In this document: positions 1-48,751 of the stretch, piece after piece
Numbering within the stretch: the first letter of the stretch is position 1
Layout of the letters: the number at the start of each line of letters is the position of its first letter
IMG/VR virus record: IMGVR_UViG_3300046524_000034
Location: 1 to 48,751 of that record
Source of the DNA: a virus
Reading direction: 5' to 3' (one strand)
DNA length: 48,751 nt
The notes under the pieces: model-generated
Database searches by the model: none
Told to the model about the DNA's origin: nothing
Seen by the model: the letters and a program-made list of their open reading frames with translations, nothing else
Translations under genes and position numbers: made by a program

Positions 1-1051
1 GTTCTTGCCGGATGAACCGGCGCCAGGCGGACACAGCCGCCTTGCCGGAGAGGCCGCGCGTGACCTTGGGCCACAGCTCCTCGTACCGGCGATTCAGCTC
101 GTACGTAGCCGAGCCGTTGTACTGCTCGCGCGAGAACACAGGCTCGGCGTAGCAGTGGCAGTTGTCGTGGTACTTGTCGCCGTCCGCGTACTCCGCGGAG
201 TTCTGCGACCGGTAGACCGGACCACGAGAGATGAGCATCGCGCACCACCCGCAAGGGGTGCCGGTACGCGAGAGTCTGATGTAGCCGAGGGTTCGGCGGT
301 CACGCTGCATGTGGTTCCACACCGTCGAGCGGGCACCGTTCAGGGCGACACGCTCAGCGGCTGCGGCCTGTCGTGCGCCGGCCTGCTCGTGAGCTTCCCC
401 GCGGAGCTGGTCGACATCGTCAGCGCTCCTGGCGCCGTCGATCGCGTCGACCTTCTTCTGGAGGTTGCTGGAGCCCAGCGCTTCGAGGACCAGGCGCAGC
501 TCCTGCTCGGCCTCGCGCTCGATCCGTTCCTCGGCCTCCCGCAGGCCCGCGATCTCCTCGACCAGGATGCGGTCGAGCTCGTCTTCGCGGTCCTTGTCGG
601 GGTCGGCCTGGGCCTCCTCGTCAGCTTCCCCAGCTTGGCCGGTCGCGGCCGACGAGGAGGAGTCCGAGGTGCTGGCCGGCGCATCGCTTGATCGCCCCTC
701 CTGGGGGCTGTCAGCGCTTCCGGTCAGCTCGGCGAACTCGCGCCGAAGTACGTCGAGAGTGATGTACGTCGGCTCGGGGTGGTACGGATCGGCCACGGTC
801 GTCCCGGTCCGCAGTGCGCGGGCCAGGCGGTAGTAGGCACGGGCCAGGTCTCGGCTCTGTCGGCGCCGGCTCATCACCAGCGTGATGGCGCGGCGCAGCC
901 ACGATGTGGCGGTGGACGCCCGGCTCGTGACCGGGACGTCCTTCCACAGGTTCAGCGCGTCCGCGACGGTGCCGGCACCGATCTCGGTGAGCGCCGTCTG
1001 GAACGCGATGGCAGCGCGGTCAGCCTCAGCCGCTCGGGCTGGACTGCTCAC
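1..1051 (-). CDS. MuF-like minor head protein (3' end outside window)
   Basis: Probable minor head protein of the Mu F / SPP1 gp7 class, which associates with the portal during capsid assembly. The frame reads leftward from a GTG at 1051 and stays open to the window edge, about 350 codons, so the C-terminus is missing. The GTG overlaps the portal stop by four bases (GTGA), indicating translational coupling. Residues 1-110 are helical. Residues 115-160 are a Ser/Ala/Asp/Glu-rich linker, followed by a charged coiled-coil stretch. Cys267, Cys270, His295, Cys298 and Cys300 form the TPCGWC...DNCHC pattern typical of MuF C-terminal domains. Position directly after the portal supports the call. Whether a protease or toxin domain follows cannot be seen. 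Confidence 0.8.
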   Translation of the reverse strand, partial: MSSPARAAEADRAAIAFQTALTEIGAGTVADALNLWKDVPVTSRASTATSWLRRAITLVMSRRRQSRDLARAYYRLARALRTGTTVADPYHPEPTYITLDVLRREFAELTGSADSPQEGRSSDAPASTSDSSSSAATGQAGEADEEAQADPDKDREDELDRILVEEIAGLREAEERIEREAEQELRLVLEALGSSNLQKKVDAIDGARSADDVDQLRGEAHEQAGARQAAAAERVALNGARSTVWNHMQRDRRTLGYIRLSRTGTPCGWCAMLISRGPVYRSQNSAEYADGDKYHDNCHCYAEPVFSREQYNGSATYELNRRYEELWPKVTRGLSGKAAVSAWRRFIRQE

Positions 1052-2523
1052 GCGGCGACCACCCCACCGTCAGGTGAGGCCGGCACCACGTCGGGGGTTG
1101 CTCGCGTCAGCGCCGAAGCGAGCTGGCCAACGGAGTCGTCCTCCTCGGCCATCTGCTCCCAGTCCTCGTACTCGGTCTGGGTCACACCGGGCACTCGCTT
1201 CCACAGCCCGCGCTTGGGGATGCCGAGCTGGTCGGCCAGCTTGCCGAGAGCGTCAGCCGCCTGGGCCAGCGAGCGGGACTCCATGTCGCGCCACTGGACC
1301 TCGCCAGCGAAGTCGTCCTGCGCGGCGGTGTCGCCGTCCATCTCGGCGGCGATCCGGAAGACCCGCTCCCAGGACTCTCCGAAGAGGGACTGGAACTCGG
1401 TGATCTTCCGCGCGAGCGCGGTCTCTGCGGCGAGCAGGGCCTCGGCGGACAGGTTGGCGATCTGACCCAGCATGTGGTGCGGCGGGGTCTGGCTGATCGC
1501 GGCCCAGTGCCGGATGCTCATGTCCACCGACTCGATCAGCGGAGCGATCGGGCCGGCCGGCAGGCTGCCGAACTTGACGTCCGGGTCCTCCGCGAAGAGG
1601 AAGCGCCTGGCGTTGTGGTTGATCGTGGCCGGGACCGGGTTGCCGGCACCGTCGAGCTTGGGCCGGCTGTCGACTGCGAGCGCGGCGTCGGTGGTGACGT
1701 TGCCGTCCTCGTCGACGAGCTCCATCTGCATGGGCGGAGCCATGCCGGTCGCGTACCGCACCTCGTGGGAGGTGTAGGTCTGCGCGACCAGGAGGTCGAA
1801 GATGGTCTGGTTGATGCGGTTCTGGAGCGGGATCATCGGCTCGACGACGCCCATCGTGCGGCCTTCGAGGTCGACCGACGCAGCGAAGCGGGTGACCGGG
1901 CACTCGCTCGCGCCGTGCAGCTTCCGGCCGCCGACACGAACCGAGTCGAGGTCGCTGAACGACTTGAACGTCACCGCGTACTCGTACTTGGCGTCGAACA
2001 TCCGGGCCTTGCCGGGGCTCTCGCCCTTCGGCTTGGCCGTCACGGTCAGCGCGGCGTACGCCTCGTCGTCGTTCGCGGGGTCCTCGTACAGAGCCGCGGT
2101 CCGCTTGGCGGACAGACCCTTCGAGATGACGCCCTTCTTGGTCTTCTCCGTCAGCACGAAGGAGTGACCGAAGCCGAGAGCACCGCGGTAGATCGCGGCC
2201 TGGCGGGCGTCCATGCGAGAACGCTGCCAGTGGGCCCACTGCCCGCTCGTCGAGGACGAGACGACAGGAAGACCCGAGGTCGCCTTGCCGGGCCGGTAGC
2301 CGTCCACGTACAGGGCCTGGGCCGGCGTGCCGATCAGGAGCGGCATCCAGTTGGAGACGGCACGCTTGGCGAGCAGCTTGTACTCGTCGTCCGCCTGGGG
2401 CGGCATGTACGGGTCGTCGTGCCGGCCCCGGATGAAGTTGTCGATCCGGTGGAGCCGGCCCTCGTCGCGATCGAGGATGGCGAGGAGTTCCTTCGCCAGG
2501 GATGCTGGGCTGGTGTCGGCCAT
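1048..2523 (-). CDS. Portal protein
   Basis: Encodes a 491-residue protein of the size and character of siphovirus portal proteins (SPP1 gp6-like), the dodecameric ring through which DNA enters the capsid. It begins with a short helical segment, then a basic segment around HDDPYMPP, and a long mixed region with the pattern PMIPLQNRINQTIFDLL near the middle, typical of the portal wing and stem. It lies immediately downstream of the large terminase and overlaps the MuF-like gene by four bases, the canonical head-gene order. The ATG at 2523 follows a purine-rich ribosome site. The 33-base gap before it carries a copy of the 13-base dispersed operator. The family is inferred from length, order and general sequence character. 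Confidence 0.9.
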   Translation of the reverse strand: MADTSPASLAKELLAILDRDEGRLHRIDNFIRGRHDDPYMPPQADDEYKLLAKRAVSNWMPLLIGTPAQALYVDGYRPGKATSGLPVVSSSTSGQWAHWQRSRMDARQAAIYRGALGFGHSFVLTEKTKKGVISKGLSAKRTAALYEDPANDDEAYAALTVTAKPKGESPGKARMFDAKYEYAVTFKSFSDLDSVRVGGRKLHGASECPVTRFAASVDLEGRTMGVVEPMIPLQNRINQTIFDLLVAQTYTSHEVRYATGMAPPMQMELVDEDGNVTTDAALAVDSRPKLDGAGNPVPATINHNARRFLFAEDPDVKFGSLPAGPIAPLIESVDMSIRHWAAISQTPPHHMLGQIANLSAEALLAAETALARKITEFQSLFGESWERVFRIAAEMDGDTAAQDDFAGEVQWRDMESRSLAQAADALGKLADQLGIPKRGLWKRVPGVTQTEYEDWEQMAEEDDSVGQLASALTRATPDVVPASPDGGVVAA

Positions 2524-2540
2524 GCCTCACCACCTTTCAG

Positions 2541-2553
2541 TCACACTTGCACA
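2541..2553 (-). promoter_or_regulatory. Stoperator-like 13-bp site
   Basis: Exact match to the window's dispersed consensus, TGTGCAAGTGTGA on the minus strand. It lies in the gap between terminase and portal genes and points in the direction of transcription. Confidence 0.6.
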
Positions 2554-2556
2554 GGG

Positions 2557-4206
2557 TCAGAGGAAGTAGCCACGGCCCGAGCGCTTACGGACCTTCTTGC
2601 CGCGCGTACGCAGCTCGTAGAGCGCCTCGTGCGCGAGCATCAAGGCGGCGTAGGCGTCGATCTTGCGGGGGGAGTCCTTGGACTCCTTGCCGAAGGAGAT
2701 GCCGTAGTTGTTCGTCCGGCGCCGGGCGTTGAGGACGTGCCGGCGCAGCGTCAGGTCACCGTCGTGCGCGAGCTTCGCGTCGAAGATCGAGCGCATCAGG
2801 CGCTCGTGCGCCATCGTCACGCCCTTCTGCGAACCACGCATGTCCCAGCCGATCGCGTCCTTGCCCGAAGGCGAGGACACCGCGAGGCCGGCGCCGTAGG
2901 TCTCCGACCAGTCAGCGATGTACGACTCCCACAGGGCAACGTCGGCGAAGAACGCCCGGACGTCGAAGAGGCGGAACGCCTCGTGCACCTCGGAGTCGAC
3001 GTCAGCGCGGGGGACTGTCCAGTCCTCGCCCTTCGGCCCGTCCGGCTTCTCCCAGACGCCGAGCACGAAGGCGCACATGTCCCGAACGCGCAGCGCGATC
3101 AGCGCTGTTGCGTCCGAGCTCTTGCCACCGTCGAACCCGAGGACGATCTCGTCGCCAGGCTTCAGCATCTTGGAGTCGTCGACCAGGCCGTCCCACTCGG
3201 CCGGCCCGTAGATCGCGTCCTCTTCGGCCACGATCTGGTTGAGCCACATACGGCGCGAGCGTGAGGGCGCGATCGTCGCGTCCATCACCGACTGGATGAT
3301 CGAGTCGACGTTCAGCCAGACCGCGTCACCGCGGATCTTCGGAATGACGATGCGCAGCGCAACCGCGGTGAGCGGCGTCTTGGGGTGCGCCTCGATCGAG
3401 TCGTACATGAACCCGATGTCGGCCATGCGGCCTTCGAGGATCTTGTTGAACGACTCGCGCATCCGCTCGGCGACAGAGTCCTCGCCGGGCAGGTAAGCGT
3501 TGGTGATCGCCAGGTAACGACTGTCCTGCTTGGTCGCGTTACCGTCGATCGTCTCGTACATCTTGTGGCCGTTGTTCCCGCTCACCCAGTGATGGGTCTC
3601 GTTGAGCAGGGTGAAGGTCGTTCGCTTGCCTTCGAGCGCACGGTACGAGGAAGTCACTGCCTCAAGGCGGGCCTTGCCACCGTTGGCGCGGATGAGGACC
3701 GCGCCGTCCTTGACGTTGTACTTCGCCTTGAAGTGATCCGTCATGAGCGACGGGATCAGCGCCATCGTGTTCGTCGTCTGCGACTGGTTCACCGCGGTCA
3801 CCTGCACCCACGCACGCGGGTGAGGGACGCCTACCGGCTCGCTGGCCTCATCCCAGTGGGAGAAGCGCGACGGCCCAACGAGCTCGACGAGACACAGCAC
3901 CGCGAGCAGGGGGTCCTTGCCCCAGCCCTTCATGCGCTGGAGGACGCCCTTGCGGTTGATGAACCGGCCCCGCTCGTCAACGGCGTACCAGTGCAGCACG
4001 AACCGGAGCTGCTCCCTGGTGAACTTCCAGGGGCCGCCGTTCTCCGCTTGCAGGTACTCCGCTGCCCAGCCGGCGATCTGCCAGCCCAGGGTGCGCTTGG
4101 GGAGGACCCAGGCACCCAGGCTGTCCTTCTGCCAGGTCGGGCCGAGGAACGTAGGGGGAAGCTGTTCGATCTCTTCGGCTGTGAGCTCAGCCTGCTTCGG
4201 AGCCAA
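2557..4206 (-). CDS. terL: Terminase large subunit
   Basis: DNA-packaging ATPase and nuclease, 549 residues, the usual TerL length. A basic P-loop-like segment RMKGWGKDPL lies at about residues 91-100. A Walker B motif with catalytic Glu, LLNETHHW, is at about 200-207. The C-terminal RNase H-fold nuclease starts with the aspartate motif GFDGGKSSDATAL near residue 357 and ends with an Asp-containing motif KIDAYAALMLAH near 520. It follows the small terminase with an 11-base gap and precedes the portal, the standard packaging order. The C-terminus is strongly basic. I see no interruption or frameshift. Confidence 0.95.
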   Translation of the reverse strand: MAPKQAELTAEEIEQLPPTFLGPTWQKDSLGAWVLPKRTLGWQIAGWAAEYLQAENGGPWKFTREQLRFVLHWYAVDERGRFINRKGVLQRMKGWGKDPLLAVLCLVELVGPSRFSHWDEASEPVGVPHPRAWVQVTAVNQSQTTNTMALIPSLMTDHFKAKYNVKDGAVLIRANGGKARLEAVTSSYRALEGKRTTFTLLNETHHWVSGNNGHKMYETIDGNATKQDSRYLAITNAYLPGEDSVAERMRESFNKILEGRMADIGFMYDSIEAHPKTPLTAVALRIVIPKIRGDAVWLNVDSIIQSVMDATIAPSRSRRMWLNQIVAEEDAIYGPAEWDGLVDDSKMLKPGDEIVLGFDGGKSSDATALIALRVRDMCAFVLGVWEKPDGPKGEDWTVPRADVDSEVHEAFRLFDVRAFFADVALWESYIADWSETYGAGLAVSSPSGKDAIGWDMRGSQKGVTMAHERLMRSIFDAKLAHDGDLTLRRHVLNARRRTNNYGISFGKESKDSPRKIDAYAALMLAHEALYELRTRGKKVRKRSGRGYFL

Positions 4207-4217
4207 GGCTTACCTCC

Positions 4218-4652
4218 TCAGTCGGAGAGCCCGAGCTCCTGTCGGTAGTCGGCGATGGCGAGGACGGAGGCCGGCGTGGTCTCCTCCTCGGGCTCTTGCA
4301 GTTCGATGCGCACGCGGCGCCGGTCTCCCTCGGTCACCAGGAGGTTGCCGAGGGCGGAGTACAGGGTCTGCGCCATCTGCGCGGACCGCTTGCCCGACTT
4401 CTTGTAGTGGGACAGGTCGTCGCACAGCGCATACGCCAGGGCCCAGTCGGAGTTCTGGTAGAAGTCCGACTGCCCGGAAGTCTTCAGGGAGTCGTAGAGC
4501 TTCTTCGCGATCGGATGCCACTCGGCATCAGCGCGAGGAACGGTGACCTTGCGCATCTGACCGCGCTTGGTCTCCTGCTCCTCGGTGCCCTTACGCGACC
4601 GGGGGCGCGCGAGGTCTGATTCACGATTCGGTACGGGGCCGCGAGCGCCCAC
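4218..4652 (-). CDS. terS: Terminase small subunit
   Basis: Encodes a 144-residue protein directly upstream of the large terminase, the place and size expected for the DNA-recognition subunit of the packaging motor. The N-terminus (MGARGPVPNR) and the basic stretch after it resemble the GxRGPxP start common to actinophage small terminases. A helical central region (about residues 45-105) would form the oligomerisation core and the acidic tail resembles the portion that contacts TerL. The ATG at 4652 has GGAGG upstream. The assignment rests on order plus the N-terminal signature, because small terminases diverge quickly. Confidence 0.85.
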   Translation of the reverse strand: MGARGPVPNRESDLARPRSRKGTEEQETKRGQMRKVTVPRADAEWHPIAKKLYDSLKTSGQSDFYQNSDWALAYALCDDLSHYKKSGKRSAQMAQTLYSALGNLLVTEGDRRRVRIELQEPEEETTPASVLAIADYRQELGLSD

Positions 4653-4665
4653 CGGTCACCTCCTT

Positions 4666-4926
4666 TCATCGGAGGACGCTGAGCGCGTCCTTCAGTGAAT
4701 CTCCGAGGAGGGCCCCAGTGAAGCGGCTGATCTCCTCGCCATACCGTTCGATCACGACGGTCGGTGTACTCGACACGTCGTAGGAGCCGGCCTTGTCCAG
4801 GCCGGAGGGAATGCTGATGTCGACCACCTCTACCTCGACCCCGAGCTCCGCCAGCTCCTGCTTCAGCAGGGGACCGAAAGAGCGGCAGGGCCGGCAGTGC
4901 GGAGAGGTGAAGTAGAGGACGCTCAC
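4666..4926 (-). CDS. Thioredoxin-fold protein (glutaredoxin/NrdH-like)
   Basis: Encodes an 86-residue thioredoxin-fold protein. The first strand VSVLYFTSPHC leads into a CRPC dithiol motif at about residues 11-14, and the cis-proline motif SSTPTVVI follows at about 54-61, both diagnostic. It could supply reducing electrons to the phage class II ribonucleotide reductase at 21.5-23.6 kb, although the two genes are far apart, or act in capsid or lysis redox steps. The GTG start at 4926 overlaps the stop of the upstream membrane-protein gene (GTGA), so the two are co-translated. A longer frame extending to 5187 exists, but its first half is the out-of-frame image of that upstream gene. Confidence 0.8.
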   Translation of the reverse strand: MSVLYFTSPHCRPCRSFGPLLKQELAELGVEVEVVDISIPSGLDKAGSYDVSSTPTVVIERYGEEISRFTGALLGDSLKDALSVLR

Positions 4927-5168
4927 ACCAGGCCGCCGGTCATGAAGTGCACGACGAGCCAGGCGAGGAACGCCAGGAGGGTGAAGCGGCGAAGCCGGAG
5001 CAGGCCGGAAGGCTGGCCCTTCGGGTACTCGACATCGCGCCGCGTACCGAAGATCCGCCAGACCTGCTCGGAGAGCGTGTCTCCGGGCTGCTTTCGCTTG
5101 AGGGCGATGCCCTCGATCACGACGAAGGCGCCAGCCCATGCGGCCCACGCGATCTCGAATCCGGTCAC
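4923..5168 (-). CDS. Small membrane protein
   Basis: Encodes 81 residues with two hydrophobic segments: residues 5-22 (IAWAAWAGAFVVIEGIAL) and about 60-80 (LLAFLAWLVVHFMTGGLV). A basic loop between them contains KRKQPGD and RRDVEYP. This topology fits a two-pass inner-membrane protein. It starts at ATG 5168 with a GGAGGTGATC ribosome site and overlaps the downstream thioredoxin-like gene by four bases, so the pair may act together at the membrane. I do not recognise a named family. A superinfection-exclusion or accessory lysis role is possible but unsupported. Confidence 0.7.
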   Translation of the reverse strand: MTGFEIAWAAWAGAFVVIEGIALKRKQPGDTLSEQVWRIFGTRRDVEYPKGQPSGLLRLRRFTLLAFLAWLVVHFMTGGLV

Positions 5169-5263
5169 CGATCACCTCCAAGTTCATCGGGCGTTACGAC
5201 GCGCGGCCCGGTATGCGCGGCTGGGCGAGTTGGTTGTGTCAGTGGTGCCAGCATCACTGCCAG

Positions 5264-5336
5264 TGGGCCGGGCAGGACTCGAACCTGCGACCTGCGGGAT
5301 TTCACTCCGCCGCTCTTCCAACTGAGCTACCGGCCC
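5264..5336 (-). tRNA. tRNA-Phe (GAA)
   Basis: A complete cloverleaf can be drawn on the minus strand. The seven-pair acceptor stem GGGCCGG/CCGGCCC is perfect, and the D stem GCTC/GAGC and T stem GCAGG/CCTGC with TTCGAGT loop are intact. The anticodon loop GTGAAAT places GAA at positions 34-36 (5303-5301). The last anticodon-stem pair is A-C rather than Watson-Crick. The CCA end is not encoded. It lies between the membrane-protein gene and the HNH gene, so it is probably carried on the leftward late transcript. Confidence 0.85.
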
Positions 5337-5341
5337 TCTCG

Positions 5342-5367
5342 GGCCCCTGGTGGTTGGCCAGGGGGCC
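5342..5367. repeat. Hairpin between tRNA and HNH gene
   Basis: GGCCCCTGG and CCAGGGGGCC form an inverted repeat with a short loop just upstream of the tRNA 5' end. It could be a processing or weak termination structure. There is no U-tract on either side. Confidence 0.4.
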
Positions 5368-5439
5368 GGCGCCTCGCCCGAGGAGAGGAGGACTCGGGGG
5401 CGCTCACGCTCGACAGGCGGGGAGTCCTGGAGCGCGGTC

Positions 5440-5772
5440 TTACAGGAGGCCGGGGTGCCGCTCGGTGCGTCGGAACTTCTTCTCGATCGCACGCCGCTTG
5501 GCGCGTTGCGCCGCAGCACCCTCAGCTCCACTCTTCTTCCGGTGATGCCACGTGCACAGGGAACGTAGGTTCCCCATGCTGTGATCGTCGCCCGGCTTGA
5601 TGTGGTCCACGTCGGTCGCAACCTCGTCGCAGCGTGCACCCGCTTGGTCCAGCGCGGTGCACCGCCCTGCGTCTCGGCGCAGAACCCGTAGCCGGATCGT
5701 GGGCCAGTCGGCCGGCAGGCGCGAGCGCCTGTCCGACCCTTCCCAGTTCGGCAACGTGATCACCCCCGACAC
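5440..5772 (-). CDS. HNH endonuclease (packaging-associated)
   Basis: Encodes 110 residues with a complete HNH core: a Cys pair at RCTALDQAGARC (about 38-49), DVDHIKPGDDHSMGNLRSLC (about 54-73) with the catalytic His, and the terminal WHHRKKSGAEG. Small free-standing HNH proteins encoded next to terminases assist TerL nicking at cos in several phages, and this gene is the first of the leftward packaging cluster. The start ATG at 5772 is the first plausible one. The tail is strongly basic. Confidence 0.9.
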   Translation of the reverse strand: MSGVITLPNWEGSDRRSRLPADWPTIRLRVLRRDAGRCTALDQAGARCDEVATDVDHIKPGDDHSMGNLRSLCTWHHRKKSGAEGAAAQRAKRRAIEKKFRRTERHPGLL

Positions 5773-6193
5773 GGAACGTTGAGCCCTCGGTGACGTCCTA
5801 CCTGAAGAGGTAGCTGCTCGAAGCTGTCAACCCGAGGGAGTCAGTAAGCAGTAAGTAGTAAGGAGCTTCGGTCAGCGAGGCCCGCCAGGGCCTCAAGCCT
5901 TCTACCTCGTCCTTCGTACTTACCCTTGTACTTACTGATACGGAGCTCGACCCACCTCAGTCCGGATGCTTTCGGCGTGACCGTGGTCACACTTACACAT
6001 AGCCTTCGAGGCTTCAGGCTGGGCCGCCTGGCGGCGGCCACAGAGCCTTGAGCGACGGCGAGGTAGTAGTCAGGGGCGAAGTGGCAGGGGCGCCCGAGGG
6101 CGCCACAGAGCAGAGCTGCCAGCGACCTGGGGGCGCTGCCGCGCCCCGGTAATCCAGTACCGGCTGTCAGTCCTACGGCTTACTGTTGGGCGC
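5773..6193. other. Intergenic control region, possible cos neighbourhood
   Basis: About 420 bases with no convincing gene. It holds a perfect CTACCT-GAAG-AGGTAG hairpin (5798-5813), a leftward TTGACA (5830-5825) that could be a -35 for the HNH-terminase transcript, and clustered AGTAAG/CTTACT elements near 5840-5860 and 5917-5935. A stoperator-like site lies at 5987-5999. In related phages cos lies close to the terminase and HNH genes, so it may be here. No cohesive-end sequence can be identified by eye. Confidence 0.4.
5987..5999 (-). promoter_or_regulatory. Stoperator-like 13-bp site
   Basis: TGTGTAAGTGTGA on the minus strand, one base from the best consensus, pointing toward the leftward packaging and head genes. 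Confidence 0.55.
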
Positions 6194-6379
6194 ATGGACA
6201 ACGACACTGACCTCCGCTTCGCGCTCCAGATGGCTGGTGCCGAGCTGGCCGAGACGCCCCCGCCCTCCGACTCTCCGCTCGGCCGGCTGCGTCTGTTCGC
6301 CGTGGCCAACCCTGGGGTGGAGCTGACCGCGGGGCACGTCCGTGAGGCCCTGGCCGGCACCCTGCGGCGCCCCTCCTGA
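6194..6379 (+). CDS. Small protein of unknown function
   Basis: Encodes 61 residues starting at an ATG six bases after a TTACTGTT box, so the mRNA may be leaderless or nearly so. The protein is acidic at the N-terminus (MDNDTDLRF), has a Pro/Ser turn (ETPPPSDSPLGRL) and an amphipathic C-terminal half (GVELTAGHVREALAGTL). Codon third positions are GC-rich, as in neighbouring real genes. No family is recognised. It is the first rightward gene after the control region and is separated from the early operon by about 1.1 kb of non-coding DNA. Confidence 0.5.
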   Translation: MDNDTDLRFALQMAGAELAETPPPSDSPLGRLRLFAVANPGVELTAGHVREALAGTLRRPS

Positions 6380-6609
6380 TCGACCCTGAAACCGTGGCGC
6401 GATCTTGGCCGGTAAGACGTGGCGGTCAGCGCTCCCGCACCCAGGGGGTCACCCCCCACCCTTCCTCGGGCTGTGCTACCCTCGCGCGCCCCTCACGCTG
6501 CCCGCTCGCGGCTCATCTCCCAGGCCATGCGGGAACGTGCCAGCACGCCCCGGAAAGGCCCGGAGAACGGCTCTCAGAGCCTCCCGAAACAGCCTCTGAC
6601 CTGCACGGC

Positions 6610-6639
6610 TTGACATCAGCGTGCAAGTGGCGCAAAGTT
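6610..6639 (+). promoter_or_regulatory. Candidate rightward promoter with embedded site
   Basis: A consensus TTGACA -35 (6610-6615) is followed 18 bases later by AAAGTT. The spacer carries the stoperator-like sequence at 6620, so repressor binding would block the promoter. Confidence 0.45.
6620..6632 (+). promoter_or_regulatory. Stoperator-like 13-bp site
   Basis: CGTGCAAGTGGCG lies between the -35 and -10 boxes of the candidate promoter at 6610. Confidence 0.45.
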
Positions 6640-6700
6640 CTGTCTGTCGCCACAACGGGACGCACCGCAAGCCGCAAGGCAGGCGAGGCAGACCAGACAG

Positions 6701-6713
6701 CGACACTTGCACA
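6701..6713 (-). promoter_or_regulatory. Stoperator-like site overlapping a -35 box
   Basis: TGTGCAAGTGTCG on the minus strand. Its complement provides the TTGCAC -35 of the rightward promoter at 6707, so this copy is positioned as a true operator. Confidence 0.55.
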
Positions 6714-6735
6714 ACCGAGCGAAAGCCTGTAAGGT
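6707..6735 (+). promoter_or_regulatory. Candidate rightward early promoter
   Basis: TTGCAC (6707-6712), 17-base spacer, TAAGGT (6730-6735): a good actinobacterial vegetative promoter. It is overlapped by the site at 6701. Confidence 0.55.
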
Positions 6736-6855
6736 CTAGCTCAGCAAGGCAGCACAGCAGGTGGGTGAACCGGGATGTCGATGGTCCGGGGAACGGTTAC
6801 CGAGTGGCGAACAGCGGCTCACCTGCACGAATGCCGAGCGAATCAAGCAACACAG

Positions 6856-6868
6856 CGCAACTTGCACA
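6856..6868 (-). promoter_or_regulatory. Stoperator-like site overlapping a -35 box
   Basis: TGTGCAAGTTGCG on the minus strand, again supplying the TTGCAC -35 of a rightward promoter (6862). Confidence 0.55.
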
Positions 6869-6891
6869 ACCCGAAGCGAGTGTGATACTGT
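6862..6891 (+). promoter_or_regulatory. Main rightward early promoter candidate
   Basis: TTGCAC (6862-6867), 16-base spacer and extended -10 TGTGATACT within the repeated 11-base box TGTGATACTGT (6881-6891). The same box recurs at 8898, 11852 and 15120, and on the opposite strand at 28642. It overlaps a stoperator-like site, so it should be repressible in a lysogen. Confidence 0.6.
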
Positions 6892-7298
6892 CGCTTCAGC
6901 GCAAGGCCGAGAGGCCAAGCGCACACAGACTTCAGATCGTGGCCGGGCAGGCTTACACGCCACTCGGCATCAGAGCTCAGCGACCCGAATGGGAAGCGGG
7001 CTGGGAGAGGGCCACCTCCGCAGTTCCCGGCAGCGCATCGGACGGCCATTCGCAAACCTCTTCGGACTGGGTAGCCCTGGTGCGGCGGACCTCACATGTG
7101 AGTGTGGGGGCGTTCGCGGCCAGTGCGAGTTTGGTGAAGCACCCCCTAGGGGTGTGGAACTGTCAGTGAGTGAGCCTCACTGGCAGGCGATACCAGGCAG
7201 ACCACTGGCGCATCAGGGAGGTCAGTTCACCGTCCTCCGGACGGCCTCGGAAACGGGGCCAGGGGGACGGTGGGAGGGCTCAAGACCCTCACGCAGTA

Positions 7299-7318
7299 CC
7301 GGTCCCGCAAGGGACCGG
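7299..7318 (+). repeat. GNRA-capped hairpin in early leader
   Basis: CCGGTCCC and GGGACCGG pair perfectly around a GCAA tetraloop. It is one of several consecutive leader hairpins, another being CCGCTC/GAGCGG at 7359-7380. Confidence 0.6.
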
Positions 7319-7414
7319 GGGAGTGCCACTACGGGCTCCCGCAAAACCCCCTTCGGGACCGCTCGCCAGTACGGGAGCGGGGCCCGTGCTGCAAAAGCCA
7401 AAGGGGGTGCCACG

Positions 7415-7440
7415 TCAACCCGCCCAACCGGGTGGGTTGA
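7415..7440 (+). terminator. Strong hairpin upstream of first early gene
   Basis: TCAACCCGCCC and GGGTGGGTTGA form an 11-pair stem (one G-U) around AACC, 47 bases before the ATG at 7487. There is no U-tract, so it may be an attenuator or mRNA-stabilising hairpin rather than a classical terminator. Confidence 0.5.
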
Positions 7441-7454
7441 CAGCACACAGTGAG

Positions 7455-7467
7455 TGTGCAAGTGTAG
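7455..7467 (+). promoter_or_regulatory. Stoperator-like 13-bp site
   Basis: TGTGCAAGTGTAG just upstream of the ribosome site of the first early gene, pointing with transcription. Confidence 0.55.
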
Positions 7468-7486
7468 CAACGAGACGGAGAGCACG

Positions 7487-7873
7487 ATGGAAACCTGCAC
7501 GTACGAGCTCGACCACAGCGCCATCGCCGCAACGCACTACTACCGGGCCTGCGACGGTGACCGGGTCAACCTCTGCTTCGGCTGTGCGAGCCGGTTCGGG
7601 TACCCCAACTACCTGACCGAGTACCCCAAGCCGTGGCGCAAGGAGTACGGCTACCTGATCAACGCCTTCGACGGCTCCGGCCTGGGCGACCCGGTCTCGG
7701 ACGTCTGGCCCTTCGAGGAGATCCACGCCGAGGAGTGGCTGGCCGTCCTCGGATGCCAGTCCAAGTACCTGCTCGCCGATGCGGCATGGGAGCCCTACCG
7801 GGCCCACCAGTCCATCGGGACCCTGACGTACGAGGCCACCAGGGTCACTGTCCTCCCACTTGTGCAAGTGTGA
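7487..7873 (+). CDS. Early protein of unknown function, Cys-rich N-terminus
   Basis: Encodes 128 residues starting at ATG 7487 after GAGACGGAGAG. The N-terminal third carries Cys4, Cys19, Cys27 and Cys30 (YRACDGDRVNLCFGCASRFG), which may bind a metal. The rest is rich in aromatic residues. A GTG at 7454 in frame would add residues but lies inside the operator site, so the ATG is preferred. The stop TGA is the last triplet of a stoperator-like site. This is the first gene of the early operon, ahead of ribozyme 1. No family is recognised. Confidence 0.75.
   Translation: METCTYELDHSAIAATHYYRACDGDRVNLCFGCASRFGYPNYLTEYPKPWRKEYGYLINAFDGSGLGDPVSDVWPFEEIHAEEWLAVLGCQSKYLLADAAWEPYRAHQSIGTLTYEATRVTVLPLVQV
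7861..7873 (+). promoter_or_regulatory. Stoperator-like 13-bp site containing a stop codon
   Basis: Exact consensus TGTGCAAGTGTGA. Its final TGA is the stop codon of the preceding gene. Confidence 0.6.
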
Positions 7874-7901
7874 CGAGTGTGAGAGTGTAGCTACATCGCA
7901 A

Positions 7902-7957
7902 GGCGAAACCGTCCGAAAGGGCGGTCCGGCCAGGTGGTTCCTGGTCGCTGATGAGCC
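7902..7957 (+). ncRNA. Type II hammerhead ribozyme 1
   Basis: The order is stem II (GGC, 7902-7904), GAAA, stem III (CCGTCC/GGGCGG with GAAA loop), cleavage triplet GTC ending at 7926, eight-pair stem I (CGGCCAGG/CCTGGTCG), core CTGATGA (7948-7954) and GCC closing stem II. Every core base of a hammerhead opened at stem II is present. An outer GC/GC pair beyond an AA/A internal loop may extend stem II. The next ATG is 27 bases downstream. Confidence 0.93.
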
Positions 7958-7984
7958 AGCCTGCTCTACGAACGGAGACATGTG

Positions 7985-8167
7985 ATGGTGTCGCTGGACA
8001 AGTCGACCTACTCGATCCAGTACGGCCGGTACAGGGCCCGCGTGAACGCCGGTCTGCGCAGCAACAACCTCCGGGCCCTCTCGCTGGAGTTCGGCGAGCG
8101 GGTGCACGACGCCGAGGTCAAGGCGTTCGAGGCGCACAAGGCGAAGGTGCTGGGTGGTGGCAAGTGA
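7985..8167 (+). CDS. Small basic early protein
   Basis: Encodes 60 residues, beginning MVSLDKSTYSIQYGRYRARV and ending in a lysine-rich helix. The start ATG at 7985 follows ACGGAGACA. A GTG at 7982 is an alternative that adds one residue. It is probably an alpha-helical early protein of unknown role. It is the first gene after ribozyme 1, so its mRNA would begin with the ribozyme's stem I hairpin. The stop overlaps the next gene's GTG start by four bases. Confidence 0.7.
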   Translation: MVSLDKSTYSIQYGRYRARVNAGLRSNNLRALSLEFGERVHDAEVKAFEAHKAKVLGGGK

Positions 8168-8400
8168 CCTTGCTCGGTCTCAAGGACTACAAGCGCTGCG
8201 GCGACAACGATCCGCACGAGGGTCACAAGTGGACCTGCGGCATCACCAAGAAGTGGTGCGCCGGTAGGCAGAAGCGCTGCGCGACGGACGGATGCTCTGC
8301 TCCGATCAGCCTCGTCGAGGACTTCTGCTCCGAGGCTTGCTGGGAGGAGTGGCACGCCAAGTACGAGCCCGAGGTGCTGAAGAGGGTGACGCCCCGATGA
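8164..8400 (+). CDS. Small zinc-ribbon-like protein
   Basis: Encodes 78 residues from a GTG overlapping the previous stop (GTGA). Cys and His are spaced as in a zinc-binding protein: RCGDNDPHEGHKWTCG, then WCAGRQKRCATDGCSAP, then FCSEACWEEWHAKY. The second half resembles treble-clef or MYND-like CxxC...FCSxxC patterns used for protein or nucleic-acid contacts. The function is unknown. It is translationally coupled to the previous gene, and ribozyme 2 begins 13 bases after its stop. Confidence 0.75.
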   Translation: MTLLGLKDYKRCGDNDPHEGHKWTCGITKKWCAGRQKRCATDGCSAPISLVEDFCSEACWEEWHAKYEPEVLKRVTPR

Positions 8401-8413
8401 GCGAAGACTGAAA

Positions 8414-8469
8414 GGCGAAACGCCCTGCGGGGCGTCCGGCCGGCTTGGGTTGCCGACCGCTGATGAGCC
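8414..8469 (+). ncRNA. Type II hammerhead ribozyme 2
   Basis: GGC-GAAA, stem III CGCCC/GGGCG with TGCG loop, GTC cleavage triplet ending at 8436, stem I CGGCCGGC/TGCCGACCG with one C-A mismatch, CTGATGA (8460-8466), GCC. The stem III and stem I sequences differ from ribozyme 1, yet pairing is kept. The next start codon is 29 bases downstream. Confidence 0.9.
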
Positions 8470-8498
8470 AGCCTGCTCAACCGTCTGAGGAGACGACT

Positions 8499-8879
8499 GT
8501 GACCACCTACGTACACCCCGCATCCTGGTCCGAGTACACCGCCGCCCTGGACTGGGCGAGGACGGGCAACGAGCGGATCGCTGGAGCGACCAGCGAGCCC
8601 GGCGAGATGCCTCGCGGCGCAAGGTACTACCTCACCAACGACTTCCAGTCCGGGTTCGGAGTGGCGGGCGACGGCACGCTGATCGGCCTGTTCTCCACGG
8701 TCAAGGGTCGCGGTACGGACTTGGTCTGGGACGCGGTGAACCACAAGGGGGCGTCCAAGCTGGACTGCTTCGACGGGTTCCTGCCCGAGTACTACAAGCA
8801 GTTCGGGTTCCTGGAGACGGAGCGCGTCGCGAACTGGACGGCGGGCGAACCGGACGTGGTCTTCATGTCCCTGGTGTGA
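8499..8879 (+). CDS. GNAT-like acetyltransferase fold protein
   Basis: Encodes 126 residues from GTG 8499 behind TGAGGAGACGAC. The central and C-terminal region (GFGVAGDGTLIGLFS, then KLDCFDGFLPEYYKQFGF) resembles the GNAT pattern in which a beta-strand with a D-C-F-D motif precedes a Y-x-x-x-G-F helix. The canonical acetyl-CoA loop (Q/R-x-x-G-x-G/A) is only weakly present at VKGRGTDLVW. It could acetylate a host protein or small molecule early in infection. The substrate is unknown. It is bounded by ribozymes 2 and 3. Confidence 0.55.
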   Translation: MTTYVHPASWSEYTAALDWARTGNERIAGATSEPGEMPRGARYYLTNDFQSGFGVAGDGTLIGLFSTVKGRGTDLVWDAVNHKGASKLDCFDGFLPEYYKQFGFLETERVANWTAGEPDVVFMSLV

Positions 8880-8880
8880 G

Positions 8881-8893
8881 TGTGCAACCTGCG
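8881..8893 (+). promoter_or_regulatory. Stoperator-like 13-bp site (variant)
   Basis: TGTGCAACCTGCG, directly after the stop codon and upstream of the TGTGATACTGT box. Confidence 0.45.
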
Positions 8894-8897
8894 CAAC

Positions 8898-8908
8898 TGT
8901 GATACTGT
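8898..8908 (+). promoter_or_regulatory. TGTGATACTGT promoter box
   Basis: Exact copy of the 11-base box (extended -10 GATACT) found at the main early promoter. It would restart transcription between the GNAT-like gene and ribozyme 3. Confidence 0.55.
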
Positions 8909-8920
8909 CACAACAACAAC

Positions 8921-8983
8921 GGGAAAGCGAAACGCCGAGATGGCGTCTGGCCGGGGTGGTTACCGGTCACTGATGAGCAACCC
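8921..8983 (+). ncRNA. Type II hammerhead ribozyme 3
   Basis: Stem II is bipartite: GC/GC next to the core, then an AAA/AA internal loop, then GGG/CCC. GAAA at 8929-8932, stem III CGCC/GGCG with a GAGAT loop, GTC ending at 8947, stem I TGGCCGG/CCGGTCA, CTGATGA 8970-8976. The stem I loop (GTGGTT) and the stem II internal loop are candidates for the loop-loop contact of fast hammerheads. Confidence 0.88.
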
Positions 8984-9029
8984 CCGCAAGTGTTGTTGAC
9001 CCATCCAGTTCGAGGCTGAAAGGCCATAC

Positions 9030-9119
9030 ATGCAGGTAACCGTGCACGTCCCGAACTTGCTCGACCGTCGTGGATTCCGTGACGGCAGCAACTGGGAGGT
9101 CGCCTTCTTCAGGAGGTAA
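9030..9119 (+). CDS. Predicted 29-residue peptide
   Basis: A short frame from ATG 9030 with AAAGG seven bases upstream, ending at TAA 9117-9119. The peptide begins MQVTVHVPNLLDRRGF and ends in FFRR. It is isolated between ribozymes 3 and 4, in the same place as every other gene of the array, at 46 bases from the preceding ribozyme. That position is the main reason to believe it is expressed. No family can be assigned at this length. Confidence 0.5.
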   Translation: MQVTVHVPNLLDRRGFRDGSNWEVAFFRR

Positions 9120-9189
9120 GGCCCGAGCGTTGCACAGCAGCACCCCGCACAGAGATCCCCAGCCTTGTGGGCCGGGAGGTGCGAACTCA

Positions 9190-9262
9190 TGCGAAACACC
9201 CGGTCAACTGCCCTCAGTGGGCCGGGTGTCGGCCAGGCGTAGTGGCCTGGTCCTGATGAGCA
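9190..9262 (+). ncRNA. Type II hammerhead ribozyme 4 (long stem III)
   Basis: TGC/GCA stem II, GAAA 9193-9196, extended stem III (CACCCGG/CCGGGTG plus an inner ACTG/CAGT helix), GTC ending at 9230, eight-pair stem I GGCCAGGC/GCCTGGTC, CTGATGA 9253-9259. Stem III is about twice the length of the other copies. The next gene's ATG is 21 bases downstream. Confidence 0.88.
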
Positions 9263-9283
9263 GCCGAGTGAGAGACGAGAGAC

Positions 9284-9901
9284 ATGATCCCGATCAAGAC
9301 CGACGCCCGGACCCGTGAGCAGTACGTCCGGAACATCATCGACACGTGGCTGGACGCTTCCGCGGAGCAGGAGTTGCAGGGACGGGACTGGTACCCGAGT
9401 GCGCACCGCCTGGCCGAGTCGATGACTGGGGGCGACGTCCGGGTCGGGGCCGGCCTCCTGGCCGCGCTGTCTCCTCAGACGGCATGGTGGCTGAACATCG
9501 AGCTGGCCACGGAGGCGTACCAGTCGGGCACTCCGGCCCGCCACACGGGGAACTGCCTGGCCAAGGCGGCGAAGATCCTCGCGGGTGTCGACCCGGTGGA
9601 GGTGCTCCCGATGGACCGCAAGACCGGCCACTTCTACCGCTCGATACTCGACCCCACGGACGCGGACGCGGTCTGCATCGACCGGCACGCCCACGACATC
9701 GCGGTGGGGGAGGAGTACGGCGCGAAGGACCGGGGGCTCAGCTCCAAGGGGAGGTACGCCCTGATCGCGCACTGCTACCGGGAGGCGGCCCAGCGCCTGG
9801 GGGAGATCCCCTCGGTGGTGCAGGCGGTGACCTGGGTGGTGTGGAGGGACCGCCTGGTCGGGACGTCCACGAGGGGAACTCTGTTCGCTACTGCCGCGTA
9901 A
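9284..9901 (+). CDS. Actinophage protein with possible HhH/DNA-glycosylase-like fold
   Basis: Encodes 205 residues, entirely helical in character. Conserved-looking stretches are AGLLAALSPQTAWWLN (about 60-75), KAAKILAG, LPMDRKTGHFYRSI and VCIDRHAHDIAVG (about 131-143). Together they resemble a family common in actinophages. The last has an Asp-Arg-His arrangement like the helix-hairpin-helix glycosylase superfamily and its phage base-modifying relatives. I would not call an enzyme activity: a base-excision or DNA-modifying role is an inference from memory of that pattern only. It starts at ATG 9284 with GAGACGAGAGAC upstream and sits between ribozymes 4 and 5. Confidence 0.6.
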   Translation: MIPIKTDARTREQYVRNIIDTWLDASAEQELQGRDWYPSAHRLAESMTGGDVRVGAGLLAALSPQTAWWLNIELATEAYQSGTPARHTGNCLAKAAKILAGVDPVEVLPMDRKTGHFYRSILDPTDADAVCIDRHAHDIAVGEEYGAKDRGLSSKGRYALIAHCYREAAQRLGEIPSVVQAVTWVVWRDRLVGTSTRGTLFATAA

Positions 9902-9902
9902 G

Positions 9903-9915
9903 TGTGCAAGTGACG
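9903..9915 (+). promoter_or_regulatory. Stoperator-like 13-bp site
   Basis: TGTGCAAGTGACG immediately after the stop codon and overlapping the approach to ribozyme 5. Confidence 0.55.
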
Positions 9916-9918
9916 CAA

Positions 9919-9974
9919 GCCGAAACCGTCGAAGGGCGGTCGGGGTGGGGTGGCTCCCGCCTCCTGATGATGGC
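9919..9974 (+). ncRNA. Type II hammerhead ribozyme 5 (stem II altered)
   Basis: GAAA 9922-9925, stem III CCGTC/GGCGG with GAAG loop, GTC ending at 9941, stem I GGGGTGGG/CCCGCCTC, CTGATGA 9964-9970. Stem II is GCC/GGC, but an extra T after the core (CTGATGAT) breaks the usual core-adjacent pair. The outer GC/GC pair seen in ribozyme 1 is kept. Activity may be reduced. Confidence 0.75.
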
Positions 9975-9999
9975 AGCCATGAGTGTGAAGGTGTGACCG

Positions 10000-10581
10000 A
10001 TGATCCCGACGAACGCAGTGCGGTGCCAGGACGACAACGGCGCGATCCTCTACCCGACCAAGCCCGGCACCCCCTACAAGTGCGAGACCTGCGGGGCAGG
10101 GCTGAAGCCCGGACAGACCCCCGGTGTCGGCGAGTACTGGACCGAGAGCTACGGCTACCTCTGCCTCGCGGAGGTGGTGGAGGACGAGCGCGACACCGAG
10201 GAGGAGGTCAGCGACCTCTACTACTCGCTCGCGGTGTTCGCCCGCATCCTCGGCGACCAGATGACGGCGCACGGAGTGGGTGGCCACTTCACCTGCACCG
10301 AGGCGGAAGACCTGGCCCGCGAGCTCGCCAAGTCCGGCCACAAGCACGCCGCGATGACCTTCCTGGAGGGCCACGCCTACGGCGACGACGACCCGGACGA
10401 CCTCCACCGAGACATCGACGACTACGAGGCGTGGGTCCTGGAGCTGGCAGGCCAGCCCGTCCCGACGTTGGTCGAGGGGCCCAAGGACAAGCCCGAGGTG
10501 GTGACCGAGGGCGCGGTCGTGAAGCACGAGCTGGAGGTGGTGACCACCGAGGAGCTGGTGGTCCTGCTGAACCTGCACTGA
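10000..10581 (+). CDS. Early protein with N-terminal zinc ribbon
   Basis: Encodes 193 residues. The first 40 carry Cys9 and a CETCGAGLKPGQ motif (about 28-39), then Cys55, consistent with a small zinc ribbon. Residues 60-150 are acidic and helical. The C-terminal 40 residues are Val/Glu-rich and low-complexity. A rubredoxin-like or transcription-factor-like metal knuckle is plausible, but the function is unknown. The ATG at 10000 follows GAAGGTGTGACCG, a segment repeated before the gene at 11954. It lies between ribozymes 5 and 6. Confidence 0.7.
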   Translation: MIPTNAVRCQDDNGAILYPTKPGTPYKCETCGAGLKPGQTPGVGEYWTESYGYLCLAEVVEDERDTEEEVSDLYYSLAVFARILGDQMTAHGVGGHFTCTEAEDLARELAKSGHKHAAMTFLEGHAYGDDDPDDLHRDIDDYEAWVLELAGQPVPTLVEGPKDKPEVVTEGAVVKHELEVVTTEELVVLLNLH

Positions 10582-10586
10582 CCCAA

Positions 10587-10640
10587 GGCGAAACCCCTGG
10601 AAGGGGGTCGGGCGGAGTGGATCTCCGTCCCTGATGAGCC
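10587..10640 (+). ncRNA. Type II hammerhead ribozyme 6
   Basis: GGC-GAAA, stem III CCCCT/GGGGG with GGAA loop, GTC ending at 10609, perfect eight-pair stem I GGGCGGAG/CTCCGTCC with TGGAT loop, CTGATGA 10631-10637, GCC. It begins five bases after the preceding stop and ends 19 bases before the next start. Confidence 0.93.
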
Positions 10641-10659
10641 AACCACCCAAGGAGACACC

Positions 10660-10872
10660 GTGCCCTACACCGTCGAGTGGACCGAGACCAGCGAGCACAA
10701 GCGCGAGCTGACCGACGAGGAGATGGCCGCACTCAAGGGCGTGACGGTCGAGGAGCTGGCCGAGCTCGACGACGACGAGCTCTGGGACGACCTGGAGGAC
10801 GAGCTCGCCGCGCTGGATGACGACGGGTTCGAGGGCCTGGTGAGGGACGTCAACGAGTGCAGCAAGCACTGA
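10660..10872 (+). CDS. Very acidic small early protein
   Basis: Encodes 70 residues from GTG 10660 with AAGGAGACACC upstream. About a third of residues are Asp or Glu, with the repeated theme LDDDELWDDLEDELAALDDD in the second half. Acidic small proteins of this kind are common among phage early genes and sometimes mimic DNA or bind host enzymes, but no specific role can be inferred. It is enclosed by ribozymes 6 and 7, and the second ribozyme begins one base after its stop codon. Confidence 0.75.
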   Translation: MPYTVEWTETSEHKRELTDEEMAALKGVTVEELAELDDDELWDDLEDELAALDDDGFEGLVRDVNECSKH

Positions 10873-10873
10873 A

Positions 10874-10934
10874 GGCGAAACCCCCCCCGTTCGGGGGTGG
10901 TCCGGGGTGGCTGGCATCCCCCCGCTGATGAGCC
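10874..10934 (+). ncRNA. Type II hammerhead ribozyme 7
   Basis: GGC-GAAA, stem III of eight C residues facing GGGGGTGG (one C-U mismatch) around GTTC, GTC ending at 10902, stem I CGGGGTGG against CCCCCCG with one mismatch, CTGATGA 10925-10931, GCC. Confidence 0.85.
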
Positions 10935-10958
10935 TGCCGAACCAAGAGGAGAACCACA

Positions 10959-11102
10959 GTGACCCCCAAGTTCCGCACCCACGACCTGACCGTCCGCGAC
11001 TCGAAGCGCACGGACAAGGCGACGACGCTGGCCCGCAAGGCGGTCCGTCAGAACAAGTACGAGGCCAACGAGGCGGTCGTCCGCATCACCGCGAACGCCT
11101 GA
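10959..11102 (+). CDS. Small basic early protein
   Basis: Encodes 47 residues from GTG 10959 behind AAGAGGAGAACCACA, a strong ribosome site. The protein is basic and helical (TPKFRTHDLTVRDSKRTDKA, then KAVRQNKYEANEAVVRI), suggesting nucleic-acid contact, but no family is recognised. Its TGA shares one base with the next ATG (TGATG), so the two genes are coupled. It is the first gene after ribozyme 7. Confidence 0.65.
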   Translation: MTPKFRTHDLTVRDSKRTDKATTLARKAVRQNKYEANEAVVRITANA

Positions 11103-11401
11103 TGTCCGAGGTCGACGAGCGGTTCAACCACTGGGCCGAGCGACTGCGCACGATCCTCGCGAACACCGACGAGGACGCCAGGCAGGCCGAGATGGACGAC
11201 GCCTGCGACGAGATGTGGATCGCGGACAAGAACCTGATCGCCTACTGGGAGAACTGCATCGACGGTTGCTGCCCGACCGGCGAGCTGGTCCTGGCCCGCC
11301 TGGTCCACCCGCAGGTGAGTGCCCCCGCGATGGTGCGCGTCTTCCCCGAGCTCATCCGATCGTCCCGGACGCACCGGGCCGTCATCTTCCAGGAGAACTG
11401 A
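11102..11401 (+). CDS. Early protein of unknown function
   Basis: Encodes 99 residues from an ATG that overlaps the previous stop by one base. It is acidic in the first half (MSEVDERFNHWAERLRTIL, then ARQAEMDDACDEMWI). A double cysteine stretch, NCIDGCCPTGEL, lies near residue 54 and a Val/Arg-rich tail follows. No family is recognised. It is the second gene of a three-gene unit between ribozymes 7 and 8. Confidence 0.7.
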   Translation: MSEVDERFNHWAERLRTILANTDEDARQAEMDDACDEMWIADKNLIAYWENCIDGCCPTGELVLARLVHPQVSAPAMVRVFPELIRSSRTHRAVIFQEN

Positions 11402-11402
11402 A

Positions 11403-11828
11403 GTGCCGAGCATCGACGAGATCAAGAAGTACCTGACCGACGAGCGTGCGCAGGACATCATCGACACCGCCTCGTACGGAGGGATCACCTACTGGGCGAC
11501 GGGCCCGACCGAGGAGGAATTCGCCGGCCTGCCCGAGGGCAAGACGTGGACGATCACCGAGGGCACCGCGCCGCACCCCATCTTCCCCTTCGACGACGTG
11601 CGTGAGGTCGAGGGTGTGCACTACCTGAACGCGGAAGACATCCGCGAGGCGTACACCAAGCTGCTCGACATCGACCAGGCGTACGTGAACCGGGAGTACC
11701 ACGGCTACATCATCGAGTCGTGGATGGACCGGGACGAGAAGCAGGGCATCGACGCCGGGCACATCGACGCGGGCACGGCGGACATCATCGTCCAGCTCGC
11801 CGCACTGGGGGAGATCCGCTACGGCTGA
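11403..11828 (+). CDS. Early protein of unknown function
   Basis: Encodes 141 residues from GTG 11403. The N-terminal helix (SIDEIKKYLTDERAQDIIDT) leads into YGGITYWATGPTEEEF. Then come beta-like segments and a C-terminal helix (AGTADIIVQLAALGEIRYG). The pattern is familiar from other actinophage early regions, but no activity is known to me. It is one base downstream of the preceding stop and is followed by an operator-like site, a TGTGATACTGT box and ribozyme 8. Confidence 0.7.
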   Translation: MPSIDEIKKYLTDERAQDIIDTASYGGITYWATGPTEEEFAGLPEGKTWTITEGTAPHPIFPFDDVREVEGVHYLNAEDIREAYTKLLDIDQAYVNREYHGYIIESWMDRDEKQGIDAGHIDAGTADIIVQLAALGEIRYG

Positions 11829-11834
11829 GGAGAG

Positions 11835-11847
11835 TGTGCAAGCTGCG
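11835..11847 (+). promoter_or_regulatory. Stoperator-like 13-bp site
   Basis: TGTGCAAGCTGCG, six bases after the stop codon and directly upstream of the promoter box at 11852, the same arrangement as at 8881. Confidence 0.5.
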
Positions 11848-11851
11848 CACG

Positions 11852-11862
11852 TGTGATACTGT
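11852..11862 (+). promoter_or_regulatory. TGTGATACTGT promoter box
   Basis: Exact copy of the 11-base extended -10 element. It precedes ribozyme 8 by 11 bases. Confidence 0.55.
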
Positions 11863-11873
11863 GACCACATCAA

Positions 11874-11930
11874 GGCGAAACCACCCGGAAGGGGTGGTCG
11901 GGGGGAGTGGATCTCCCCTCCTGATGAGCC
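11874..11930 (+). ncRNA. Type II hammerhead ribozyme 8
   Basis: GGC-GAAA, stem III CCACCC/GGGTGG with GGAAG loop, GTC ending at 11899, perfect eight-pair stem I GGGGGGAG/CTCCCCTC with TGGAT loop, CTGATGA 11921-11927, GCC. The A-U pair in stem III where ribozyme 1 has G-C is a covariation. Confidence 0.93.
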
Positions 11931-11953
11931 AACCAACTGTGAAGGTGTGACCG

Positions 11954-12337
11954 ATGGACGTCTTCGAGAAGATCGAGCACTACGACCCGCCGACCCTGGC
12001 CCGCCTCGCGAAGTGCGCCGAGCCCGACACCCGAGTGAGTGAGGGCGCCGACTTCCTCGCCCTCGTGCGGGACACCGTGCTCCGCCTGGCCAAGGAGTAC
12101 GGGGAGGTGAGCACCCCCTACCGAGAGGCCATCCAGGACACCGCAGCCGACATCGGCAGCACGGCCGAGCCGGGCGTGAAGTGGCGCCGGTTCGTGGACC
12201 TGAGCGCCTACAAGGAGAACGTCACCGAGTTCGGTCGGCCCAGCCCGGACACCCCCGAAGGGCACGCCGACCTGGCCCTGTTCTTCATCGGCTTCCGACT
12301 GGCAAGCGCGCTGATCACCGAGATCGAGAAGGGCTGA
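11954..12337 (+). CDS. Early protein of unknown function
   Basis: Encodes 127 residues from ATG 11954, behind the same GAAGGTGTGACCG leader found before the gene at 10000. Mostly helical: FEKIEHYDPPTLARLAKCAE, then DFLALVRDTVLRLAKEYGEV, and a C-terminal hydrophobic helix ALFFIGFRLASALITEIEKG that could pack in a core or weakly touch membrane. No family is recognised. It is the first gene after ribozyme 8, with three further genes before ribozyme 9. Confidence 0.7.
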   Translation: MDVFEKIEHYDPPTLARLAKCAEPDTRVSEGADFLALVRDTVLRLAKEYGEVSTPYREAIQDTAADIGSTAEPGVKWRRFVDLSAYKENVTEFGRPSPDTPEGHADLALFFIGFRLASALITEIEKG

Positions 12338-12340
12338 CCC

Positions 12341-12574
12341 ATGGGACGCATGAAGGACATCGCGATCGACCTGATCACCTACGAAGAGGGCGCCCTGGAT
12401 GTGATGGAGACGCTCGAACTGTTCGCTCTGCTGGTCAAGAGCGGCGTGATCTGGGACCTCCAGGGTCACTACGGACGCGTCGCCAACGAGCTGATGCACA
12501 AGGGCTACCTCACCCCGGACGGCAGGGTCACCGAGTTCGCCGAGCTCATGGTCGAGGAGCTGGTCACCACGTGA
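12341..12574 (+). CDS. Small helical early protein
   Basis: Encodes 77 residues from ATG 12341, three bases after the previous stop. The sequence MKDIAIDLITYEEGALDVME followed by ELFALLVKSGVIWDLQGHYG looks like a small winged-helix or four-helix protein. The C-terminal YLTPDGRVTEFAELM resembles a wing. Similar proteins occur widely in actinophages without assigned function. It overlaps the next gene's GTG by four bases. Confidence 0.75.
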   Translation: MGRMKDIAIDLITYEEGALDVMETLELFALLVKSGVIWDLQGHYGRVANELMHKGYLTPDGRVTEFAELMVEELVTT

Positions 12575-12990
12575 AGCTCCCCCGGCAGTTGAGTGCGCGG
12601 GTCGACAGCGACCTGGCCCGCCAGATCCGCACCCTTCGGATCGCCGGTCTGACCTACAGCCAGATGGTCAGGTGGGGAGTCACTCTCCTCGCCGATGTGT
12701 ACCGGCAGGCGTGGATCTACCAGCAGGTGCCCGCCACGAAGACCCCCGTCCTGAAGTCCTACATCTACGAGAAGTACGACCCCACCCACCAGGGCCCGCC
12801 CTGGCACGAAGAAGAGGAGACCACCCATGAAGACCGCAGCGAAGTACGTCCTGACGTTCCTGGCCCTCGCCCTGCTGGGCTCCCTGACCTGGAACTCGCC
12901 GGCCTCCGCCTCCGACGCGAAGCCGGTGACGCTCCCGGCCGCGGTGAAGTACGTCCCGGTGTTCCATCTGCCGACGCGGCCCTGCTCTGA
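12571..12990 (+). CDS. Ribbon-helix-helix-like DNA-binding protein
   Basis: Encodes up to 139 residues from GTG 12571 (GTGA overlap with the previous stop). The N-terminus LSARVDSDLARQIRTLRIAG followed by LTYSQMVRWGVTLLADVYR matches the strand-helix-helix layout of CopG/Arc-type proteins, so it probably binds DNA as a dimer. No stop occurs until 12990. The last 54 codons therefore overlap the secreted-protein gene at 12827 in another frame, and that tail looks like an out-of-frame image of the other gene. The C-terminal half may be passively encoded. Confidence 0.65.
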   Translation: MKLPRQLSARVDSDLARQIRTLRIAGLTYSQMVRWGVTLLADVYRQAWIYQQVPATKTPVLKSYIYEKYDPTHQGPPWHEEEETTHEDRSEVRPDVPGPRPAGLPDLELAGLRLRREAGDAPGRGEVRPGVPSADAALL

Positions 12991-13258
12991 GGACAACACT
13001 GTCGTCCGCAACTGCTACTGGGACGGGGGCAAGCGGGGCAACGGGAGAAGCGCCTCGTACTACATCGACCGCGCCGGTCTCGTGACGTACCTGAACCCCA
13101 AGCTCAACGACCAGGCCGCCCGGCTGAAGTTCAACGCCGCGCAGAGCAAGGCGGGCAAGGAGCACTGGGGTACCTACGACGGGCACCAGTTCTGCTGGGC
13201 CAAGGTCGGCGACACCTCGTACGTCACGTGCTTCGACGGGTACAAGACGACGACCTGA
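12827..13258 (+). CDS. Secreted small protein with signal peptide
   Basis: Encodes 143 residues from ATG 12827 behind GAAGAGGAGACCACCC, a strong ribosome site. Residues 1-28 form a classic Sec signal peptide: basic start MKTAAK, hydrophobic core YVLTFLALALLGSL, and a likely cleavage after ASA. The mature part has four cysteines in two pairs (about 53/62 and 123/133), suggesting disulphides outside the cell, and aromatic-rich stretches. No enzyme motif is recognised. An exported early or lysogenic protein could act in superinfection exclusion or alter the envelope. It overlaps the previous gene by 164 bases in another frame. Confidence 0.75.
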   Translation: MKTAAKYVLTFLALALLGSLTWNSPASASDAKPVTLPAAVKYVPVFHLPTRPCSEDNTVVRNCYWDGGKRGNGRSASYYIDRAGLVTYLNPKLNDQAARLKFNAAQSKAGKEHWGTYDGHQFCWAKVGDTSYVTCFDGYKTTT

Positions 13259-13259
13259 G

Positions 13260-13272
13260 TGTGCATGTGTGA
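13260..13272 (+). promoter_or_regulatory. Stoperator-like 13-bp site
   Basis: TGTGCATGTGTGA, one mismatch to consensus, directly after the stop of the secreted-protein gene. Confidence 0.5.
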
Positions 13273-13275
13273 CAA

Positions 13276-13331
13276 GGCGAAACCTCCGGAAGGAGGTCGG
13301 CGCGGGATGGCTGCCCACGCCCTGACGAGCC
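13276..13331 (+). ncRNA. Type II hammerhead ribozyme 9 (CUGACGA core)
   Basis: GGC-GAAA, stem III CCTCC/GGAGG with GGAA loop, GTC ending at 13298, stem I GGCGCGGG/CCCACGCC with one C-A mismatch, CTGACGA 13322-13328, GCC. The U-to-C change is at core position 7, which tolerates any base in hammerheads. The next GTG is 24 bases downstream. Confidence 0.88.
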
Positions 13332-13355
13332 AAGCCAGTCGAGAGGACCGCGACA

Positions 13356-13835
13356 GTGAAGTGCAGCGTCACCAACACCAAGGGCGAGCAGTGCAACCGC
13401 GACGTCAAGACGAACAACCTCTGCCCCGGCCACAACACCCGGCTGATACGCAAGGGTGACGTCCTGGCCGACATCCCCCTGCGTGCCTACACCCCCGGCC
13501 GCAACAGTGAGGCCCCGAAGTTCGGGCAGGGCGACACCGACGAGGAGCGGTTCTTCTCCCTGGTGGCCAAGAGCAGCGACCACTGGGAGTGGGAGGGCGG
13601 CATCACCAAGAGCACGGGCCTGGGCATGACGTCGCTGGAGAGCACGCCGAAGACCGCCGGCCGAGCCTCCTGGGAGCTGGCCTTCGGCCCGCTGCCCGAG
13701 GGCGTGAGGATCAAGCACGCCTGCGGCAACCGCCTGTGCGTCAGGCCCTCCCACCTGGCAGCCGTGTACCTGAACGGGGACACCTACGTGGAGTGGACCG
13801 AGGCCGAGCTCGCCGAGCTGGAGATCGCCGCTTGA
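13356..13835 (+). CDS. HNH endonuclease with N-terminal zinc knuckle
   Basis: Encodes 159 residues from GTG 13356. The N-terminus MKCSVTNTKGEQCNRDV plus NNLCPGHN gives a Cys3-His zinc knuckle. The C-terminal half is an HNH_3-type domain: GRASWELAFGPLPEGV, IKHACGNRLCVRPSHL, with His and paired Cys of the beta-beta-alpha metal site. Such HNH genes are often mobile or act in early DNA breakage. The middle (DHWEWEGGITKSTGLG) is the domain's first strand pair. It is the last gene directly preceded by a ribozyme. Confidence 0.85.
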   Translation: MKCSVTNTKGEQCNRDVKTNNLCPGHNTRLIRKGDVLADIPLRAYTPGRNSEAPKFGQGDTDEERFFSLVAKSSDHWEWEGGITKSTGLGMTSLESTPKTAGRASWELAFGPLPEGVRIKHACGNRLCVRPSHLAAVYLNGDTYVEWTEAELAELEIAA

Positions 13836-14071
13836 GCCGCCAGTCCAGCGGGTGGGAGTACGTCCATGGCGTTCCGCGGTGGGCGCCGACAGTAGAGGGC
13901 GCCATCGCCGAGCTGACGTACGACAAGTACGGCCAGGAGTACGAGGAGTCGGTGGCCAAGCTGACGGACATCGCACGTGCGGCACAGCGTGACTGCGCCG
14001 ACCGGCTGACCGAGGCCGGGCACACCGAGGCAGCAGCCCTGATCTTCCCCACCTACCCCGAGGAGAACTGA
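13832..14071 (+). CDS. Small early protein of unknown function
   Basis: Encodes 79 residues if translation begins at TTG 13832, which overlaps the previous stop (TTGA). No in-frame ATG or GTG exists near the start. The sequence is acidic and helical: VEGAIAELTYDKYGQEYEES, then LTDIARAAQRDCADRLTEAG. TTG initiation coupled to the upstream stop also appears at 15363, supporting the choice. No family is recognised. Confidence 0.65.
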   Translation: MSRQSSGWEYVHGVPRWAPTVEGAIAELTYDKYGQEYEESVAKLTDIARAAQRDCADRLTEAGHTEAAALIFPTYPEEN

Positions 14072-14377
14072 GTGAGTGAGCGCGTAGAGATCGGCACCGT
14101 GTACGTGGACTCCGGGACGGTGTTCGTGGGCGACCCCTGTTACACCGCCACGGGAGACGCGAGCAACCACATCAAGACCTGGTCCGAGTGGTGCGGCAAG
14201 CACCCGTGGAACAAGGAGAACTACGACGTCATCGAGCCCGCCGGCCACGGCCTGGGCCTGAGCATCCCGACCAAGTACGGGGACGGCAGCTACCCCGTGT
14301 ACGCCGAGATCGAAGAGGGCCGAGTGGCCCGAGTCACCATCGACTTCGACCCCACCTACGAGGAGGACGAGCAGTGA
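14072..14377 (+). CDS. Beta-rich phage protein of unknown function
   Basis: Encodes 101 residues from GTG 14072, abutting the previous stop. It carries the pattern GTVYVDSGTVFVGDPCY near the N-terminus, which recurs in many phage and bacterial small proteins without known activity, then a charged central helix and a beta C-terminus (RVARVTIDFDPTYEEDEQ). The GDPCY motif suggests a conserved active or binding site. It overlaps the next gene by four bases. Confidence 0.75.
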   Translation: MSERVEIGTVYVDSGTVFVGDPCYTATGDASNHIKTWSEWCGKHPWNKENYDVIEPAGHGLGLSIPTKYGDGSYPVYAEIEEGRVARVTIDFDPTYEEDEQ

Positions 14378-14547
14378 AGATCGCCATCACGATCACGGTA
14401 GACGTCAAGGACCCGGCCGAGTGGACCACCTCCTTCGGGGTGGAGGGTCGGGCGCAGATCCGGGAGGACGTGAAGTCCTACGTCGGCAACGCCGCGCAGA
14501 ACCTGCGTGTGTGGGAAGAGGTCGAGGCGGAGGTGAGCTGGAAGTGA
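14374..14547 (+). CDS. Small early protein of unknown function
   Basis: Encodes 57 residues from GTG 14374 (GTGA overlap). Strand-helix-strand in appearance: KIAITITVDVKDPAEWT, GRAQIREDVKSYVGNAAQNL, and a terminal strand WEEVEAEVSWK. It could be a small alpha/beta modulator. Four-base overlaps on both sides place it in a tightly coupled unit with the dNMP kinase. Confidence 0.7.
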   Translation: MKIAITITVDVKDPAEWTTSFGVEGRAQIREDVKSYVGNAAQNLRVWEEVEAEVSWK

Positions 14548-15116
14548 CCGACCTGATCGTGGGACTCAGCGGATACGCGAGGTCCGGCAAGAACACGGCG
14601 GCTGACGCCCTGATCCAGCGCGGCTGGAGGCAGGCGGGCTACGCCGACAAGCTGAAGGAGTTCCTGTACGCAGTGAACCCCTTGATCCCTGGCCACTTCG
14701 GGGCCGGCAACCTGCGCCTGCGACAGCTCGTCGACTCGGCCGGCTGGGACTACGCCAAGACCACGTACCCCGAGGTCCGGTCCCTGCTCCAGCGCACGGG
14801 CACGGAGGCTGGCCGGCGGGTGCTCGGCGATGACGTGTGGGTCGAGGCCCTGTACGCCGACCACCAGGACGCGGCCGGCCTGGTCGTGACCGACGTCCGC
14901 TTCCCGAACGAGGCCGAGGCCGTGGTCAAGCGGGGCGGCGTGATGATCCGGGTCGAGAGGCCCGGCGTGGGCCCGACCAAGGACAAGTACGGACGAGCCC
15001 ACGTCAGCGAGACCGCGCTGGATGCCTGGCCCTTCGACCACGTGCTGGTCAACGACGGGTCGGTGGACAACCTGCACGCCAAACTTCGAGGCGTCGCTGA
15101 GCTTGTGCAAGTGTGA
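14544..15116 (+). CDS. Deoxynucleoside monophosphate kinase
   Basis: Encodes 190 residues from GTG 14544. A P-loop, GLSGYARSGKNTAADAL, lies at about residues 7-23. The TDVRFPNEAE motif (about 115-124) and the ending DHVLVNDGSVDNL are hallmarks of phage dNMP kinases related to T4 gp1 and the AAA-like deoxynucleotide kinases. It phosphorylates dNMPs to dNDPs for phage DNA synthesis, complementing ThyX, dCMP deaminase and ribonucleotide reductase encoded elsewhere here. The stop TGA is the end of a stoperator-like site. Confidence 0.88.
   Translation: MTDLIVGLSGYARSGKNTAADALIQRGWRQAGYADKLKEFLYAVNPLIPGHFGAGNLRLRQLVDSAGWDYAKTTYPEVRSLLQRTGTEAGRRVLGDDVWVEALYADHQDAAGLVVTDVRFPNEAEAVVKRGGVMIRVERPGVGPTKDKYGRAHVSETALDAWPFDHVLVNDGSVDNLHAKLRGVAELVQV
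15104..15116 (+). promoter_or_regulatory. Stoperator-like 13-bp site containing a stop codon
   Basis: Exact consensus TGTGCAAGTGTGA. The last TGA terminates the dNMP kinase, as at 7861-7873. Confidence 0.6.
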
Positions 15117-15119
15117 CGG

Positions 15120-15130
15120 TGTGATACTGT
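15120..15130 (+). promoter_or_regulatory. TGTGATACTGT promoter box
   Basis: Exact copy of the repeated extended -10 box, four bases after the operator site. Its GTG (15129) doubles as the apparent start of the next gene. Confidence 0.5.
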
Positions 15131-15329
15131 GACACTCACAAGGCCAAGCGAGCTCGACGAACTGCCCGAGGGCACGACGATCGAGATCCTGGACAGACGG
15201 GGCAGCCTCCGCACCAAGCGAGACGGCCACTGGCGAGACGCCAGCAAGGCACCCGAGTCCACATGGAACGTCTACGTGTACGTCAACGCCCGACGCTGGG
15301 GAGCGAGGGTCATCGAGAAAGGACAGTGA
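15129..15329 (+). CDS. Small early protein of unknown function
   Basis: Encodes 66 residues if begun at GTG 15129. That codon lies inside the TGTGATACTGT box, so a transcript made from that box could not include it. Translation would then depend on read-through from upstream, or use an unseen start. The sequence (ELDELPEGTTIEILDRRGSL, then NVYVYVNARRWGARVIEKGQ) reads like a small beta-barrel. No family is recognised. Confidence 0.55.
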   Translation: MTLTRPSELDELPEGTTIEILDRRGSLRTKRDGHWRDASKAPESTWNVYVYVNARRWGARVIEKGQ

Positions 15330-15330
15330 A

Positions 15331-15366
15331 GTGACTGACACCCACAAGGGCCGGGTCCACTCTTGA
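15331..15366 (+). CDS. Possible 11-codon leader ORF
   Basis: GTG 15331 with AGAAAGGACAGTGAA upstream opens an 11-codon frame (VTDTHKGRVHS) whose TGA overlaps the TTG start of the next gene (TTGA). It is likely a coupling ORF that delivers ribosomes to a weak TTG start rather than a functional protein. Confidence 0.35.
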   Translation: MTDTHKGRVHS

Positions 15367-15869
15367 GGATCACCCCGAGGTCGCACGAGATCCAGAAGAT
15401 CGTCGACCTCCTGGAAGACCCCACCTTCGACAGCCCCGAGCAGATGGCGAAGGCCGTCATCAAGGAGGTGGGGGACATGCTCCAGATGCGAGACCTGTTC
15501 GCCCTCGTCCACACCTGGGCAGACGGCAGCAAGGGCCTGAACTTCGGACCCTTCGGCGCCGTCGCTGAAGCCGAGAGCTTCGCCAAGAAGGTGAGCATCG
15601 GAGGCACCGGCCGAGTGGTGCCGCTGACGTCGTCGGGGATCATCCTCGCCAACGTGGAGGGCAAGCAGGACGGGTGGCCCGGCTACTGCTGGAACCCCGA
15701 GTGTGGGCACAGCCCCAACAACCACGCCATCGCGGGATCAAGCCGCGGTAAGTGCCACATGACGATGTGCAACTGTGACAAGTTCGTCAAGGATGACCCG
15801 GCACTGAAGGCAAGGAAGAAGACCACCGCCCGCAAGGTGGGCACGGCGAAGGGTGTTAACGAACTGTGA
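15363..15869 (+). CDS. Early protein with C-terminal metal-binding motif
   Basis: Encodes 168 residues from TTG 15363. The N-terminal half is helical (SHEIQKIVDLLEDPTFDSPE, then MAKAVIKEVGDMLQM). A strand-rich middle follows. Then comes a Cys/His cluster, YCWNPECGHSPNNHAI followed by GKCHMTMCNCDKFV, typical of a small zinc site, and a basic tail (ARKKTTARKVGTAKG). It probably contacts nucleic acid or protein. The family is unknown. Confidence 0.7.
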   Translation: MRITPRSHEIQKIVDLLEDPTFDSPEQMAKAVIKEVGDMLQMRDLFALVHTWADGSKGLNFGPFGAVAEAESFAKKVSIGGTGRVVPLTSSGIILANVEGKQDGWPGYCWNPECGHSPNNHAIAGSSRGKCHMTMCNCDKFVKDDPALKARKKTTARKVGTAKGVNEL

Positions 15870-16102
15870 GCAACTGCAACTGGAAGCCGTGCGAGTGCGG
15901 GGCCAAGCGGGACTTCATGAACAACCACAACGCGGAGAAGGCGCTCGGCAGGGCGCAGGCCAAGCGGACCCGGCGCGCTGACGCCAAGGCCGGCACGAGG
16001 CGTGGCCTCAAGGTCGAGACCCGCACGTACGAGTGCGAGTACGGGGGCTTCCACCTGACGTCGGAGTCCCGCGCCTCCTACGAGAACCGCATCCATGCCT
16101 AA
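15866..16102 (+). CDS. Small basic Cys-containing protein
   Basis: Encodes 78 residues from GTG 15866 (GTGA overlap). CNWKPCECGAKRDFMNNHN at the start and CEYGGFHLTSESRASYENR at the end bracket a highly basic helix (RAQAKRTRRADAKAGTRRG). The layout resembles a small zinc finger with a nucleic-acid-binding helix. The function is unknown. Confidence 0.65.
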   Translation: MSNCNWKPCECGAKRDFMNNHNAEKALGRAQAKRTRRADAKAGTRRGLKVETRTYECEYGGFHLTSESRASYENRIHA

Positions 16103-16118
16103 GAGAGGAGATCACACA

Positions 16119-16637
16119 GTGAACGGATGGGACTGGGTCGCGGAGGGCCAGCGCATCGCAGAGGAGACGAGGCGGGCCGGCGAGGTGGACATCGACGCGA
16201 TCAAGGCGCAGTCGATCGTCTTCGAGGAGCCGGCCGACCACCTGAAGGCGGCCGACATCAGCGCAGACGAGGCACCGCCGGCACCCCCTGTCGGGGGACT
16301 GGCCGGAGACCTGGCCGAACTGGTTCGGGAGGTCGAGATCTGCCGGGCCGGGCACTGTGATGCCGCGTACCGACAGAACAGTCAGGGTGGCGAGGCCCGC
16401 AACGTGGTCGGCCAGATCGCGAAGGCCGCGGGCGTGACGCTGTCCTCCGCCTTCGTCCGGCCCCTCGGTGGTGACGTCTGGAGCCCGGCGAACATGGCCC
16501 GCGTGCTCAAGGGCGTGCAGGATCTCGTCGCCGAGAACCAGTCGCTCCGTGATGAGCACGCCGCTCGTGACCAGAAGGCAACCGGTACCGCCAAGGCCCT
16601 GCGTGAGGCCCTGGCTCACTTCGAGGAGGGTGTGTAA
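16119..16637 (+). CDS. Early protein of unknown function
   Basis: Encodes 172 residues from GTG 16119 behind GAGAGGAGATCACACA. An upstream in-frame ATG at 16095 would place that ribosome site inside the coding region, so GTG is preferred. Alpha-helical N-terminus, a Pro-rich linker (EAPPAPPVGG), then a conserved-looking segment CRAGHCDAAYRQNSQGGEAR and a final coiled coil (LVAENQSLRDEHAARDQKAT). Two Cys and a His in CRAGHC may bind metal. The stop lies in a stoperator-like site. Confidence 0.7.
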   Translation: MNGWDWVAEGQRIAEETRRAGEVDIDAIKAQSIVFEEPADHLKAADISADEAPPAPPVGGLAGDLAELVREVEICRAGHCDAAYRQNSQGGEARNVVGQIAKAAGVTLSSAFVRPLGGDVWSPANMARVLKGVQDLVAENQSLRDEHAARDQKATGTAKALREALAHFEEGV

Positions 16638-16643
16638 GTGTCG
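16631..16643 (+). promoter_or_regulatory. Stoperator-like site spanning a stop/start junction
   Basis: TGTGTAAGTGTCG contains both the TAA stop of the preceding gene and the GTG start of the next. Confidence 0.55.
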
Positions 16644-16949
16644 CTTCCCATCGGACCGCTTGAGCCGGTCACCCACGATGACGTCCTCATCGTCTACGGG
16701 TTCCACCAGGCCCGCCTCTACCCCGAGTTCGACCGCAACAACGTCTACACCCTCCACGGAGTCGCCGCCTTCGGCCGGCTGCGAGGCAGGCGCCCGCGAA
16801 GGATCTTCCACACCGGCCTCGGGCTGAGTCGGGAGGCCGGCCGTCTCCGCGCTGAACTCACCCGCATGGAAGGGCTGTACGGCACCAAGATCCACCACGT
16901 CAACGAGCTCCACGCCTACGACGAGCCGGCGGTGCCCAGTGAAGCGTGA
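16638..16949 (+). CDS. Early protein of unknown function
   Basis: Encodes 103 residues from GTG 16638, abutting the upstream stop. Hydrophobic start VTHDDVLIVYGFHQARLYPE, a very basic middle (GRLRGRRPRRIFHTGLG) and a helical C-terminus (RLRAELTRMEGLYGTKIHHV). No family is recognised. The next gene starts 11 bases before its end. Confidence 0.65.
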   Translation: MSLPIGPLEPVTHDDVLIVYGFHQARLYPEFDRNNVYTLHGVAAFGRLRGRRPRRIFHTGLGLSREAGRLRAELTRMEGLYGTKIHHVNELHAYDEPAVPSEA

Positions 16950-17076
16950 CAACCGCCCCGTGATCGTCACCTTCGCCGTCGTGATCTTCATCCTCGGCAT
17001 GTTGACCGGCGCCTACATCACCGACCACGCCAACCAGACGCACACCATCGAAGCCCAGGAGGTACCCACCCCGTGA
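16939..17076 (+). CDS. Small single-pass membrane protein
   Basis: Encodes 45 residues from GTG 16939. It has a basic N-terminus (VKRDNR), one hydrophobic segment PVIVTFAVVIFILGMLTGAY (residues 7-26) and a polar tail. It probably sits in the membrane with the C-terminus outside. The stop overlaps the ThyX start by four bases (GTGA). The function is unknown. Small inner-membrane proteins in phage early regions sometimes inhibit host division or block superinfection. Confidence 0.6.
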   Translation: MKRDNRPVIVTFAVVIFILGMLTGAYITDHANQTHTIEAQEVPTP

Positions 17077-17786
17077 CCGACTTCGCCACCCGCAGCGACG
17101 TCACCGTCGAGCTCGTCAAGGCCAGCGCCTCTGACTCCGACGTCGCCACCGCGGCCCGCGTCAGCACGGTGGGCGGCAGCCACGAGCGGGTCGTCGACCT
17201 CATGAAGGACGCCGGCCTGATCAACTACCTGATGCGGGACCGGCACGGCAGCCCCTTCGAGCACACCTCGTTCACCTTCTACGTCGAGGCCCCGCTGTTC
17301 GTGGCCCGCGAGCACATGCGCCACCGCGCCGGCCACTCCTTCAACGAGGAGAGCGGACGCTACAAGGAACTCGCCCCCGTCTTCTACATCCCCGGCCCCG
17401 ACCGCAACCTCGTCCAGGTCGGCAAGCCCGGCGCCTACTCCTTCGAGCCCGGCGCCCCCATCCTCGGCCTCTACGCCCGCAGCACCATGGACGACGCCTA
17501 CCGCGCCGCCTACCAGTCCTACCGAGACCTCCTCGGCTCCGGCGTAGCCCGCGAGGTGGCCCGCATGGTCCTGCCGGTGGGCATCTTCACCTCGTACTAC
17601 GTCACCACCAACGCCCGCAGCCTGATGCACTTCCTCGGACTGCGCACCATCAGCAAGGCCGCCTCCTTCCCCTCCTTCCCGCAGCGCGAGATCGAGATGG
17701 TCGCCGAGCGGATGGAGGACCACCTCGCCGAGCTGATGCCCCTGACGTACGGCGCCTTCAACGCCAACGGGCGAGTCGCCCCGTGA
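17073..17786 (+). CDS. thyX: Flavin-dependent thymidylate synthase
   Basis: Makes dTMP from dUMP using FAD and methylene-tetrahydrofolate. It has 237 residues, the normal ThyX length. The signature region REHMRHRAGHSFNEESGRY lies at about 79-97, with RHR at 83-85 and the signature Ser at 94, so the spacing is RHR-x8-S. GSPFEHTSFTFYVEAPLFVA precedes it, and the C-terminal motif TTNARSLMHFLGLR completes the active site. It is the end of the rightward operon and works with the dNMP kinase, dCMP deaminase and ribonucleotide reductase encoded in this genome. Confidence 0.95.
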   Translation: MTDFATRSDVTVELVKASASDSDVATAARVSTVGGSHERVVDLMKDAGLINYLMRDRHGSPFEHTSFTFYVEAPLFVAREHMRHRAGHSFNEESGRYKELAPVFYIPGPDRNLVQVGKPGAYSFEPGAPILGLYARSTMDDAYRAAYQSYRDLLGSGVAREVARMVLPVGIFTSYYVTTNARSLMHFLGLRTISKAASFPSFPQREIEMVAERMEDHLAELMPLTYGAFNANGRVAP

Positions 17787-17971
17787 TGAGTCGCCCCGAG
17801 TACCTGATCGAGCGATACCCGACGCTCATGAGCTCCGAGCGAGAGGCCCGCCTCCCGAAGTGGGCACAGGTCAAGCTCACCGACCTCCGTCTCCTCCTGA
17901 TGCAGGAGGCGAGCAAGTACGAGGACGCCCTCGAAGTCATCGAGCAGATGGAGGGCGGCCACCACAACTGA
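17786..17971 (+). CDS. Small protein of unknown function
   Basis: Encodes 61 residues from ATG 17786, which shares one base with the ThyX stop (TGATG). A GTG at 17783 is an alternative. Helical and charged: SREYLIERYP-like start, KWAQVKLTDLRLLLMQEASK, and a His-rich end (EGGHHN). It is the last gene of the rightward early operon, four bases before a terminator hairpin. Confidence 0.65.
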   Translation: MSRPEYLIERYPTLMSSEREARLPKWAQVKLTDLRLLLMQEASKYEDALEVIEQMEGGHHN

Positions 17972-17975
17972 CGCC

Positions 17976-18040
17976 ACCCCCGTTCGGGGGTAGTGAGACA
18001 AGACAAGGCCCCGGTACCCCCGAAAGGGGGTAGCCGGGGC
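17976..18040. terminator. Bidirectional double-hairpin terminator
   Basis: ACCCCC-GTTC-GGGGGT (17976-17991) followed by a longer stem GCCCCGG-TACCCCC-GAAA-GGGGGTA-CCGGGGC (18008-18040). It sits between the converging early operon and integrase gene. Confidence 0.8.
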
Positions 18041-18054
18041 TCTGTCGTACCTGC

Positions 18055-19485
18055 TTACTCCTCGACGTCACGCCATTCGATGGTGACGTGGTCGTCCGTG
18101 GTCATGCTGGTCAGGTGCCGGCCCTTCGCGGGGTTCAGCGTGACGACACAGCAGAAGTCCACCCACGCACGCCGCGTCGGCAGAGGCAGACCAGGCCACC
18201 CCTCGATCAGACCGGCCACACCCTTCACCGGGTCGAGCGGAGGGATGCCGGCCGAGCTCACCAGCTCCGCGTCGATGGCTTCGAGCTTCTTCTGGAGCGC
18301 CCCCGACCCCGCAGTCATCTGAGACAGGCTGATCGCGCCCTCTGCGTAGGCCATAGCCAGCCCGTCGAGCCGCTTGCGCAGCTCATCCGCCTCCGCCTGG
18401 AGACCGGCGCTAGAAGCGCCATCGTGGGCGTTCTGAGAGCTGAGGATCTGGCCGAGGAAGTCGGGGAACATCAGCCGGGCCAGAGTCGCCTTGCTCGCAC
18501 GGTCGTCCGCGATGCTCCGAGGCGTCCGGGTGTGCGTGTCCTTGCATCCGTAGACAGGGACACCCCGGTAGCCCCGAGCCGCGACCGTGCCGGTGCAGCC
18601 CTCGTACCCGCACAGCCCGATCCCCGTGAGCAGAGTCCCCGGCACCCGCCCGGTCCGCCGGCCTCCCGAGAACCGCTCTGGGTTGTTCAGGATGGCCACG
18701 ACCCCGTAGTGCACGTCCGGGTCTAGGATCGGAGGCCACTGCGCCTTGCCCATGACTTCACCGAGGTACGTGGACTGCCCGACGTAGCGCGGCGAGGTGA
18801 GCACCTTCTTCACCCCGCGCAGCGTCCACGCCTTCGCCTCCGCAGCCTTGCTCCGAGGAGACTGGAGCCCAGCCTCCGACCACTTCCGCGCGACGGCAGA
18901 CAGAGACTCCCCGGCGAGGATCATGTTGGCGCCGTCGACGATGGCCGCCGCCTCCTCCGCCATGATCGTCATGTGGTCGTCGCCGTAGCCGAAGGGGCGG
19001 ATGCCCGCGGTGTACGGCCGGCCCTGCGCGGCGGCCTGCTGGTTGGCCAGCTTCTGCCGTGCCGCCTTCTGCTCGCCCTCGTACGTGGCCCACGCCGTCA
19101 CCGTGCGGGCGACTGCCCGGCCGGCCGGAGTCGAGAGATCCAGGTGCCCGGCCTCGACCGCGTAGACGTTGACGCCGAGCTCGATCACCCGCTCAAGGTC
19201 TCGCGTGACGCGGATGAGTCGGTCGGTGTGCCAGCACACGATCGCCTGCGGCTGGCTCCGGAGCATCGCCTCGAAGTCGGGGCGGACGACGCTCTTCTTG
19301 GTGGCGCTCAGGTCGTTGTCGACCCAGACGTGCCGGACCTTCAGGCCGAGCTGCTTGCAGAGCTCTCGGCACTTCTCTTCCTGCCGCTGGACACCCAGCT
19401 CATCGCCCGTGACATCCTGGCTGATGCGTAGATAGAGGTCGACCTCTACTTCAGGCCCTGACCCACGGTTGTTCATGCTTCGCAT
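18055..19485 (-). CDS. int: Serine integrase, R4 Sre-like
   Basis: Large serine recombinase that integrates the phage at attP/attB. It has 476 residues from ATG 19485 with GGGG five to eight bases upstream. A second ATG three codons on (19476) is an alternative. Resolvase domain: DLYLRISQD puts the nucleophile at Ser22, then QRQEEKC, LSATKK and CWHTDRLIRVTRDLERV. The recombinase domain has a zinc ribbon with GLCGYEGCTG and YGCKDTHTRT, followed by a coiled-coil (LQAEADELRKRLDGLAMAYA). From memory the protein is strongly similar to Streptomyces phage R4 Sre along its whole length. It lies next to attP and diverges from the XRE-TPR gene. Confidence 0.95.
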   Translation of the reverse strand: MRSMNNRGSGPEVEVDLYLRISQDVTGDELGVQRQEEKCRELCKQLGLKVRHVWVDNDLSATKKSVVRPDFEAMLRSQPQAIVCWHTDRLIRVTRDLERVIELGVNVYAVEAGHLDLSTPAGRAVARTVTAWATYEGEQKAARQKLANQQAAAQGRPYTAGIRPFGYGDDHMTIMAEEAAAIVDGANMILAGESLSAVARKWSEAGLQSPRSKAAEAKAWTLRGVKKVLTSPRYVGQSTYLGEVMGKAQWPPILDPDVHYGVVAILNNPERFSGGRRTGRVPGTLLTGIGLCGYEGCTGTVAARGYRGVPVYGCKDTHTRTPRSIADDRASKATLARLMFPDFLGQILSSQNAHDGASSAGLQAEADELRKRLDGLAMAYAEGAISLSQMTAGSGALQKKLEAIDAELVSSAGIPPLDPVKGVAGLIEGWPGLPLPTRRAWVDFCCVVTLNPAKGRHLTSMTTDDHVTIEWRDVEE

Positions 19486-19488
19486 GGT

Positions 19489-19540
19489 ACCCCCAAGGTG
19501 TACCGCTGGTTCGAGTGTTACAGCTTGAGGGTACACCCTC
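19489..19540. promoter_or_regulatory. attP: Probable phage attachment site attP
   Basis: The gap between the integrase start and the divergent regulator holds inverted arms GGTGTACC (19497-19504) and GGTACACC (19530-19537) around a centre near 19512-19517, as expected for a serine-integrase attP. Compared from memory with the R4 attP, the left CCCCAA..TACC arm and right GCTTG.GGGTACAC arm align base for base with few changes. The central core differs from R4's GAAGCAGTGGTA and reads CTGGTTCGAGTGTTA here. The palindrome GAGGGT-AC-ACCCTC (19527-19540) could also be an operator. Confidence 0.65.
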
Positions 19541-19598
19541 GATCCCAGTCCACACACGGGATTCCCCAGCCAGAGTACGCTGGTTGGGAGGTGATTCG

Positions 19599-20828
19599 AT
19601 GTCGCTCCAGGAGAACGTACGCAGCGCCCGGCGGACCGAGGGATGGACTCAGGAACGCCTCGCCGAAGAGGCCGACCTCTCGGTGGGCACCATCCGCAAG
19701 GTCGAGCAAGGCGGGACCGTCGCAGTCGAGACGATCCACGCACTCGCCCGAGCCCTCGGCACCACGACCTCCAGCCTGTTCGCTTCCGAGGCGCCGGCCC
19801 CCGTCCATGAGGCGGAAGGCGACGGCCCCAAGCTGACCGAGCTGCGCCGGGCACTCATGCCACCGATCGGACTGACCACGGTGGTGACCGAACCCACCGA
19901 CGTCCGAGATCTGCACTCCATTCAGACAGACATCGCCGACTCGCACTCCCTGTACCACGCCGACCGCTACGACTCCGTCGCCAAGCGCCTGCCGGGCATC
20001 CTGCGCGCCAGCGAGACCGCGGTGGCCCTCAGCGATGGCGAGGCACGCAAGCAGGCGGTCGTCACCCGCGCGAGCGCCTTCCTCCTGGCCGGGAAGTACC
20101 TCACACAGGTACGGCGCTACGACATGGCCTACCACGCCCTCTCGCGGGCGATCATGGACGCTCGGGAGGCCGGCGACACCCAACTCGCCGCCACGGGCGT
20201 GGTCGGGATGGGCTGGCTGCTCCTGCGACAGGACCGCTTCGACGAGGCCGAGCAACTGGCCGCCACCACGGCCGAAGAGGTCGAGCCGCGCCTGTCCAGC
20301 GCTACGCCGGGCCAACTGGCCGTCTGGGGTGAGCTGAACCTCCGCGTAGCCTCCGCTGCCCGCCGCAACAACCGTCCGGACGTCGCCAAGGCGGCCCGGC
20401 GCATGGCTGCGACCGCAGCGAGCGCCCTGGATCGCGAGCACGTCGACTTCCGGCAGCACTGGACCACGTTCGGGCCGGTGACGGCCGAGACGAAGGTCAT
20501 CGAAGACCTCGCCCTCATCGGGGACGCTCGGGGAGTGCTCAGCCGGGCCGACGACGGGCCCGTGGGCCCCAAGGGGGTCAAGCGGCTCGGCCGGCCGAGT
20601 GCGAACAACTGGGGGAGGCACCGCCTCGACGTGGCGAAGGCCCACGTGCTCCTCGGCTCGCATCAGGACGCCATGGACGAGCTGACCGGCGTCCGGACGG
20701 AGTCCCCGGAGTGGTTGCGGCACCAGTCGATGGCCCGTCACGTCATGCGGGACATCCTGAGCCACCGCAAGCGCACGCTGACCCAGGACATGCGCGACAT
20801 GGCCGTGCATCTGGGCGTCAACGGGTAA
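19599..20828 (+). CDS. XRE-family regulator with TPR-like C-terminus
   Basis: Encodes 409 residues from ATG 19599 after GGGAGGTGATTCG. Residues 1-65 are an HTH_3/XRE DNA-binding domain: ENVRSARRTEGWTQERLAEE, LSVGTIRKVEQGGTVAVETI, then ALARALGTTTSSLF. The remaining residues are helical repeats (SASAF-type A-x3-Y-x-G motifs, for example AVVTRASAFLLAGKYLTQVR and AATGVVGMGWLLLRQDRFDE) of the tetratricopeptide kind found in chromosomal Streptomyces regulators. It is probably a host-derived regulator carried as cargo or involved in lysogeny. It is not the best candidate for the immunity repressor, which is at 33 kb. Confidence 0.85.
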   Translation: MSLQENVRSARRTEGWTQERLAEEADLSVGTIRKVEQGGTVAVETIHALARALGTTTSSLFASEAPAPVHEAEGDGPKLTELRRALMPPIGLTTVVTEPTDVRDLHSIQTDIADSHSLYHADRYDSVAKRLPGILRASETAVALSDGEARKQAVVTRASAFLLAGKYLTQVRRYDMAYHALSRAIMDAREAGDTQLAATGVVGMGWLLLRQDRFDEAEQLAATTAEEVEPRLSSATPGQLAVWGELNLRVASAARRNNRPDVAKAARRMAATAASALDREHVDFRQHWTTFGPVTAETKVIEDLALIGDARGVLSRADDGPVGPKGVKRLGRPSANNWGRHRLDVAKAHVLLGSHQDAMDELTGVRTESPEWLRHQSMARHVMRDILSHRKRTLTQDMRDMAVHLGVNG

Positions 20829-20875
20829 CTACCATGCTCCGTGGTAGTTCCTGGCGATCAGTCAGCCAACTACCA
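20827..20875. repeat. AACTACCA operator-like repeats
   Basis: AACTACCA (20827-20834) and TGGTAGTT (20842-20849) form a perfect 8-base inverted repeat, and a third copy, AACTACCA, lies at 20868-20875, 41 bases from the first. Placed between the XRE gene and the next small gene, this looks like a binding site, perhaps for the XRE protein. Confidence 0.5.
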
Positions 20876-20921
20876 CGCTGTGTGTCTGGGCTGGCACGTG
20901 TCGCCCTCGTACCTTCGGATC

Positions 20922-21170
20922 ATGGCCACCACGGACAGTGAGACAGCGACCCTGAAGCCGGAGGAATGTGAGCTCGGGTCGACGGTGTGGGATACCAGAC
21001 GCGATGTGCCCGGCGTCGTGATGGGGCACGTAGGAGGAGGAAGGGTGCAGCTCCGCGCGGTCGGCGGAGGCAGGGAGTGGGACGCCACCCAGTTGCGCCG
21101 GCTCACCGCACGGGAGGAGCTCAGCCTCCACCTGGCCGCACGCAACGACGCGTCGCGGAGCGGCCTGTGA
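20922..21170 (+). CDS. Small Streptomyces-type protein, SH3-like
   Basis: Encodes 82 residues from ATG 20922. An acidic N-terminus is followed by a beta-rich core, GSTVWDTRRDVPGVVMGHVG then GRVQLRAVGGGREWDA, reminiscent of small KOW/SH3-like barrels, and a helical end. Proteins of this look sit beside XRE regulators in Streptomyces chromosomes, which suggests this block came from a host. The stop overlaps the next gene's GTG by four bases. Confidence 0.7.
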   Translation: MATTDSETATLKPEECELGSTVWDTRRDVPGVVMGHVGGGRVQLRAVGGGREWDATQLRRLTAREELSLHLAARNDASRSGL

Positions 21171-21409
21171 GCGGCGCGAAGGCGATCATCCGGCACGAGA
21201 CGTGGACTCTGATACCTGACCGGGAGCCGGACGCGGAGCCCGTGACGCACAGGATGAAGTGCGCCGTGTGCGGTGAGGAGTCGGGCGAGGATGGGTCGTG
21301 GGAGCCGCCCCAGTCGTGGGTCCTGGAGCACTCCGGGAAGAACCGCTCGCACCACTCGTACTCCGAGATCATCACCCGTCCGTGGCGGGCCTTCATGCAC
21401 AACCCCTGA
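21167..21409 (+). CDS. DUF7848-like small protein
   Basis: Encodes 80 residues from GTG 21167 (GTGA overlap). The sequence has a beta start (IIRHETWTLIPDREPDAEPV), a zinc-knuckle-like MKCAVCGEESGE, then WVLEHSGKNRSHHSYSEI and TRPWRAF. This arrangement matches what I remember as DUF7848, a family of small Streptomyces proteins that accompany XRE-type regulators. The function is unknown. It is co-transcribed with the previous gene and precedes a terminator. Confidence 0.7.
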   Translation: MSGAKAIIRHETWTLIPDREPDAEPVTHRMKCAVCGEESGEDGSWEPPQSWVLEHSGKNRSHHSYSEIITRPWRAFMHNP

Positions 21410-21466
21410 GACCGGCCCCGCCCCAGCGCTACCCCCGTGGCGCTCGGGCGGGGCCTCCAACGACGA

Positions 21467-21498
21467 AAGACCCCCCAGCCGTGAGGCCAGGGGGTCTT
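21467..21498. terminator. Bidirectional terminator hairpin
   Basis: AAGACCCCC (21467-21475) pairs with GGGGGTCTT (21490-21498), followed on the plus strand by CGTTTG. It separates the convergent DUF7848-like gene and ribonucleotide reductase. Confidence 0.75.
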
Positions 21499-21508
21499 CG
21501 TTTGCAGG

Positions 21509-23617
21509 TCAGCGCACCGGGCAGGCGCCGGTCGCGCAGTCCTCGTCGGTGCTGTCCTCGATCGAGGTCACGTCGTAGGAGTCGAACTCCTCCTCGGTGA
21601 TCCGCTCGTACGGAGCCTGGGCCCGCGTGCCGTCCGGCATGAGGGTCGTGCCCTTCAGGTCGGGCAGCCAGCGGGCGATGATGCCGGCCACTTCCTCGAC
21701 CGTGTACTTCCCCTCCGGGAAGTTCGCGGTGTACGAGACGGCGTTGTCGGCGTACTCCTGCTGGTACATGGCCTGGAAGGCGAGCATCGAGTTGAGGTCG
21801 ATCTCGTCTGCGGACTCCACGATCGCCGGGTCGTAGCCCAGGGCCTCCACCTCGGCGACCAGCTTCTCCTTCGTCGGGTACGCCACGACCATCGTGTTGC
21901 CGGACTGGTCGTAGATGCACTTCTCGACCAGGAGGCCGGCGTTCACAGCGTCCCGCACCGTCGCGGCCTGCGCCGGGTCCGTCATCGAGAACCGCACGCG
22001 CCGGATGAAGTGCCTGGCGTAGATCGGGTGGATGCCCTCGCTCACGCCGGGGAGTTTCGCGATCGAGCCGGTCGGGGCCACGGTCGTCACCTTCACCGGC
22101 TCCGGCGTGCGCAGCTCGAAGGCGTACTCGCGGGCCTCGTCCCGGACGGTGTCCGCCAACTCGTTGAGCAGGTTCCGGAACGCGTACCCGTAGGCGGCCT
22201 GGGAGTAGGGGATGCCCTGCTTGGCGAGGAAGCCCTGCACTCCGAGGTGGCCGACGCCCACGCGCCGCTCACTGTGCATCACCTGGCGCTGCTGATCGTC
22301 GGTCATGTCGCCGTAGGTGGCCCGGATCAGGAACCGCGTCATCAGCTCGTGCGCCCGCGTCAGGCCCTTGTGGTCGACTCGCCCACCCTTCTCCTTCGGG
22401 GCGAAGTGGTCGAGGTTGACGTGGCCGAGCACGCAGGCGCCGGTCGGAGGGAGCGCGATCTCTCCGCACGGGTTGGTCGCGATGACCTCGTTGACCTCCC
22501 CCTCGTTGGAGTAGGTGCTGTTCCAGTAGCCGGGCTCGCCGTTGCGGAGCATCCCCTCGACCACGCGGGTGTGGACGTGGTGCGCCTCCAGGCCGAGCGC
22601 CGTGTCGATGCTGCCCAGCGCGTTGATGAACGTGGAGTCGATCTCGACGCTGATGTTCGTCGTCCAGTGCTTCGAGCCGTCCGCCTTGCAGTCCAGGAAG
22701 GCGTCGATGAACGGGTCGTCCCACTTGCAGATCGCCATGCGGGCCGAGCGGCGGACACCGCCCGAGACGACGCACTCCGCGATGGCGTGGTCGAGCTCCA
22801 TCGCCTCGACGGGCGTCAGGTGCTCGTAGCTCCAGCCGTAGCCGTCGCCGACCTCGACGTGCCGCTCGCCGACCGCGCGGTTCAGTACGCCGGCCGCCTC
22901 CTGGAGCATCCGTGCGAAGGGGCCGGGACCGCTGGCCGTGCCGCCGAACGTCTTCAGCCGGCTGCCCTTGCAGCGCACACGGGACACGTCGTAGACGCGG
23001 GCCTTGTGCTTGACCTCGTCGTCGGTCATGAAGGTGTCGATCAGGTCGACCAGGGCGTCGGCCCAGCCCTCGCGGGAGTCCTCGACCTCGAAGGCGCCGG
23101 CCCAGTCCGAGTCGTACTCGGTCGAGAGCAGGCCCGCTGCCTTCATCTCCGCGTAGTCCTGGTGCATCGGGTCGCACACCACGTGGACGTCGAGCTCGCG
23201 GCGCGGCGTGCCGTACGGGGCGAGGTACTTCGAGCTGTAGTTGCCGCCGACTCCGCCGCCCTCCATGAGGCGCATGAAGGTGAACTCGAAGTGCCGGCTG
23301 AGCTTGTCGCCCCACGGTGCGACGTGGCAGTTGAACAGGTACTGCCGGCCCTTCACGCCTGTCGCCCACAGGTGGCGTCCTGCGGGGATGATGGCGAACT
23401 GGTCCATGTGGGAGACCAGCTCGTCGTATTCGGCCCGTACGGCGTCGCTCCAGGCCGTCTGGTCGGTGCCGTGGACGAGGGCGAGGTTGCCGGCCGCGAC
23501 GCGACGGACGGTGTCCGGCCAGGTCTCCTTGGAGCCATCGGCCAGGGTGCGGGAGTAGGTGCGCTCGTAGACGAGCTGCCCGGTCGGGCCGAACGGGACC
23601 TGGTTGTCGGTCGTCAC
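21509..23617 (-). CDS. Class II (B12-dependent) ribonucleotide reductase, monomeric
   Basis: Reduces ribonucleotides to deoxyribonucleotides with adenosylcobalamin. It has 702 residues from GTG 23617 behind AGGAGGAACACAGCA. Cys97 (LFNCHV) and Cys395 form the substrate disulphide pair and Cys384 in NPCGEI is the thiyl-radical site. The 384/395 spacing of 11 equals that of Cys408/Cys419 in the Lactobacillus leichmannii enzyme. The C-terminal shuttle pair is Cys694/Cys699 (CATGACPVR), also with the same spacing of five. A phage carrying this form depends on host cobalamin. It is probably the last gene of the leftward replication operon. Confidence 0.95.
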   Translation of the reverse strand: MTTDNQVPFGPTGQLVYERTYSRTLADGSKETWPDTVRRVAAGNLALVHGTDQTAWSDAVRAEYDELVSHMDQFAIIPAGRHLWATGVKGRQYLFNCHVAPWGDKLSRHFEFTFMRLMEGGGVGGNYSSKYLAPYGTPRRELDVHVVCDPMHQDYAEMKAAGLLSTEYDSDWAGAFEVEDSREGWADALVDLIDTFMTDDEVKHKARVYDVSRVRCKGSRLKTFGGTASGPGPFARMLQEAAGVLNRAVGERHVEVGDGYGWSYEHLTPVEAMELDHAIAECVVSGGVRRSARMAICKWDDPFIDAFLDCKADGSKHWTTNISVEIDSTFINALGSIDTALGLEAHHVHTRVVEGMLRNGEPGYWNSTYSNEGEVNEVIATNPCGEIALPPTGACVLGHVNLDHFAPKEKGGRVDHKGLTRAHELMTRFLIRATYGDMTDDQQRQVMHSERRVGVGHLGVQGFLAKQGIPYSQAAYGYAFRNLLNELADTVRDEAREYAFELRTPEPVKVTTVAPTGSIAKLPGVSEGIHPIYARHFIRRVRFSMTDPAQAATVRDAVNAGLLVEKCIYDQSGNTMVVAYPTKEKLVAEVEALGYDPAIVESADEIDLNSMLAFQAMYQQEYADNAVSYTANFPEGKYTVEEVAGIIARWLPDLKGTTLMPDGTRAQAPYERITEEEFDSYDVTSIEDSTDEDCATGACPVR

Positions 23618-23686
23618 TGCTGTGTTCCTCCTGAAGTTCGGGGTCTCTCACTGCCTGAAGGGGGCGACCCGGTTGGCCGCCCCCTG

Positions 23687-23699
23687 CGTCACTTGCACA
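23687..23699 (-). promoter_or_regulatory. Stoperator-like 13-bp site
   Basis: TGTGCAAGTGACG upstream of the ribonucleotide reductase gene, pointing with transcription. The surrounding 91-base gap has no other gene. Confidence 0.55.
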
Positions 23700-23708
23700 C
23701 CGGGTCCG

Positions 23709-24092
23709 TTACATCGGACGGCCGGTCAGTTCACCGAGCACCACGATCAGGCGCTTCAGCGTCCCCGCGCTGTAGGCGGCGAGGTCGGACAGCACCTTGA
23801 TCTGCGTCGCCGTCTCCTCCGCGGTGGGGGAGGGGGTGGCGAAGTAGGTCAGGCTCAGGTCGATGCGGTGGTCGAGGTAGGTGATCGCCTCCTCGGCCTG
23901 GGCGCGCAGCCCGTCGAGCGCCATCCGCTTGTCGCGGCTGGCCAGCTCGTCCTCGTTGTACGGGCGGGAGAAGACGGGCCCGTTGCGCCAGTAGTAGGTC
24001 AGGGTCGTGTCGTCCCAGAACTCCTTGTGGAACTCGCTCATCCCTGCCGGGGGCTCGACGCCCTCGATCGGTTCCGGTGCTGTCTCACTCAC
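23709..24092 (-). CDS. Conserved phage protein of unknown function
   Basis: Encodes 127 residues from GTG 24092, overlapping the preceding gene's stop. The N-terminus is Pro/Glu-rich (ETAPEPIEGVEPPAGMSEFH), then FWDDTTLTYYWRNGPVFSRP. A long helical C-terminus (residues 55-125) includes EEAITYLDHRIDLSLTYF. No domain is recognised. It is translationally coupled to the sigma-region-4-like gene upstream. Confidence 0.7.
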   Translation of the reverse strand: MSETAPEPIEGVEPPAGMSEFHKEFWDDTTLTYYWRNGPVFSRPYNEDELASRDKRMALDGLRAQAEEAITYLDHRIDLSLTYFATPSPTAEETATQIKVLSDLAAYSAGTLKRLIVVLGELTGRPM

Positions 24093-24474
24093 TCGGTTCG
24101 TCCTCCAGTGCGTCGTATCCGTCGATGTACTTCTCGCCGTTGAGCCAGGCCGTGACCTTGCCGACCGCCCGGTCCGTGGCTTCCTGGGCTGCGGACTTCT
24201 TCACCCCGCGGTGGGAGCCGATCTCGTCGTAGCCGTAGTCGAGTCCGTAGCGCAGAACCAGGGACTGCCGCTCGACCGTGGTGAGCTCGGTCCGCTTCCA
24301 CGCCTGCTTGATGTCGGCGATGTGGACGAAGAGCGGGCTGCCCTTCTTCGGGTCCTTGTAGCCGCGCGGCATGTCGGCGTCGGGGACCAGCTCGCCCTTG
24401 ATGCCGTACGCAGCCGCGCTGTCCCAGACGGCCGGCATGATGTGCTCGACGAGAGCGCGGTTGTAGCAGGTCAC
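24085..24474 (-). CDS. Sigma-factor region-4-like protein
   Basis: Encodes 129 residues from GTG 24474 (GTGA overlap with the gene upstream). The region LTTVERQSLVLRYGLDYGYD followed by EIGSHRGVKKSAAQEATDRA has the E/R-x3-L-x-L-R-Y-G-x-D-x-x-Y-x-E-I pattern of sigma-70 region 4 (helix-turn-helix contacting -35 DNA). Residues 1-60 are unlike a sigma factor. Together with the next gene upstream, which resembles region 2, it could form a split phage sigma factor that redirects host RNA polymerase. Confidence 0.65.
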   Translation of the reverse strand: MTCYNRALVEHIMPAVWDSAAAYGIKGELVPDADMPRGYKDPKKGSPLFVHIADIKQAWKRTELTTVERQSLVLRYGLDYGYDEIGSHRGVKKSAAQEATDRAVGKVTAWLNGEKYIDGYDALEDEPSE

Positions 24475-24812
24475 TCGGCCTCACCGAAGGCTTCGAGGTT
24501 GGCCTCGAAGGACACTTGCTTGGAGCGGCGCTTCTCCTTGGTCAGGTGCTGGTCGCGCAGGCGCTGGGTCAGCCAGCGGTTGAGGGCTCCGGGGCCCAGG
24601 TCGAGGGCGGCCCTCGCCTTGCTCGGCCTCGTGGCCATCAGGACGAGAGCGTCCTGGTAGGCGTCGTCGTACTCCAGCACGCTGGGGTAGCTCTCGGCTG
24701 CCTTGCGGGCCGCACGCTGGGCGATCCCGTCCGTCTCCTCGTTGACGACCGACCAGTCCGGCCGCTCGTCGGTGCTCGTGCTGAACTCGGTCTCGATCAG
24801 GTTCAGGGTCAC
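24471..24812 (-). CDS. Sigma-factor region-2-like protein
   Basis: Encodes 113 residues from GTG 24812 (overlapping the phosphoesterase stop). After an acidic start it reads AQRAARKAAESYPSVLEYDD, AYQDALVLMATRPSKARAAL, then LNRWLTQRLRDQHLTKEKRR. This is the layout of sigma-70 region 2 (core-binding Y-D-D-x-x-Q helix, then basic R-L-R-D helix). The gene immediately downstream carries a region-4-like helix-turn-helix. A DNA-binding protein unrelated to RNA polymerase remains possible. Confidence 0.6.
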   Translation of the reverse strand: MTLNLIETEFSTSTDERPDWSVVNEETDGIAQRAARKAAESYPSVLEYDDAYQDALVLMATRPSKARAALDLGPGALNRWLTQRLRDQHLTKEKRRSKQVSFEANLEAFGEAE

Positions 24813-26008
24813 GCGTTCACTACCTCCTTCACGGGCACTCGGCCCTTGCTGGTCACTGCGACGATCAGTCCGGGGGCGCCTTCGGCGCCCTTGTTGTGCC
24901 GGAACCACGTGGACTCGGACTCCATCGACGGCACCTGGATGAAGGTGCGCGGGCCGTCCGCTTCGATGAACTCGTGGTGCAGATGGCCGGCGAGGAGCAC
25001 GTCCGCCTGGTGCATGGCCGACTTGCGGCCGAACGCCTGGCCCTTCCACCACTCGAAGTGCTTGCCGGGCCTGAACTGGTGGCCGTGGACGTGGGCGACG
25101 ACGGTGCCCGAGCACTCGACGACGACGCTCAGCTCGTCCGTGTCGGGGACGAAGAACTCGACGTGCCCGAAGCGCTGGGGGTTGAGGTCGGCGGCGTCCT
25201 TGACGGCGATCAGGGACTCGGTGTCGTGGCTGTCGTCGTAGCGGGTGACGCCCTTGCCCATGAAGCGGACGGCTTCACCGTGGTTGCCGGGCACCGCGGC
25301 CATGGTCAGGCGACTGCACATCGGCGCGAAGAGCAGGAGCGCGTGGAGCATCACTCGCCGGGTCAGGCGGATCTGCTCGTTCAGGGTGAGCGGTGTCCGC
25401 CAGGTGTTGGCGCCGCCCTGCGAGACGAAGCCTTCGATGTGGTCGCCGAGCCAGGCGACGTGCACGTGGCGGATGTTGAAGCGCAGCCGATACTCGGCGA
25501 GGAGGTCGGCGGCCTTGTTGAGGCAGGCGATGGTCCGCGCGAGCGTGCCCTCGACTCCGTCGCCGTCGATCTTGCCGAACTGCATGTCGCCGAGGCTGAC
25601 CAGGAAGGTGTGCTCCTCGCCGTCCCGGATGAACATGGTGACCGGGTCGGGCGGGGTGGAGTCGATCGCGGCGAGGAGGTCGTCGAGCGGAAGCCCCCCA
25701 CCCTCGGTGACACTTGCACACCGGGCGAAGGAGAAGCGGGTGGACACGCCTATGTCGCCGTTGGCCATGGTCCACTCCGAGGAGCGGAAGCCGGTCACGG
25801 TCCACTCGGCCGGGTCCAGGCCCTGGTTGCGGAGCACGTCGGTCGCGGCCGACTCGGTCTGCTCGAAGGTCTCGGCTCGGACGGTCACGTCCGCAGCGTC
25901 GCCCTTGACCTCGATCTGTCGGGTGAAGTCCTTCTCGGGGTCCGTGGTTCGGGCGGGGACTGCGGGGCCGACCGGCTTGGCCAGGAGTCCGTCAAGCAGC
26001 TCGCTCAC
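24809..26008 (-). CDS. Metallophosphoesterase (SbcD/Mre11-like nuclease)
   Basis: Encodes 399 residues from GTG 26008 behind AGGAAGGAGGCTCCA. The calcineurin-like metal motifs appear in order: GDMQFGK (about 153-159), WLGDHIEG (about 192-199), PGNHGE (about 247-252), and AHVHGHQ then GHLHHE (about 318-358). In phages this arrangement usually belongs to a DNA exonuclease or repair subunit. The N-terminal 110 residues are a separate domain, with a helix-rich start. It sits among replication genes. A stoperator-like site lies inside the coding sequence at 25708-25720. Confidence 0.85.
   Translation of the reverse strand: MSELLDGLLAKPVGPAVPARTTDPEKDFTRQIEVKGDAADVTVRAETFEQTESAATDVLRNQGLDPAEWTVTGFRSSEWTMANGDIGVSTRFSFARCASVTEGGGLPLDDLLAAIDSTPPDPVTMFIRDGEEHTFLVSLGDMQFGKIDGDGVEGTLARTIACLNKAADLLAEYRLRFNIRHVHVAWLGDHIEGFVSQGGANTWRTPLTLNEQIRLTRRVMLHALLLFAPMCSRLTMAAVPGNHGEAVRFMGKGVTRYDDSHDTESLIAVKDAADLNPQRFGHVEFFVPDTDELSVVVECSGTVVAHVHGHQFRPGKHFEWWKGQAFGRKSAMHQADVLLAGHLHHEFIEADGPRTFIQVPSMESESTWFRHNKGAEGAPGLIVAVTSKGRVPVKEVVNA
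25708..25720 (-). promoter_or_regulatory. Intragenic stoperator-like site
   Basis: TGTGCAAGTGTCA within the phosphoesterase gene (codons for CASV), pointing with transcription. Confidence 0.45.
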
Positions 26009-26222
26009 TGGAGCCTCCTTCCTGCCGAAGTGCTCGGCGGTACGTGCGGATGGTGGTGGCGGACACGTCGTGCCCGTGGATGCGCAGGATGGACGAGAGC
26101 CAGTCGGCCGAGGTCTGGCCGGTCAAGTGGGGTACGAGGGCGTCTCGTTCCTCCAGGGTCAGGGCCGACCAGATGTCGATCAGCGTCGGGCCCGGCGTGC
26201 CGGGCAGTTCGGGGTAGGTCAC
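25992..26222 (-). CDS. Small helix-turn-helix-like protein
   Basis: Encodes 76 residues from GTG 26222. The sequence LTLEERDALVPHLTGQTSAD leads into WLSSILRIHGHDVSATTIRT and YRRALRQ. The A/V-S-x-x-T-I-x-x-Y-R ending is the recognition-helix pattern of small phage DNA-binding proteins. It overlaps the phosphoesterase start by 17 bases. It may regulate the replication operon or help load replication proteins. Confidence 0.65.
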   Translation of the reverse strand: MTYPELPGTPGPTLIDIWSALTLEERDALVPHLTGQTSADWLSSILRIHGHDVSATTIRTYRRALRQEGGSSERAA

Positions 26223-26223
26223 T

Positions 26224-26412
26224 TCACACCGACCTTGCGACCGCGAGCTCGACGATCTCGACGTCTTCGGGCCAGTCCGTGTGCTCGGTCCCGAAGTAGG
26301 CGAAGTACCCAGGGGAGTCGGGGTCGTACTGGCAGAACTTGGCCAGGACCACCTCGTGCCCCCCTCGCGCTACAACGTAGGCAAGTCGGCCATGCTTCAG
26401 TTCGGCATCCAC
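26224..26412 (-). CDS. Small protein of unknown function
   Basis: Encodes 62 residues from GTG 26412. Two beta segments (GRLAYVVARGGHEVVLAKFC, then YFAYFGTEHTDWPEDVEIVE) suggest a small barrel. The start immediately follows the previous gene's stop (TGAGTGG) and its own stop lies one base from the next gene's start. No family is recognised. Confidence 0.65.
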   Translation of the reverse strand: MDAELKHGRLAYVVARGGHEVVLAKFCQYDPDSPGYFAYFGTEHTDWPEDVEIVELAVARSV

Positions 26413-26622
26413 TCAGTCCAGCACCCCGAGCTCCGAGGCCCAGTACATCTGGACCAGCTCGAACGTCTCCTCCTTGGTGAAGCCCTCCTCGCGCAGGGCC
26501 GCACGCAGGTCGCCCACGATGGACGCCGCCCGCTTGGTGTGGGCGAAGGAGTCGACGACCGGCTCGACGCTCACGATCTCGATCTCCTCGAACTCCTCGG
26601 GGGACTGATCCTCGGGCCTCAC
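26413..26622 (-). CDS. Small acidic protein of unknown function
   Basis: Encodes 69 residues from GTG 26622 (GTGA overlap). Acidic N-terminus (EDQSPEEFEEIEIVSVEPVV), then a helical pair (IVGDLRAALREEGFTKEETF, then ELVQMYWASELG). The pattern resembles small helical adaptor-like proteins seen in actinophage replication blocks. The role is unknown. Confidence 0.65.
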   Translation of the reverse strand: MRPEDQSPEEFEEIEIVSVEPVVDSFAHTKRAASIVGDLRAALREEGFTKEETFELVQMYWASELGVLD

Positions 26623-26945
26623 TCGGCACCGTCCAGCTTGATGACCTCGTCCAGGGCCACGGCGGAGAGCTGGAGGAGGGAGTAGCGGCGCTCGCTGGGG
26701 TTGAGGCCGGCCAGGGCCTCGAAGGCGAGCGAGAGGACCAGGGCGTCGAAGGTGCCCGAGTCGGCGTACTCGCGGCCCCACGCGGCCGAACGGCGGTCGT
26801 GCAGCGCGGCGCGGTCCTTGGGGACCGGCTGCACCTGGAAGTCGCCCAGGTGCTTGGCTGCGGCTTTCATGTCGGTGATGGCCCGCGTCATCGGGTCCGG
26901 CTTGCGGCCGGCCTTCTTCGGCGTCTGCGTCTGGGTCTCTGCCAC
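26619..26945 (-). CDS. Protein of unknown function
   Basis: Encodes 108 residues from GTG 26945 with GAAGAAGGAGGACTGACA upstream. A basic Lys/Arg/Pro-rich N-terminus (TPKKAGRKPDPMTRAITDMK) precedes helices including WGREYADSGTFDALVLSLAF and SERRYSLLQLSAVALDEVIK. The basic leader suggests DNA contact. It lies two bases downstream of the TOPRIM gene and belongs to the replication operon. Confidence 0.65.
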   Translation of the reverse strand: MAETQTQTPKKAGRKPDPMTRAITDMKAAAKHLGDFQVQPVPKDRAALHDRRSAAWGREYADSGTFDALVLSLAFEALAGLNPSERRYSLLQLSAVALDEVIKLDGAE

Positions 26946-26947
26946 TG

Positions 26948-27610
26948 TCAGTCCTCCTTCTTCTGCACCAGGGAGAGCACGTGCTCGGCCCCGTGTGCCA
27001 TGTAGGTGTCGGTCACGTCGGCCTTCAGGCGTACGGCCTTGGCCGTGCGGAGCTGCCGGGTGATCTTGCCGGTGAGCTCGGCGCCCGCGTCGTCGGGGTC
27101 GGCCCAGGTCCACACGCGGTTGAAGCCGGCGAGCATCCTTCGGTGCCGGCCGAACCACATGTTGGCGCCGGGAATGGCGACCGCAGGCAGGCCCAGCTTG
27201 TTCAGGATGATGGCGTCGAGCTCGCCCTCGGTGACGTGGATCTCTTCGCCTGCTCGGTGGACGGCGCCCACGTGGAACATGCGGGGGATGTCGTCCTTGA
27301 TGGTGTTGTACTTGCCGTGGAAGTAGTCACGGTGGTTGTGCTCGGACAGGCACCGGAAGCGGACGGTGAGCGGCTGGCCGTCTCGTCCGAGGTAGGGGAT
27401 GGCGAGCATCCCGCGGTACTTCTCGTGTCCGGGCGCCGGGTCGGCGACGATCCCGAGCCGGAAGGCCAGGGCCTCGTCCCGCCCGATGCCTCGCGCCATG
27501 AGGTAGGCCGCAGTGTCGGCCGTGAGGTGCGCCTGGTAGGTGGCTACCGCCTCCTCCAGCATCTCCTTCTGGGACGTCGAGAGCGGCGTGAGCGGTTCGT
27601 GCTCGGCCAA
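26948..27610 (-). CDS. Primase TOPRIM-domain protein
   Basis: Encodes 220 residues. TTG 27610 is chosen as start because AGGAGGAGAACCAGC lies at ideal distance before it. Residues 1-100 resemble the region linking zinc and catalytic domains of DnaG. The TOPRIM fold shows EIHVTEGELDAIILNKLGLP (catalytic Glu, about 124-143), AVAIPGANMWFG and WADPDDAGAE (DxD metal site, about 170-179). The protein lacks the zinc-binding domain, which is encoded by the separate gene just upstream, so the two probably form one primase. Confidence 0.82.
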   Translation of the reverse strand: MAEHEPLTPLSTSQKEMLEEAVATYQAHLTADTAAYLMARGIGRDEALAFRLGIVADPAPGHEKYRGMLAIPYLGRDGQPLTVRFRCLSEHNHRDYFHGKYNTIKDDIPRMFHVGAVHRAGEEIHVTEGELDAIILNKLGLPAVAIPGANMWFGRHRRMLAGFNRVWTWADPDDAGAELTGKITRQLRTAKAVRLKADVTDTYMAHGAEHVLSLVQKKED

Positions 27611-27624
27611 GCTGGTTCTCCTCC

Positions 27625-28056
27625 TTACTTGCGCTTCCAGGCCGGCACGTAGCCGCCGCCTGGCTTCTGTCCGGGCTTCTTGCCCGCTGCCTTCCGGCCG
27701 CCTCCGTAGCGGCTGGTGTAGCCCGTGTCCTTGGCGACCGCGCCCTCCTCCAGGCCGTGCTCCTTGGCGTACGCCTTGGCCTGCTTGAAGTCGATCGCCT
27801 TGCCGAGCTGCATGTCGTGGTACTTCTCGATCAGCGTGAAGCTGTCTCCTCCGTTGGAGCAGGAGTGGCAGTTCCACAGGCCCTCGTCGAGCCGGTAGCT
27901 GAACGAGGGGGTGTTGTCGTCGTGCAGGGGGCACTTGGCCATGCCTGCGTTGCGTTGGTCGTTGAAGTCCACGTCGAAGTGGTGCATGACGGAGTCGAGC
28001 AGAGGCTTGCTGTCCGAACCGCCGCCCTGGTCGGCGTCGATGCGGTGGAACCTCAT
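27625..28056 (-). CDS. Primase zinc-binding (CHC2-type) protein
   Basis: Encodes 143 residues from ATG 28056, overlapping the upstream stop (ATGA). The DnaG zinc domain is clear: MAKCPLHDDNTPSFSYRLDE followed by GLWNCHSCSNGGDSFTLIEK, giving Cys-x2-His...Cys-x2-Cys. The C-terminus is a Gly/Lys/Arg-rich tail (GGGRKAAGKKPGQKPGGGYV). It is the N-terminal half of a primase, split from the TOPRIM half encoded 15 bases downstream. Confidence 0.88.
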   Translation of the reverse strand: MRFHRIDADQGGGSDSKPLLDSVMHHFDVDFNDQRNAGMAKCPLHDDNTPSFSYRLDEGLWNCHSCSNGGDSFTLIEKYHDMQLGKAIDFKQAKAYAKEHGLEEGAVAKDTGYTSRYGGGRKAAGKKPGQKPGGGYVPAWKRK

Positions 28057-28205
28057 GGGTGCGTCACCTCCAGGGCCTCCTCGACGGCGAGGATCAGGGC
28101 AAGGTCGGAGTCGGGGTCTTCGATGTAGGCGAAGAACGCTTCCGTCTCGTCGTGCAGGGCGTCGAGCTCGGCCTGGGTCATGTCCCAGCCCATGAAGCCG
28201 ATCAC
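28053..28205 (-). CDS. Small acidic protein in primase operon
   Basis: Encodes 50 residues from GTG 28205, overlapping the nuclease stop (GTGA) and the primase start (ATGA). It begins MIGFMGWDMTQAELDALHDE and continues as an acidic helix (ETEAFFAYIEDPDSDLALIL). Double four-base overlaps make it very likely real. The function is unknown. It may be a partner of the primase or resolvase. Confidence 0.65.
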   Translation of the reverse strand: MIGFMGWDMTQAELDALHDETEAFFAYIEDPDSDLALILAVEEALEVTHP

Positions 28206-28591
28206 TGCGGGTCCAGCCCGAGGTAGTCCTCGACGGTGGTGAGCACGAACGCCTTGCGCCAGTTCTTGCCGCGCCGCTTGACGACCACGATGGACTCGAC
28301 GTCTTCGAGGTCCAGGCCGCGGTGCTTGGCGAAGTTCTCGCGCTCGACGATGGCCTCACCGAGGAAGACGCCGGGCTCGAACTTCGCGTTCTTCGCCTCG
28401 ATCACCAGGTACTTGCCGTCGCCCTCGCGGACGACCATGTCGCCCTCGTCCTCCTTGCCGGCCAGGCGAAGGGACTCGACGTCGAAGCCCTCAGTGCGCA
28501 GGCCCTCGCGCAGGTCGGTCTCCCACTGCGCGCCGACCCTCTTGTTGCGCTTGTTCCGTGCCGCGATGCTGTTGCTCAACTTGCACACCAC
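28202..28591 (-). CDS. PD-(D/E)XK nuclease, Hjc-like resolvase
   Basis: Encodes up to 129 residues. GTG 28591 lies inside a stoperator-like site just after GGGAGG; a TTG at 28579 is the alternative start. The catalytic pattern is G-x-x-W-E (GAQWETDLREGL), a GKEDEGDMVV strand and EAKNAKF, matching archaeal Hjc-type resolvases and related phage nucleases. It probably cuts branched DNA during replication and recombination. It is the first gene of the primase operon, directly behind a TGTGATACTGT promoter. Confidence 0.75.
   Translation of the reverse strand: MVCKLSNSIAARNKRNKRVGAQWETDLREGLRTEGFDVESLRLAGKEDEGDMVVREGDGKYLVIEAKNAKFEPGVFLGEAIVERENFAKHRGLDLEDVESIVVVKRRGKNWRKAFVLTTVEDYLGLDPQ
28575..28587 (-). 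promoter_or_regulatory. Stoperator-like 13-bp site
   Basis: TGTGCAAGTTGAG spanning the start region of the resolvase-like gene, downstream of the promoter box at 28632. Confidence 0.55.
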
Positions 28592-28631
28592 CTCCCAGTA
28601 GAACCGGGCGGGTGCCCGGCAGTATCTTGCG

Positions 28632-28642
28632 ACAGTATCACA
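28632..28642 (-). promoter_or_regulatory. Leftward TGTGATACTGT promoter box
   Basis: The same 11-base extended -10 box as in the rightward early region, identical for 14 bases to that at 6881 (TGTGATACTGTCGC). A second GATACTG follows at about 28620-28626. It drives the resolvase-primase operon. Confidence 0.55.
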
Positions 28643-29527
28643 CTACGAGCCGAGGCTCAACGCGACCTTGATCGGCGACCAGTCGTCGGCAGGCTTGGCC
28701 TGGGCCGCCTGCACGATGGCCCGCTTCTCCGCCTTCGCGAAGCGCGTGTACTCCGGCTGGCAGATCATCGTCGCGTAGCGGCCGGCGGTCGGGTCGCACG
28801 GGCCCATGCGCTGCTTGATGCACGCCACGTTGTAGGCCAGCGACGTCGGGTCCAGGGCCACGGACAGCGAGAGCTCGGGCTTCTCGGACAGGCCGCCCTT
28901 GACCTGGTCACGCGACGGGGGAGCCCAGGGGTTCGTCTTGGCCTCCCAGTTCTTGTCGCTCGCGTGGTGCAGGATGATCACCGTCGCGCCCGTGTGGCGG
29001 GCCAGCTCGGTGCAGCCCTGCATCACGGCCATCTGCTCCGTGTAGTCCGACTCGGCGCCCTCGAAGTCCATGAGGTTGTCGAACACGATGACCTCCGGGT
29101 ACCGGTCCCACAGCTCGACGTACGCCTCCAGCTCCTCGTCGACCGCCCGCCAGGTGATGGGGGAGCCGAAGGAGAAGGTGATGTTCGAGTCGGCCAGCGC
29201 GTCGATGTACGCCTGCCTGTACGTGCCGCCCTCCGCCATGCCGGCCTCGACCATCTCGGTCGTGTCCTTGGTGGCCATCGACGCAAGGCGGGAGCTCGCC
29301 GTGAAGGCGCTCATGTCGGCGGAGAAGTACAGCGACGGCAGGTTCATCTGGGCAACCCAGAACAGGGCGAAGCCCGACTTCTGCGTACCGGAACGGCCGG
29401 CGACCATGACGACCTCGCCGTGCCGGGGCCGCACACCCATGGCGTAGAGGTCGTCGAACGCCTCTACGCGCGGGAGTTCACGGCCACTTGCAGCATGGAG
29501 CGCCAGGGACCTTCCGGGGGTGAGCAC
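28643..29527 (-). CDS. DnaB/RecA-like replicative helicase
   Basis: Encodes 294 residues from GTG 29527 behind GAGAGGAGGACAGCAA; the start lies inside the end of the dCMP deaminase gene. RecA-type ATPase: Walker A AGRSGTQKSGFALF (about 43-56), Walker B VIVFDNLMDF (about 147-156), and VIILHHASDKNWEAKTN as motif H3/H4. With the primase genes beside it, a DnaB-like helicase is most likely, though the N-terminal primase-interaction domain of DnaB is absent. The protein is shorter than typical DnaB. Confidence 0.8.
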   Translation of the reverse strand: MLTPGRSLALHAASGRELPRVEAFDDLYAMGVRPRHGEVVMVAGRSGTQKSGFALFWVAQMNLPSLYFSADMSAFTASSRLASMATKDTTEMVEAGMAEGGTYRQAYIDALADSNITFSFGSPITWRAVDEELEAYVELWDRYPEVIVFDNLMDFEGAESDYTEQMAVMQGCTELARHTGATVIILHHASDKNWEAKTNPWAPPSRDQVKGGLSEKPELSLSVALDPTSLAYNVACIKQRMGPCDPTAGRYATMICQPEYTRFAKAEKRAIVQAAQAKPADDWSPIKVALSLGS

Positions 29528-29937
29528 TTGCTGTCCTCCTCTCCACGGACGACGACGCGTCCGATGCCTACGGCTTCGATCAGGGTCTGGCAGGCCGGGC
29601 ACGGCTTGCGGGTGACGGCGAGCGTCGCGTCCTTCAGCTCGTCGGGGTGGAACCCCTTGTCGAGCACGTCTCGGATCGCGTTGCGCTCGGCGTGGTCGGC
29701 CGCGCAGTTGGCGTAGTCGCTGTCCGGGGCACAGTCCTCACGTGACAGCCGGCCTCGCGGGCAGTTGCCCGCGGTCTTGCAGCCAGGGATGCCGGGCGGC
29801 AGGCCGTTGTAGCCCACGCCCAGGAGCCGCTTACGGCGGTTCAGGATCACGGCGCCCACCTGGGCCCGTGTGCAGTCAGCCATCGTGGCCACCTCGTCAG
29901 CGATGCCGAGGGCCCACTCATCTCTCGAAGGTCTCAC
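29464..29937 (-). CDS. dCMP deaminase
   Basis: Converts dCMP to dUMP, the substrate of ThyX. It has 157 residues from GTG 29937. The zinc site is plain: CAADHAERNAIRDVL (His and catalytic Glu, about 79-93) and KPCPACQTLIEAVG (Cys pair, about 111-124). The N-terminus (ADCTRAQVGAVILNRRKRLL) and GYNGLPPGIPGC are also typical of the family. It overlaps the helicase start by 64 bases. Confidence 0.93.
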   Translation of the reverse strand: MRPSRDEWALGIADEVATMADCTRAQVGAVILNRRKRLLGVGYNGLPPGIPGCKTAGNCPRGRLSREDCAPDSDYANCAADHAERNAIRDVLDKGFHPDELKDATLAVTRKPCPACQTLIEAVGIGRVVVRGEEDSKCSPPEGPWRSMLQVAVNSRA

Positions 29938-29992
29938 TCGACCCTCCCTCCTGCGGGCTGGCGCCCGCTCATCCCCCTCCTTCCAGTCGCAG

Positions 29993-30005
29993 CGACACTT
30001 GCACA
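29993..30005 (-). promoter_or_regulatory. Stoperator-like 13-bp site
   Basis: TGTGCAAGTGTCG in the 74-base gap upstream of dCMP deaminase, pointing with transcription. Confidence 0.55.
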
Positions 30006-30011
30006 GTCAGG

Positions 30012-30449
30012 TCAGTCGAAGTCGGGAGCGTCCGCCACCGCGGCCTCCGCCGCCTTCTCCCGCTTCTCGGCGTACGCGACGACCGCGTTGCGCACGGCCG
30101 AGTCGGTCACCGGACGCCACACCCACGCCGGGTGCGCGCCGGGCTTCTTCGGGGGCACCTGCTCCAGGCGCACGATCGTGGCACCGCCGACGATGGTCTC
30201 CAGGTCGCGGGCGAGGATGGTCTGCTCGATCCTCTGGCCCTTGGTCACCTCGGGGGTGCCGGCCTGGAGCGCTCCGCCGTCCTTGAAGACGGTCACGTCC
30301 GCGAGGACGGAGTCCTTCGGGCCGTTCGGGGTGGGGCGCTGACGCTCGAACTGGTGGACCTCGACGAGGATGGCCGGCGCGGTGAGGTTGTCCTTCGGCT
30401 TGAACCAGCCGCCGCCCTGGACCGGGATGTCGATGAGGTTGAGAGCCAC
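30012..30449 (-). CDS. Possible ssDNA-binding-type replication protein
   Basis: Encodes 145 residues from GTG 30449 behind GAAGGAGATCAACACA. Beta-rich centre (TAPAILVEVHQFERQRPTPN, then DSVLADVTVFKDG and LETIVGGATIVRLEQV) with an acidic Ala-rich C-terminal tail ending DAPDFD, reminiscent of single-strand-binding proteins whose acidic tails recruit partners. This is an inference from composition and place. Its first residues, VALNLIDIP, match those of the nuclease at 32166. Confidence 0.5.
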   Translation of the reverse strand: MALNLIDIPVQGGGWFKPKDNLTAPAILVEVHQFERQRPTPNGPKDSVLADVTVFKDGGALQAGTPEVTKGQRIEQTILARDLETIVGGATIVRLEQVPPKKPGAHPAWVWRPVTDSAVRNAVVAYAEKREKAAEAAVADAPDFD

Positions 30450-30497
30450 TGTGTTGATCTCCTTCGTTCGTTGCCCACGCGGGCAGTTACGTTGCGA

Positions 30498-30638
30498 TTA
30501 CTTGGTGAGGCAGCGGGCCGGCATCTCGCCGGCCTTGCTGTACGCCCAGAGCCCGCACGGTGCGGACGTCCAGGTGAAGATGCTTCCGGCCAGCAGCGCG
30601 ATCACCGCGATGCAGTAGCCGATGTCGCTCGGCTTCAC
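30498..30638 (-). CDS. Small membrane protein
   Basis: Encodes 46 residues from GTG 30638 (GTGA overlap with the upstream gene). Residues 5-24 form a hydrophobic helix (DIGYCIAVIALLAGSIFTWT). A Cys-containing exposed tail follows (APCGLWAYSKAGEMPARC), and the two cysteines could form a disulphide. The function is unknown. Confidence 0.55.
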   Translation of the reverse strand: MKPSDIGYCIAVIALLAGSIFTWTSAPCGLWAYSKAGEMPARCLTK

Positions 30639-31114
30639 TGGAGCGACTTGCCCTTCGCCTTCCAGGCCGCCATGACGGCAGCGTCGGAGAAGAAGGACTG
30701 GTTGCCGGCCCACAGCTTCTTCAAGCCGTCGACCGTGGTCTGCTTCTCGATCTCCCCGAGGATGTACGTGTTGGGGTCTTCCGCCTTCTGCTCAGTCACA
30801 CTTGCACTACCCGGCCAAGGGCCGGAAGACTGCGCAGCCGAAGCCGCCGCCCATGGGTCGTCGGTGGGCTTGACCGGCTCGGCCGTCTCCTCGACGACCG
30901 TGGCCCCGAGCGCGGTCGCGATCAGGCCCTTGCCGTGCGCGATCTGGGTCGCGTTCGTCACGACGCTGCTCAGGCTCAAGCCGACCTGCGTGGCGGGGTC
31001 CATCCCGAAGAAGTCCAGGATGTCCGCCCTGATCTCCCCGGTCGTCCCCTTGAACACCGCCCAGGTGTCGTCGTAGCTCTTGCCGTACTTGATCGTGACG
31101 CTCAGTTCGCTCAC
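30635..31114 (-). CDS. Replication-region protein of unknown function
   Basis: Encodes 159 residues from GTG 31114. N-terminal beta part (LSVTIKYGKSYDDTWAVFKG), a helical centre, a low-complexity Ala/Ser/Glu/Pro linker (about 90-112) and a C-terminal helical motif (TVDGLKKLWAGNQSFFSDAA) like small protein-docking domains. It is common beside Cas4-like nucleases in actinophages, so a recombination accessory role is possible. A stoperator-like site lies inside the linker-coding part. Confidence 0.6.
   Translation of the reverse strand: MSELSVTIKYGKSYDDTWAVFKGTTGEIRADILDFFGMDPATQVGLSLSSVVTNATQIAHGKGLIATALGATVVEETAEPVKPTDDPWAAASAAQSSGPWPGSASVTEQKAEDPNTYILGEIEKQTTVDGLKKLWAGNQSFFSDAAVMAAWKAKGKSLQ
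30796..30808 (-). promoter_or_regulatory. Intragenic stoperator-like site
   Basis: AGTGCAAGTGTGA within the preceding gene's linker-coding region; one mismatch at the first base. Confidence 0.4.
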
Positions 31115-31157
31115 TGGTTGCCGTTCCCCTCTCTCTCGCTGTCGTTGCCACCGTCGG

Positions 31158-31170
31158 TGTGCAACCTTCG
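31158..31170 (+). promoter_or_regulatory. Weak stoperator-like site, opposite orientation
   Basis: TGTGCAACCTTCG on the plus strand, about 13 bases from the strong minus-strand site at 31183. The two form a loose inverted pair in the leader of the gene at 31114. Confidence 0.3.
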
Positions 31171-31182
31171 CTCTGTTCGTTG

Positions 31183-31195
31183 TCCAACTTACACA
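31183..31195 (-). promoter_or_regulatory. Operator-like site over a -10 box
   Basis: TGTGTAAGTTGGA overlaps the -10 (TAAGTT) of the promoter at 31186-31214, so binding would repress it directly. Confidence 0.55.
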
Positions 31196-31214
31196 CTCTG
31201 GGGGTTGAAATCAA
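31186..31214 (-). promoter_or_regulatory. Leftward promoter for replication genes
   Basis: TTGATT (31214-31209), a 17-base spacer and TAAGTT (31191-31186). It would transcribe the gene at 31114 and those downstream. Confidence 0.5.
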
Positions 31215-31221
31215 CTCCGCT

Positions 31222-32166
31222 TCATGTGGCCTGCGTCACGAAGGGCTTCATGGCGCCCTTCGTCGAGCGTGCCTTGCGGATCGTGAGTGCAAGGTTCGCC
31301 AGTGCCCACCCGATGTTCAGGTCGACCCAGTACAAGTTACACACTCCGGTGCCCGCTGGCAAGTGGACGATGATGCCCCAGTCCTGGTTCACGGGAGGCA
31401 GCGGCGAGTAAGCCTCGGCAGCCTGCTCCGCGGTGAACTCGGTCTTCTTCCAGGCGGCGAAGCCCCTCTTGTCCGAAGGGTTCACCGGGAATCTGGTGTG
31501 GTCGTACAGCTTGCCGCGCGAGTACACCGCGAGTTGCGATGCCATCTTGAGCTTGCCGTACTCGATCGTGCCGGTCTTGGTGTCCGTGATGAAGTTGCCC
31601 TTGATGGGCTTGCCGTCCGGGCCGGGCCCGTCGTAGTACGACAGCCGGTCGAACGTGCCGCCCACGGACAGCTCGGGTACTGCGACGAACTGCTCGATGG
31701 CGATGACCTTCAGGACGGACGTGGCCATCATGTAGGCCGCCATGTCGTCGAGGTCTGCTCCCGAGATGGTGCTGGGCAGCGGGTCCCCGCGGTCCACGTA
31801 CTCCGACAGATCGTGCAGGTAGGTGCCCTTGCGCGACTTCTCGTTCGCGCCGGCCGCGTCCTTGGCCTGCTCCGTCAGAGCGTTGAGCTTCTTCTTGTCG
31901 TCCGGATCGTCAGGGTCGAGGGCCCTGGCGGCTTCCAGCAAGTCGGGCCGCTTGGACGATCCGAGCAGGACCATACGCCCCTGCCAGTCGATCAAGTTCG
32001 ACTTGTCCTCGATGCAGTCGATGAAAGTCGTAGTCCGGGTGTGTCCCCGAGGTCTCCCCCCTTCCAAAGGAACGATCAGCGGCCTGCTCCACCCGTCCCG
32101 AGGCACGGAGTGATTCGGATGCGCGGGCTTGGACTGTTGCGGAATCTCCAGAAGATTCAGGGCCAC
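31222..32166 (-). CDS. Cas4/RecB-like PD-(D/E)XK exonuclease
   Basis: Encodes 314 residues from GTG 32166 behind CGAAGGAGTACTGA. The nuclease core is GGTFDRLSYYDG (Asp metal ligand, about 187-198), then GNFITDTKTGTIEYGKLKMA with the D-x-K pair and a following QLAVY helix, the RecB/Cas4 layout. An upstream GTYLHDLSEYVDRG has the H-x-x-x-E motif. It probably supplies 5' strand resection for phage recombination. The first 85 codons overlap the previous gene in another frame. Its start VALNLLEIP echoes that of the gene at 30449. Confidence 0.8.
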   Translation of the reverse strand: MALNLLEIPQQSKPAHPNHSVPRDGWSRPLIVPLEGGRPRGHTRTTTFIDCIEDKSNLIDWQGRMVLLGSSKRPDLLEAARALDPDDPDDKKKLNALTEQAKDAAGANEKSRKGTYLHDLSEYVDRGDPLPSTISGADLDDMAAYMMATSVLKVIAIEQFVAVPELSVGGTFDRLSYYDGPGPDGKPIKGNFITDTKTGTIEYGKLKMASQLAVYSRGKLYDHTRFPVNPSDKRGFAAWKKTEFTAEQAAEAYSPLPPVNQDWGIIVHLPAGTGVCNLYWVDLNIGWALANLALTIRKARSTKGAMKPFVTQAT

Positions 32167-32746
32167 TCAGTACTCCTTCGTTCGGGGACTTGGGCTTAGG
32201 TGCCGGCTGTACTGTGCCGGGCTGGTCGGTGCTGAAGCTGTCGAACACCTCGTTGATGGCGTCCGGGTAGCTGGTGGCCACCGGGCTTGGGAGCAGCAGG
32301 GCGGAGGCGATGCACGCTGCGAGAGCGAACGAGCTGGCCGCGCGCCTGACGATCGAGCGGGCCGGCCTCACAGGGGCCGCCGGCTGGACGACTGCGTACT
32401 CGGTAACGGAGGCAAGGTAGATCCGGACGGTGCCGTCCTCCAGGATCTCGGGCTCACACTCATCGTCGTCGAGGACTTCCAGGCCCCGGCTCTCGGCGGC
32501 CTTCAGAACCTCTCTCATCGCGCTGGCCTTGTAGCCCGGCCTCGCGTCGATGTGGAAGTCGCACTCGTCCTCGTCTACCCAGAGGACGATCGTCTCGTCG
32601 GGGGTCGCGTAACGCCCCCGCCACATCCCGACTCCATGGTCGGCTCCGAGTCGGTACAGATCCGGGAGCGCGCCCTCGTGAGGAACGTCCTCGTCAGCAG
32701 GGACGAAGGGTCCAAGCAGACTCAGTTCCCCATCCGTCAGAACCAT
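31910..32746 (-). CDS. Putative membrane-anchored protein of unknown function
   Basis: Encodes up to 278 residues from ATG 32746 behind GAGGGGGTCTGTAG. The N-terminal 120 residues are acidic and soluble (LWVDEDECDFHIDARPGYKA, then GLEVLDDDECEPEILEDGTV). One hydrophobic helix follows (SSFALAACIASALLLPSPVA, about 138-157), then a Pro/Ser-rich stretch. No stop appears until 31910, so the last 85 codons overlap the nuclease gene in another frame. That tail is compositionally odd and may be passive. It is the first gene of the leftward replication arm, next to the immunity region. Confidence 0.55.
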   Translation of the reverse strand: MVLTDGELSLLGPFVPADEDVPHEGALPDLYRLGADHGVGMWRGRYATPDETIVLWVDEDECDFHIDARPGYKASAMREVLKAAESRGLEVLDDDECEPEILEDGTVRIYLASVTEYAVVQPAAPVRPARSIVRRAASSFALAACIASALLLPSPVATSYPDAINEVFDSFSTDQPGTVQPAPKPKSPNEGVLSGPESSGDSATVQARASESLRASGRVEQAADRSFGRGETSGTHPDYDFHRLHRGQVELDRLAGAYGPARIVQAARLAGSRQGPRP

Positions 32747-32766
32747 CTACAGACCCCCTCAGCTTG

Positions 32767-32779
32767 TGTGTAAGTGTCG
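32767..32779 (+). promoter_or_regulatory. Stoperator-like 13-bp site, opposite orientation
   Basis: TGTGTAAGTGTCG on the plus strand, upstream of the leftward gene at 32746, where it would act as an operator. Confidence 0.5.
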
Positions 32780-32782
32780 CTG

Positions 32783-32922
32783 TTGTGATCCATCCTGCTT
32801 GAGACGTAAACGATCTGTCAAGCCCGTGATCACAAAATCTTCATGACTGGAACCTACGACTCCGCAACTGTCGGGAAGGTTGTATGGCCTACCCATGTTT
32901 TTTGCGAACGCGATGATCACAA
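32783..32922. promoter_or_regulatory. AT-richer control region with GTGATCAC sites
   Basis: The most AT-rich stretch of the window. TTGTGATC (32783-32790), GTGATCACAAAAT (32826-32838) and TGATCACAATTTG (32914-32926) share the TGATCACAA element, as expected for a second regulator's operator or for replication-initiator sites. No gene is present from 32747 to 33015. Confidence 0.45.
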
Positions 32923-32953
32923 TTTGAGTCAGTACCAAAAGGGACGTAGGCTC

Positions 32954-33010
32954 CTGAACGGCAGGAGACCCCCACAATGCCTGTGTGGGGGTCTCCCGCT
33001 TGCTGTTCAG
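32954..33010. terminator. Long inverted-repeat terminator
   Basis: GGAGACCCCCACA (32964-32976) pairs perfectly with TGTGGGGGTCTCC (32984-32996), flanked by outer CTGAAC/GTTCAG arms. It lies just after the repressor stop and insulates it from the leftward replication operon. Confidence 0.75.
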
Positions 33011-33015
33011 TTGTC

Positions 33016-33471
33016 CTACTTGTCCGCGTTCGGGCGCGGGGTGGTCTTCCGCTTGGGGCGGTGGATGAGATCGTCGTCACCCTCCTGCCGGGGCACGTAG
33101 AAGAAGCCCTCCTCCGTGTCCGGGTCGTAGTGGACGACCGCACCGCTCTCCTCCAGCATCTCGTGCCAGGACGCCAGCCGAGCCTTGTCTGTCTCGGTCA
33201 GCTCCTTGCCGGCGCGACTCCGAGCCTCGGCCCGCAGCATCGCGAGCGGGTAGGCCCAGCGGTGCTCCTCCTTCACGAACCAGGGGATCAGCTCGTCGTC
33301 CCGCACGATGCGGCGATCGAGGCCGCGGCGACGCCGGAAGTTCCCCCACATCGACGCAACCGTGTCGATGTTGTATTTGCGCTTGTACTCCTCGATCATC
33401 CACTGGTACGTCTTACCCTCCTCGAACCAGCGGATGACCTCCTGCTCATCCTGGATCTTGCGCTTGGCCAT
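33016..33471 (-). CDS. Immunity repressor, L5 gp71-like
   Basis: Encodes 151 residues from ATG 33471 with AGGGGGCTC before it; a GTG at 33516 would add 15 residues. An N-terminal helix-turn-helix-like part reads EQEVIRWFEEGKTYQWMIEE, then YNIDTVASMWGNFRRRRGLD. The C-terminal half TETDKARLASWHEMLEESGA, then GFFYVPRQEGDDDLIHRP, resembles mycobacteriophage L5/Bxb1 repressors (K-x-RLLSWWKML...GFRYVPR...DDDLLIR, from memory). Those bind asymmetric 13-base stoperators scattered through the genome. The window has about 27 such sites, one in front of this gene, consistent with autoregulation. Confidence 0.75.
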   Translation of the reverse strand: MAKRKIQDEQEVIRWFEEGKTYQWMIEEYKRKYNIDTVASMWGNFRRRRGLDRRIVRDDELIPWFVKEEHRWAYPLAMLRAEARSRAGKELTETDKARLASWHEMLEESGAVVHYDPDTEEGFFYVPRQEGDDDLIHRPKRKTTPRPNADK

Positions 33472-33531
33472 GAGCCCCCTGTCGTCGATGATCTTGAGCG
33501 TGGGAAACACTTCCACACTACTCGCGCAGAA

Positions 33532-33544
33532 GTCAACTTACACA
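33532..33544 (-). promoter_or_regulatory. Operator-like site between repressor and divergent gene
   Basis: TGTGTAAGTTGAC. Its TTGAC also forms a possible -35 for the repressor, and the site lies upstream of the divergent gene at 33592, so both could be controlled. Confidence 0.55.
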
Positions 33545-33591
33545 CGGTATCTTGGAGGTCACACCAAGATGCACACCCAAGGGGCAGCACA

Positions 33592-33930
33592 GTGAAGCTC
33601 GAAGTCACCGCCTGCGACATCGACAAGAAGTTCCCGGCGAAGACGTACACCATCACGGCGAGCGACGGACGCAGCATCTCCAAGGATCTGTGCGCCGAGC
33701 ACGCCGAGCCGTTCGAGGAGTGGCTGGAAGAGGCCGACGACCACGCGCCCGACATGGACGAGCACGCCCACCGGATCGTCGAGCAGCGCGAGCCCGCGCC
33801 CGAGCCGGCCCCCGAGGTACCGAAGAGGCGCACCGCGAAGACGGCGGCGCCCGCCAAGAAGACGACGCCCTCCAGGCGTCGCCCGAAGATCGTGAGCCTG
33901 GAGGAGATCGAAGCCTCCAAGAAGGGCTGA
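33592..33930 (+). CDS. Small protein divergent from repressor, Lsr2-like features
   Basis: Encodes 112 residues from GTG 33592. The N-terminal 50 residues (TACDIDKKFPAKTYTITASD, then GRSISKDLCAEHAEPFEEWL) recall the Lsr2 dimerisation domain or a small zinc-binding relative. The C-terminus is Ala/Lys/Arg/Pro-rich (KTAAPAKKTTPSRRRPK) and likely binds DNA. Placed divergently from the repressor with a shared operator, it could act as a Cro-like or nucleoid-associated regulator. The Lsr2 link is tentative. Confidence 0.6.
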   Translation: MKLEVTACDIDKKFPAKTYTITASDGRSISKDLCAEHAEPFEEWLEEADDHAPDMDEHAHRIVEQREPAPEPAPEVPKRRTAKTAAPAKKTTPSRRRPKIVSLEEIEASKKG

Positions 33931-33937
33931 GACAAGA

Positions 33938-33978
33938 AGAGAGCCCCCGCCGGCCGTGTGGCAGGCGGGGGCTTCTCT
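33938..33978. terminator. Bidirectional terminator hairpin
   Basis: AGAGAGCCCCCGCC (33938-33951) pairs with GGCGGGGGCTTCTCT (33964-33978). It separates the convergent gene at 33592-33930 from the leftward lysis cassette. Confidence 0.8.
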
Positions 33979-34190
33979 CATTCCTGGTCGGAGCTCTCGA
34001 CGAACCCGAACGCGGTCAGCGCCTGTATGACGAGCGCCACCTGCGGGTAGTCCGTGCCGAAGTACGTGGCCAGGGACAGAGCCACACCCACGAGGGCCGC
34101 GACGAGGCCGGCCTTCGACTTGTACCTGGTGGGCAGGGCCGCAGCGATACGCGCCACGCCCTTGCCCGTCACCTTCCTGTGCTTGCTCAC
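33978..34190 (-). CDS. Holin-like small membrane protein
   Basis: Encodes 70 residues from GTG 34190, overlapping the endolysin stop by four bases. A basic N-terminus (SKHRKVTGKGVARIAAALPT) precedes a hydrophobic stretch AGLVAALVGVALSLATYFG (about 29-47) and a second, shorter one (ALVIQALTAFGFV). It has a short acidic end. Size, topology and coupling to the endolysin fit a holin or antiholin. No family is named with certainty. Confidence 0.65.
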   Translation of the reverse strand: MSKHRKVTGKGVARIAAALPTRYKSKAGLVAALVGVALSLATYFGTDYPQVALVIQALTAFGFVESSDQE

Positions 34191-35050
34191 TTGATGCCCG
34201 CCTCCTTCTGGAGCTCCTTGAAGCCGGACTTGCCGATCGCCGGGTCGTACGAGACACCCGCGGTCTTCAGGTGCGGGTTCTTGTTGTGGAACCGGGCGAC
34301 CGCCTTCTGGGTCTCGGGGCCGTAGTAGGTGGTGTAGGCGCCGGGGATCGGGCCGTAGCCCGCCTTGACCAGGAAGTGCTGGAGATCCTTGACCTGGGCG
34401 TGCTTGGCGCCGGGCTTCACCGCGGAGTTCAGGGCCACGATCTTCGAGGCCGGCTTCGGGGCGGGCTTCGCGGGGGCGGGCTTGCTCGGGGCCGGCGCGG
34501 ACGGAGCAGGCTTGGGCTCCGCCTTCGGCGCCTCGTCCTTGAACTTCGGGTCGGCCGACTTGATGCCCTCGGCGAACTTCGGGTAGCCGTAGCCGTACAC
34601 GTAGGCGTCCCGGCGCACCCGCTTCTTCGCGTAGACACCGTCCCCCTCGGCGCTCCCGTTGACGTTGGTGTTGCCCTCGTACGTGTAGATGTAGGTGTCG
34701 TCGTAGTCGTAGACGATGCCCGTGTGGGTGCCGCCACCAGCGCCGAAGAAGACCTGCGCCCCGATGCCGGGGTACTCGCTGAAGCGGCCCTGGCGCTTGT
34801 ACCAGGCGACCGCGGTCTCGCAGCCGGCCGTCTTGGGGTAGAGCGCGGCGACGCCCGCCTCGGCCGCCACCCACGCCACGTACGCGGCGCACCACGGCCA
34901 GCCGTAGCCGTCCTGGTCGTAGCCGGGGATCTTGCCGAACCAGCGGTTGTACTTCGAGTCGTTGACCCAGTGGCCACCCGACTTCTTCTCCTGGGTACCG
35001 ACTTCGGCCTTCGCGACCGAGAGAACCTTTGCTACCTGTGACACTTTCAC
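34187..35050 (-). CDS. Endolysin: CHAP amidase/peptidase plus peptidoglycan-binding domain
   Basis: Cleaves host peptidoglycan. Encodes 287 residues from GTG 35050. The CHAP-type cysteine peptidase fold has GWPWCAAYVAW (catalytic Cys54) and GGGTHTGIVYDY (His109), as in Streptomyces phage lysins. A Pro/Ala/Lys linker (about 175-205) joins it to a C-terminal peptidoglycan-binding domain (AKHAQVKDLQHFLVKAGYGP, then YGPETQKAVARFHNKN). The gene is coupled to the holin-like gene. Confidence 0.92.
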   Translation of the reverse strand: MKVSQVAKVLSVAKAEVGTQEKKSGGHWVNDSKYNRWFGKIPGYDQDGYGWPWCAAYVAWVAAEAGVAALYPKTAGCETAVAWYKRQGRFSEYPGIGAQVFFGAGGGTHTGIVYDYDDTYIYTYEGNTNVNGSAEGDGVYAKKRVRRDAYVYGYGYPKFAEGIKSADPKFKDEAPKAEPKPAPSAPAPSKPAPAKPAPKPASKIVALNSAVKPGAKHAQVKDLQHFLVKAGYGPIPGAYTTYYGPETQKAVARFHNKNPHLKTAGVSYDPAIGKSGFKELQKEAGIK

Positions 35051-35062
35051 AACCTCCTGTTG

Positions 35063-35416
35063 TCAGGCCGCGTTCGCGGCCATGTGGTCGTCGAGTCGTT
35101 CCGCCACGGCAAGGCGCTCGCGGCGTTCATGTGCGATGTCGGAGCGCACGGCAGCGATGTCCTCGCTGTGCCGCTCCTGGAGTGCGAGGACCCGGTCGAG
35201 GCGGTAGGCCACCGCGTCGAGGTCGTCGCGCAGGTTTGTGGAGTGGGTGTTGGCGACCTGGTCGCGCGCTTCCTGCGTGTGCTCGCGCACCTCGTTGATG
35301 GCGCCGGCCTGGCGCCGCAGGAGCTCGACGATGACGCCCACCAGGGCGACGCCGAGGGTGCCTCCTGCGGTCACCAGCGCCACTTGCACACTGGAGTCCG
35401 TGGCCAGCGTGGTCAC
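35063..35416 (-). CDS. DUF2746-like membrane-anchored coiled-coil protein
   Basis: Encodes 117 residues from GTG 35416, overlapping the tail-fibre stop. One N-terminal transmembrane helix (VALVTAGGTLGVALVGVIVE, about 12-31) is followed by a long charged coiled coil (INEVREHTQEARDQVANTHS, DDLDAVAYRLDRVLALQERH). This architecture matches DUF2746 proteins next to endolysins in actinophages, thought to act in lysis. An operator-like site lies in the first codons. Confidence 0.7.
   Translation of the reverse strand: MTTLATDSSVQVALVTAGGTLGVALVGVIVELLRRQAGAINEVREHTQEARDQVANTHSTNLRDDLDAVAYRLDRVLALQERHSEDIAAVRSDIAHERRERLAVAERLDDHMAANAA
35378..35390 (-). promoter_or_regulatory. Stoperator-like 13-bp site
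   Basis: TGTGCAAGTGGCG in the first codons of the DUF2746-like gene, pointing with transcription. Confidence 0.5.
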
Positions 35417-36687
35417 GACAGCGCGCTCTCCAGGCGGGCCAGCCGGGCTTCGAGGTCTTCGAGCTGCCGGGCCTGGCGCTGGACGAGGGGAAGCAGGGCC
35501 ACTCCGAGGAGGTCGTAGCGCAGTCCGTCGACCTCGCCGTCGAGGTAGTTGACGAGCCAGCCGAAGCCGGCCTTCTCGGCCTCCTCTGCGATCAGGCCGA
35601 CCTCGTCCTTGCGCCCCTCGCGCACCGTGCCCTCGCTGTCGACCCGGTCCTTGCGGTCGTAGATGACGGGGCGGAGCTTGAGGATGTCGTCCGGGTCGAT
35701 CGCGAAGTCGCGGACGTTCTCCTTGAACTTGATCGAGGAGGTGTTGCGAGCGAAGGTGCCGTCACCCTGCACCCACACCGCGTAGTACGTGCCGGAGCCG
35801 GACACCGAGTCGGCGTGAACTCGCTTCGAACCGTTGGCCCAGGAGATCGTGTCGCCCGACTCCAGGTAGCTGGAGTGGGAGTGCGAACTCGGGGCGAACG
35901 TCGTCGGCTTGGAGGTGATCGACGACCAGGTGTGCGAGTGGGTGGCCGGAGTGAAGGTGGTCGGCTTACCGGTGACCGAGTCCCAGGTGTGGGAGTGGGT
36001 GGCCGGGGTGAACGTCGTGGGCTTGTCGGTGATGTCGGCCCACAGGTGCGTGTGCGCGGCCGGGGCGAACGTGGCCGGCTTGTTGGTCAGCGTCGTCCAG
36101 TCGACCGACTGCGTGATGTTGGTCCAGGCCGAGCCGCTCCAGAACTCCCACGTGGCAGTCGTGGTGTTGTAGCCGAGCCGGCCCGTACGCGGCGAGCTCG
36201 GGCGCGTAGCCGTGGTCCAGCCGCCCACCGTGTTGCCGACGAACTGACGGTCGCCCGTGACGGACGCGGCGGAGATCGAGGTGACGTTGGCACCCACTGC
36301 GACCGTGGCCAGCGACAGCTCGTAGATGCCCGTGTCGGTCTGGGTGAGAGCGGGCGGAGTGGAGGAGCCGGCCGTGCCCGCCTTGACCACGAGAGTGATC
36401 GAGTTGGTCGCAGGGTCCAGCTTCAGGACCACGCGGTCCACGCGGGCCGCGGTGTTGGACGCGGTGACCGTCAGCGGTTCGATCGCCGTCGAGTAGATCG
36501 CGTGACCACGAACGATCGCGAAGCCGGAGTTGACCTTCACGGTCATGCCCGTGCCGTCCGCGAAGACGGAGAGGCCGGTGCCGCCCACGCCATCGGCAAC
36601 GCCAGTGGACTGGAACTCGCGGAACAGGCGGGAGTAGTCGGTCTCGGTGACAGCCGTGCTGTCGAAGGGGTAAGACGTGATCGCCAC
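35413..36687 (-). CDS. Tail fibre with S74 intramolecular chaperone
   Basis: Encodes 424 residues. Residues 1-200 are beta-rich fibre. Residues about 205-275 hold four to five copies of a K-P-T-T-F-x-P-x-x-H-x-H repeat (HLWADITDKPTTFTPATHSH and relatives), whose HxH pairs can coordinate metal along a trimeric fibre. The C-terminal 130 residues are a peptidase_S74 chaperone: SSIKFKENVRDF, LRPVIYDRKD, EVGLIAEEAEKAGFGWLV, with a final coiled coil. In this family the chaperone cuts itself off after trimer folding. It is likely part of host recognition. Confidence 0.9.
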   Translation of the reverse strand: MAITSYPFDSTAVTETDYSRLFREFQSTGVADGVGGTGLSVFADGTGMTVKVNSGFAIVRGHAIYSTAIEPLTVTASNTAARVDRVVLKLDPATNSITLVVKAGTAGSSTPPALTQTDTGIYELSLATVAVGANVTSISAASVTGDRQFVGNTVGGWTTATRPSSPRTGRLGYNTTTATWEFWSGSAWTNITQSVDWTTLTNKPATFAPAAHTHLWADITDKPTTFTPATHSHTWDSVTGKPTTFTPATHSHTWSSITSKPTTFAPSSHSHSSYLESGDTISWANGSKRVHADSVSGSGTYYAVWVQGDGTFARNTSSIKFKENVRDFAIDPDDILKLRPVIYDRKDRVDSEGTVREGRKDEVGLIAEEAEKAGFGWLVNYLDGEVDGLRYDLLGVALLPLVQRQARQLEDLEARLARLESALS

Positions 36688-36705
36688 TTGCTGGGCCTCC
36701 TTGGG

Positions 36706-37083
36706 TTACAGGACGAAAGCGCCGGAGCAGCGGATCGTGTCGCCGACTTCGATGCTGTACGTGTTCGTGGTACGGATGGTGACCTCGCCGTTCGTCGTGA
36801 CGTCGCACTCGCCGTCCGCGTAGCCCGTCGAGTAGATCGTGGTGACCGTGCGGGCCGGCCGGTAGCCGACAGGCAGGGTCGCGATGACGACGTCGGCGAG
36901 GTTGTACGGGGCGGTGGCACCCGCGTTGAACTTGGTCGTCACGGCCAGGTCGAAGCCGAACGAGCAGACGCCGTTGATCTTCCGGCCCATGAAGTTGTTC
37001 ACGGTGACGCCTGCGCCGGGCGTCAGGCCGGACGTCGTGACGGTCGGGTCCACGACCGGGGGTGGGTAGAGGGACGCTCCCAC
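36706..37083 (-). CDS. Virion minor tail/fibre protein
   Basis: Encodes 125 residues. GTG 37083 is preferred because AAGGAG lies seven bases before it; the GTG is the end of a TGTGCAAGTG operator site, so the site sits exactly between ribosome site and start. Beta-rich throughout (GVTVNNFMGRKINGVCSFGF, then TVTTIYSTGYADGECDVTTN). It resembles small receptor-binding or capping proteins of actinophage tail tips. It lies between two fibre genes. Confidence 0.65.
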   Translation of the reverse strand: MGASLYPPPVVDPTVTTSGLTPGAGVTVNNFMGRKINGVCSFGFDLAVTTKFNAGATAPYNLADVVIATLPVGYRPARTVTTIYSTGYADGECDVTTNGEVTIRTTNTYSIEVGDTIRCSGAFVL

Positions 37084-37090
37084 TTGCACA
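37078..37090 (-). promoter_or_regulatory. Stoperator-like site containing a start codon
   Basis: TGTGCAAGTGGGA. The second GTG is the start codon of the gene at 37083. Confidence 0.5.
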
Positions 37091-37094
37091 CTCC

Positions 37095-38903
37095 TTACGC
37101 GAGGGCCATGACCATCTGGTCGTGGTTGAGCTGGAAGTTGGCCTTCGTGAGCGCGGTCGTCAGGTTCGCCATGCCGCTGACGTAGGCGTTGCGGATGAAC
37201 GCGCTGGAGAGGTTGTGGAAGATCGACGTGTTCGTCGCCGCCTCGTTCTGCGCGTAGAAGTAGTAGAAGTCCGTGGTCGCGCCGGCACTCATCAGGAAGG
37301 CGCCCCAGTAGCGGCCCGGCTGCAAGGTGACCGACCCGGTGAACGGGAAGGGCACGGCGCCAGCGTGCGAGTTCTGCTGCACGGTGGGAGAGCCGGTCGT
37401 CTGGCCGGCGGCCCCGACGTTGGACAGGGCCGTAGTGCCCGAGCTGATGACGCTGGTGCCGTCCTCCTTGTAGAGGCCGGCGAAGAACCGGGCCGCCGGG
37501 ACTGCGGTCGATCCGGCCCAGCCCGCGGCGAACACGAAGAGCTTGCTGACCGTGGTCGGCTCGGTGATGTTGAACCCTGCCAGGTAGGTGCGGCCGATCG
37601 TGATCGCGCGCCCGGTCGTCGGGGTGGCCAGCGTCGCCGGGTCGAGGGACCACGCCTGGAAGCCGAGGGCCTGCGGCGTCCACTCGTTCTTCGCCACCAC
37701 CGCGGGGATCTGTCCGATCGGCAGGCGCGTCGTCGAGTCGAGCTGGGCGACGCCGGATGCGGCGCCGACCGAGGAGGCCGGGACAGCTGAGACGTCGGAC
37801 GCGGTCAAGACGACTGCGCCGGTCTTGGTGTTGACCGAGGAGACGGGGGCCACGCTTGCGGCCTCGACCTTGAAGACCGTGCCGTCACCCTGCTTGATGT
37901 AGGGCAGGCCGTTCTGCGCGTAGAGCAGGAAGCCCTCGTTGGGGAGGGCCGGCTCCCAGGTCATGTTCCGCAGGCCGTGCGCTCCGCCCGTGGTGGCCTT
38001 CGCGTCGCCGAGCGGGCTACCGTCGCCGAAGGTGGTCTGCGCCCACTTGCGGGTGATCGACAGGCCGTTCAGGTTGAACGTGCCGTCGTCCTTCCGGGAG
38101 AAGATCCGGAAGTCGGAGCCGCTCCCGTCAGCAGGCTCGGCCGTGTTGTCGGCCTGGAATGACCAGCGCTTCACGCCACCGGACTTGAAGGAGAACTCGC
38201 GGTACGTGCCAGCCGTACCATTCACGCTGAGCTCGCCGCTGAGCGTCCCGCCCGTGGTGGGCAGGGCGCCCACGTCGGAGGCGGCCAGGACGACTGCGCC
38301 GGTCTTGGTGTTGACCGAGGTGACGGGGGCCGTGCCCCCGCCGGTCCCGACCTGGAAGACGGTGCCGTCAGCCTGCTTGATGTAGGGCAGGCCGGCCTTC
38401 GAGTAGAGGAAGACGCCGCCCGTGGTGGTGGCCGGGTCGACGGTGAGATCGCGCAGGCCCAGCGCGCCGGCCGAGGTGACCTGGGCCGTGCCGTGGTGCA
38501 CGGTCGTGCCGAAGGTGATCGTGCCGTCCGACCGCTTGGCGTGGATGACGGTCTTGTTGAACGTGCCGTCATCGTTGCGGGCCGAGAGGCGGAAGTCGGA
38601 GCCGGCCGCGCTGCCCGCTTCTGCGACGTCGTCGACCTGGGCCTCCCAGCGGCTGACTCCATCGGTCAGCCAGCGGAACGCGCGGTAGTTGCCGGCTGGC
38701 CGGTCGATGTTGATGTACGTCGCGGCGACGGTGGCGTTGGCGTTGGACGGCAGGGCGTTGACATCCGAGGCGGCGAGCGTGACGGAGGCAGCGCTCTTGC
38801 CGTTGATCGACTGGATGACGCCGGGGTCACCCTTGGCGCCAGCCGCACCGGTCGGGCCGGTGAAGCCGGAGATGGCCGGCTCTGGGATTACGGAGAAGCC
38901 CAT
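37095..38903 (-). CDS. Long tail fibre protein with collagen-like start and duplicated module
   Basis: Encodes 602 residues. A collagen-type stretch GFTGPTGAAGAKGDPG lies near the N-terminus. A module is then repeated: SVNTKTGAVVLAASDVGALP and close variants near residues 32, 203 and 355, each followed (twice clearly) by a beta segment ending in GSDFR...R-DDGTFN and by LPYIKQADGTVFQV. The C-terminal 220 residues form a separate carbohydrate-binding-like domain (FVFAAGWAGSTAVPAARFFA, GRYWGAFLMSAG). It is probably a trimeric adhesin. The start overlaps the previous gene's stop by one base (38903). Confidence 0.85.
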   Translation of the reverse strand: MGFSVIPEPAISGFTGPTGAAGAKGDPGVIQSINGKSAASVTLAASDVNALPSNANATVAATYINIDRPAGNYRAFRWLTDGVSRWEAQVDDVAEAGSAAGSDFRLSARNDDGTFNKTVIHAKRSDGTITFGTTVHHGTAQVTSAGALGLRDLTVDPATTTGGVFLYSKAGLPYIKQADGTVFQVGTGGGTAPVTSVNTKTGAVVLAASDVGALPTTGGTLSGELSVNGTAGTYREFSFKSGGVKRWSFQADNTAEPADGSGSDFRIFSRKDDGTFNLNGLSITRKWAQTTFGDGSPLGDAKATTGGAHGLRNMTWEPALPNEGFLLYAQNGLPYIKQGDGTVFKVEAASVAPVSSVNTKTGAVVLTASDVSAVPASSVGAASGVAQLDSTTRLPIGQIPAVVAKNEWTPQALGFQAWSLDPATLATPTTGRAITIGRTYLAGFNITEPTTVSKLFVFAAGWAGSTAVPAARFFAGLYKEDGTSVISSGTTALSNVGAAGQTTGSPTVQQNSHAGAVPFPFTGSVTLQPGRYWGAFLMSAGATTDFYYFYAQNEAATNTSIFHNLSSAFIRNAYVSGMANLTTALTKANFQLNHDQMVMALA

Positions 38904-39208
38904 CAGGCGGTCACCTCCACTCCGCAGATGTGAATGCCCAGGGTCGTGCTGCTGGCCTGGACGTCGATGGTGTTGCCCTCGGTGAGCACCTGGCTGATGT
39001 CGAGGGTGAAGATGCCGTTACCGGGGACCGGGGTGTTCGGGACGATGGCGACGGAGCCGAAGCGGATCAGCACGGTGGCCGCGGTGGTGCTGGAGTTGGT
39101 CACGACGATGTTCGTGACGATGGTCGTCGCGCCGGTCGGCACCGTGTAGACGACGGTCTGAGTCGTCGTGGAGTTGCTTCGGTTCAGACGCTTGGGCGTG
39201 TTCGCCAT
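38903..39208 (-). CDS. Small beta-sandwich virion protein
   Basis: Encodes 101 residues from ATG 39208. Thr/Val-rich alternation throughout (TTTQTVVYTVPTGATTIVTN, then IVVTNSSTTAATVLIRFGSV) predicts a compact beta sandwich, as in small fibre-associated or decoration proteins. It lies between the tail hub gene and the long fibre gene, so a tail-tip accessory role is most likely. Confidence 0.65.
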   Translation of the reverse strand: MANTPKRLNRSNSTTTQTVVYTVPTGATTIVTNIVVTNSSTTAATVLIRFGSVAIVPNTPVPGNGIFTLDISQVLTEGNTIDVQASSTTLGIHICGVEVTA

Positions 39209-39211
39209 CGG

Positions 39212-40426
39212 TTACCACACCCCCATGATTTGCATGATCTGGTCGGATGAAGAGGAGCCGCTGCCCCCGGAGTTGGCCTCCAGGTTGGACAGGCGGGTCT
39301 CGGTGTTGGCCACGCGCTTGTTCAGGGCCGCGCTCGCGTCGAAGCCGGTGGCGTCGCCGAGCAGGGCGCCGAGCCGGAAGCCGTCCCGGTTCGCCTTGAT
39401 GACGTAGCCGGTGACGGTGGACTTCAGCTCCTGGTCATCGACGATGACGACCAGGGCGTCGCCGAGTCCCCACTCCTTGCCGAAGCGGGCCTGGCTGTCC
39501 TCCATGGGGACGACCTGGACGTTGATCGCGGTGAAGCCTGCGTCTGCGATGGCTTCGTCGCCGGCCTGCTGGAGCTCGGCCCAGTCGTCGGTGTTGCGCT
39601 GGTCGACGAACTGCTCGATGCGCCGGCCCCAGTCAGCCTCTGCGGCGATGGACTCGGCACTGTCGACCTGGAGGAACTGCCGCTCGGTGAGGTCGCCCTG
39701 GCCCGCCACGATGGCGCGCGTGACGCCGGGCGGGGAGATGCCGACCTTCTGTCCAGACAGCGTCCCGTTGCGGACGTCGAGCCGAACGAAGGCCGAGCGG
39801 TCGGTGATGGCGTAGGTCTCGAAGACCAGGTTCGCCCCGCGCTGCACGACCCGGAAGCCGAGGCCGGCCAGGAGGGCGATCTCGGTGAGCAGGTTGCCCA
39901 GAACGGGGAAGCGGGCGGACTGGTTGATGATCGGCCCGCGGGCCTGGTCCGTGCCCATGACGAGCCCCGTCTTGCGACGAGCGGCCGGAGCCGAGGGTCC
40001 GATGTTCGCGTTGACGTACGCGTGCATGACGGTCTCGACCCTGCCGGTGCGCACGTCATGCGCTTCGGTCTGGCTGGCGCCGTCCGGGTTGGACGGCTGA
40101 GGGAAGGCCAGCGCATCTGCGAGACAGACGGTGTCTGACACGCCCTCGAAGGAGACCGAGCCGTCCGGGTCGGTGGGGGTCGAAGAGAACTCCGACTTCA
40201 CCATCGGCCCGGACAGCAAGACATCGTCGGGCCCGGTCACGATGATCCCGGCGCCGGGCGTCCGCAGCGTGTCACACAGCGGATGCTCCGAGGCCAGGGT
40301 CAGCGTCCACGAGCCGAGGTTGTTGAAGTTGTCGGTGAGTTCCAGGTCCAGTTCTTCGGGGCGGATGATGCCCCTGCGGACCAGAGTCTTGTCACGCACC
40401 TCGACGGTGATGTCTTCCAGGCGCAC
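39212..40426 (-). CDS. Gp37-like minor tail protein (tail hub)
   Basis: Encodes 404 residues from GTG 40426. Length, position after the distal tail gene and stretches such as LELTDNFNNLGSWTLTLASE, TGPDDVLLSGPMV and FPVLGNLLTEIALLAGLGFR match the siphovirus ReqiPepy6 Gp37-like family of tail hub proteins. The C-terminus has a coiled coil (ALNKRVANTETRLSNLEANS) and a Gly/Ser linker, probably for attaching fibres. The start overlaps the previous stop. Confidence 0.85.
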   Translation of the reverse strand: MRLEDITVEVRDKTLVRRGIIRPEELDLELTDNFNNLGSWTLTLASEHPLCDTLRTPGAGIIVTGPDDVLLSGPMVKSEFSSTPTDPDGSVSFEGVSDTVCLADALAFPQPSNPDGASQTEAHDVRTGRVETVMHAYVNANIGPSAPAARRKTGLVMGTDQARGPIINQSARFPVLGNLLTEIALLAGLGFRVVQRGANLVFETYAITDRSAFVRLDVRNGTLSGQKVGISPPGVTRAIVAGQGDLTERQFLQVDSAESIAAEADWGRRIEQFVDQRNTDDWAELQQAGDEAIADAGFTAINVQVVPMEDSQARFGKEWGLGDALVVIVDDQELKSTVTGYVIKANRDGFRLGALLGDATGFDASAALNKRVANTETRLSNLEANSGGSGSSSSDQIMQIMGVW

Positions 40427-41281
40427 TCAGATCACCATCCACTTCCGGGGATACCAGGAGCAGGTGATCTGCGAGGCGCTGGTGGTGTTCAACAGGGAGG
40501 CGGTCGCGGTGGACTCGCCCGGCTGGACGGTCCAGAACCGTGGGGCGGTGTCCAACAGGTCGTACCGGTTGGCGCCGGTCTCGTCTTGCACGGTGCCCTT
40601 GCGGGTGTCGACGATCAGTCGCTGTCCGGCAGTCAGGGTGCCGTTCCACTTCAGCGTCTCGCCGCTGGGTGATGTCGCGACGAAGTGGTCACCGGGACCG
40701 CGGACCTCCCACACCGGGTACGCCGCAACGTCACCGGAGTTCGAGAGGTCGATGGAGCCGATCGCCTGCGAGGGGGAGACCTTCATGGATACGAGGTTGG
40801 TCAGGAACGCAGTGCCTGCGACCGCGCCGGAGACCGTACGCACCTGCTGTTGGGAGCTGATGAAGTACGGGTCGCCGGCCCGCAGCGTGAGCACGGTCTG
40901 GAACTCGTTCGTCCCGATCGTGTCCTCGCCGTAGGTGTACTCGCCACCTCCGACGCGGTGAACCTCGGTCGACCACTGGATGCCGTCGTCGTCGAGGACC
41001 AGGGAGCACCCCCCGGCCAGCATGAGAGCCAGCCGGGAGAGCTTCTTCTGTAGGTCCGCGCGGTCGAGCGCCAGTATGTCGAGGGGCAGGTCGATGTCTC
41101 TCGTCTGGACGCGGGTCCCGCGGAAGACGGCGCCGTCTCCGGCGCCCTCCAGCCACTGGACCGACACAGGGGGCAGGCCCAGGCCAGTCACACCGGACTT
41201 GGCCTGGAAACCCACCCCCTGCTCGTCGATCTCGTTGAGGTTGATCGTGTCTGCGCCGCTCACGAGCAGGAGCTTTGGCAC
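40427..41281 (-). CDS. Distal tail (Dit-like) protein
   Basis: Encodes 284 residues from GTG 41281. The first half has the DUF-type distal-tail pattern (NLNEIDEQGVGFQAKSGVTG, then GTRVQTRDIDLPLDILALDR). The second half, galectin-like, contains VWEVRGPGDHFVATSPSGET and a final SASQITCSWYPRKWMVI. It sits directly after the tape measure gene, where siphoviruses encode Dit. It probably forms the ring joining tail tube and hub. Confidence 0.85.
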   Translation of the reverse strand: MPKLLLVSGADTINLNEIDEQGVGFQAKSGVTGLGLPPVSVQWLEGAGDGAVFRGTRVQTRDIDLPLDILALDRADLQKKLSRLALMLAGGCSLVLDDDGIQWSTEVHRVGGGEYTYGEDTIGTNEFQTVLTLRAGDPYFISSQQQVRTVSGAVAGTAFLTNLVSMKVSPSQAIGSIDLSNSGDVAAYPVWEVRGPGDHFVATSPSGETLKWNGTLTAGQRLIVDTRKGTVQDETGANRYDLLDTAPRFWTVQPGESTATASLLNTTSASQITCSWYPRKWMVI

Positions 41282-41286
41282 TTACT

Positions 41287-44200
41287 TCACCATCCCATCC
41301 TGGCTCGGTTGGCGGCGGCGAACAGATCCTCTTCAGAGCCGAGCGAGGAGCCGGGTGCCGCGTAGTAGTTGAGGGTCTTCGAGCTGCCTCCCGTCGAGGA
41401 GCCGCTGCTCAGGGCGCTGCCGACCGCCGAAGCGATGTTGCGCGCCGTGGAGTTGGAGGTCGGGCCGATGAGCAGGGAGTCCTCGACCGCCTGGGCGATG
41501 TTGGACTTCTCGCCGACCACACCGAGGGAGAAGCCCTGCCCGAAGTACGAGCCGAGCTTCTTCGCAACCCTGGAGGGGCTGTGGATACCGAGCGCCTTCT
41601 TGATGGCCTTGACCATCGAGTCGGCGATCTTCAGCATCTGCTTCTCGATCTTGTCGGCCTGCGATTCCAGACCCTTGACCAAGCCCTCAGCCATGTGGAT
41701 GCCGTTGTCGTACATCACCTGGCTTGCGGTCTTGCCGACCTTGTCGGCCGCGCTGGAGATCTCCTTCTCCAGCTTGTTGACCTGGCTGACGCCGGCCTGG
41801 CCGGCACTGAGGATCGCCTCAGCCGCTTCCATGCCGGCCTGGGGGCCGGCCTGCGCGAGCTGGTCGAACGAGTCCGCGTTCAGGCCGAGCTTCTTGAGCT
41901 TGGCCAGCACGTCAGCGAAGTGCCGCGCCTGATCCCGAGCCTGCGTGAGCTGCTCGATGATCCCCTTGAAGCCGCCCTCCATGTTCGTGACGTTGGCTGC
42001 GTCAACGATCTTCTGGGCGATGTTCGCGGCGTAGTCGGCCTTCGCTGCCTTGAGGTCCGCGAGGGACTTCTTGGCGTCGTCGACCTTCTTCGACAGCTTC
42101 TCGTAGTCCGAGAGCAGCGAGTTGAGCTGCGCCTGGTCGGCCTTGACCTTGTTCGTCACCGACTTGCTCAGCTTGGCCTTGCCGATCAGGTCCGTCAGGC
42201 CGCTGAGGCTCTTCTTCACGTTGTCGAACTGCGACTCAAGGCCCTTGATCAGGCCCTTGATGATCACAACACCGGCGTTGTAGAGAAGGACCTTGTCCTT
42301 GGGGAGCGGACCCTTCCAGTCGGTCAGCTTGCTGGTGAGGTCGCCGAGCTTGGACTTGACCGAGCCGAACATCGAGCTGATGCCGGAGATGAGGCCCCTG
42401 ATGAGCGCCTTGCCGGCCTCCATCAGCGTCGAGCCGAGCGACCCGAGCGCGGACTTCGCCTTGGCAGGCAAACCCTTGACCGTGGTCACGGCCTTGCCGA
42501 TCCACGTTCCGATGGTGGAGACGAGACTGCTCAGCGCCGAGGAGGCGGTGGTGCGGATCGTCGTCCAGCCCGAGGAGAAGAACCGGCCGACCGCGGCGAT
42601 GCCGTCAGAGACGAGACCGCGGATTCCGGTCAGGCCGATGCTGACGTACCCACGGAGCGCGGCGAACGCGCCCGTGAAGATCTCGCCGACAGCCTTCCAA
42701 CCGGCCTTGAACAGAGCACCGATGGCCTTCAGGCCCTTGCCGGCCGCGCCCAGGATGCCGATGTTGAGGAAGATTTCGAGTGCGCCGAGGATGGTGTCCC
42801 AGACGCCCTTGAGCATCCCCAGGATGCCGTTCCAGAGCTGCTTGAACCCGTCCTTGAACATGTCCCAGTTGCCGGTGAAGATGCCCTTGAACAGGCCCCA
42901 CCAGATCTTGAAGAAGCCGACGATGTAGTCGAAGACTCCGACGAAGAATCCCTTGAGTCCTTCGAGGACCAGGCCCACACCGTTGATCGCGGCGACGAGG
43001 GCGCCGGCCAGGATCTCGATGATGAACTGGAGCACCGGCACGAGGATCGGCATCAGGAAGTTGACGACCGCGAGCAGCGCCTGAAGGAACGGCTGGAGTG
43101 CCTCGACCACGCGGGAGATCGCGTCGGCCAGCGGAGGCAGGACGGACTGGACGACCTCGGACAGCATCGGAAGCAGAGGCGTGATGACTGCCGAGATGAT
43201 CTGGAGGGCGATGGCGATCACCGGCTGGAGGGCCGCGAAGATCGTGGTCAGCGCCTGCGCCAGAACGGGCAGGATCGGAGCCAGTGCATCCATCAGGGCG
43301 GACGCCAGAGGCATCACGGCCTGGAGGATCTGACCGAAGATCGCAGCGACCGGAGGCAGGATCGTGGCCAGGAACTGGAACGCCTGACCGAGCAGGTTGC
43401 CCACGATCGGGACCATCTGCTCGATGACCGGAGCCAGCGCCTGGAAAGCCTGGGTCAGTGCGCCGCCGAGCAGGGTGATGATCGGCGAGAGCTGAGGGAG
43501 CAGGGTGGCGAACGCCCCAGCGAGCGGGGTGATCGCGGACGAGATGAGCTGAGCGAAGATCGGCAGGGCCTGCCCGACGACGCTGAAGATCGCGCCGAGC
43601 GCCTGGCCCACCGGGGCGAGCGCGGGGGCAAGGGCCGTGACGGCCCCCTGGAGCCCGTTGAACAGCGTCTCGATGCCCTGAGTTACCGCGGGCTGCGCGA
43701 GGGCGTCAGCGATGGCGCCGAGCGCCGTGCCGATGATCTCGCCGGCCTGCGGGAGGACGCTCGTCAGGAGCTGACCGAGGGTCTTGAACAGGTTCTCGAC
43801 AGCCGGGCCGGACTGGCTGGCGATGTTGTCCATCGCCTGGTGCGCGGCCTTGAAGACGTCGACCAGGCCGGACTGGAAGCCGGGGGAGTCGACCGTCTTG
43901 TGGATGCCGGCGAGCGCCTGGTTCAGGGAGCCGAGGGACGTACCGCCGGCCTCGGTCGCCGCCTTCGCGACGCCGGACAGAATGCCGTACGTGTTGTAGA
44001 GAACGCCGCCCAGATCCTTCAGGGCCTGGATGCCCTCGTCGATCTCGGCCTTGATCCCGTTCTCGCCCTTGGCCGCCAGGAAGTCGGCGAACTGCTGCGA
44101 GATGTCGACGAACCACTGGGCGAGCTGCGGCAGGTAGGACGTGCCGACCTTGCCGAGGGTCGCGATGATGTCGGCGAACGCCTGCGTGCCACCGGTCGCG

Positions 44201-45282
44201 ATGGTGATGGACGACGAGAGGTCGTCGAACATCTGGCCCAAAGCGGGGCTGAGGGAGGTGCCGAGGTTCGAGGCGAACGAGCCGAAGAACCCGCCGAGTT
44301 CGGTGGCCGTGTCCGCCACGCCCTTGCGGAACGCGGGGAGCAGGGAGTCGACCATCTCCTTGATCGGCTCGCGGGCCTTGTCCCAGAAGTTGGCGCTGAT
44401 GACGTTCTGGAGTTCCGAGAGAGTCTGCTTGACCTCGGGGATCTCCTTGTTGAAGTCCTTCAGTGCGGCGATCGTGACGCCGAGACCGACCGCGAAGCCT
44501 CCGATGAGGCCGGGGAGCAGGGCTACCGTCGGCCCGATCTGCGCGAGCGACGCCGACAGGGAGAAGAGGTTGCTCGCGGCGGACAGGGCGAAGCCGGCGA
44601 CACCAGCGATGGCCGCAGCCAGGGTGCCGATCACCGGGACGCTGCGGTCCAGGTTCATCAGGGTCTCGCCCAGCTCGCTGAAGAGCTTGTTCAGCACGCG
44701 GGCACCGGAGAGCATGGCGAGCGCCGTGCCCACCTTGGCGACCGCGGCCTCGTTGAGCTTCGGGATGATCGAGACGGTGCGGGGCCGGGTCAGGACGCCA
44801 AGTCGGGCGGAGGTCGCCAGGCTTGACGAGGCGGCGACGTCCGGCTCGATCTTGATCTTCAGCGGGGAGTGATGGTCGCGCCAGTCGTTGAGCTGGTCGG
44901 ACATCTTCCGCAGCGACTCGTCGCTGATCTTGAGCTTGACCTCGCCCGCGTCGAGCTCGGTCTGGAGCTGGACCTTCTGGCCGGTGCGTGCCTTGTCGTT
45001 GTACTTGCGGATCGCCTTGGCCAGCTCGCCCGTCATCGTCGAGGTGTCGATGCGGGTGTAGATCTTCACCTTGCGCGCGTCCGACTGGCGGTTGCGCTGG
45101 CTGATCTTGCTGATCTCGGTGAGGAGTTGCCGCTCGAAGCCGTCCATGTTCGGCATGACCTGGACTTCGACCTTGAGCTTCTTCTCGTCCTTGGCCAGTT
45201 CCTTCTCGGCCTTGCGGCGGAACTCACTGGTGTCCGGCAGGACGCGGACGCTGACGCGTCCGATGACCTGGCCCTGGGGCAT
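41287..45282 (-). CDS. Tape measure protein
   Basis: Encodes 1331 residues, the longest gene. Coiled-coil N-terminus (residues 1-160), a central region of hydrophobic repeats rich in L-x-P-x-L/I-A/G (for example LPQLSPIITLLGGALTQAFQ and LMPILVPVLQFIIEILAGAL) that would form membrane-active helices. Then come a Trp-rich segment (FFKIWWGLFKGIFTGNWDMF), a second coiled coil, and a Gly/Ser end. It sets tail length, which this size puts at about 200 nm if the usual 0.15 nm per residue holds. It follows the frameshifted chaperone pair. Confidence 0.95.
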   Translation of the reverse strand: MPQGQVIGRVSVRVLPDTSEFRRKAEKELAKDEKKLKVEVQVMPNMDGFERQLLTEISKISQRNRQSDARKVKIYTRIDTSTMTGELAKAIRKYNDKARTGQKVQLQTELDAGEVKLKISDESLRKMSDQLNDWRDHHSPLKIKIEPDVAASSSLATSARLGVLTRPRTVSIIPKLNEAAVAKVGTALAMLSGARVLNKLFSELGETLMNLDRSVPVIGTLAAAIAGVAGFALSAASNLFSLSASLAQIGPTVALLPGLIGGFAVGLGVTIAALKDFNKEIPEVKQTLSELQNVISANFWDKAREPIKEMVDSLLPAFRKGVADTATELGGFFGSFASNLGTSLSPALGQMFDDLSSSITIATGGTQAFADIIATLGKVGTSYLPQLAQWFVDISQQFADFLAAKGENGIKAEIDEGIQALKDLGGVLYNTYGILSGVAKAATEAGGTSLGSLNQALAGIHKTVDSPGFQSGLVDVFKAAHQAMDNIASQSGPAVENLFKTLGQLLTSVLPQAGEIIGTALGAIADALAQPAVTQGIETLFNGLQGAVTALAPALAPVGQALGAIFSVVGQALPIFAQLISSAITPLAGAFATLLPQLSPIITLLGGALTQAFQALAPVIEQMVPIVGNLLGQAFQFLATILPPVAAIFGQILQAVMPLASALMDALAPILPVLAQALTTIFAALQPVIAIALQIISAVITPLLPMLSEVVQSVLPPLADAISRVVEALQPFLQALLAVVNFLMPILVPVLQFIIEILAGALVAAINGVGLVLEGLKGFFVGVFDYIVGFFKIWWGLFKGIFTGNWDMFKDGFKQLWNGILGMLKGVWDTILGALEIFLNIGILGAAGKGLKAIGALFKAGWKAVGEIFTGAFAALRGYVSIGLTGIRGLVSDGIAAVGRFFSSGWTTIRTTASSALSSLVSTIGTWIGKAVTTVKGLPAKAKSALGSLGSTLMEAGKALIRGLISGISSMFGSVKSKLGDLTSKLTDWKGPLPKDKVLLYNAGVVIIKGLIKGLESQFDNVKKSLSGLTDLIGKAKLSKSVTNKVKADQAQLNSLLSDYEKLSKKVDDAKKSLADLKAAKADYAANIAQKIVDAANVTNMEGGFKGIIEQLTQARDQARHFADVLAKLKKLGLNADSFDQLAQAGPQAGMEAAEAILSAGQAGVSQVNKLEKEISSAADKVGKTASQVMYDNGIHMAEGLVKGLESQADKIEKQMLKIADSMVKAIKKALGIHSPSRVAKKLGSYFGQGFSLGVVGEKSNIAQAVEDSLLIGPTSNSTARNIASAVGSALSSGSSTGGSSKTLNYYAAPGSSLGSEEDLFAAANRARMGW

Positions 45283-45285
45283 CGC

Positions 45286-46013
45286 TTACCTCCGCTTGGC
45301 GTTGAACTTGCTGTAGAGATCCGCCACGGAGATGCGACGGCCCTTCTTGCCCTCGCCCTTGTTCTTCTTCTCGGGCTTGGGGCGGGGCCAGAGCGGGATC
45401 TTGGGCGCCTTGCCCTTGCCCCACTGGCCCGTTGCTCTGGTGTTCTGGTTGATCGCGTCGAAGATGTCGGCCTGCATGTGGCGGTCGAGCCCCCAGCCGA
45501 AGTGGTCCCTGCCGCCCGACGCGAGGGCGATGGTGAGGGACGTGTCAGGAAGCCTCTGGACAAGAGCGAGGACGAGTGCCGGCGCGGGCCCCCGACCTGC
45601 GATCACCTCAGTGAGGTCCACTCCGTAGTGGAAGAGCAGGTCGGGGTAGATGCCTTCGCCGTACTTGTCGATCAGCTCTCCGAGGCCGAGGCTTCCCCCA
45701 CCTGGGTGCCCTCGCTGTACGTCGCGAAGATCTGGGCCAGGACCGCGAGGTCGGAGCCGACCGCGTCGAGCAGCTTCTCGGCAGCCTTCGGGTTCTCGGC
45801 GACCAGGCGGACCGCGTCCGCGAGCACCAGCTCCTGGTCGACGTCGTCGCCGTCCATCTTCTCCTGGATCTTCAGGAGCTCAGCGCGCTTCTCCTTGGGC
45901 AGGCGGAGCGGGTTGACCAGGCGGGTCACGAAGCCGTCGCCCAGGTCGATGTCGGTGGAGCCGTACTTCGCTTCAGCGGCGGCACGGATGGAGTCAAGAG
46001 AGAAGCTGGCCAT
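45286..46013 (-). CDS. Tail assembly chaperone G-T, made by -1 frameshift
   Basis: Fusion product of the G frame (46013-45672) and the T frame (to 45286). The slip is predicted at GGGGGAA (45699-45693): after GTG-GGG the ribosome moves back one base and reads GGA-AGC-CTC onwards. The resulting joint encodes GSLGLGELIDKYGEGIYPDL then LFHYGVDLTEVIAGRGPAPA, a sequence typical of G-T junctions in actinophages. The T part ends in a Lys/Arg-rich tail (KPEKKNKGEGKKGRRISV). It holds the tape measure protein during tail assembly. Confidence 0.85.
45672..46013 (-). CDS. Tail assembly chaperone G
   Basis: Encodes 113 residues from ATG 46013 to TGA 45672. Helical: MASFSLDSIRAAAEAKYGST, then PLRLPKEKRAELLKIQEKMD and ADAVRLVAENPKAAEKLLDA. 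It lies between the major tail protein and tape measure genes, the invariant position for the lambda G equivalent. An in-frame extension upstream to 46118 crosses the operator-hairpin region and is unlikely. Confidence 0.9.
   Translation of the reverse strand: MASFSLDSIRAAAEAKYGSTDIDLGDGFVTRLVNPLRLPKEKRAELLKIQEKMDGDDVDQELVLADAVRLVAENPKAAEKLLDAVGSDLAVLAQIFATYSEGTQVGEASASES
45693..45699 (-). other. Programmed -1 frameshift site
   Basis: GGGGGAA read on the minus strand, 19 bases before the G-frame stop. Both frames read sensible protein only if the shift occurs here or within a few codons. Confidence 0.7.
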
Positions 46014-46088
46014 GGGGTTGCGGACCTCCAGGTAGTCGGGGGGAAGAAGAGAGCGGACCGTCGAGAGGGGGCCCCGAAGGGCCCCCGG

Positions 46089-46101
46089 TGTGCAAGGAGG
46101 T
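46089..46101 (+). promoter_or_regulatory. Stoperator-like site (left arm of hairpin)
   Basis: TGTGCAAGGAGGT on the plus strand; the right half departs from consensus. Confidence 0.35.
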
Positions 46102-46104
46102 CCG

Positions 46105-46117
46105 CGCCACTTGCACA
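46105..46117 (-). promoter_or_regulatory. Stoperator-like 13-bp site
   Basis: TGTGCAAGTGGCG, identical to the site at 35378-35390, pointing with transcription. Confidence 0.55.
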
Positions 46118-46142
46118 CCGGGGTGGTTTAGAAGACCGCCGA

Positions 46143-46880
46143 TCAGGCGGCGCCGGCCTCCCACGAGTCGCCGTCCCAGTGCGCCGTCGAGGCGTCGCCG
46201 AGGACAACGTTCTGACCCGTGGTCCAGGCCGAGCTCGGGGTCGCGATGACCGAAGCCATCGCAGCCAGGTTGGCCGGCGCGACGGAGTCGGCCGGAGTGA
46301 AGGAGCCAGGCGTACCCGCGGTCGCGCCCGTGGCGACGGAGCCGCCGAGCGGGGTGATCGCGTAGGTGTAGGTGTTGGAGCCGAAGGCCATCGGCTTCAC
46401 GCCGATCGGGAGGCCGGCGAGCGACTCGGTGTCACCGAAGGACACGTCGTCGGAGCGGTAGATCTCCGCACGCGGGGCGTAGAACGCGAAGTGGTTCTCG
46501 CCGTCCACGAACACCGCGAGGAACGCGGCGACGGTCGGGGTGGGCTCGGTCGGAACACCGACAGTGCCGTTCGGCAGGACCGGGGCGTTGGAGCCGTAGT
46601 ACAGCTTCAGGCCGGGGATGTCGAACTGCTGGAGGGTGAAGGTCATCGTCTCGGACCGGGCCGAGTACTTGGTGCGCAGGCTCTTGTTCTGGAGCGTGCC
46701 GATGACCGTGGCCTCGCCGCCCTCGGAGGCGATCGAGAAGATGTCCTCCAGCGAGGTGTGACCGACGATCGACCAAGGGGAGGTCGGGACGAGCAGGTCG
46801 TCGGGGAGGTCGGTTCCGACCGGCGCCGTCAGGTAGTTGCCGGAGCCGATGACGAGGGTGGCGTTGTCGTTCAGTGCCAC
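46143..46880 (-). CDS. Major tail protein
   Basis: Encodes 245 residues from GTG 46880 behind GGAGAACTCTTC. Beta-rich, with the typical start ALNDNATLVIGSGNYLTAPV and a central tube-forming region (TLQNKSLRTKYSARSETMTF). The C-terminal 60 residues (PGSFTPADSVAPANLAAMAS onwards) look like a small appended domain of the Ig-like/peptidase kind seen in actinophage tail tubes. Position before the chaperones is standard. It probably forms the hexameric rings of the tail tube. Confidence 0.9.
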   Translation of the reverse strand: MALNDNATLVIGSGNYLTAPVGTDLPDDLLVPTSPWSIVGHTSLEDIFSIASEGGEATVIGTLQNKSLRTKYSARSETMTFTLQQFDIPGLKLYYGSNAPVLPNGTVGVPTEPTPTVAAFLAVFVDGENHFAFYAPRAEIYRSDDVSFGDTESLAGLPIGVKPMAFGSNTYTYAITPLGGSVATGATAGTPGSFTPADSVAPANLAAMASVIATPSSAWTTGQNVVLGDASTAHWDGDSWEAGAA

Positions 46881-46892
46881 GAAGAGTTCTCC

Positions 46893-47390
46893 TTACGGGG
46901 TGGGGTACGGGCGGGTGCGCGGCTTGCGGATCTCGATGTCGTAGGTCGCCTCGTAGCGCCAGACACCGGTAGGGAGGTCCGCGTACTGGACCGGGCCGGT
47001 CGACGTCGCCCAGTCGGTGACCCGACGAGGGGCGGACGCGAGGTCGACTCGGGTGATGTGGCCGCGCGAGGGCACGACCTTCTGCGAGAGCCAGGCGTCG
47101 CGGATGACCACGCGCACTGCCTCGGAGAGGATCGCTGCGTCTTCGTCGCCATCGGGGTCCTGACAGAAGACGTGCACCGCGACGCGAGCTGCGTCGAGGA
47201 ATCGGGTGTCGCCCTGCCAGTTCCCGAAGGACGGGTCACGGCGAACGAGTACGAGGGGGAACGTCTGGTCCTTGGCGATCAGGGACCGGACCTGGATGCC
47301 AGGCAGTCCGTCGCGCAGGATCGCGAGCATGAGGTCTTCGACCGGGGAGAGCTCGGCGAGCGCCTTGATGTAGGCGGGCAGTCCGGCCAT
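46893..47390 (-). CDS. Tail terminator protein
   Basis: Encodes 165 residues from ATG 47390, overlapping the upstream stop. An N-terminal helix (YIKALAELSPVEDLMLAILR) is followed by alternating strands (FPLVLVRRDPSFGNWQGDTR, then RVAVHVFCQDPDGDEDAAIL) and a basic C-terminus (ATYDIEIRKPRTRPYPTP). This is the layout of the DUF3168/gpU-type tail terminator class. It sits directly before the major tail gene. Confidence 0.8.
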   Translation of the reverse strand: MAGLPAYIKALAELSPVEDLMLAILRDGLPGIQVRSLIAKDQTFPLVLVRRDPSFGNWQGDTRFLDAARVAVHVFCQDPDGDEDAAILSEAVRVVIRDAWLSQKVVPSRGHITRVDLASAPRRVTDWATSTGPVQYADLPTGVWRYEATYDIEIRKPRTRPYPTP

Positions 47391-47845
47391 CAGCCTCGAC
47401 CCCCGCCGCGCTTCTTGCCGGCCCGGATCTTGACCTTGCGCTTCTTGGGCTTGGCCTTGGGGCCGCTCTTCCGAGGCAGGTGCGACGCCTCTTCGAGGAT
47501 GTGCAGGCCCTCCATGGCGCCGACCGTGTACTCGTTGACGACCTTGCCCTGGGAGTCGACCACCTCGACGTCGTACGCCTGGCGGCCGAACTCGATCGAC
47601 AGGGCCGAGTTCGAGTTGGACTTGGCGTTGGTGCCGTTGGCGTCGGACAGGACCACGTAGGCGTCGATGTCGCCCTTGGCGATGTCGATCTGCGCGATGC
47701 CGTCCACGCGGTGGGCGAGCAGGAGCTCCTCGGCGCGCACGCCGATCTCGAAGGCACGCTGGTCGACCTCGGCCTGGACCTCGGGGAGGGAGGCGATGAA
47801 CTCCGCCATGTTCTTGCCGTTGAGGCCCTTGTAGATGTAGGCCAT
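47390..47845 (-). CDS. HK97 gp10-like head-tail connector
   Basis: Encodes 151 residues from ATG 47845, overlapping the previous stop (ATGA-type). N-terminal helices (NMAEFIASLPEVQAEVDQRA, FEIGVRAEELLLAHRV) lead into a beta core (GDIDAYVVLSDANGTNAKSN, SALSIEFGRQAYDVEV). The tail is very basic and ends in KKRGGGRG. It has the size, order and general shape of gp10-type neck proteins. Confidence 0.8.
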   Translation of the reverse strand: MAYIYKGLNGKNMAEFIASLPEVQAEVDQRAFEIGVRAEELLLAHRVDGIAQIDIAKGDIDAYVVLSDANGTNAKSNSNSALSIEFGRQAYDVEVVDSQGKVVNEYTVGAMEGLHILEEASHLPRKSGPKAKPKKRKVKIRAGKKRGGGRG

Positions 47846-48186
47846 CAGCTCGGCCTCTCGCGCACGTCGATGGACCAGTGCCTGGTCCTGCGCTCGCCGT
47901 GGTGGTAGGCCGGCGGGGTCACGACGTCCCAGACCTTGCCGAGCATCTCGACGCGCGACCACAGCTCAACGCCTTCGAGGTTGGCGTCCACGACCATGCG
48001 CGTGATGTTGATCTGCTGCTGACCGGGAACCTCGGCTCGGGCCGAGCGCTGCGGGATCAGCGCGCACCGGACGCGATGCGGGCCGTCTGCGTCGGCGACC
48101 AGAACTTCGTTGCCGCGGTTGTCGACGTGGTAGCGGGCCTTCCAGATGGTGGCCTCGACTCCGCGCCTGCGCTGCATCGAGCTCAC
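47845..48186 (-). CDS. Head-closure protein
   Basis: Encodes 113 residues from GTG 48186 (overlapping the preceding stop). A beta-barrel-like sequence: VEATIWKARYHVDNRGNEVL, then HRVRCALIPQRSARAEVPGQ and EMLGKVWDVVTPPAYHHGER. It is of the size and position of SPP1 gp16/HK97 head-closure proteins that cap the connector. The assignment is from order. Confidence 0.75.
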   Translation of the reverse strand: MSSMQRRRGVEATIWKARYHVDNRGNEVLVADADGPHRVRCALIPQRSARAEVPGQQQINITRMVVDANLEGVELWSRVEMLGKVWDVVTPPAYHHGERRTRHWSIDVRERPS

Positions 48187-48659
48187 CAGGGCTCCACCTC
48201 ATCCGAGAAGAGGGGGAACGGCTTGGAGTCCGGGGTCGGCTGTGCGACCGGGACCAGGCCGGCCACCACGGGCCGGCGTACCGAGTTCCAGGCGGAGACC
48301 TGCGCCGAGTACAGGCCGGGCTTGCGTCCGCCGATCTCGGCCAGGAGCTTCTGCTCCTCCGCCGTGAAGTGGACGGTGCCGGCCTCCTCGCCCTGGCTGT
48401 CGTTCCAGCCGAGCGTCTCGTCGCCCGCTCGGGACTGCGTGTAGCCCGAGGGGTTGTCCATGTACCGCTTGCACGCCTTCAGGACCAGCGTCCGTATCAG
48501 GCGAGGGGCGGAGGATGCGTCCGGCCAGTCGCGGCCGGCGTGGAAGCTGGCCAGGTCGGAGGCGTCCTCCAGGGCTGAGGTCGCGATGCGCTCCTCGTCA
48601 GCGTCGAGCGTCCAGTCGAGGCGGGCCTTCAGCTCATCGAGTGTGGCGAAGTTCGCCAA
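48183..48659 (-). CDS. Head-tail connector (adaptor) protein
   Basis: Encodes 158 residues. TTG 48659 is used because AAGGAGAACCATC lies before it and the frame begins MANFATLDELKARLDWTLDA. A helical N-terminal half (ALEDASDLASFHAGRDWPDA, LIRTLVLKACKRYMDNPSGY) matches adaptor proteins (HK97 gp6/SPP1 gp15 class) that bind the portal. The C-terminus is Pro-rich. It follows what appears to be the end of the capsid gene. Confidence 0.8.
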   Translation of the reverse strand: MANFATLDELKARLDWTLDADEERIATSALEDASDLASFHAGRDWPDASSAPRLIRTLVLKACKRYMDNPSGYTQSRAGDETLGWNDSQGEEAGTVHFTAEEQKLLAEIGGRKPGLYSAQVSAWNSVRRPVVAGLVPVAQPTPDSKPFPLFSDEVEPW

Positions 48660-48695
48660 GATGGTTCTCCTTCACTCACGGGGAGGGGCGGGATG

Positions 48696-48708
48696 CGCAA
48701 CTTGCACA
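48696..48708 (-). promoter_or_regulatory. Stoperator-like 13-bp site
   Basis: TGTGCAAGTTGCG in the gap between the apparent capsid gene end and the connector gene; identical to the site at 6856. Confidence 0.55.
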
Positions 48709-48731
48709 CCCCGCCCCACTCAGCCGATGGA

Positions 48732-48751
48732 TCAGACGCCAGCGCCGTCAG
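48732..48751 (-). CDS. Probable 3' end of major capsid protein gene
   Basis: Only the last six codons are visible: ...DGAGV then TGA at 48734-48732. The neighbouring connector gene and the head-gene order make the major capsid protein the natural candidate. The call rests on position alone because almost none of the protein is in the window. Confidence 0.35.

Follow-up and report, generated by a model that had tools for sequence, protein, structure and literature searches.

The window, IMG/VR record IMGVR_UViG_3300046524_000034, was analysed over its whole length of 48,751 nucleotides and derives from a Streptomyces phage near Caelum (Arquatrovirinae), with soil bacteria as hosts; among named phages Caelum is the nearest, at 92% identity. 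It contains an early operon of small genes, among them an acetyltransferase-like gene, a DUF7178 gene and an HNH endonuclease gene, in which nine type II hammerhead ribozymes occupy gene borders and two of these borders also hold a promoter-like stretch (Table 1).

Table 1. Features of the early operon in window coordinates; the first position of each cut is the cleavage nucleotide, H17.
Feature	Position	Strand	Cut	RF02276 (bits)	Remarks
Early small-gene operon	7487..14071	+			9 of 9 gaps of at least 50 nt hold a hammerhead
Hammerhead 1	7901..7965	+	7926/7927	45.9	
Gene after hammerhead 1	7985-8167				
Hammerhead 2	8413..8477	+	8436/8437	40.2	
Acetyltransferase-like gene after hammerhead 2	8499-8879				hammerhead precedes family in 7 of 7 phages
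Promoter-like stretch	8881..8908	+			GTGTGCAA...TGTGATACTGT; exact 11-mer at 8898; hammerhead 3 directly downstream
Hammerhead 3	8925..8986	+	8947/8948	51.7	
29-codon ORF downstream of hammerhead 3	9030-9119				
Hammerhead 4	9189..9269	+	9230/9231	64.9	long stem III
DUF7178 gene after hammerhead 4	9284-9901				Pfam DUF7178
Hammerhead 5	9918..9982	+	9941/9942	51.8	stem II GCC/GGC, bulged U
Gene after hammerhead 5	10000-10581				hammerhead precedes family in 7 of 7 phages
Hammerhead 6	10586..10648	+	10609/10610	34.4	E 0.0025, below cut-off
Gene after hammerhead 6	10660-10872				
Hammerhead 7	10873..10942	+	10902/10903	38.5	
Gene after hammerhead 7	10959-11102				hammerhead precedes family in 7 of 7 phages
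Promoter-like stretch	11834..11862	+			GTGTGCAA...TGTGATACTGT; exact 11-mer at 11852; hammerhead 8 directly downstream
Hammerhead 8	11873..11938	+	11899/11900	43.4	
Gene after hammerhead 8	11954-12337				family labelled OCR-like antirestriction in relatives
Hammerhead 9	13275..13340	+	13298/13299	38.0	
HNH endonuclease gene after hammerhead 9	13356-13835				HNH phrog_4842

A cmscan search with the Rfam family RF02276 (type II hammerhead; curated cut-off 37 bits) gave nine matches, all on the + strand, of which eight exceed the cut-off and one, hammerhead 6, falls just below it. The same search found no further match elsewhere in the window and none on its - strand, and 14 control genomes gave 0 matches. 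With our own model R1, whose training set includes this copy, hammerhead 6 scores 85.1 bits; because MAFFT slid stem III when copies of mixed length were aligned, only copies of equal length went into this model. All nine elements follow the order stem II-GAAA-stem III-GUC-stem I-CUGANGA-stem II, with stem II open and loops closing stems I and III. Cores and cleavage triplets are intact throughout, comprising CUGANGA, GAAA, the A-U pair and a NUH cleavage site. H17 is C or U, never G, in 67 of 67 copies from the window and the named phages, and the full CUGANGA is present in 214 of 217 aligned copies, environmental copies included.

Stems I and III and a pseudoknot between loop I and the 3' tail covary. 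An alignment of 68 rows, drawn from the window and seven phages and including one row that is a sub-threshold match in phiCAM, has 98.1% paired cells and 220 two-sided changes, as against 61 in shuffled and 15-35 in slid controls. Loop I pairs with its own tail better than with the tails of other copies (z 9.8; 106 distinct combinations), a signal that became clear only once environmental copies were added. The pseudoknot is a property of the set as a whole and is weak in single copies, such as hammerhead 8 (3 bp). Two other measures of it were discarded: a longest-complement score allowing G-U pairs was weak in the seven phages (p about 0.03, or 0.008-0.024 when refined), and fixed-column counts on alignment A4 failed, as the loops occupy different columns.

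A sequence-only reading of this DNA had proposed nine type II hammerheads on the coding strand of the early operon, each with this strand order and a GUC triplet and with covariation in stems I and III, and had named the Rfam covariance model as a check. The model recovers precisely these nine, the two-sided changes bear out the covariation, and every cut position that had been predicted coincides exactly with an H17 coordinate. The 19-46 bases it gave to the next start codon are consistent with our spacing of about 11-44 nt, which depends on the hammerhead end chosen; measured from the core, the median distance is 28 nt.

Twelve related named phages carry 8-12 hammerheads each, so that nine copies are not exceptional. 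The hammerheads are syntenic in these relatives and lie ahead of common gene families; the genes between them vary among phages, while the hammerhead keeps its place before the same downstream gene. Across the seven phages mapped, 52 of 56 early-operon gaps of at least 50 nt hold a hammerhead, and wherever a source has at least two hammerheads (36 of 36) all its copies lie on one strand.

The promoter-like stretch ahead of hammerhead 8 is kept at the equivalent border in relatives, as judged by cross-phage comparison. Repeated stoperator-like and promoter-like motifs show that, to judge from these predicted signals, transcription of the early operon would be more complex than that of one co-transcribed unit. 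A role of the hammerheads purely as cistron separators was rejected, since two copies have promoter-like sequence immediately upstream. Neither this sequence nor the pseudoknot between loop I and the tail had figured in the sequence-only reading.

Clusters of hammerheads flanking prophage genes have been described before, and mRNA processing was proposed for them (Perreault et al. 2011, PMC3088659). Tandem sets cleave polycistronic RNA in vitro, and one set does so in E. coli too (PMC3088659). Hammerheads have been known in phages since 2011. A recent study notes that bacterial self-cleaving ribozymes occur close together, and it still describes the cause of the gene associations of hammerheads as unknown (PMC10085705). 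The earlier statement that such an array is not described is therefore correct only in part: clusters and the processing hypothesis were published in 2011 (PMC3088659), whereas the open-access literature searched yielded no arrays of 8-12 copies whose borders are conserved in several phage genera. The scale of the array and its conservation by gene border thus appear to be new. With RF02276 (PMC3088659) the present copies share the core, topology, GUC triplet, short stem II, loop I/3'-tail pseudoknot and phage or prophage setting, and they differ in nothing basic, although some have a bulged U in stem II. The clusters in Figure 3 of PMC3088659, e.g., the Agrobacterium set around ardA, likewise comprise coding-strand copies near small phage genes, an antirestriction gene among them, and processing of long transcripts was proposed there as well. 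Here, in contrast, there are 8-12 copies per genome, almost no real gap in the early operon is without one, their borders are conserved across several genera, and sister genera have a tRNA-like element in place of the whole set.

This element was found in eight phages of the sister genera Camvirus, Likavirus and Hautrevirus, at 6-10 copies each; the same eight phages have no hammerheads. It is 47 nt long and is composed of an acceptor-like stem and a T arm, which form a coaxial helix of 5+6 bp with the canonical T loop UUCGAGN, and its pairing is 100%, with covariation. Rfam assigned it to no family, giving only a sub-threshold match to mascRNA (22 bits, E about 1), and it seems to represent a structured RNA not described before. 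RNase P, which is a ribozyme too, accepts substrates that include mascRNA (RF01684), mRNA and C4-type RNAs. The element resembles tRNA-like substrates of this enzyme in its acceptor-like stem, T stem and T loop, but it has no anticodon arm, its helix measures 11 bp and not the 12 bp expected, and in place of the CCA of an RCCA 3' end nearly all copies have ACU. Early processing in the sister phages probably proceeds via host RNase P acting on this predicted substrate.

The tRNA-like element stands at many of the gene borders where relatives of the window have hammerheads. It precedes the family of the gene after hammerhead 7 in all three sister phages having that gene, and the family of the HNH gene after hammerhead 9 in five of five. 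None of the genomes tested carries both elements. The split between them tracks one branch of the phage tree, so the exclusion counts as one evolutionary event and not as 20 independent ones; a significance test of exclusivity over 20 genomes was set aside because the two groups flank this branch. The phiCAM match mentioned above (49162-49224; 17 bits, E 0.31 with R1) was rejected as a hammerhead relic, as it has no hammerhead core, and it coincides with one of the tRNA-like elements of phiCAM. The swap between hammerhead and tRNA-like element is the strongest functional clue and is more informative than the array of the window alone; occurring at shared borders, it hints at the purpose of phage hammerheads.

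We consider it likely that the hammerheads are cis-acting processing sites, at which the polycistronic early RNA would be split into single gene units, each starting with a structured 5'-OH end. The substrate would be a long early transcript, with co-transcription of the whole operon being assumed. Each hammerhead would fold between the upstream stop codon and the next ribosome binding site and would cut after GUC. The upstream product would have the stem III hairpin at its end and carry a 2',3'-cyclic phosphate there, while the downstream product would begin with a 5'-OH, the stem I hairpin, its loop pseudoknotted to the tail, and a leader of 50-82 nt. Stability and translation of the resulting gene-sized mRNAs with structured ends might then be tuned gene by gene. 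At the two borders with promoter-like sequence, the ribozyme would trim a newly made 5'-triphosphate leader. In the sister phages the equivalent task would be performed by the tRNA-like element, probably through cleavage by host RNase P.

Cleavage could instead destabilise the messages, with degradation of the 5'-OH products providing a fast shut-off of early genes. The glmS ribozyme is also a self-cleaving RNA class located immediately before a start codon, in the 5'-UTR, although here the fold is another, many copies occur per operon and no ligand dependence is suggested. In Bacillus, RNase J degrades the cut glmS mRNA; the type of cut (5'-OH) and its place before the start codon are the same in the hammerheads, and transient early expression would suit a phage. 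We nonetheless judge destabilisation unlikely. The new 5' end would lie within a GC-rich, pseudoknotted hairpin, which should impede 5' exonucleases, and the end left by the sister element would differ (5'-phosphate if RNase P cuts), so that a 5'-OH is not the common feature. It is very unlikely that host RtcB joins the cut pieces to give spliced RNAs or circular mRNAs. Pieces between hammerheads would carry a 5'-OH and a 2',3'-cyclic phosphate, the ends on which RtcB acts, and RtcB was found in 33 of 35 Streptomyces genomes; however, a search of the phage found no RtcB gene, the tRNA-like element would yield other ends, and no such products were detected with other prophage hammerheads (PMC3088659). 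Least credible is the proposal that the repeats are mainly recombination joints for swapping early gene cassettes, with ribozyme activity incidental: the varying gene content between hammerheads that stay before the same gene would suit it, but recombination needs conserved sequence, yet stems at orthologous borders are rewritten with pairing kept, and hammerhead and tRNA-like element both conserve fold and not sequence.

Returning to processing as the preferred function, we lean slightly towards a wider reading in which the two sister lineages cut early mRNA at the same borders, one with hammerhead arrays and the other with arrays of a tRNA mimic that recruits RNase P. On one branch, the whole set of sites would have been swapped or have arisen a second time, and what both lineages would make in common is processed mRNA with a structured 5' end. 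Culturable phages carrying 8-12 hammerheads per genome, conserved gene by gene, together with sister phages bearing the other element, constitute a natural experiment, and the arrays are a possible source of compact parts for operon splitting. Hammerhead 7 starts right behind the stop codon of the gene before it, and several hammerheads begin 0-5 nt past a stop codon, at which distance a terminating ribosome could impede their folding.

The window, 48,751 bases long, is an entire IMG/VR virus record. Its nearest named relative in the phage collection is Streptomyces phage Caelum (genus Caelumvirus, subfamily Arquatrovirinae), with 92% identity over 87% of positions 7000–20000. A search of the window with the type II hammerhead model RF02276 (cmscan, Rfam 15) returned nine matches, all on the + strand and inside 7901–13340, and none elsewhere in the record. 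Eight exceed the curated cut-off (38.0–64.9 bits) and the ninth, at 10586–10648, falls slightly under it (34.4 bits, E value 0.0025); 14 control genomes gave no match. The nine type II hammerheads proposed in the sequence-only reading are thus all recovered, and the cut positions given there are identical to the cleavage nucleotides predicted here. Each follows the order stem II, GAAA, closed stem III, GUC, closed stem I, CUGANGA, stem II. The small-gene operon that holds them, in which most products have no known function and annotation is uncertain, is inferred to be early from its position and gene content. A real-looking tRNA-Phe (GAA) lies at 5263–5336 on the strand opposite to the hammerheads.

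Features of the window and of the phiCAM record (L136); hammerhead positions are predicted cleavage nucleotides, gene positions are starts
Feature	Position	Strand	Remark
Small-gene operon	7487–14071	+	putatively early
Hammerhead 1	7926	+	
Hammerhead 2	8436	+	
Hammerhead 3	8947	+	
Hammerhead 4	9230	+	
Hammerhead 5	9941	+	
Hammerhead 6	10609	+	
Hammerhead 7	10902	+	
Hammerhead 8	11899	+	
Hammerhead 9	13298	+	
Gene 8499	8499		family annotated acetyltransferase in relatives
Gene 9284	9284		DUF7178
Gene 11954	11954		family annotated OCR-like antirestriction in relatives
Gene 13356	13356		HNH endonuclease
tRNA-like array	phiCAM 44149–49200		

We searched the window and six relatives with a covariance model of our own (R1), built from eight copies of equal length, and it matched 67 hammerheads, every one on the early strand; E values of our own models are rough. 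Because the R1 alignment follows the structure, it is biased in favour of it; pairing holds in 98.1% of its cells, and 220 carry two-sided changes, versus 61 in shuffles and 15–35 in slid controls, with such changes in 13 of the 16 pairs. Stems at a single border can be fully rewritten, for example before the 47-aa gene (CGGGGU.../...CCCCCG, CACCGG.../...CCGGUG, GGCGAG.../...CCCGCC). A pseudoknot between loop I and the 3' tail matters for cleavage speed (Perreault et al., PMC3088659). Tested without fitting, loop I complements the tail of its own copy better than the tails of other copies (z 9.8 over 106 distinct combinations, which remove relatedness among copies only in part); the seven phages alone give a weaker result (p about 0.01–0.02). 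Clear double changes include UGGCU/AGCCA, UGGCA/UGCCA, GGGGU/ACCCC, GUGACG/CGUCAC and UGGGCAG/CUGCCCA, and some copies have a pseudoknot of just 2–3 pairs. Judged from covariation, the hammerhead structure is under selection.

Hammerheads occupy 52 of the 56 early-operon gaps of at least 50 nt in the seven phages (9/9 in the window). The distance from the stop codon to the element is 0–5, about 10–28 or about 44 nt, the core lies a median of 28 nt before the start codon, and the leader remaining after the predicted cut would be 50–62 nt in the window, with one of 82. All copies of a source share one strand in each of the 36 sources with at least two copies (189 hammerheads in total). A hammerhead precedes the acetyltransferase family, the family of gene 10000 and the 47-aa family of gene 10959 in 7/7 phages each, and the OCR-like family in 6/6; in Issmi, from which the OCR gene is gone at this place, it now precedes the next gene. 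Since the genes inserted upstream vary from phage to phage, the hammerhead behaves like a 5'-leader element of the downstream gene. A few hammerheads overlap annotated genes (Amethyst gp73 and gp77; Alvy gp70, gp79 and gp82–84; Caelum gp79); most of these look like doubtful start calls, and the records probably contain several wrong starts or small ORFs.

Type II arrays were found in all 12 named phages examined (Caelumvirus, Omarvirus, Sentinelvirus, Janusvirus and two unclassified relatives), with 8–12 copies each, so that nine is a typical number, not an exceptional one. Many IMG/VR contigs carry them as well; the copy counts there come from pattern-seeded loci and are no census. Bacterial contigs of Streptomyces sp. 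NRRL F-5123 (L140/L144), Saccharothrix (L143) and Lentzea (L149), which are probably prophages, have nine hammerheads each on one strand.

The Camvirus phiCAM has the same operon as the window and no hammerhead; its operon gaps hold a repeated 39-nt element resembling part of a tRNA. From 5' to 3' this comprises a 5-bp acceptor-like stem, a linker with GGCA, a 6-bp T stem, the T loop UUCGAGN, and ACU. All cells of its pairs are paired, with 77 two-sided changes versus 16 shuffled. Covariation alone, with neither contact assumed by the model, revealed two further contacts, between linker columns 10 and 21 (C-G or G-C) and between linker column 22 and the last T-loop base (A-U, G-C, C-G, U-A). 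Rfam has no family for the element. ARAGORN calls a tRNA-Arg at phiCAM 45522–45604, overlapping the array, and the Endor2 record annotates a tRNA-Arg under its match to that region.

All eight phages examined of Camvirus, Likavirus and Hautrevirus carry 6–10 tRNA-like copies and no hammerhead; the element is absent from the window and from 12/12 hammerhead phages, and 65 environmental or prophage loci included no contig with both. In a dNMP-kinase tree the two groups lie on two sides of one fully supported branch; the exclusivity therefore counts as one event, and the weight of the swap rests on the number of matching borders. The tRNA-like element occupies 38 of 46 gaps of at least 50 nt, and precedes the 47-aa family (3/3), the HNH family (5/5), the family of gene 7985 (4/4), the OCR-like family (3/4) and the acetyltransferase family (3/5; in the other two the gene is the operon's first).

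The two folds are unrelated and stand at the same borders, and the one plausible ability they have in common is to place or attract a cut in the space from the stop codon to the ribosome binding site, which would leave a helix at the extreme 5' end of the downstream mRNA. The hammerhead would cut itself, leaving a 5'-OH. Minimal RNase P substrates consist of an acceptor/T-arm, which the tRNA-like element resembles, including an invariant G+1-C72 equivalent and a near-invariant A73 equivalent, although ACU replaces CCA; RNase Z is another possible cutter. This common ability speaks for processing into gene-sized mRNAs rather than for readings that require 5'-OH ends specifically. Among the latter, circularisation of the RNAs by RtcB could draw on an enzyme present in 33 of 35 Streptomyces genomes, but is less favoured for this reason. 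Decay of the glmS kind needs the same ends and is likewise less favoured.

Processing by hammerhead clusters around prophage genes was proposed in 2011, and tandem sets were active in vitro and in E. coli (PMC3088659). Bacterial self-cleaving ribozymes are enriched near each other and near certain phage genes, for reasons unknown (PMC10085705). The suggestion that such an array had not been described thus holds for its size but not for clusters as such: in the open-access literature we found no description of arrays this large, of their border-wise conservation or of a tRNA-like counterpart. The single ribozymes add new members to a known kind; the arrays and their reciprocal replacement by the tRNA-like element appear to be new.

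Spaces of about 44 nt, one in front of hammerhead 3 and one in front of the hammerhead that precedes the OCR-like gene, hold GTGTGCAA...TGTGATACTGT, kept between phages with a varying spacer. We read this as a putative promoter, in which case these two hammerheads would be leader trimmers. The 11-mer TGTGATACTGT has five exact copies in the window (6881, 8898, 11852 and 15120 on the + strand, 28632 on the − strand), probably −10 regions of phage promoters. A GTGTGCAAGTG-like motif has 40 matches in the window (at most two mismatches) versus 13 expected, including 7454, 7860, 9902 and 13259, often directly after stop codons and upstream of hammerheads. It is perhaps the stoperator of R4-like phages, described in twelve of them in a paper whose main text has no ribozymes or tRNAs (PMC10276819). 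Back-to-back hammerhead pairs with almost no spacer occur in Alvy (L134:47894–48029), in Spernnie (L135:44571–44701) and at the first border of Bowden and Sentinel, where double cutting would free an RNA of about 70 nt.

Follow-up and report, generated by a model that had tools for sequence, protein, structure and literature searches.

The sequence analyzed here (hereinafter, the window) is the whole of the IMG/VR virus record IMGVR_UViG_3300046524_000034, 48,751 nucleotides in length, and is collinear with the genomes of the phages Caelum and R4. At the locus of interest, a repressor gene and a divergent small gene are each followed by a hairpin, and a predicted promoter, overlapped by two separate sites, precedes the repressor gene (scores in bits come from the 16-bp matrix described below):

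33016..33471, minus strand: repressor gene of the R4 gp29 type, 151 aa (homolog searches and alignment of starts)
33592..33930, plus strand: divergent small gene, homolog of R4 gp28, phrog_4061, with a beta-beta-alpha N-terminus and a basic tail
33507..33536, minus strand: predicted repressor promoter TTGACT-N18-AAGTGT (from sequence and alignment; spacer of 17 or 18 in relatives)
33504..33517, minus strand: operator-like site TGTGGAAGTGTTTC over the second hexamer of this promoter, 15.3 bits
33531..33544, minus strand: weaker site TGTGTAAGTTGACT over the first hexamer, with 1 core mismatch, below the matrix threshold
32940..33015, minus strand: hairpin after the repressor gene, predicted terminator (-40.0 kcal/mol, z -4.9; position conserved in 18 aligned sequences)
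33931..33985, plus strand: hairpin after the divergent gene, predicted terminator (-35.3 kcal/mol, z -4.6)

The minus-strand open reading frame extends over 33016-33516, and its in-frame GTG at 33516 was rejected as the start because the relatives start at the position of the ATG at 33471, which is conserved in an alignment of 45 distinct sequences and in a second one of 41. The sequence-only reading placed the repressor gene alone between two terminators; hairpins indeed close the interval on both sides, but the divergent small gene shares it. A simple terminator scan did not report the hairpin at 33931-33985 and reported the other one partly, on the plus strand. The same reading noted a site at the promoter of the repressor gene, and such a site is present, with TGTGGAAGTGTTTC lying over the second hexamer.

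In the product of the divergent small gene, C8, Y19 and C34 are invariant over 44 sequences. The structural model of this protein has a beta-beta-alpha N-terminus and a basic tail predicted with low confidence; a sequence search of the PDB gave no match, nor did Pfam at the cut-off. The best Foldseek match of the model is the Lsr2 dimerization domain (4e1p; E 0.31, probability 0.89), which is not significant, although the order of the beta-beta-alpha elements and the DNA-binding-like basic tail are alike in the two. The protein is perhaps Lsr2-like, and a role as a nucleoid-type helper of silencing would be a guess.

Family and fold of the repressor

Of 50,697 phage records searched with tblastn, 283 contain a homolog of the repressor (174 Streptomyces, 107 Mycobacterium, 1 Gordonia and 1 Fromanvirus), the closest being that of Issmi (93.4% identity), and none were found among 72,556 plasmid records. 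Among the matches listed, the homologs are annotated as immunity or transcriptional repressors, with the exception of the phiCAM protein ('hypothetical protein'), and the Mycobacterium phage repressors are matched directly with E values of about 1e-2 to 1e-5. The repressor is 82% identical to R4 gp29 and 89% identical to the Caelum homolog. It matches phrog_3929 (E 9.3e-88) and, more distantly, phrog_357 (E 1.9e-9), PHROG families that are both labeled 'transcriptional repressor'. Both the family profile (phrog_3929) and the gene neighborhood (synteny with Caelum and R4) are those of the R4 gp29 type. The gene is confirmed as an R4-type repressor, which is mostly an ordinary result: the kind is known, and its relation to L5 is already annotated, given that the GenBank record of R4 describes gp29 as 'similar to L5 gp71'. 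R4 gp29 and its relatives (Arquatrovirinae, including Caelum, Issmi and the phiScoe phages) have the same gene neighbors, and R4 and Caelum have the same site core; compared with the R4 group, the window shows no difference in kind and represents a further genome of that group.

The ends of the window (1-1051 and 48183-48751) fall between the genes for the MuF-like and the head-tail adaptor proteins. Nothing in the window matches the scaffold and major capsid genes of Caelum, and a search for end repeats was negative. Near 5800-6200, the ends of the phage genome itself are fused within the window; the contig thus looks like a joined or circular form from which about 1.7 kb are missing. The sole TTA codon in the mapped genes lies in a small gene at 5798-5989; in Streptomyces, this codon is rare and regulatory.

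The sequence-only reading related the protein to L5 gp71 and pointed to a C-terminal pattern of L5/Bxb1 repressors. The pattern is real: RLASWHEML..GFFYVPRQEGDDDLI of the repressor aligns with RLLSWWKML..GFRYVPRDISDDDLL of the immunity repressor 7r6r, which is the match in the PDB (phmmer E 8.7e-7; profile E 8.7e-9), and the match to phrog_357 likewise bears out the relationship. According to PMC9283540, the 7r6r repressor is 98% identical to that of L5. Structure prediction, which the same reading had proposed as a check, points in the same direction. Among 95 Foldseek matches in the PDB, 7r6r is the only one at E <= 0.001 (E 7.9e-6, probability 1.00) for the AlphaFold2 model of the repressor (built with 41 sequences; mean pLDDT 84.9, pTM 0.63), with a TM-score of 0.65 by query and an rmsd of 3.3. 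The VIA comparison aligns 136 residues (2-145 of the model) with 7r6r (Z 10.3, rmsd 3.7); its second-best row (Z 6.3) covers the helix-turn-helix (HTH) part alone, and matches of the first 55 residues to unrelated HTH proteins (Z <= 6.3) were set aside. Because the model aligns with 7r6r over nearly the whole chain, both domains appear to be common to the two proteins, beyond the C-terminal pattern. The predicted fold thus combines an N-terminal HTH and a Stoperator domain in a single chain, and confirms, at the level of sequence and model, that the homology to the L5 clade covers both putative DNA-binding domains.

The residues reported as essential in the solved repressor are R45, W50, D104 and R108 (PMC9283540). 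In the phmmer alignment with 7r6r, W50 and R108 are conserved, R45 and D104 are both replaced by T, and K81 is replaced by Y; K81 and R45 count among the L5-clade residues reported as essential or intermediate. Judging from the alignment, the replaced residues may fit a different recognition sequence. The L5 clade is described as having many oriented intergenic sites and an operator at the repressor's own promoter (PMC6550527). The L5 gp71 and TipsytheTRex repressors (7r6r, 7tz1) thus resemble the window in the two-domain fold, in the many oriented intergenic sites and in the operator at the repressor's own promoter, as far as the predicted sites are concerned. Besides the replaced residues, the differences are the divergent small gene that adjoins the repressor here and the site itself: the cluster A site is an asymmetric 13-mer (GGTGGTTGTCAAG in Che12, PMC5559632), whereas the site in the window, TGTGYAAGTGTSRC, is longer and partly palindromic. 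With just two occurrences of TGTCAAG, the window does not show the asymmetric 13-bp consensus of cluster A.

Predicted operators and promoters

Comparison of k-mer counts with Markov expectation singled out one motif, to which the short words most strongly over-represented in the window belong; for example, TGTGCAAGTG is present in 12 copies compared to 0.06 expected. The core TGTGYAAGTG has 15 exact copies in the window, and its letter-reversed control has 0. A first matrix was discarded, as it drifted to a palindrome and counted both strands, and was replaced by a 16-bp matrix that converged on TGTGYAAGTGTSRC. With this matrix, which was trained on the window itself, 42 sites reach at least 13 bits in the window, compared to 0.67 on average among 30 order-3 Markov sequences. 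The reversed window contains 7, which partly echo true sites, so that the Markov figure may be too kind. The sites outside the repressor promoter are the following:

2540..2553, minus: predicted stoperator, 23.0 bits
5986..5999, minus: predicted stoperator, 20.6 bits
6620..6633, plus: predicted operator, in the spacer of predicted promoter 6610..6638, 17.9 bits
6700..6713, minus: predicted operator, inverted, 23.8 bits
6855..6868, minus: predicted operator, inverted, 20.8 bits
6881..6894, plus: predicted site, TGTGATACTGT variant, 20.6 bits
7153..7166, plus: predicted site, 17.9 bits
7455..7468, plus: predicted operator, over the second hexamer of predicted promoter 7437..7465, 23.0 bits
7861..7874, plus: predicted stoperator, 21.3 bits
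7878..7891, plus: predicted stoperator, 17.0 bits
7981..7994, plus: predicted stoperator, 16.1 bits
8881..8894, plus: predicted stoperator, 16.2 bits
8898..8911, plus: predicted stoperator, TGTGATACTGT variant, 19.4 bits
9903..9916, plus: predicted stoperator, 21.3 bits
9984..9997, plus: predicted stoperator, inside mapped gene, 18.4 bits
11835..11848, plus: predicted stoperator, 17.7 bits
11852..11865, plus: predicted stoperator, TGTGATACTGT variant, 18.9 bits
11938..11951, plus: predicted stoperator, 16.0 bits
13260..13273, plus: predicted stoperator, 20.3 bits
15104..15117, plus: predicted stoperator, 21.3 bits
15120..15133, plus: predicted stoperator, TGTGATACTGT variant, 21.0 bits
15766..15779, plus: predicted stoperator, inside mapped gene, 22.4 bits
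16631..16644, plus: predicted stoperator, across TAA-GTG gene junction, 23.7 bits
22718..22731, minus: weak site, inside mapped gene, 14.2 bits
23686..23699, minus: predicted stoperator, 21.3 bits
25707..25720, minus: predicted stoperator, inside mapped gene, 23.9 bits
27865..27878, minus: weak site, inside mapped gene, 14.4 bits
28574..28587, minus: predicted stoperator, 20.1 bits
28629..28642, minus: predicted stoperator, TGTGATACTGT variant, 20.6 bits
29992..30005, minus: predicted stoperator, 22.5 bits
30795..30808, minus: predicted stoperator, inside mapped gene, 19.1 bits
31158..31171, plus: inverted site, with a similar inverted site in R4 and Caelum, 18.1 bits
31182..31195, minus: predicted stoperator, 21.2 bits
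31330..31343, minus: predicted stoperator, inside mapped gene, 18.5 bits
32551..32564, plus: inverted weak site, inside mapped gene, 15.6 bits
32767..32780, plus: inverted operator just downstream of predicted promoter 32792..32821, 23.7 bits; equally placed and oriented in R4 and Caelum
35038..35051, minus: predicted stoperator, 24.7 bits
35377..35390, minus: predicted stoperator, inside mapped gene, 23.0 bits
37077..37090, minus: predicted stoperator, 17.1 bits
46104..46117, minus: predicted stoperator, 20.1 bits
48695..48708, minus: predicted stoperator, 21.9 bits

The sites were compared with a map of 82 gene intervals, which was transferred by BLAST from Caelum and R4 and from which genes unshared with these phages are absent. 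Of the 42 sites, 33 lie at least partly outside genes, where random placement would give 12% (p 6e-23), and 37 are oriented with the nearest gene (p 2e-7). When the window's matrix was applied to the two relatives with the gene maps of their depositors, R4 yielded 29 sites, of which 19 lie at least partly outside genes and 27 are oriented with the nearest gene, and Caelum yielded 36 (28 and 33, respectively). Many copies of one short site, mostly intergenic and mostly in one orientation, are hallmarks of a repressor-stoperator system and are found here. Inverted sites recur as well: R4 and Caelum, too, have the site after the repressor and that near 31158 in inverted orientation. Four tandem pairs consist of sites 16-17 bp apart (8881-8911, 11835-11865, 15104-15133 and 7861-7891), the second site being a TGTGATACTGT variant in three of them. 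The site at 16631-16644 straddles a gene junction: one mapped gene stops at its TAA and the following one starts at its GTG. That R4-like phages have stoperator sites of their own is already known, and Smith et al. 2013 is reportedly the source for those of R4. Repressor-stoperator control in R4, and at least eight sites per phiScoe phage, are described in PMC10276819.

Besides the promoter of the repressor gene, three early promoters are predicted from the sequence:

32792..32821, minus strand: predicted early promoter after the repressor, TTGACA-N18-CAGGAT (TTGACA kept in 18 of 18 aligned sequences)
6610..6638, plus strand: predicted early promoter of the opposite arm, TTGACA-N17-CAAAGT
7437..7465, plus strand: predicted early promoter, TTGACA-N17-AAGTGT

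Predicted sites overlap the putative promoters that would serve the repressor, the early genes following it and the opposite early arm. Of the five copies of TTGACA in the window, three have a predicted site no more than about 50 bp away. In 18 aligned sequences, which were chosen from one operator class, the inverted site after the repressor is kept throughout, and the layout of the repressor promoter, with a site over the second hexamer, is common to most. A general promoter scan that covered two stretches reported nothing sigma-70-like there; it missed the predicted promoters because its -10 rule is stricter, and all promoters given here are accordingly predictions.

Some of the sites, above all TGTGATACTGT, might be promoter elements (extended -10 boxes) as opposed to operators: TGTGATACTGT reads TG-N-GATACT, its copies at 8898, 11852 and 15120 follow another site by 16-17 bp, and several operators overlap predicted promoter hexamers. 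Nevertheless, the TGTGATACTGT copies share the outer letters TGTG...TSRC with the other sites, and the scan detected no sigma-70-like promoter in the stretches that it covered, so we consider this reading a possible but rather doubtful one; moreover, one site can serve as both operator and promoter element.

The genome-wide set of operators also bears on the origin of the repressor, for which the sequence-only reading left a choice between mosaic acquisition and an ancient shared system. A recent acquisition from a cluster A-like phage would agree with the sequence-level similarity to cluster A, which is clear in the C-terminal part only. However, the homolog is present in 174 Streptomyces phage records with at least 66% identity among the matches listed, the gene lies between the lysis genes and the early arm at a constant position in the relatives whose maps were read, and the operators occur throughout the genome, a distribution not expected from a recent exchange of the repressor. 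A recent transfer therefore appears extremely improbable, and the evidence, including the R4 system in print (PMC10276819), favors the old shared system over the mosaic.

We propose that the gene product is very probably the repressor responsible for lysogeny and immunity in a temperate R4-like Streptomyces phage, an L5-type protein that would act through about forty sites, both by blocking initiation and by stopping RNA polymerase. Extrapolating from the solved relative, the N-terminal HTH and the C-terminal Stoperator domain would read two neighboring turns on one side of the DNA, and the repressor would bind about forty sites of 14-15 bp of the form TGTGYAAGTGTSRC. When bound at its own promoter and at those predicted for the early genes, it would block initiation and keep its own level steady; at the remaining sites, which are mostly intergenic and co-oriented with transcription, it would halt passing RNA polymerase. 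Such stoperator arrest of stray transcription is described for cluster A phages (PMC6550527, PMC9283540) and is ascribed to R4 in PMC10276819. For the window, the outcome is a named repressor together with a list of sites and a set of predicted promoters, in a group of Streptomyces phages that is well used; the points added to what was known are the operator classes and the solitary host copies considered below.

Operator classes among R4-like phages

Counts of TGTGYAAGTG over 22 genomes range from 10 to 21 copies in 11 genomes and from 0 to 3 in ten, with six copies in G017. A de novo search for over-represented words in 15 genomes (12 G-numbered ones in pieces, together with the window, R4 and Caelum) identified TGTGCAACCT in G008, G009, G011, G014 and G015 (class B) and TGTGACAGTG in G018, G019 and G020 (class C); G017 is mixed and fits no operator class cleanly. 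Thus, R4-like phages have at least three operator classes, namely TGTGYAAGTG (A), TGTGYAACCT (B) and TGTGACAGTG (C), which match clades of the repressor; the TGTG half of the site is constant in all classes and the other half varies. R4 and Caelum are assigned to class A, Lannister to class B and Verse to class C. For most of the distant prophages, for each of which a single locus of 10-20 kb was searched for operator k-mers, no clear motif emerged.

In a tree of 61 repressor sequences, for which the bootstrap had not settled, class B and class C form one clade each (support 100/99 and 99/99). Class A differs without overlap from B and C at alignment columns 52 and 94 in sets of 29, 9 and 5 sequences, which were chosen by site counts, leaving out loci with few sites; because B and C are one clade each, this separation rests on about two events. 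Column 94 corresponds to D104 of the solved repressor. Residue 73 (A or L in HRWxYP) was considered as a class determinant and rejected, as L135 has L and L174 has I at this position and both have TGTGYAAGT sites.

The Stoperator domain is reported to vary with immunity type (PMC9283540), and the correspondence between repressor and operator classes parallels this published link. By this sequence-based prediction, the operator classes would define separate immunity groups, that is, they would foretell which R4-like phages are immune to each other's lysogens.

Solitary repressor genes in host chromosomes

One scan of host genome contigs detected 23 loci with a repressor homolog, of which 8 belong to R4-like prophages, as judged by searches with 83 Caelum proteins. 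The other 15 (including L169, L170, L171, L172, L173, L179, L183, L184, L186, L187 and L189) lack an R4-like structural or replication gene nearby, although L177, L180 and L188 have short flanks and L191 matches in the C-terminal part only. At most, these loci have the small gene beside the repressor, save for L169, with an additional gene beyond the small gene, and L173, with a ribonucleotide reductase-like stretch. The terminase of the window is absent from 14 of the 15 solitary genomes and has a 30% match in the fifteenth, compared with its detection in 4 of 4 prophage genomes (E below 1e-240); DnaB is absent from 10 of the 11 solitary genomes tested and is 30% identical in the other. Among 295 Streptomyces genomes drawn, the repressor is present in 10, with an R4-like terminase in 7 of these and not in the other 3, which were already among the 15, one of them being the center of the draw. 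The occurrence of related repressor genes alone in bacterial chromosomes without a prophage is a less expected result than the identity of the phage gene.

The small gene adjoins the repressor in 7 of the 15 loci (L169, L173, L177, L179, L183, L189 and, by eye, L180). Upstream of the repressor, the S. mangrovisoli locus L169 contains TTGACT and TGTGGAAGTGTCGC, the S. avidinii locus L170 contains TGTGCAAGTGTCGC, and L171 contains TTGACG and TGTGTAAATGTAGC; in the other solitary loci, among the 14 compared, the upstream operator is weaker or absent. These sites bear on the question whether the predicted operators belong to the repressor or to the XRE-type protein encoded at 19599-20828 of the window, a second, larger DNA-binding regulator (phrog_5823) that could account for partly palindromic sites as expected for a dimeric regulator. 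The solitary repressors, with no XRE gene nearby, retain a TGTGNAAGTG-like site in front, clearly so in L169 and L170; furthermore, operator class tracks the repressor clades, B and C being one clade each, and the site core is common to R4 and the window although the XRE proteins are 35% identical and the repressors 82%. Assignment of the sites to the XRE-type protein thus appears very unlikely, and we consider them to be sites of the repressor. The XRE gene adjoins the integrase gene, and its product, which is 86% identical to that of Caelum and 35% identical to that of R4, is far more variable than the repressor.

In the repressor tree, the 13 solitary rows require 9 label changes, at least 3 of which are forced by well-supported branches, although shuffled labels gave a value as low in 14 of 500 cases; this scattered placement implies that solitary genes arose more than once. 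Pairwise dN/dS values, obtained by division for five solitary-versus-phage or related pairs, are 0.09-0.18, which says little because the phage side shares the branch. The solitary repressors could be stand-alone immunity genes or relics. The points for retention are the intact frame in most of them, the operator kept in some and the repeated origin. We tentatively suggest, while considering it hardly the likelier outcome, that R4-type repressors have been repeatedly kept in prophage-free Actinobacteria, often with the small gene and an operator, as single chromosomal genes for specific anti-phage immunity, the range of which would depend on the operator class of the infecting phage. If true, this would be a simple form of resistance, with one gene and no prophage.

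Several individual loci are worth describing. In L173, a serine recombinase gene lies beside the repressor, and the locus looks like a decayed prophage. In two Streptomyces loci, L173 (8267-10489) and L183 (9655-10411), the small gene and the repressor seemingly occupy the same chromosomal site, with a GreA-like gene on one side and an ABC transporter on the other, both identified by eye. L191 (9926-10207) encodes a homolog of the C-terminal (Stoperator) part only, with no apparent HTH, and in L187 (10001-13835), the solitary repressor homolog directly precedes a type I restriction hsdM-like gene.
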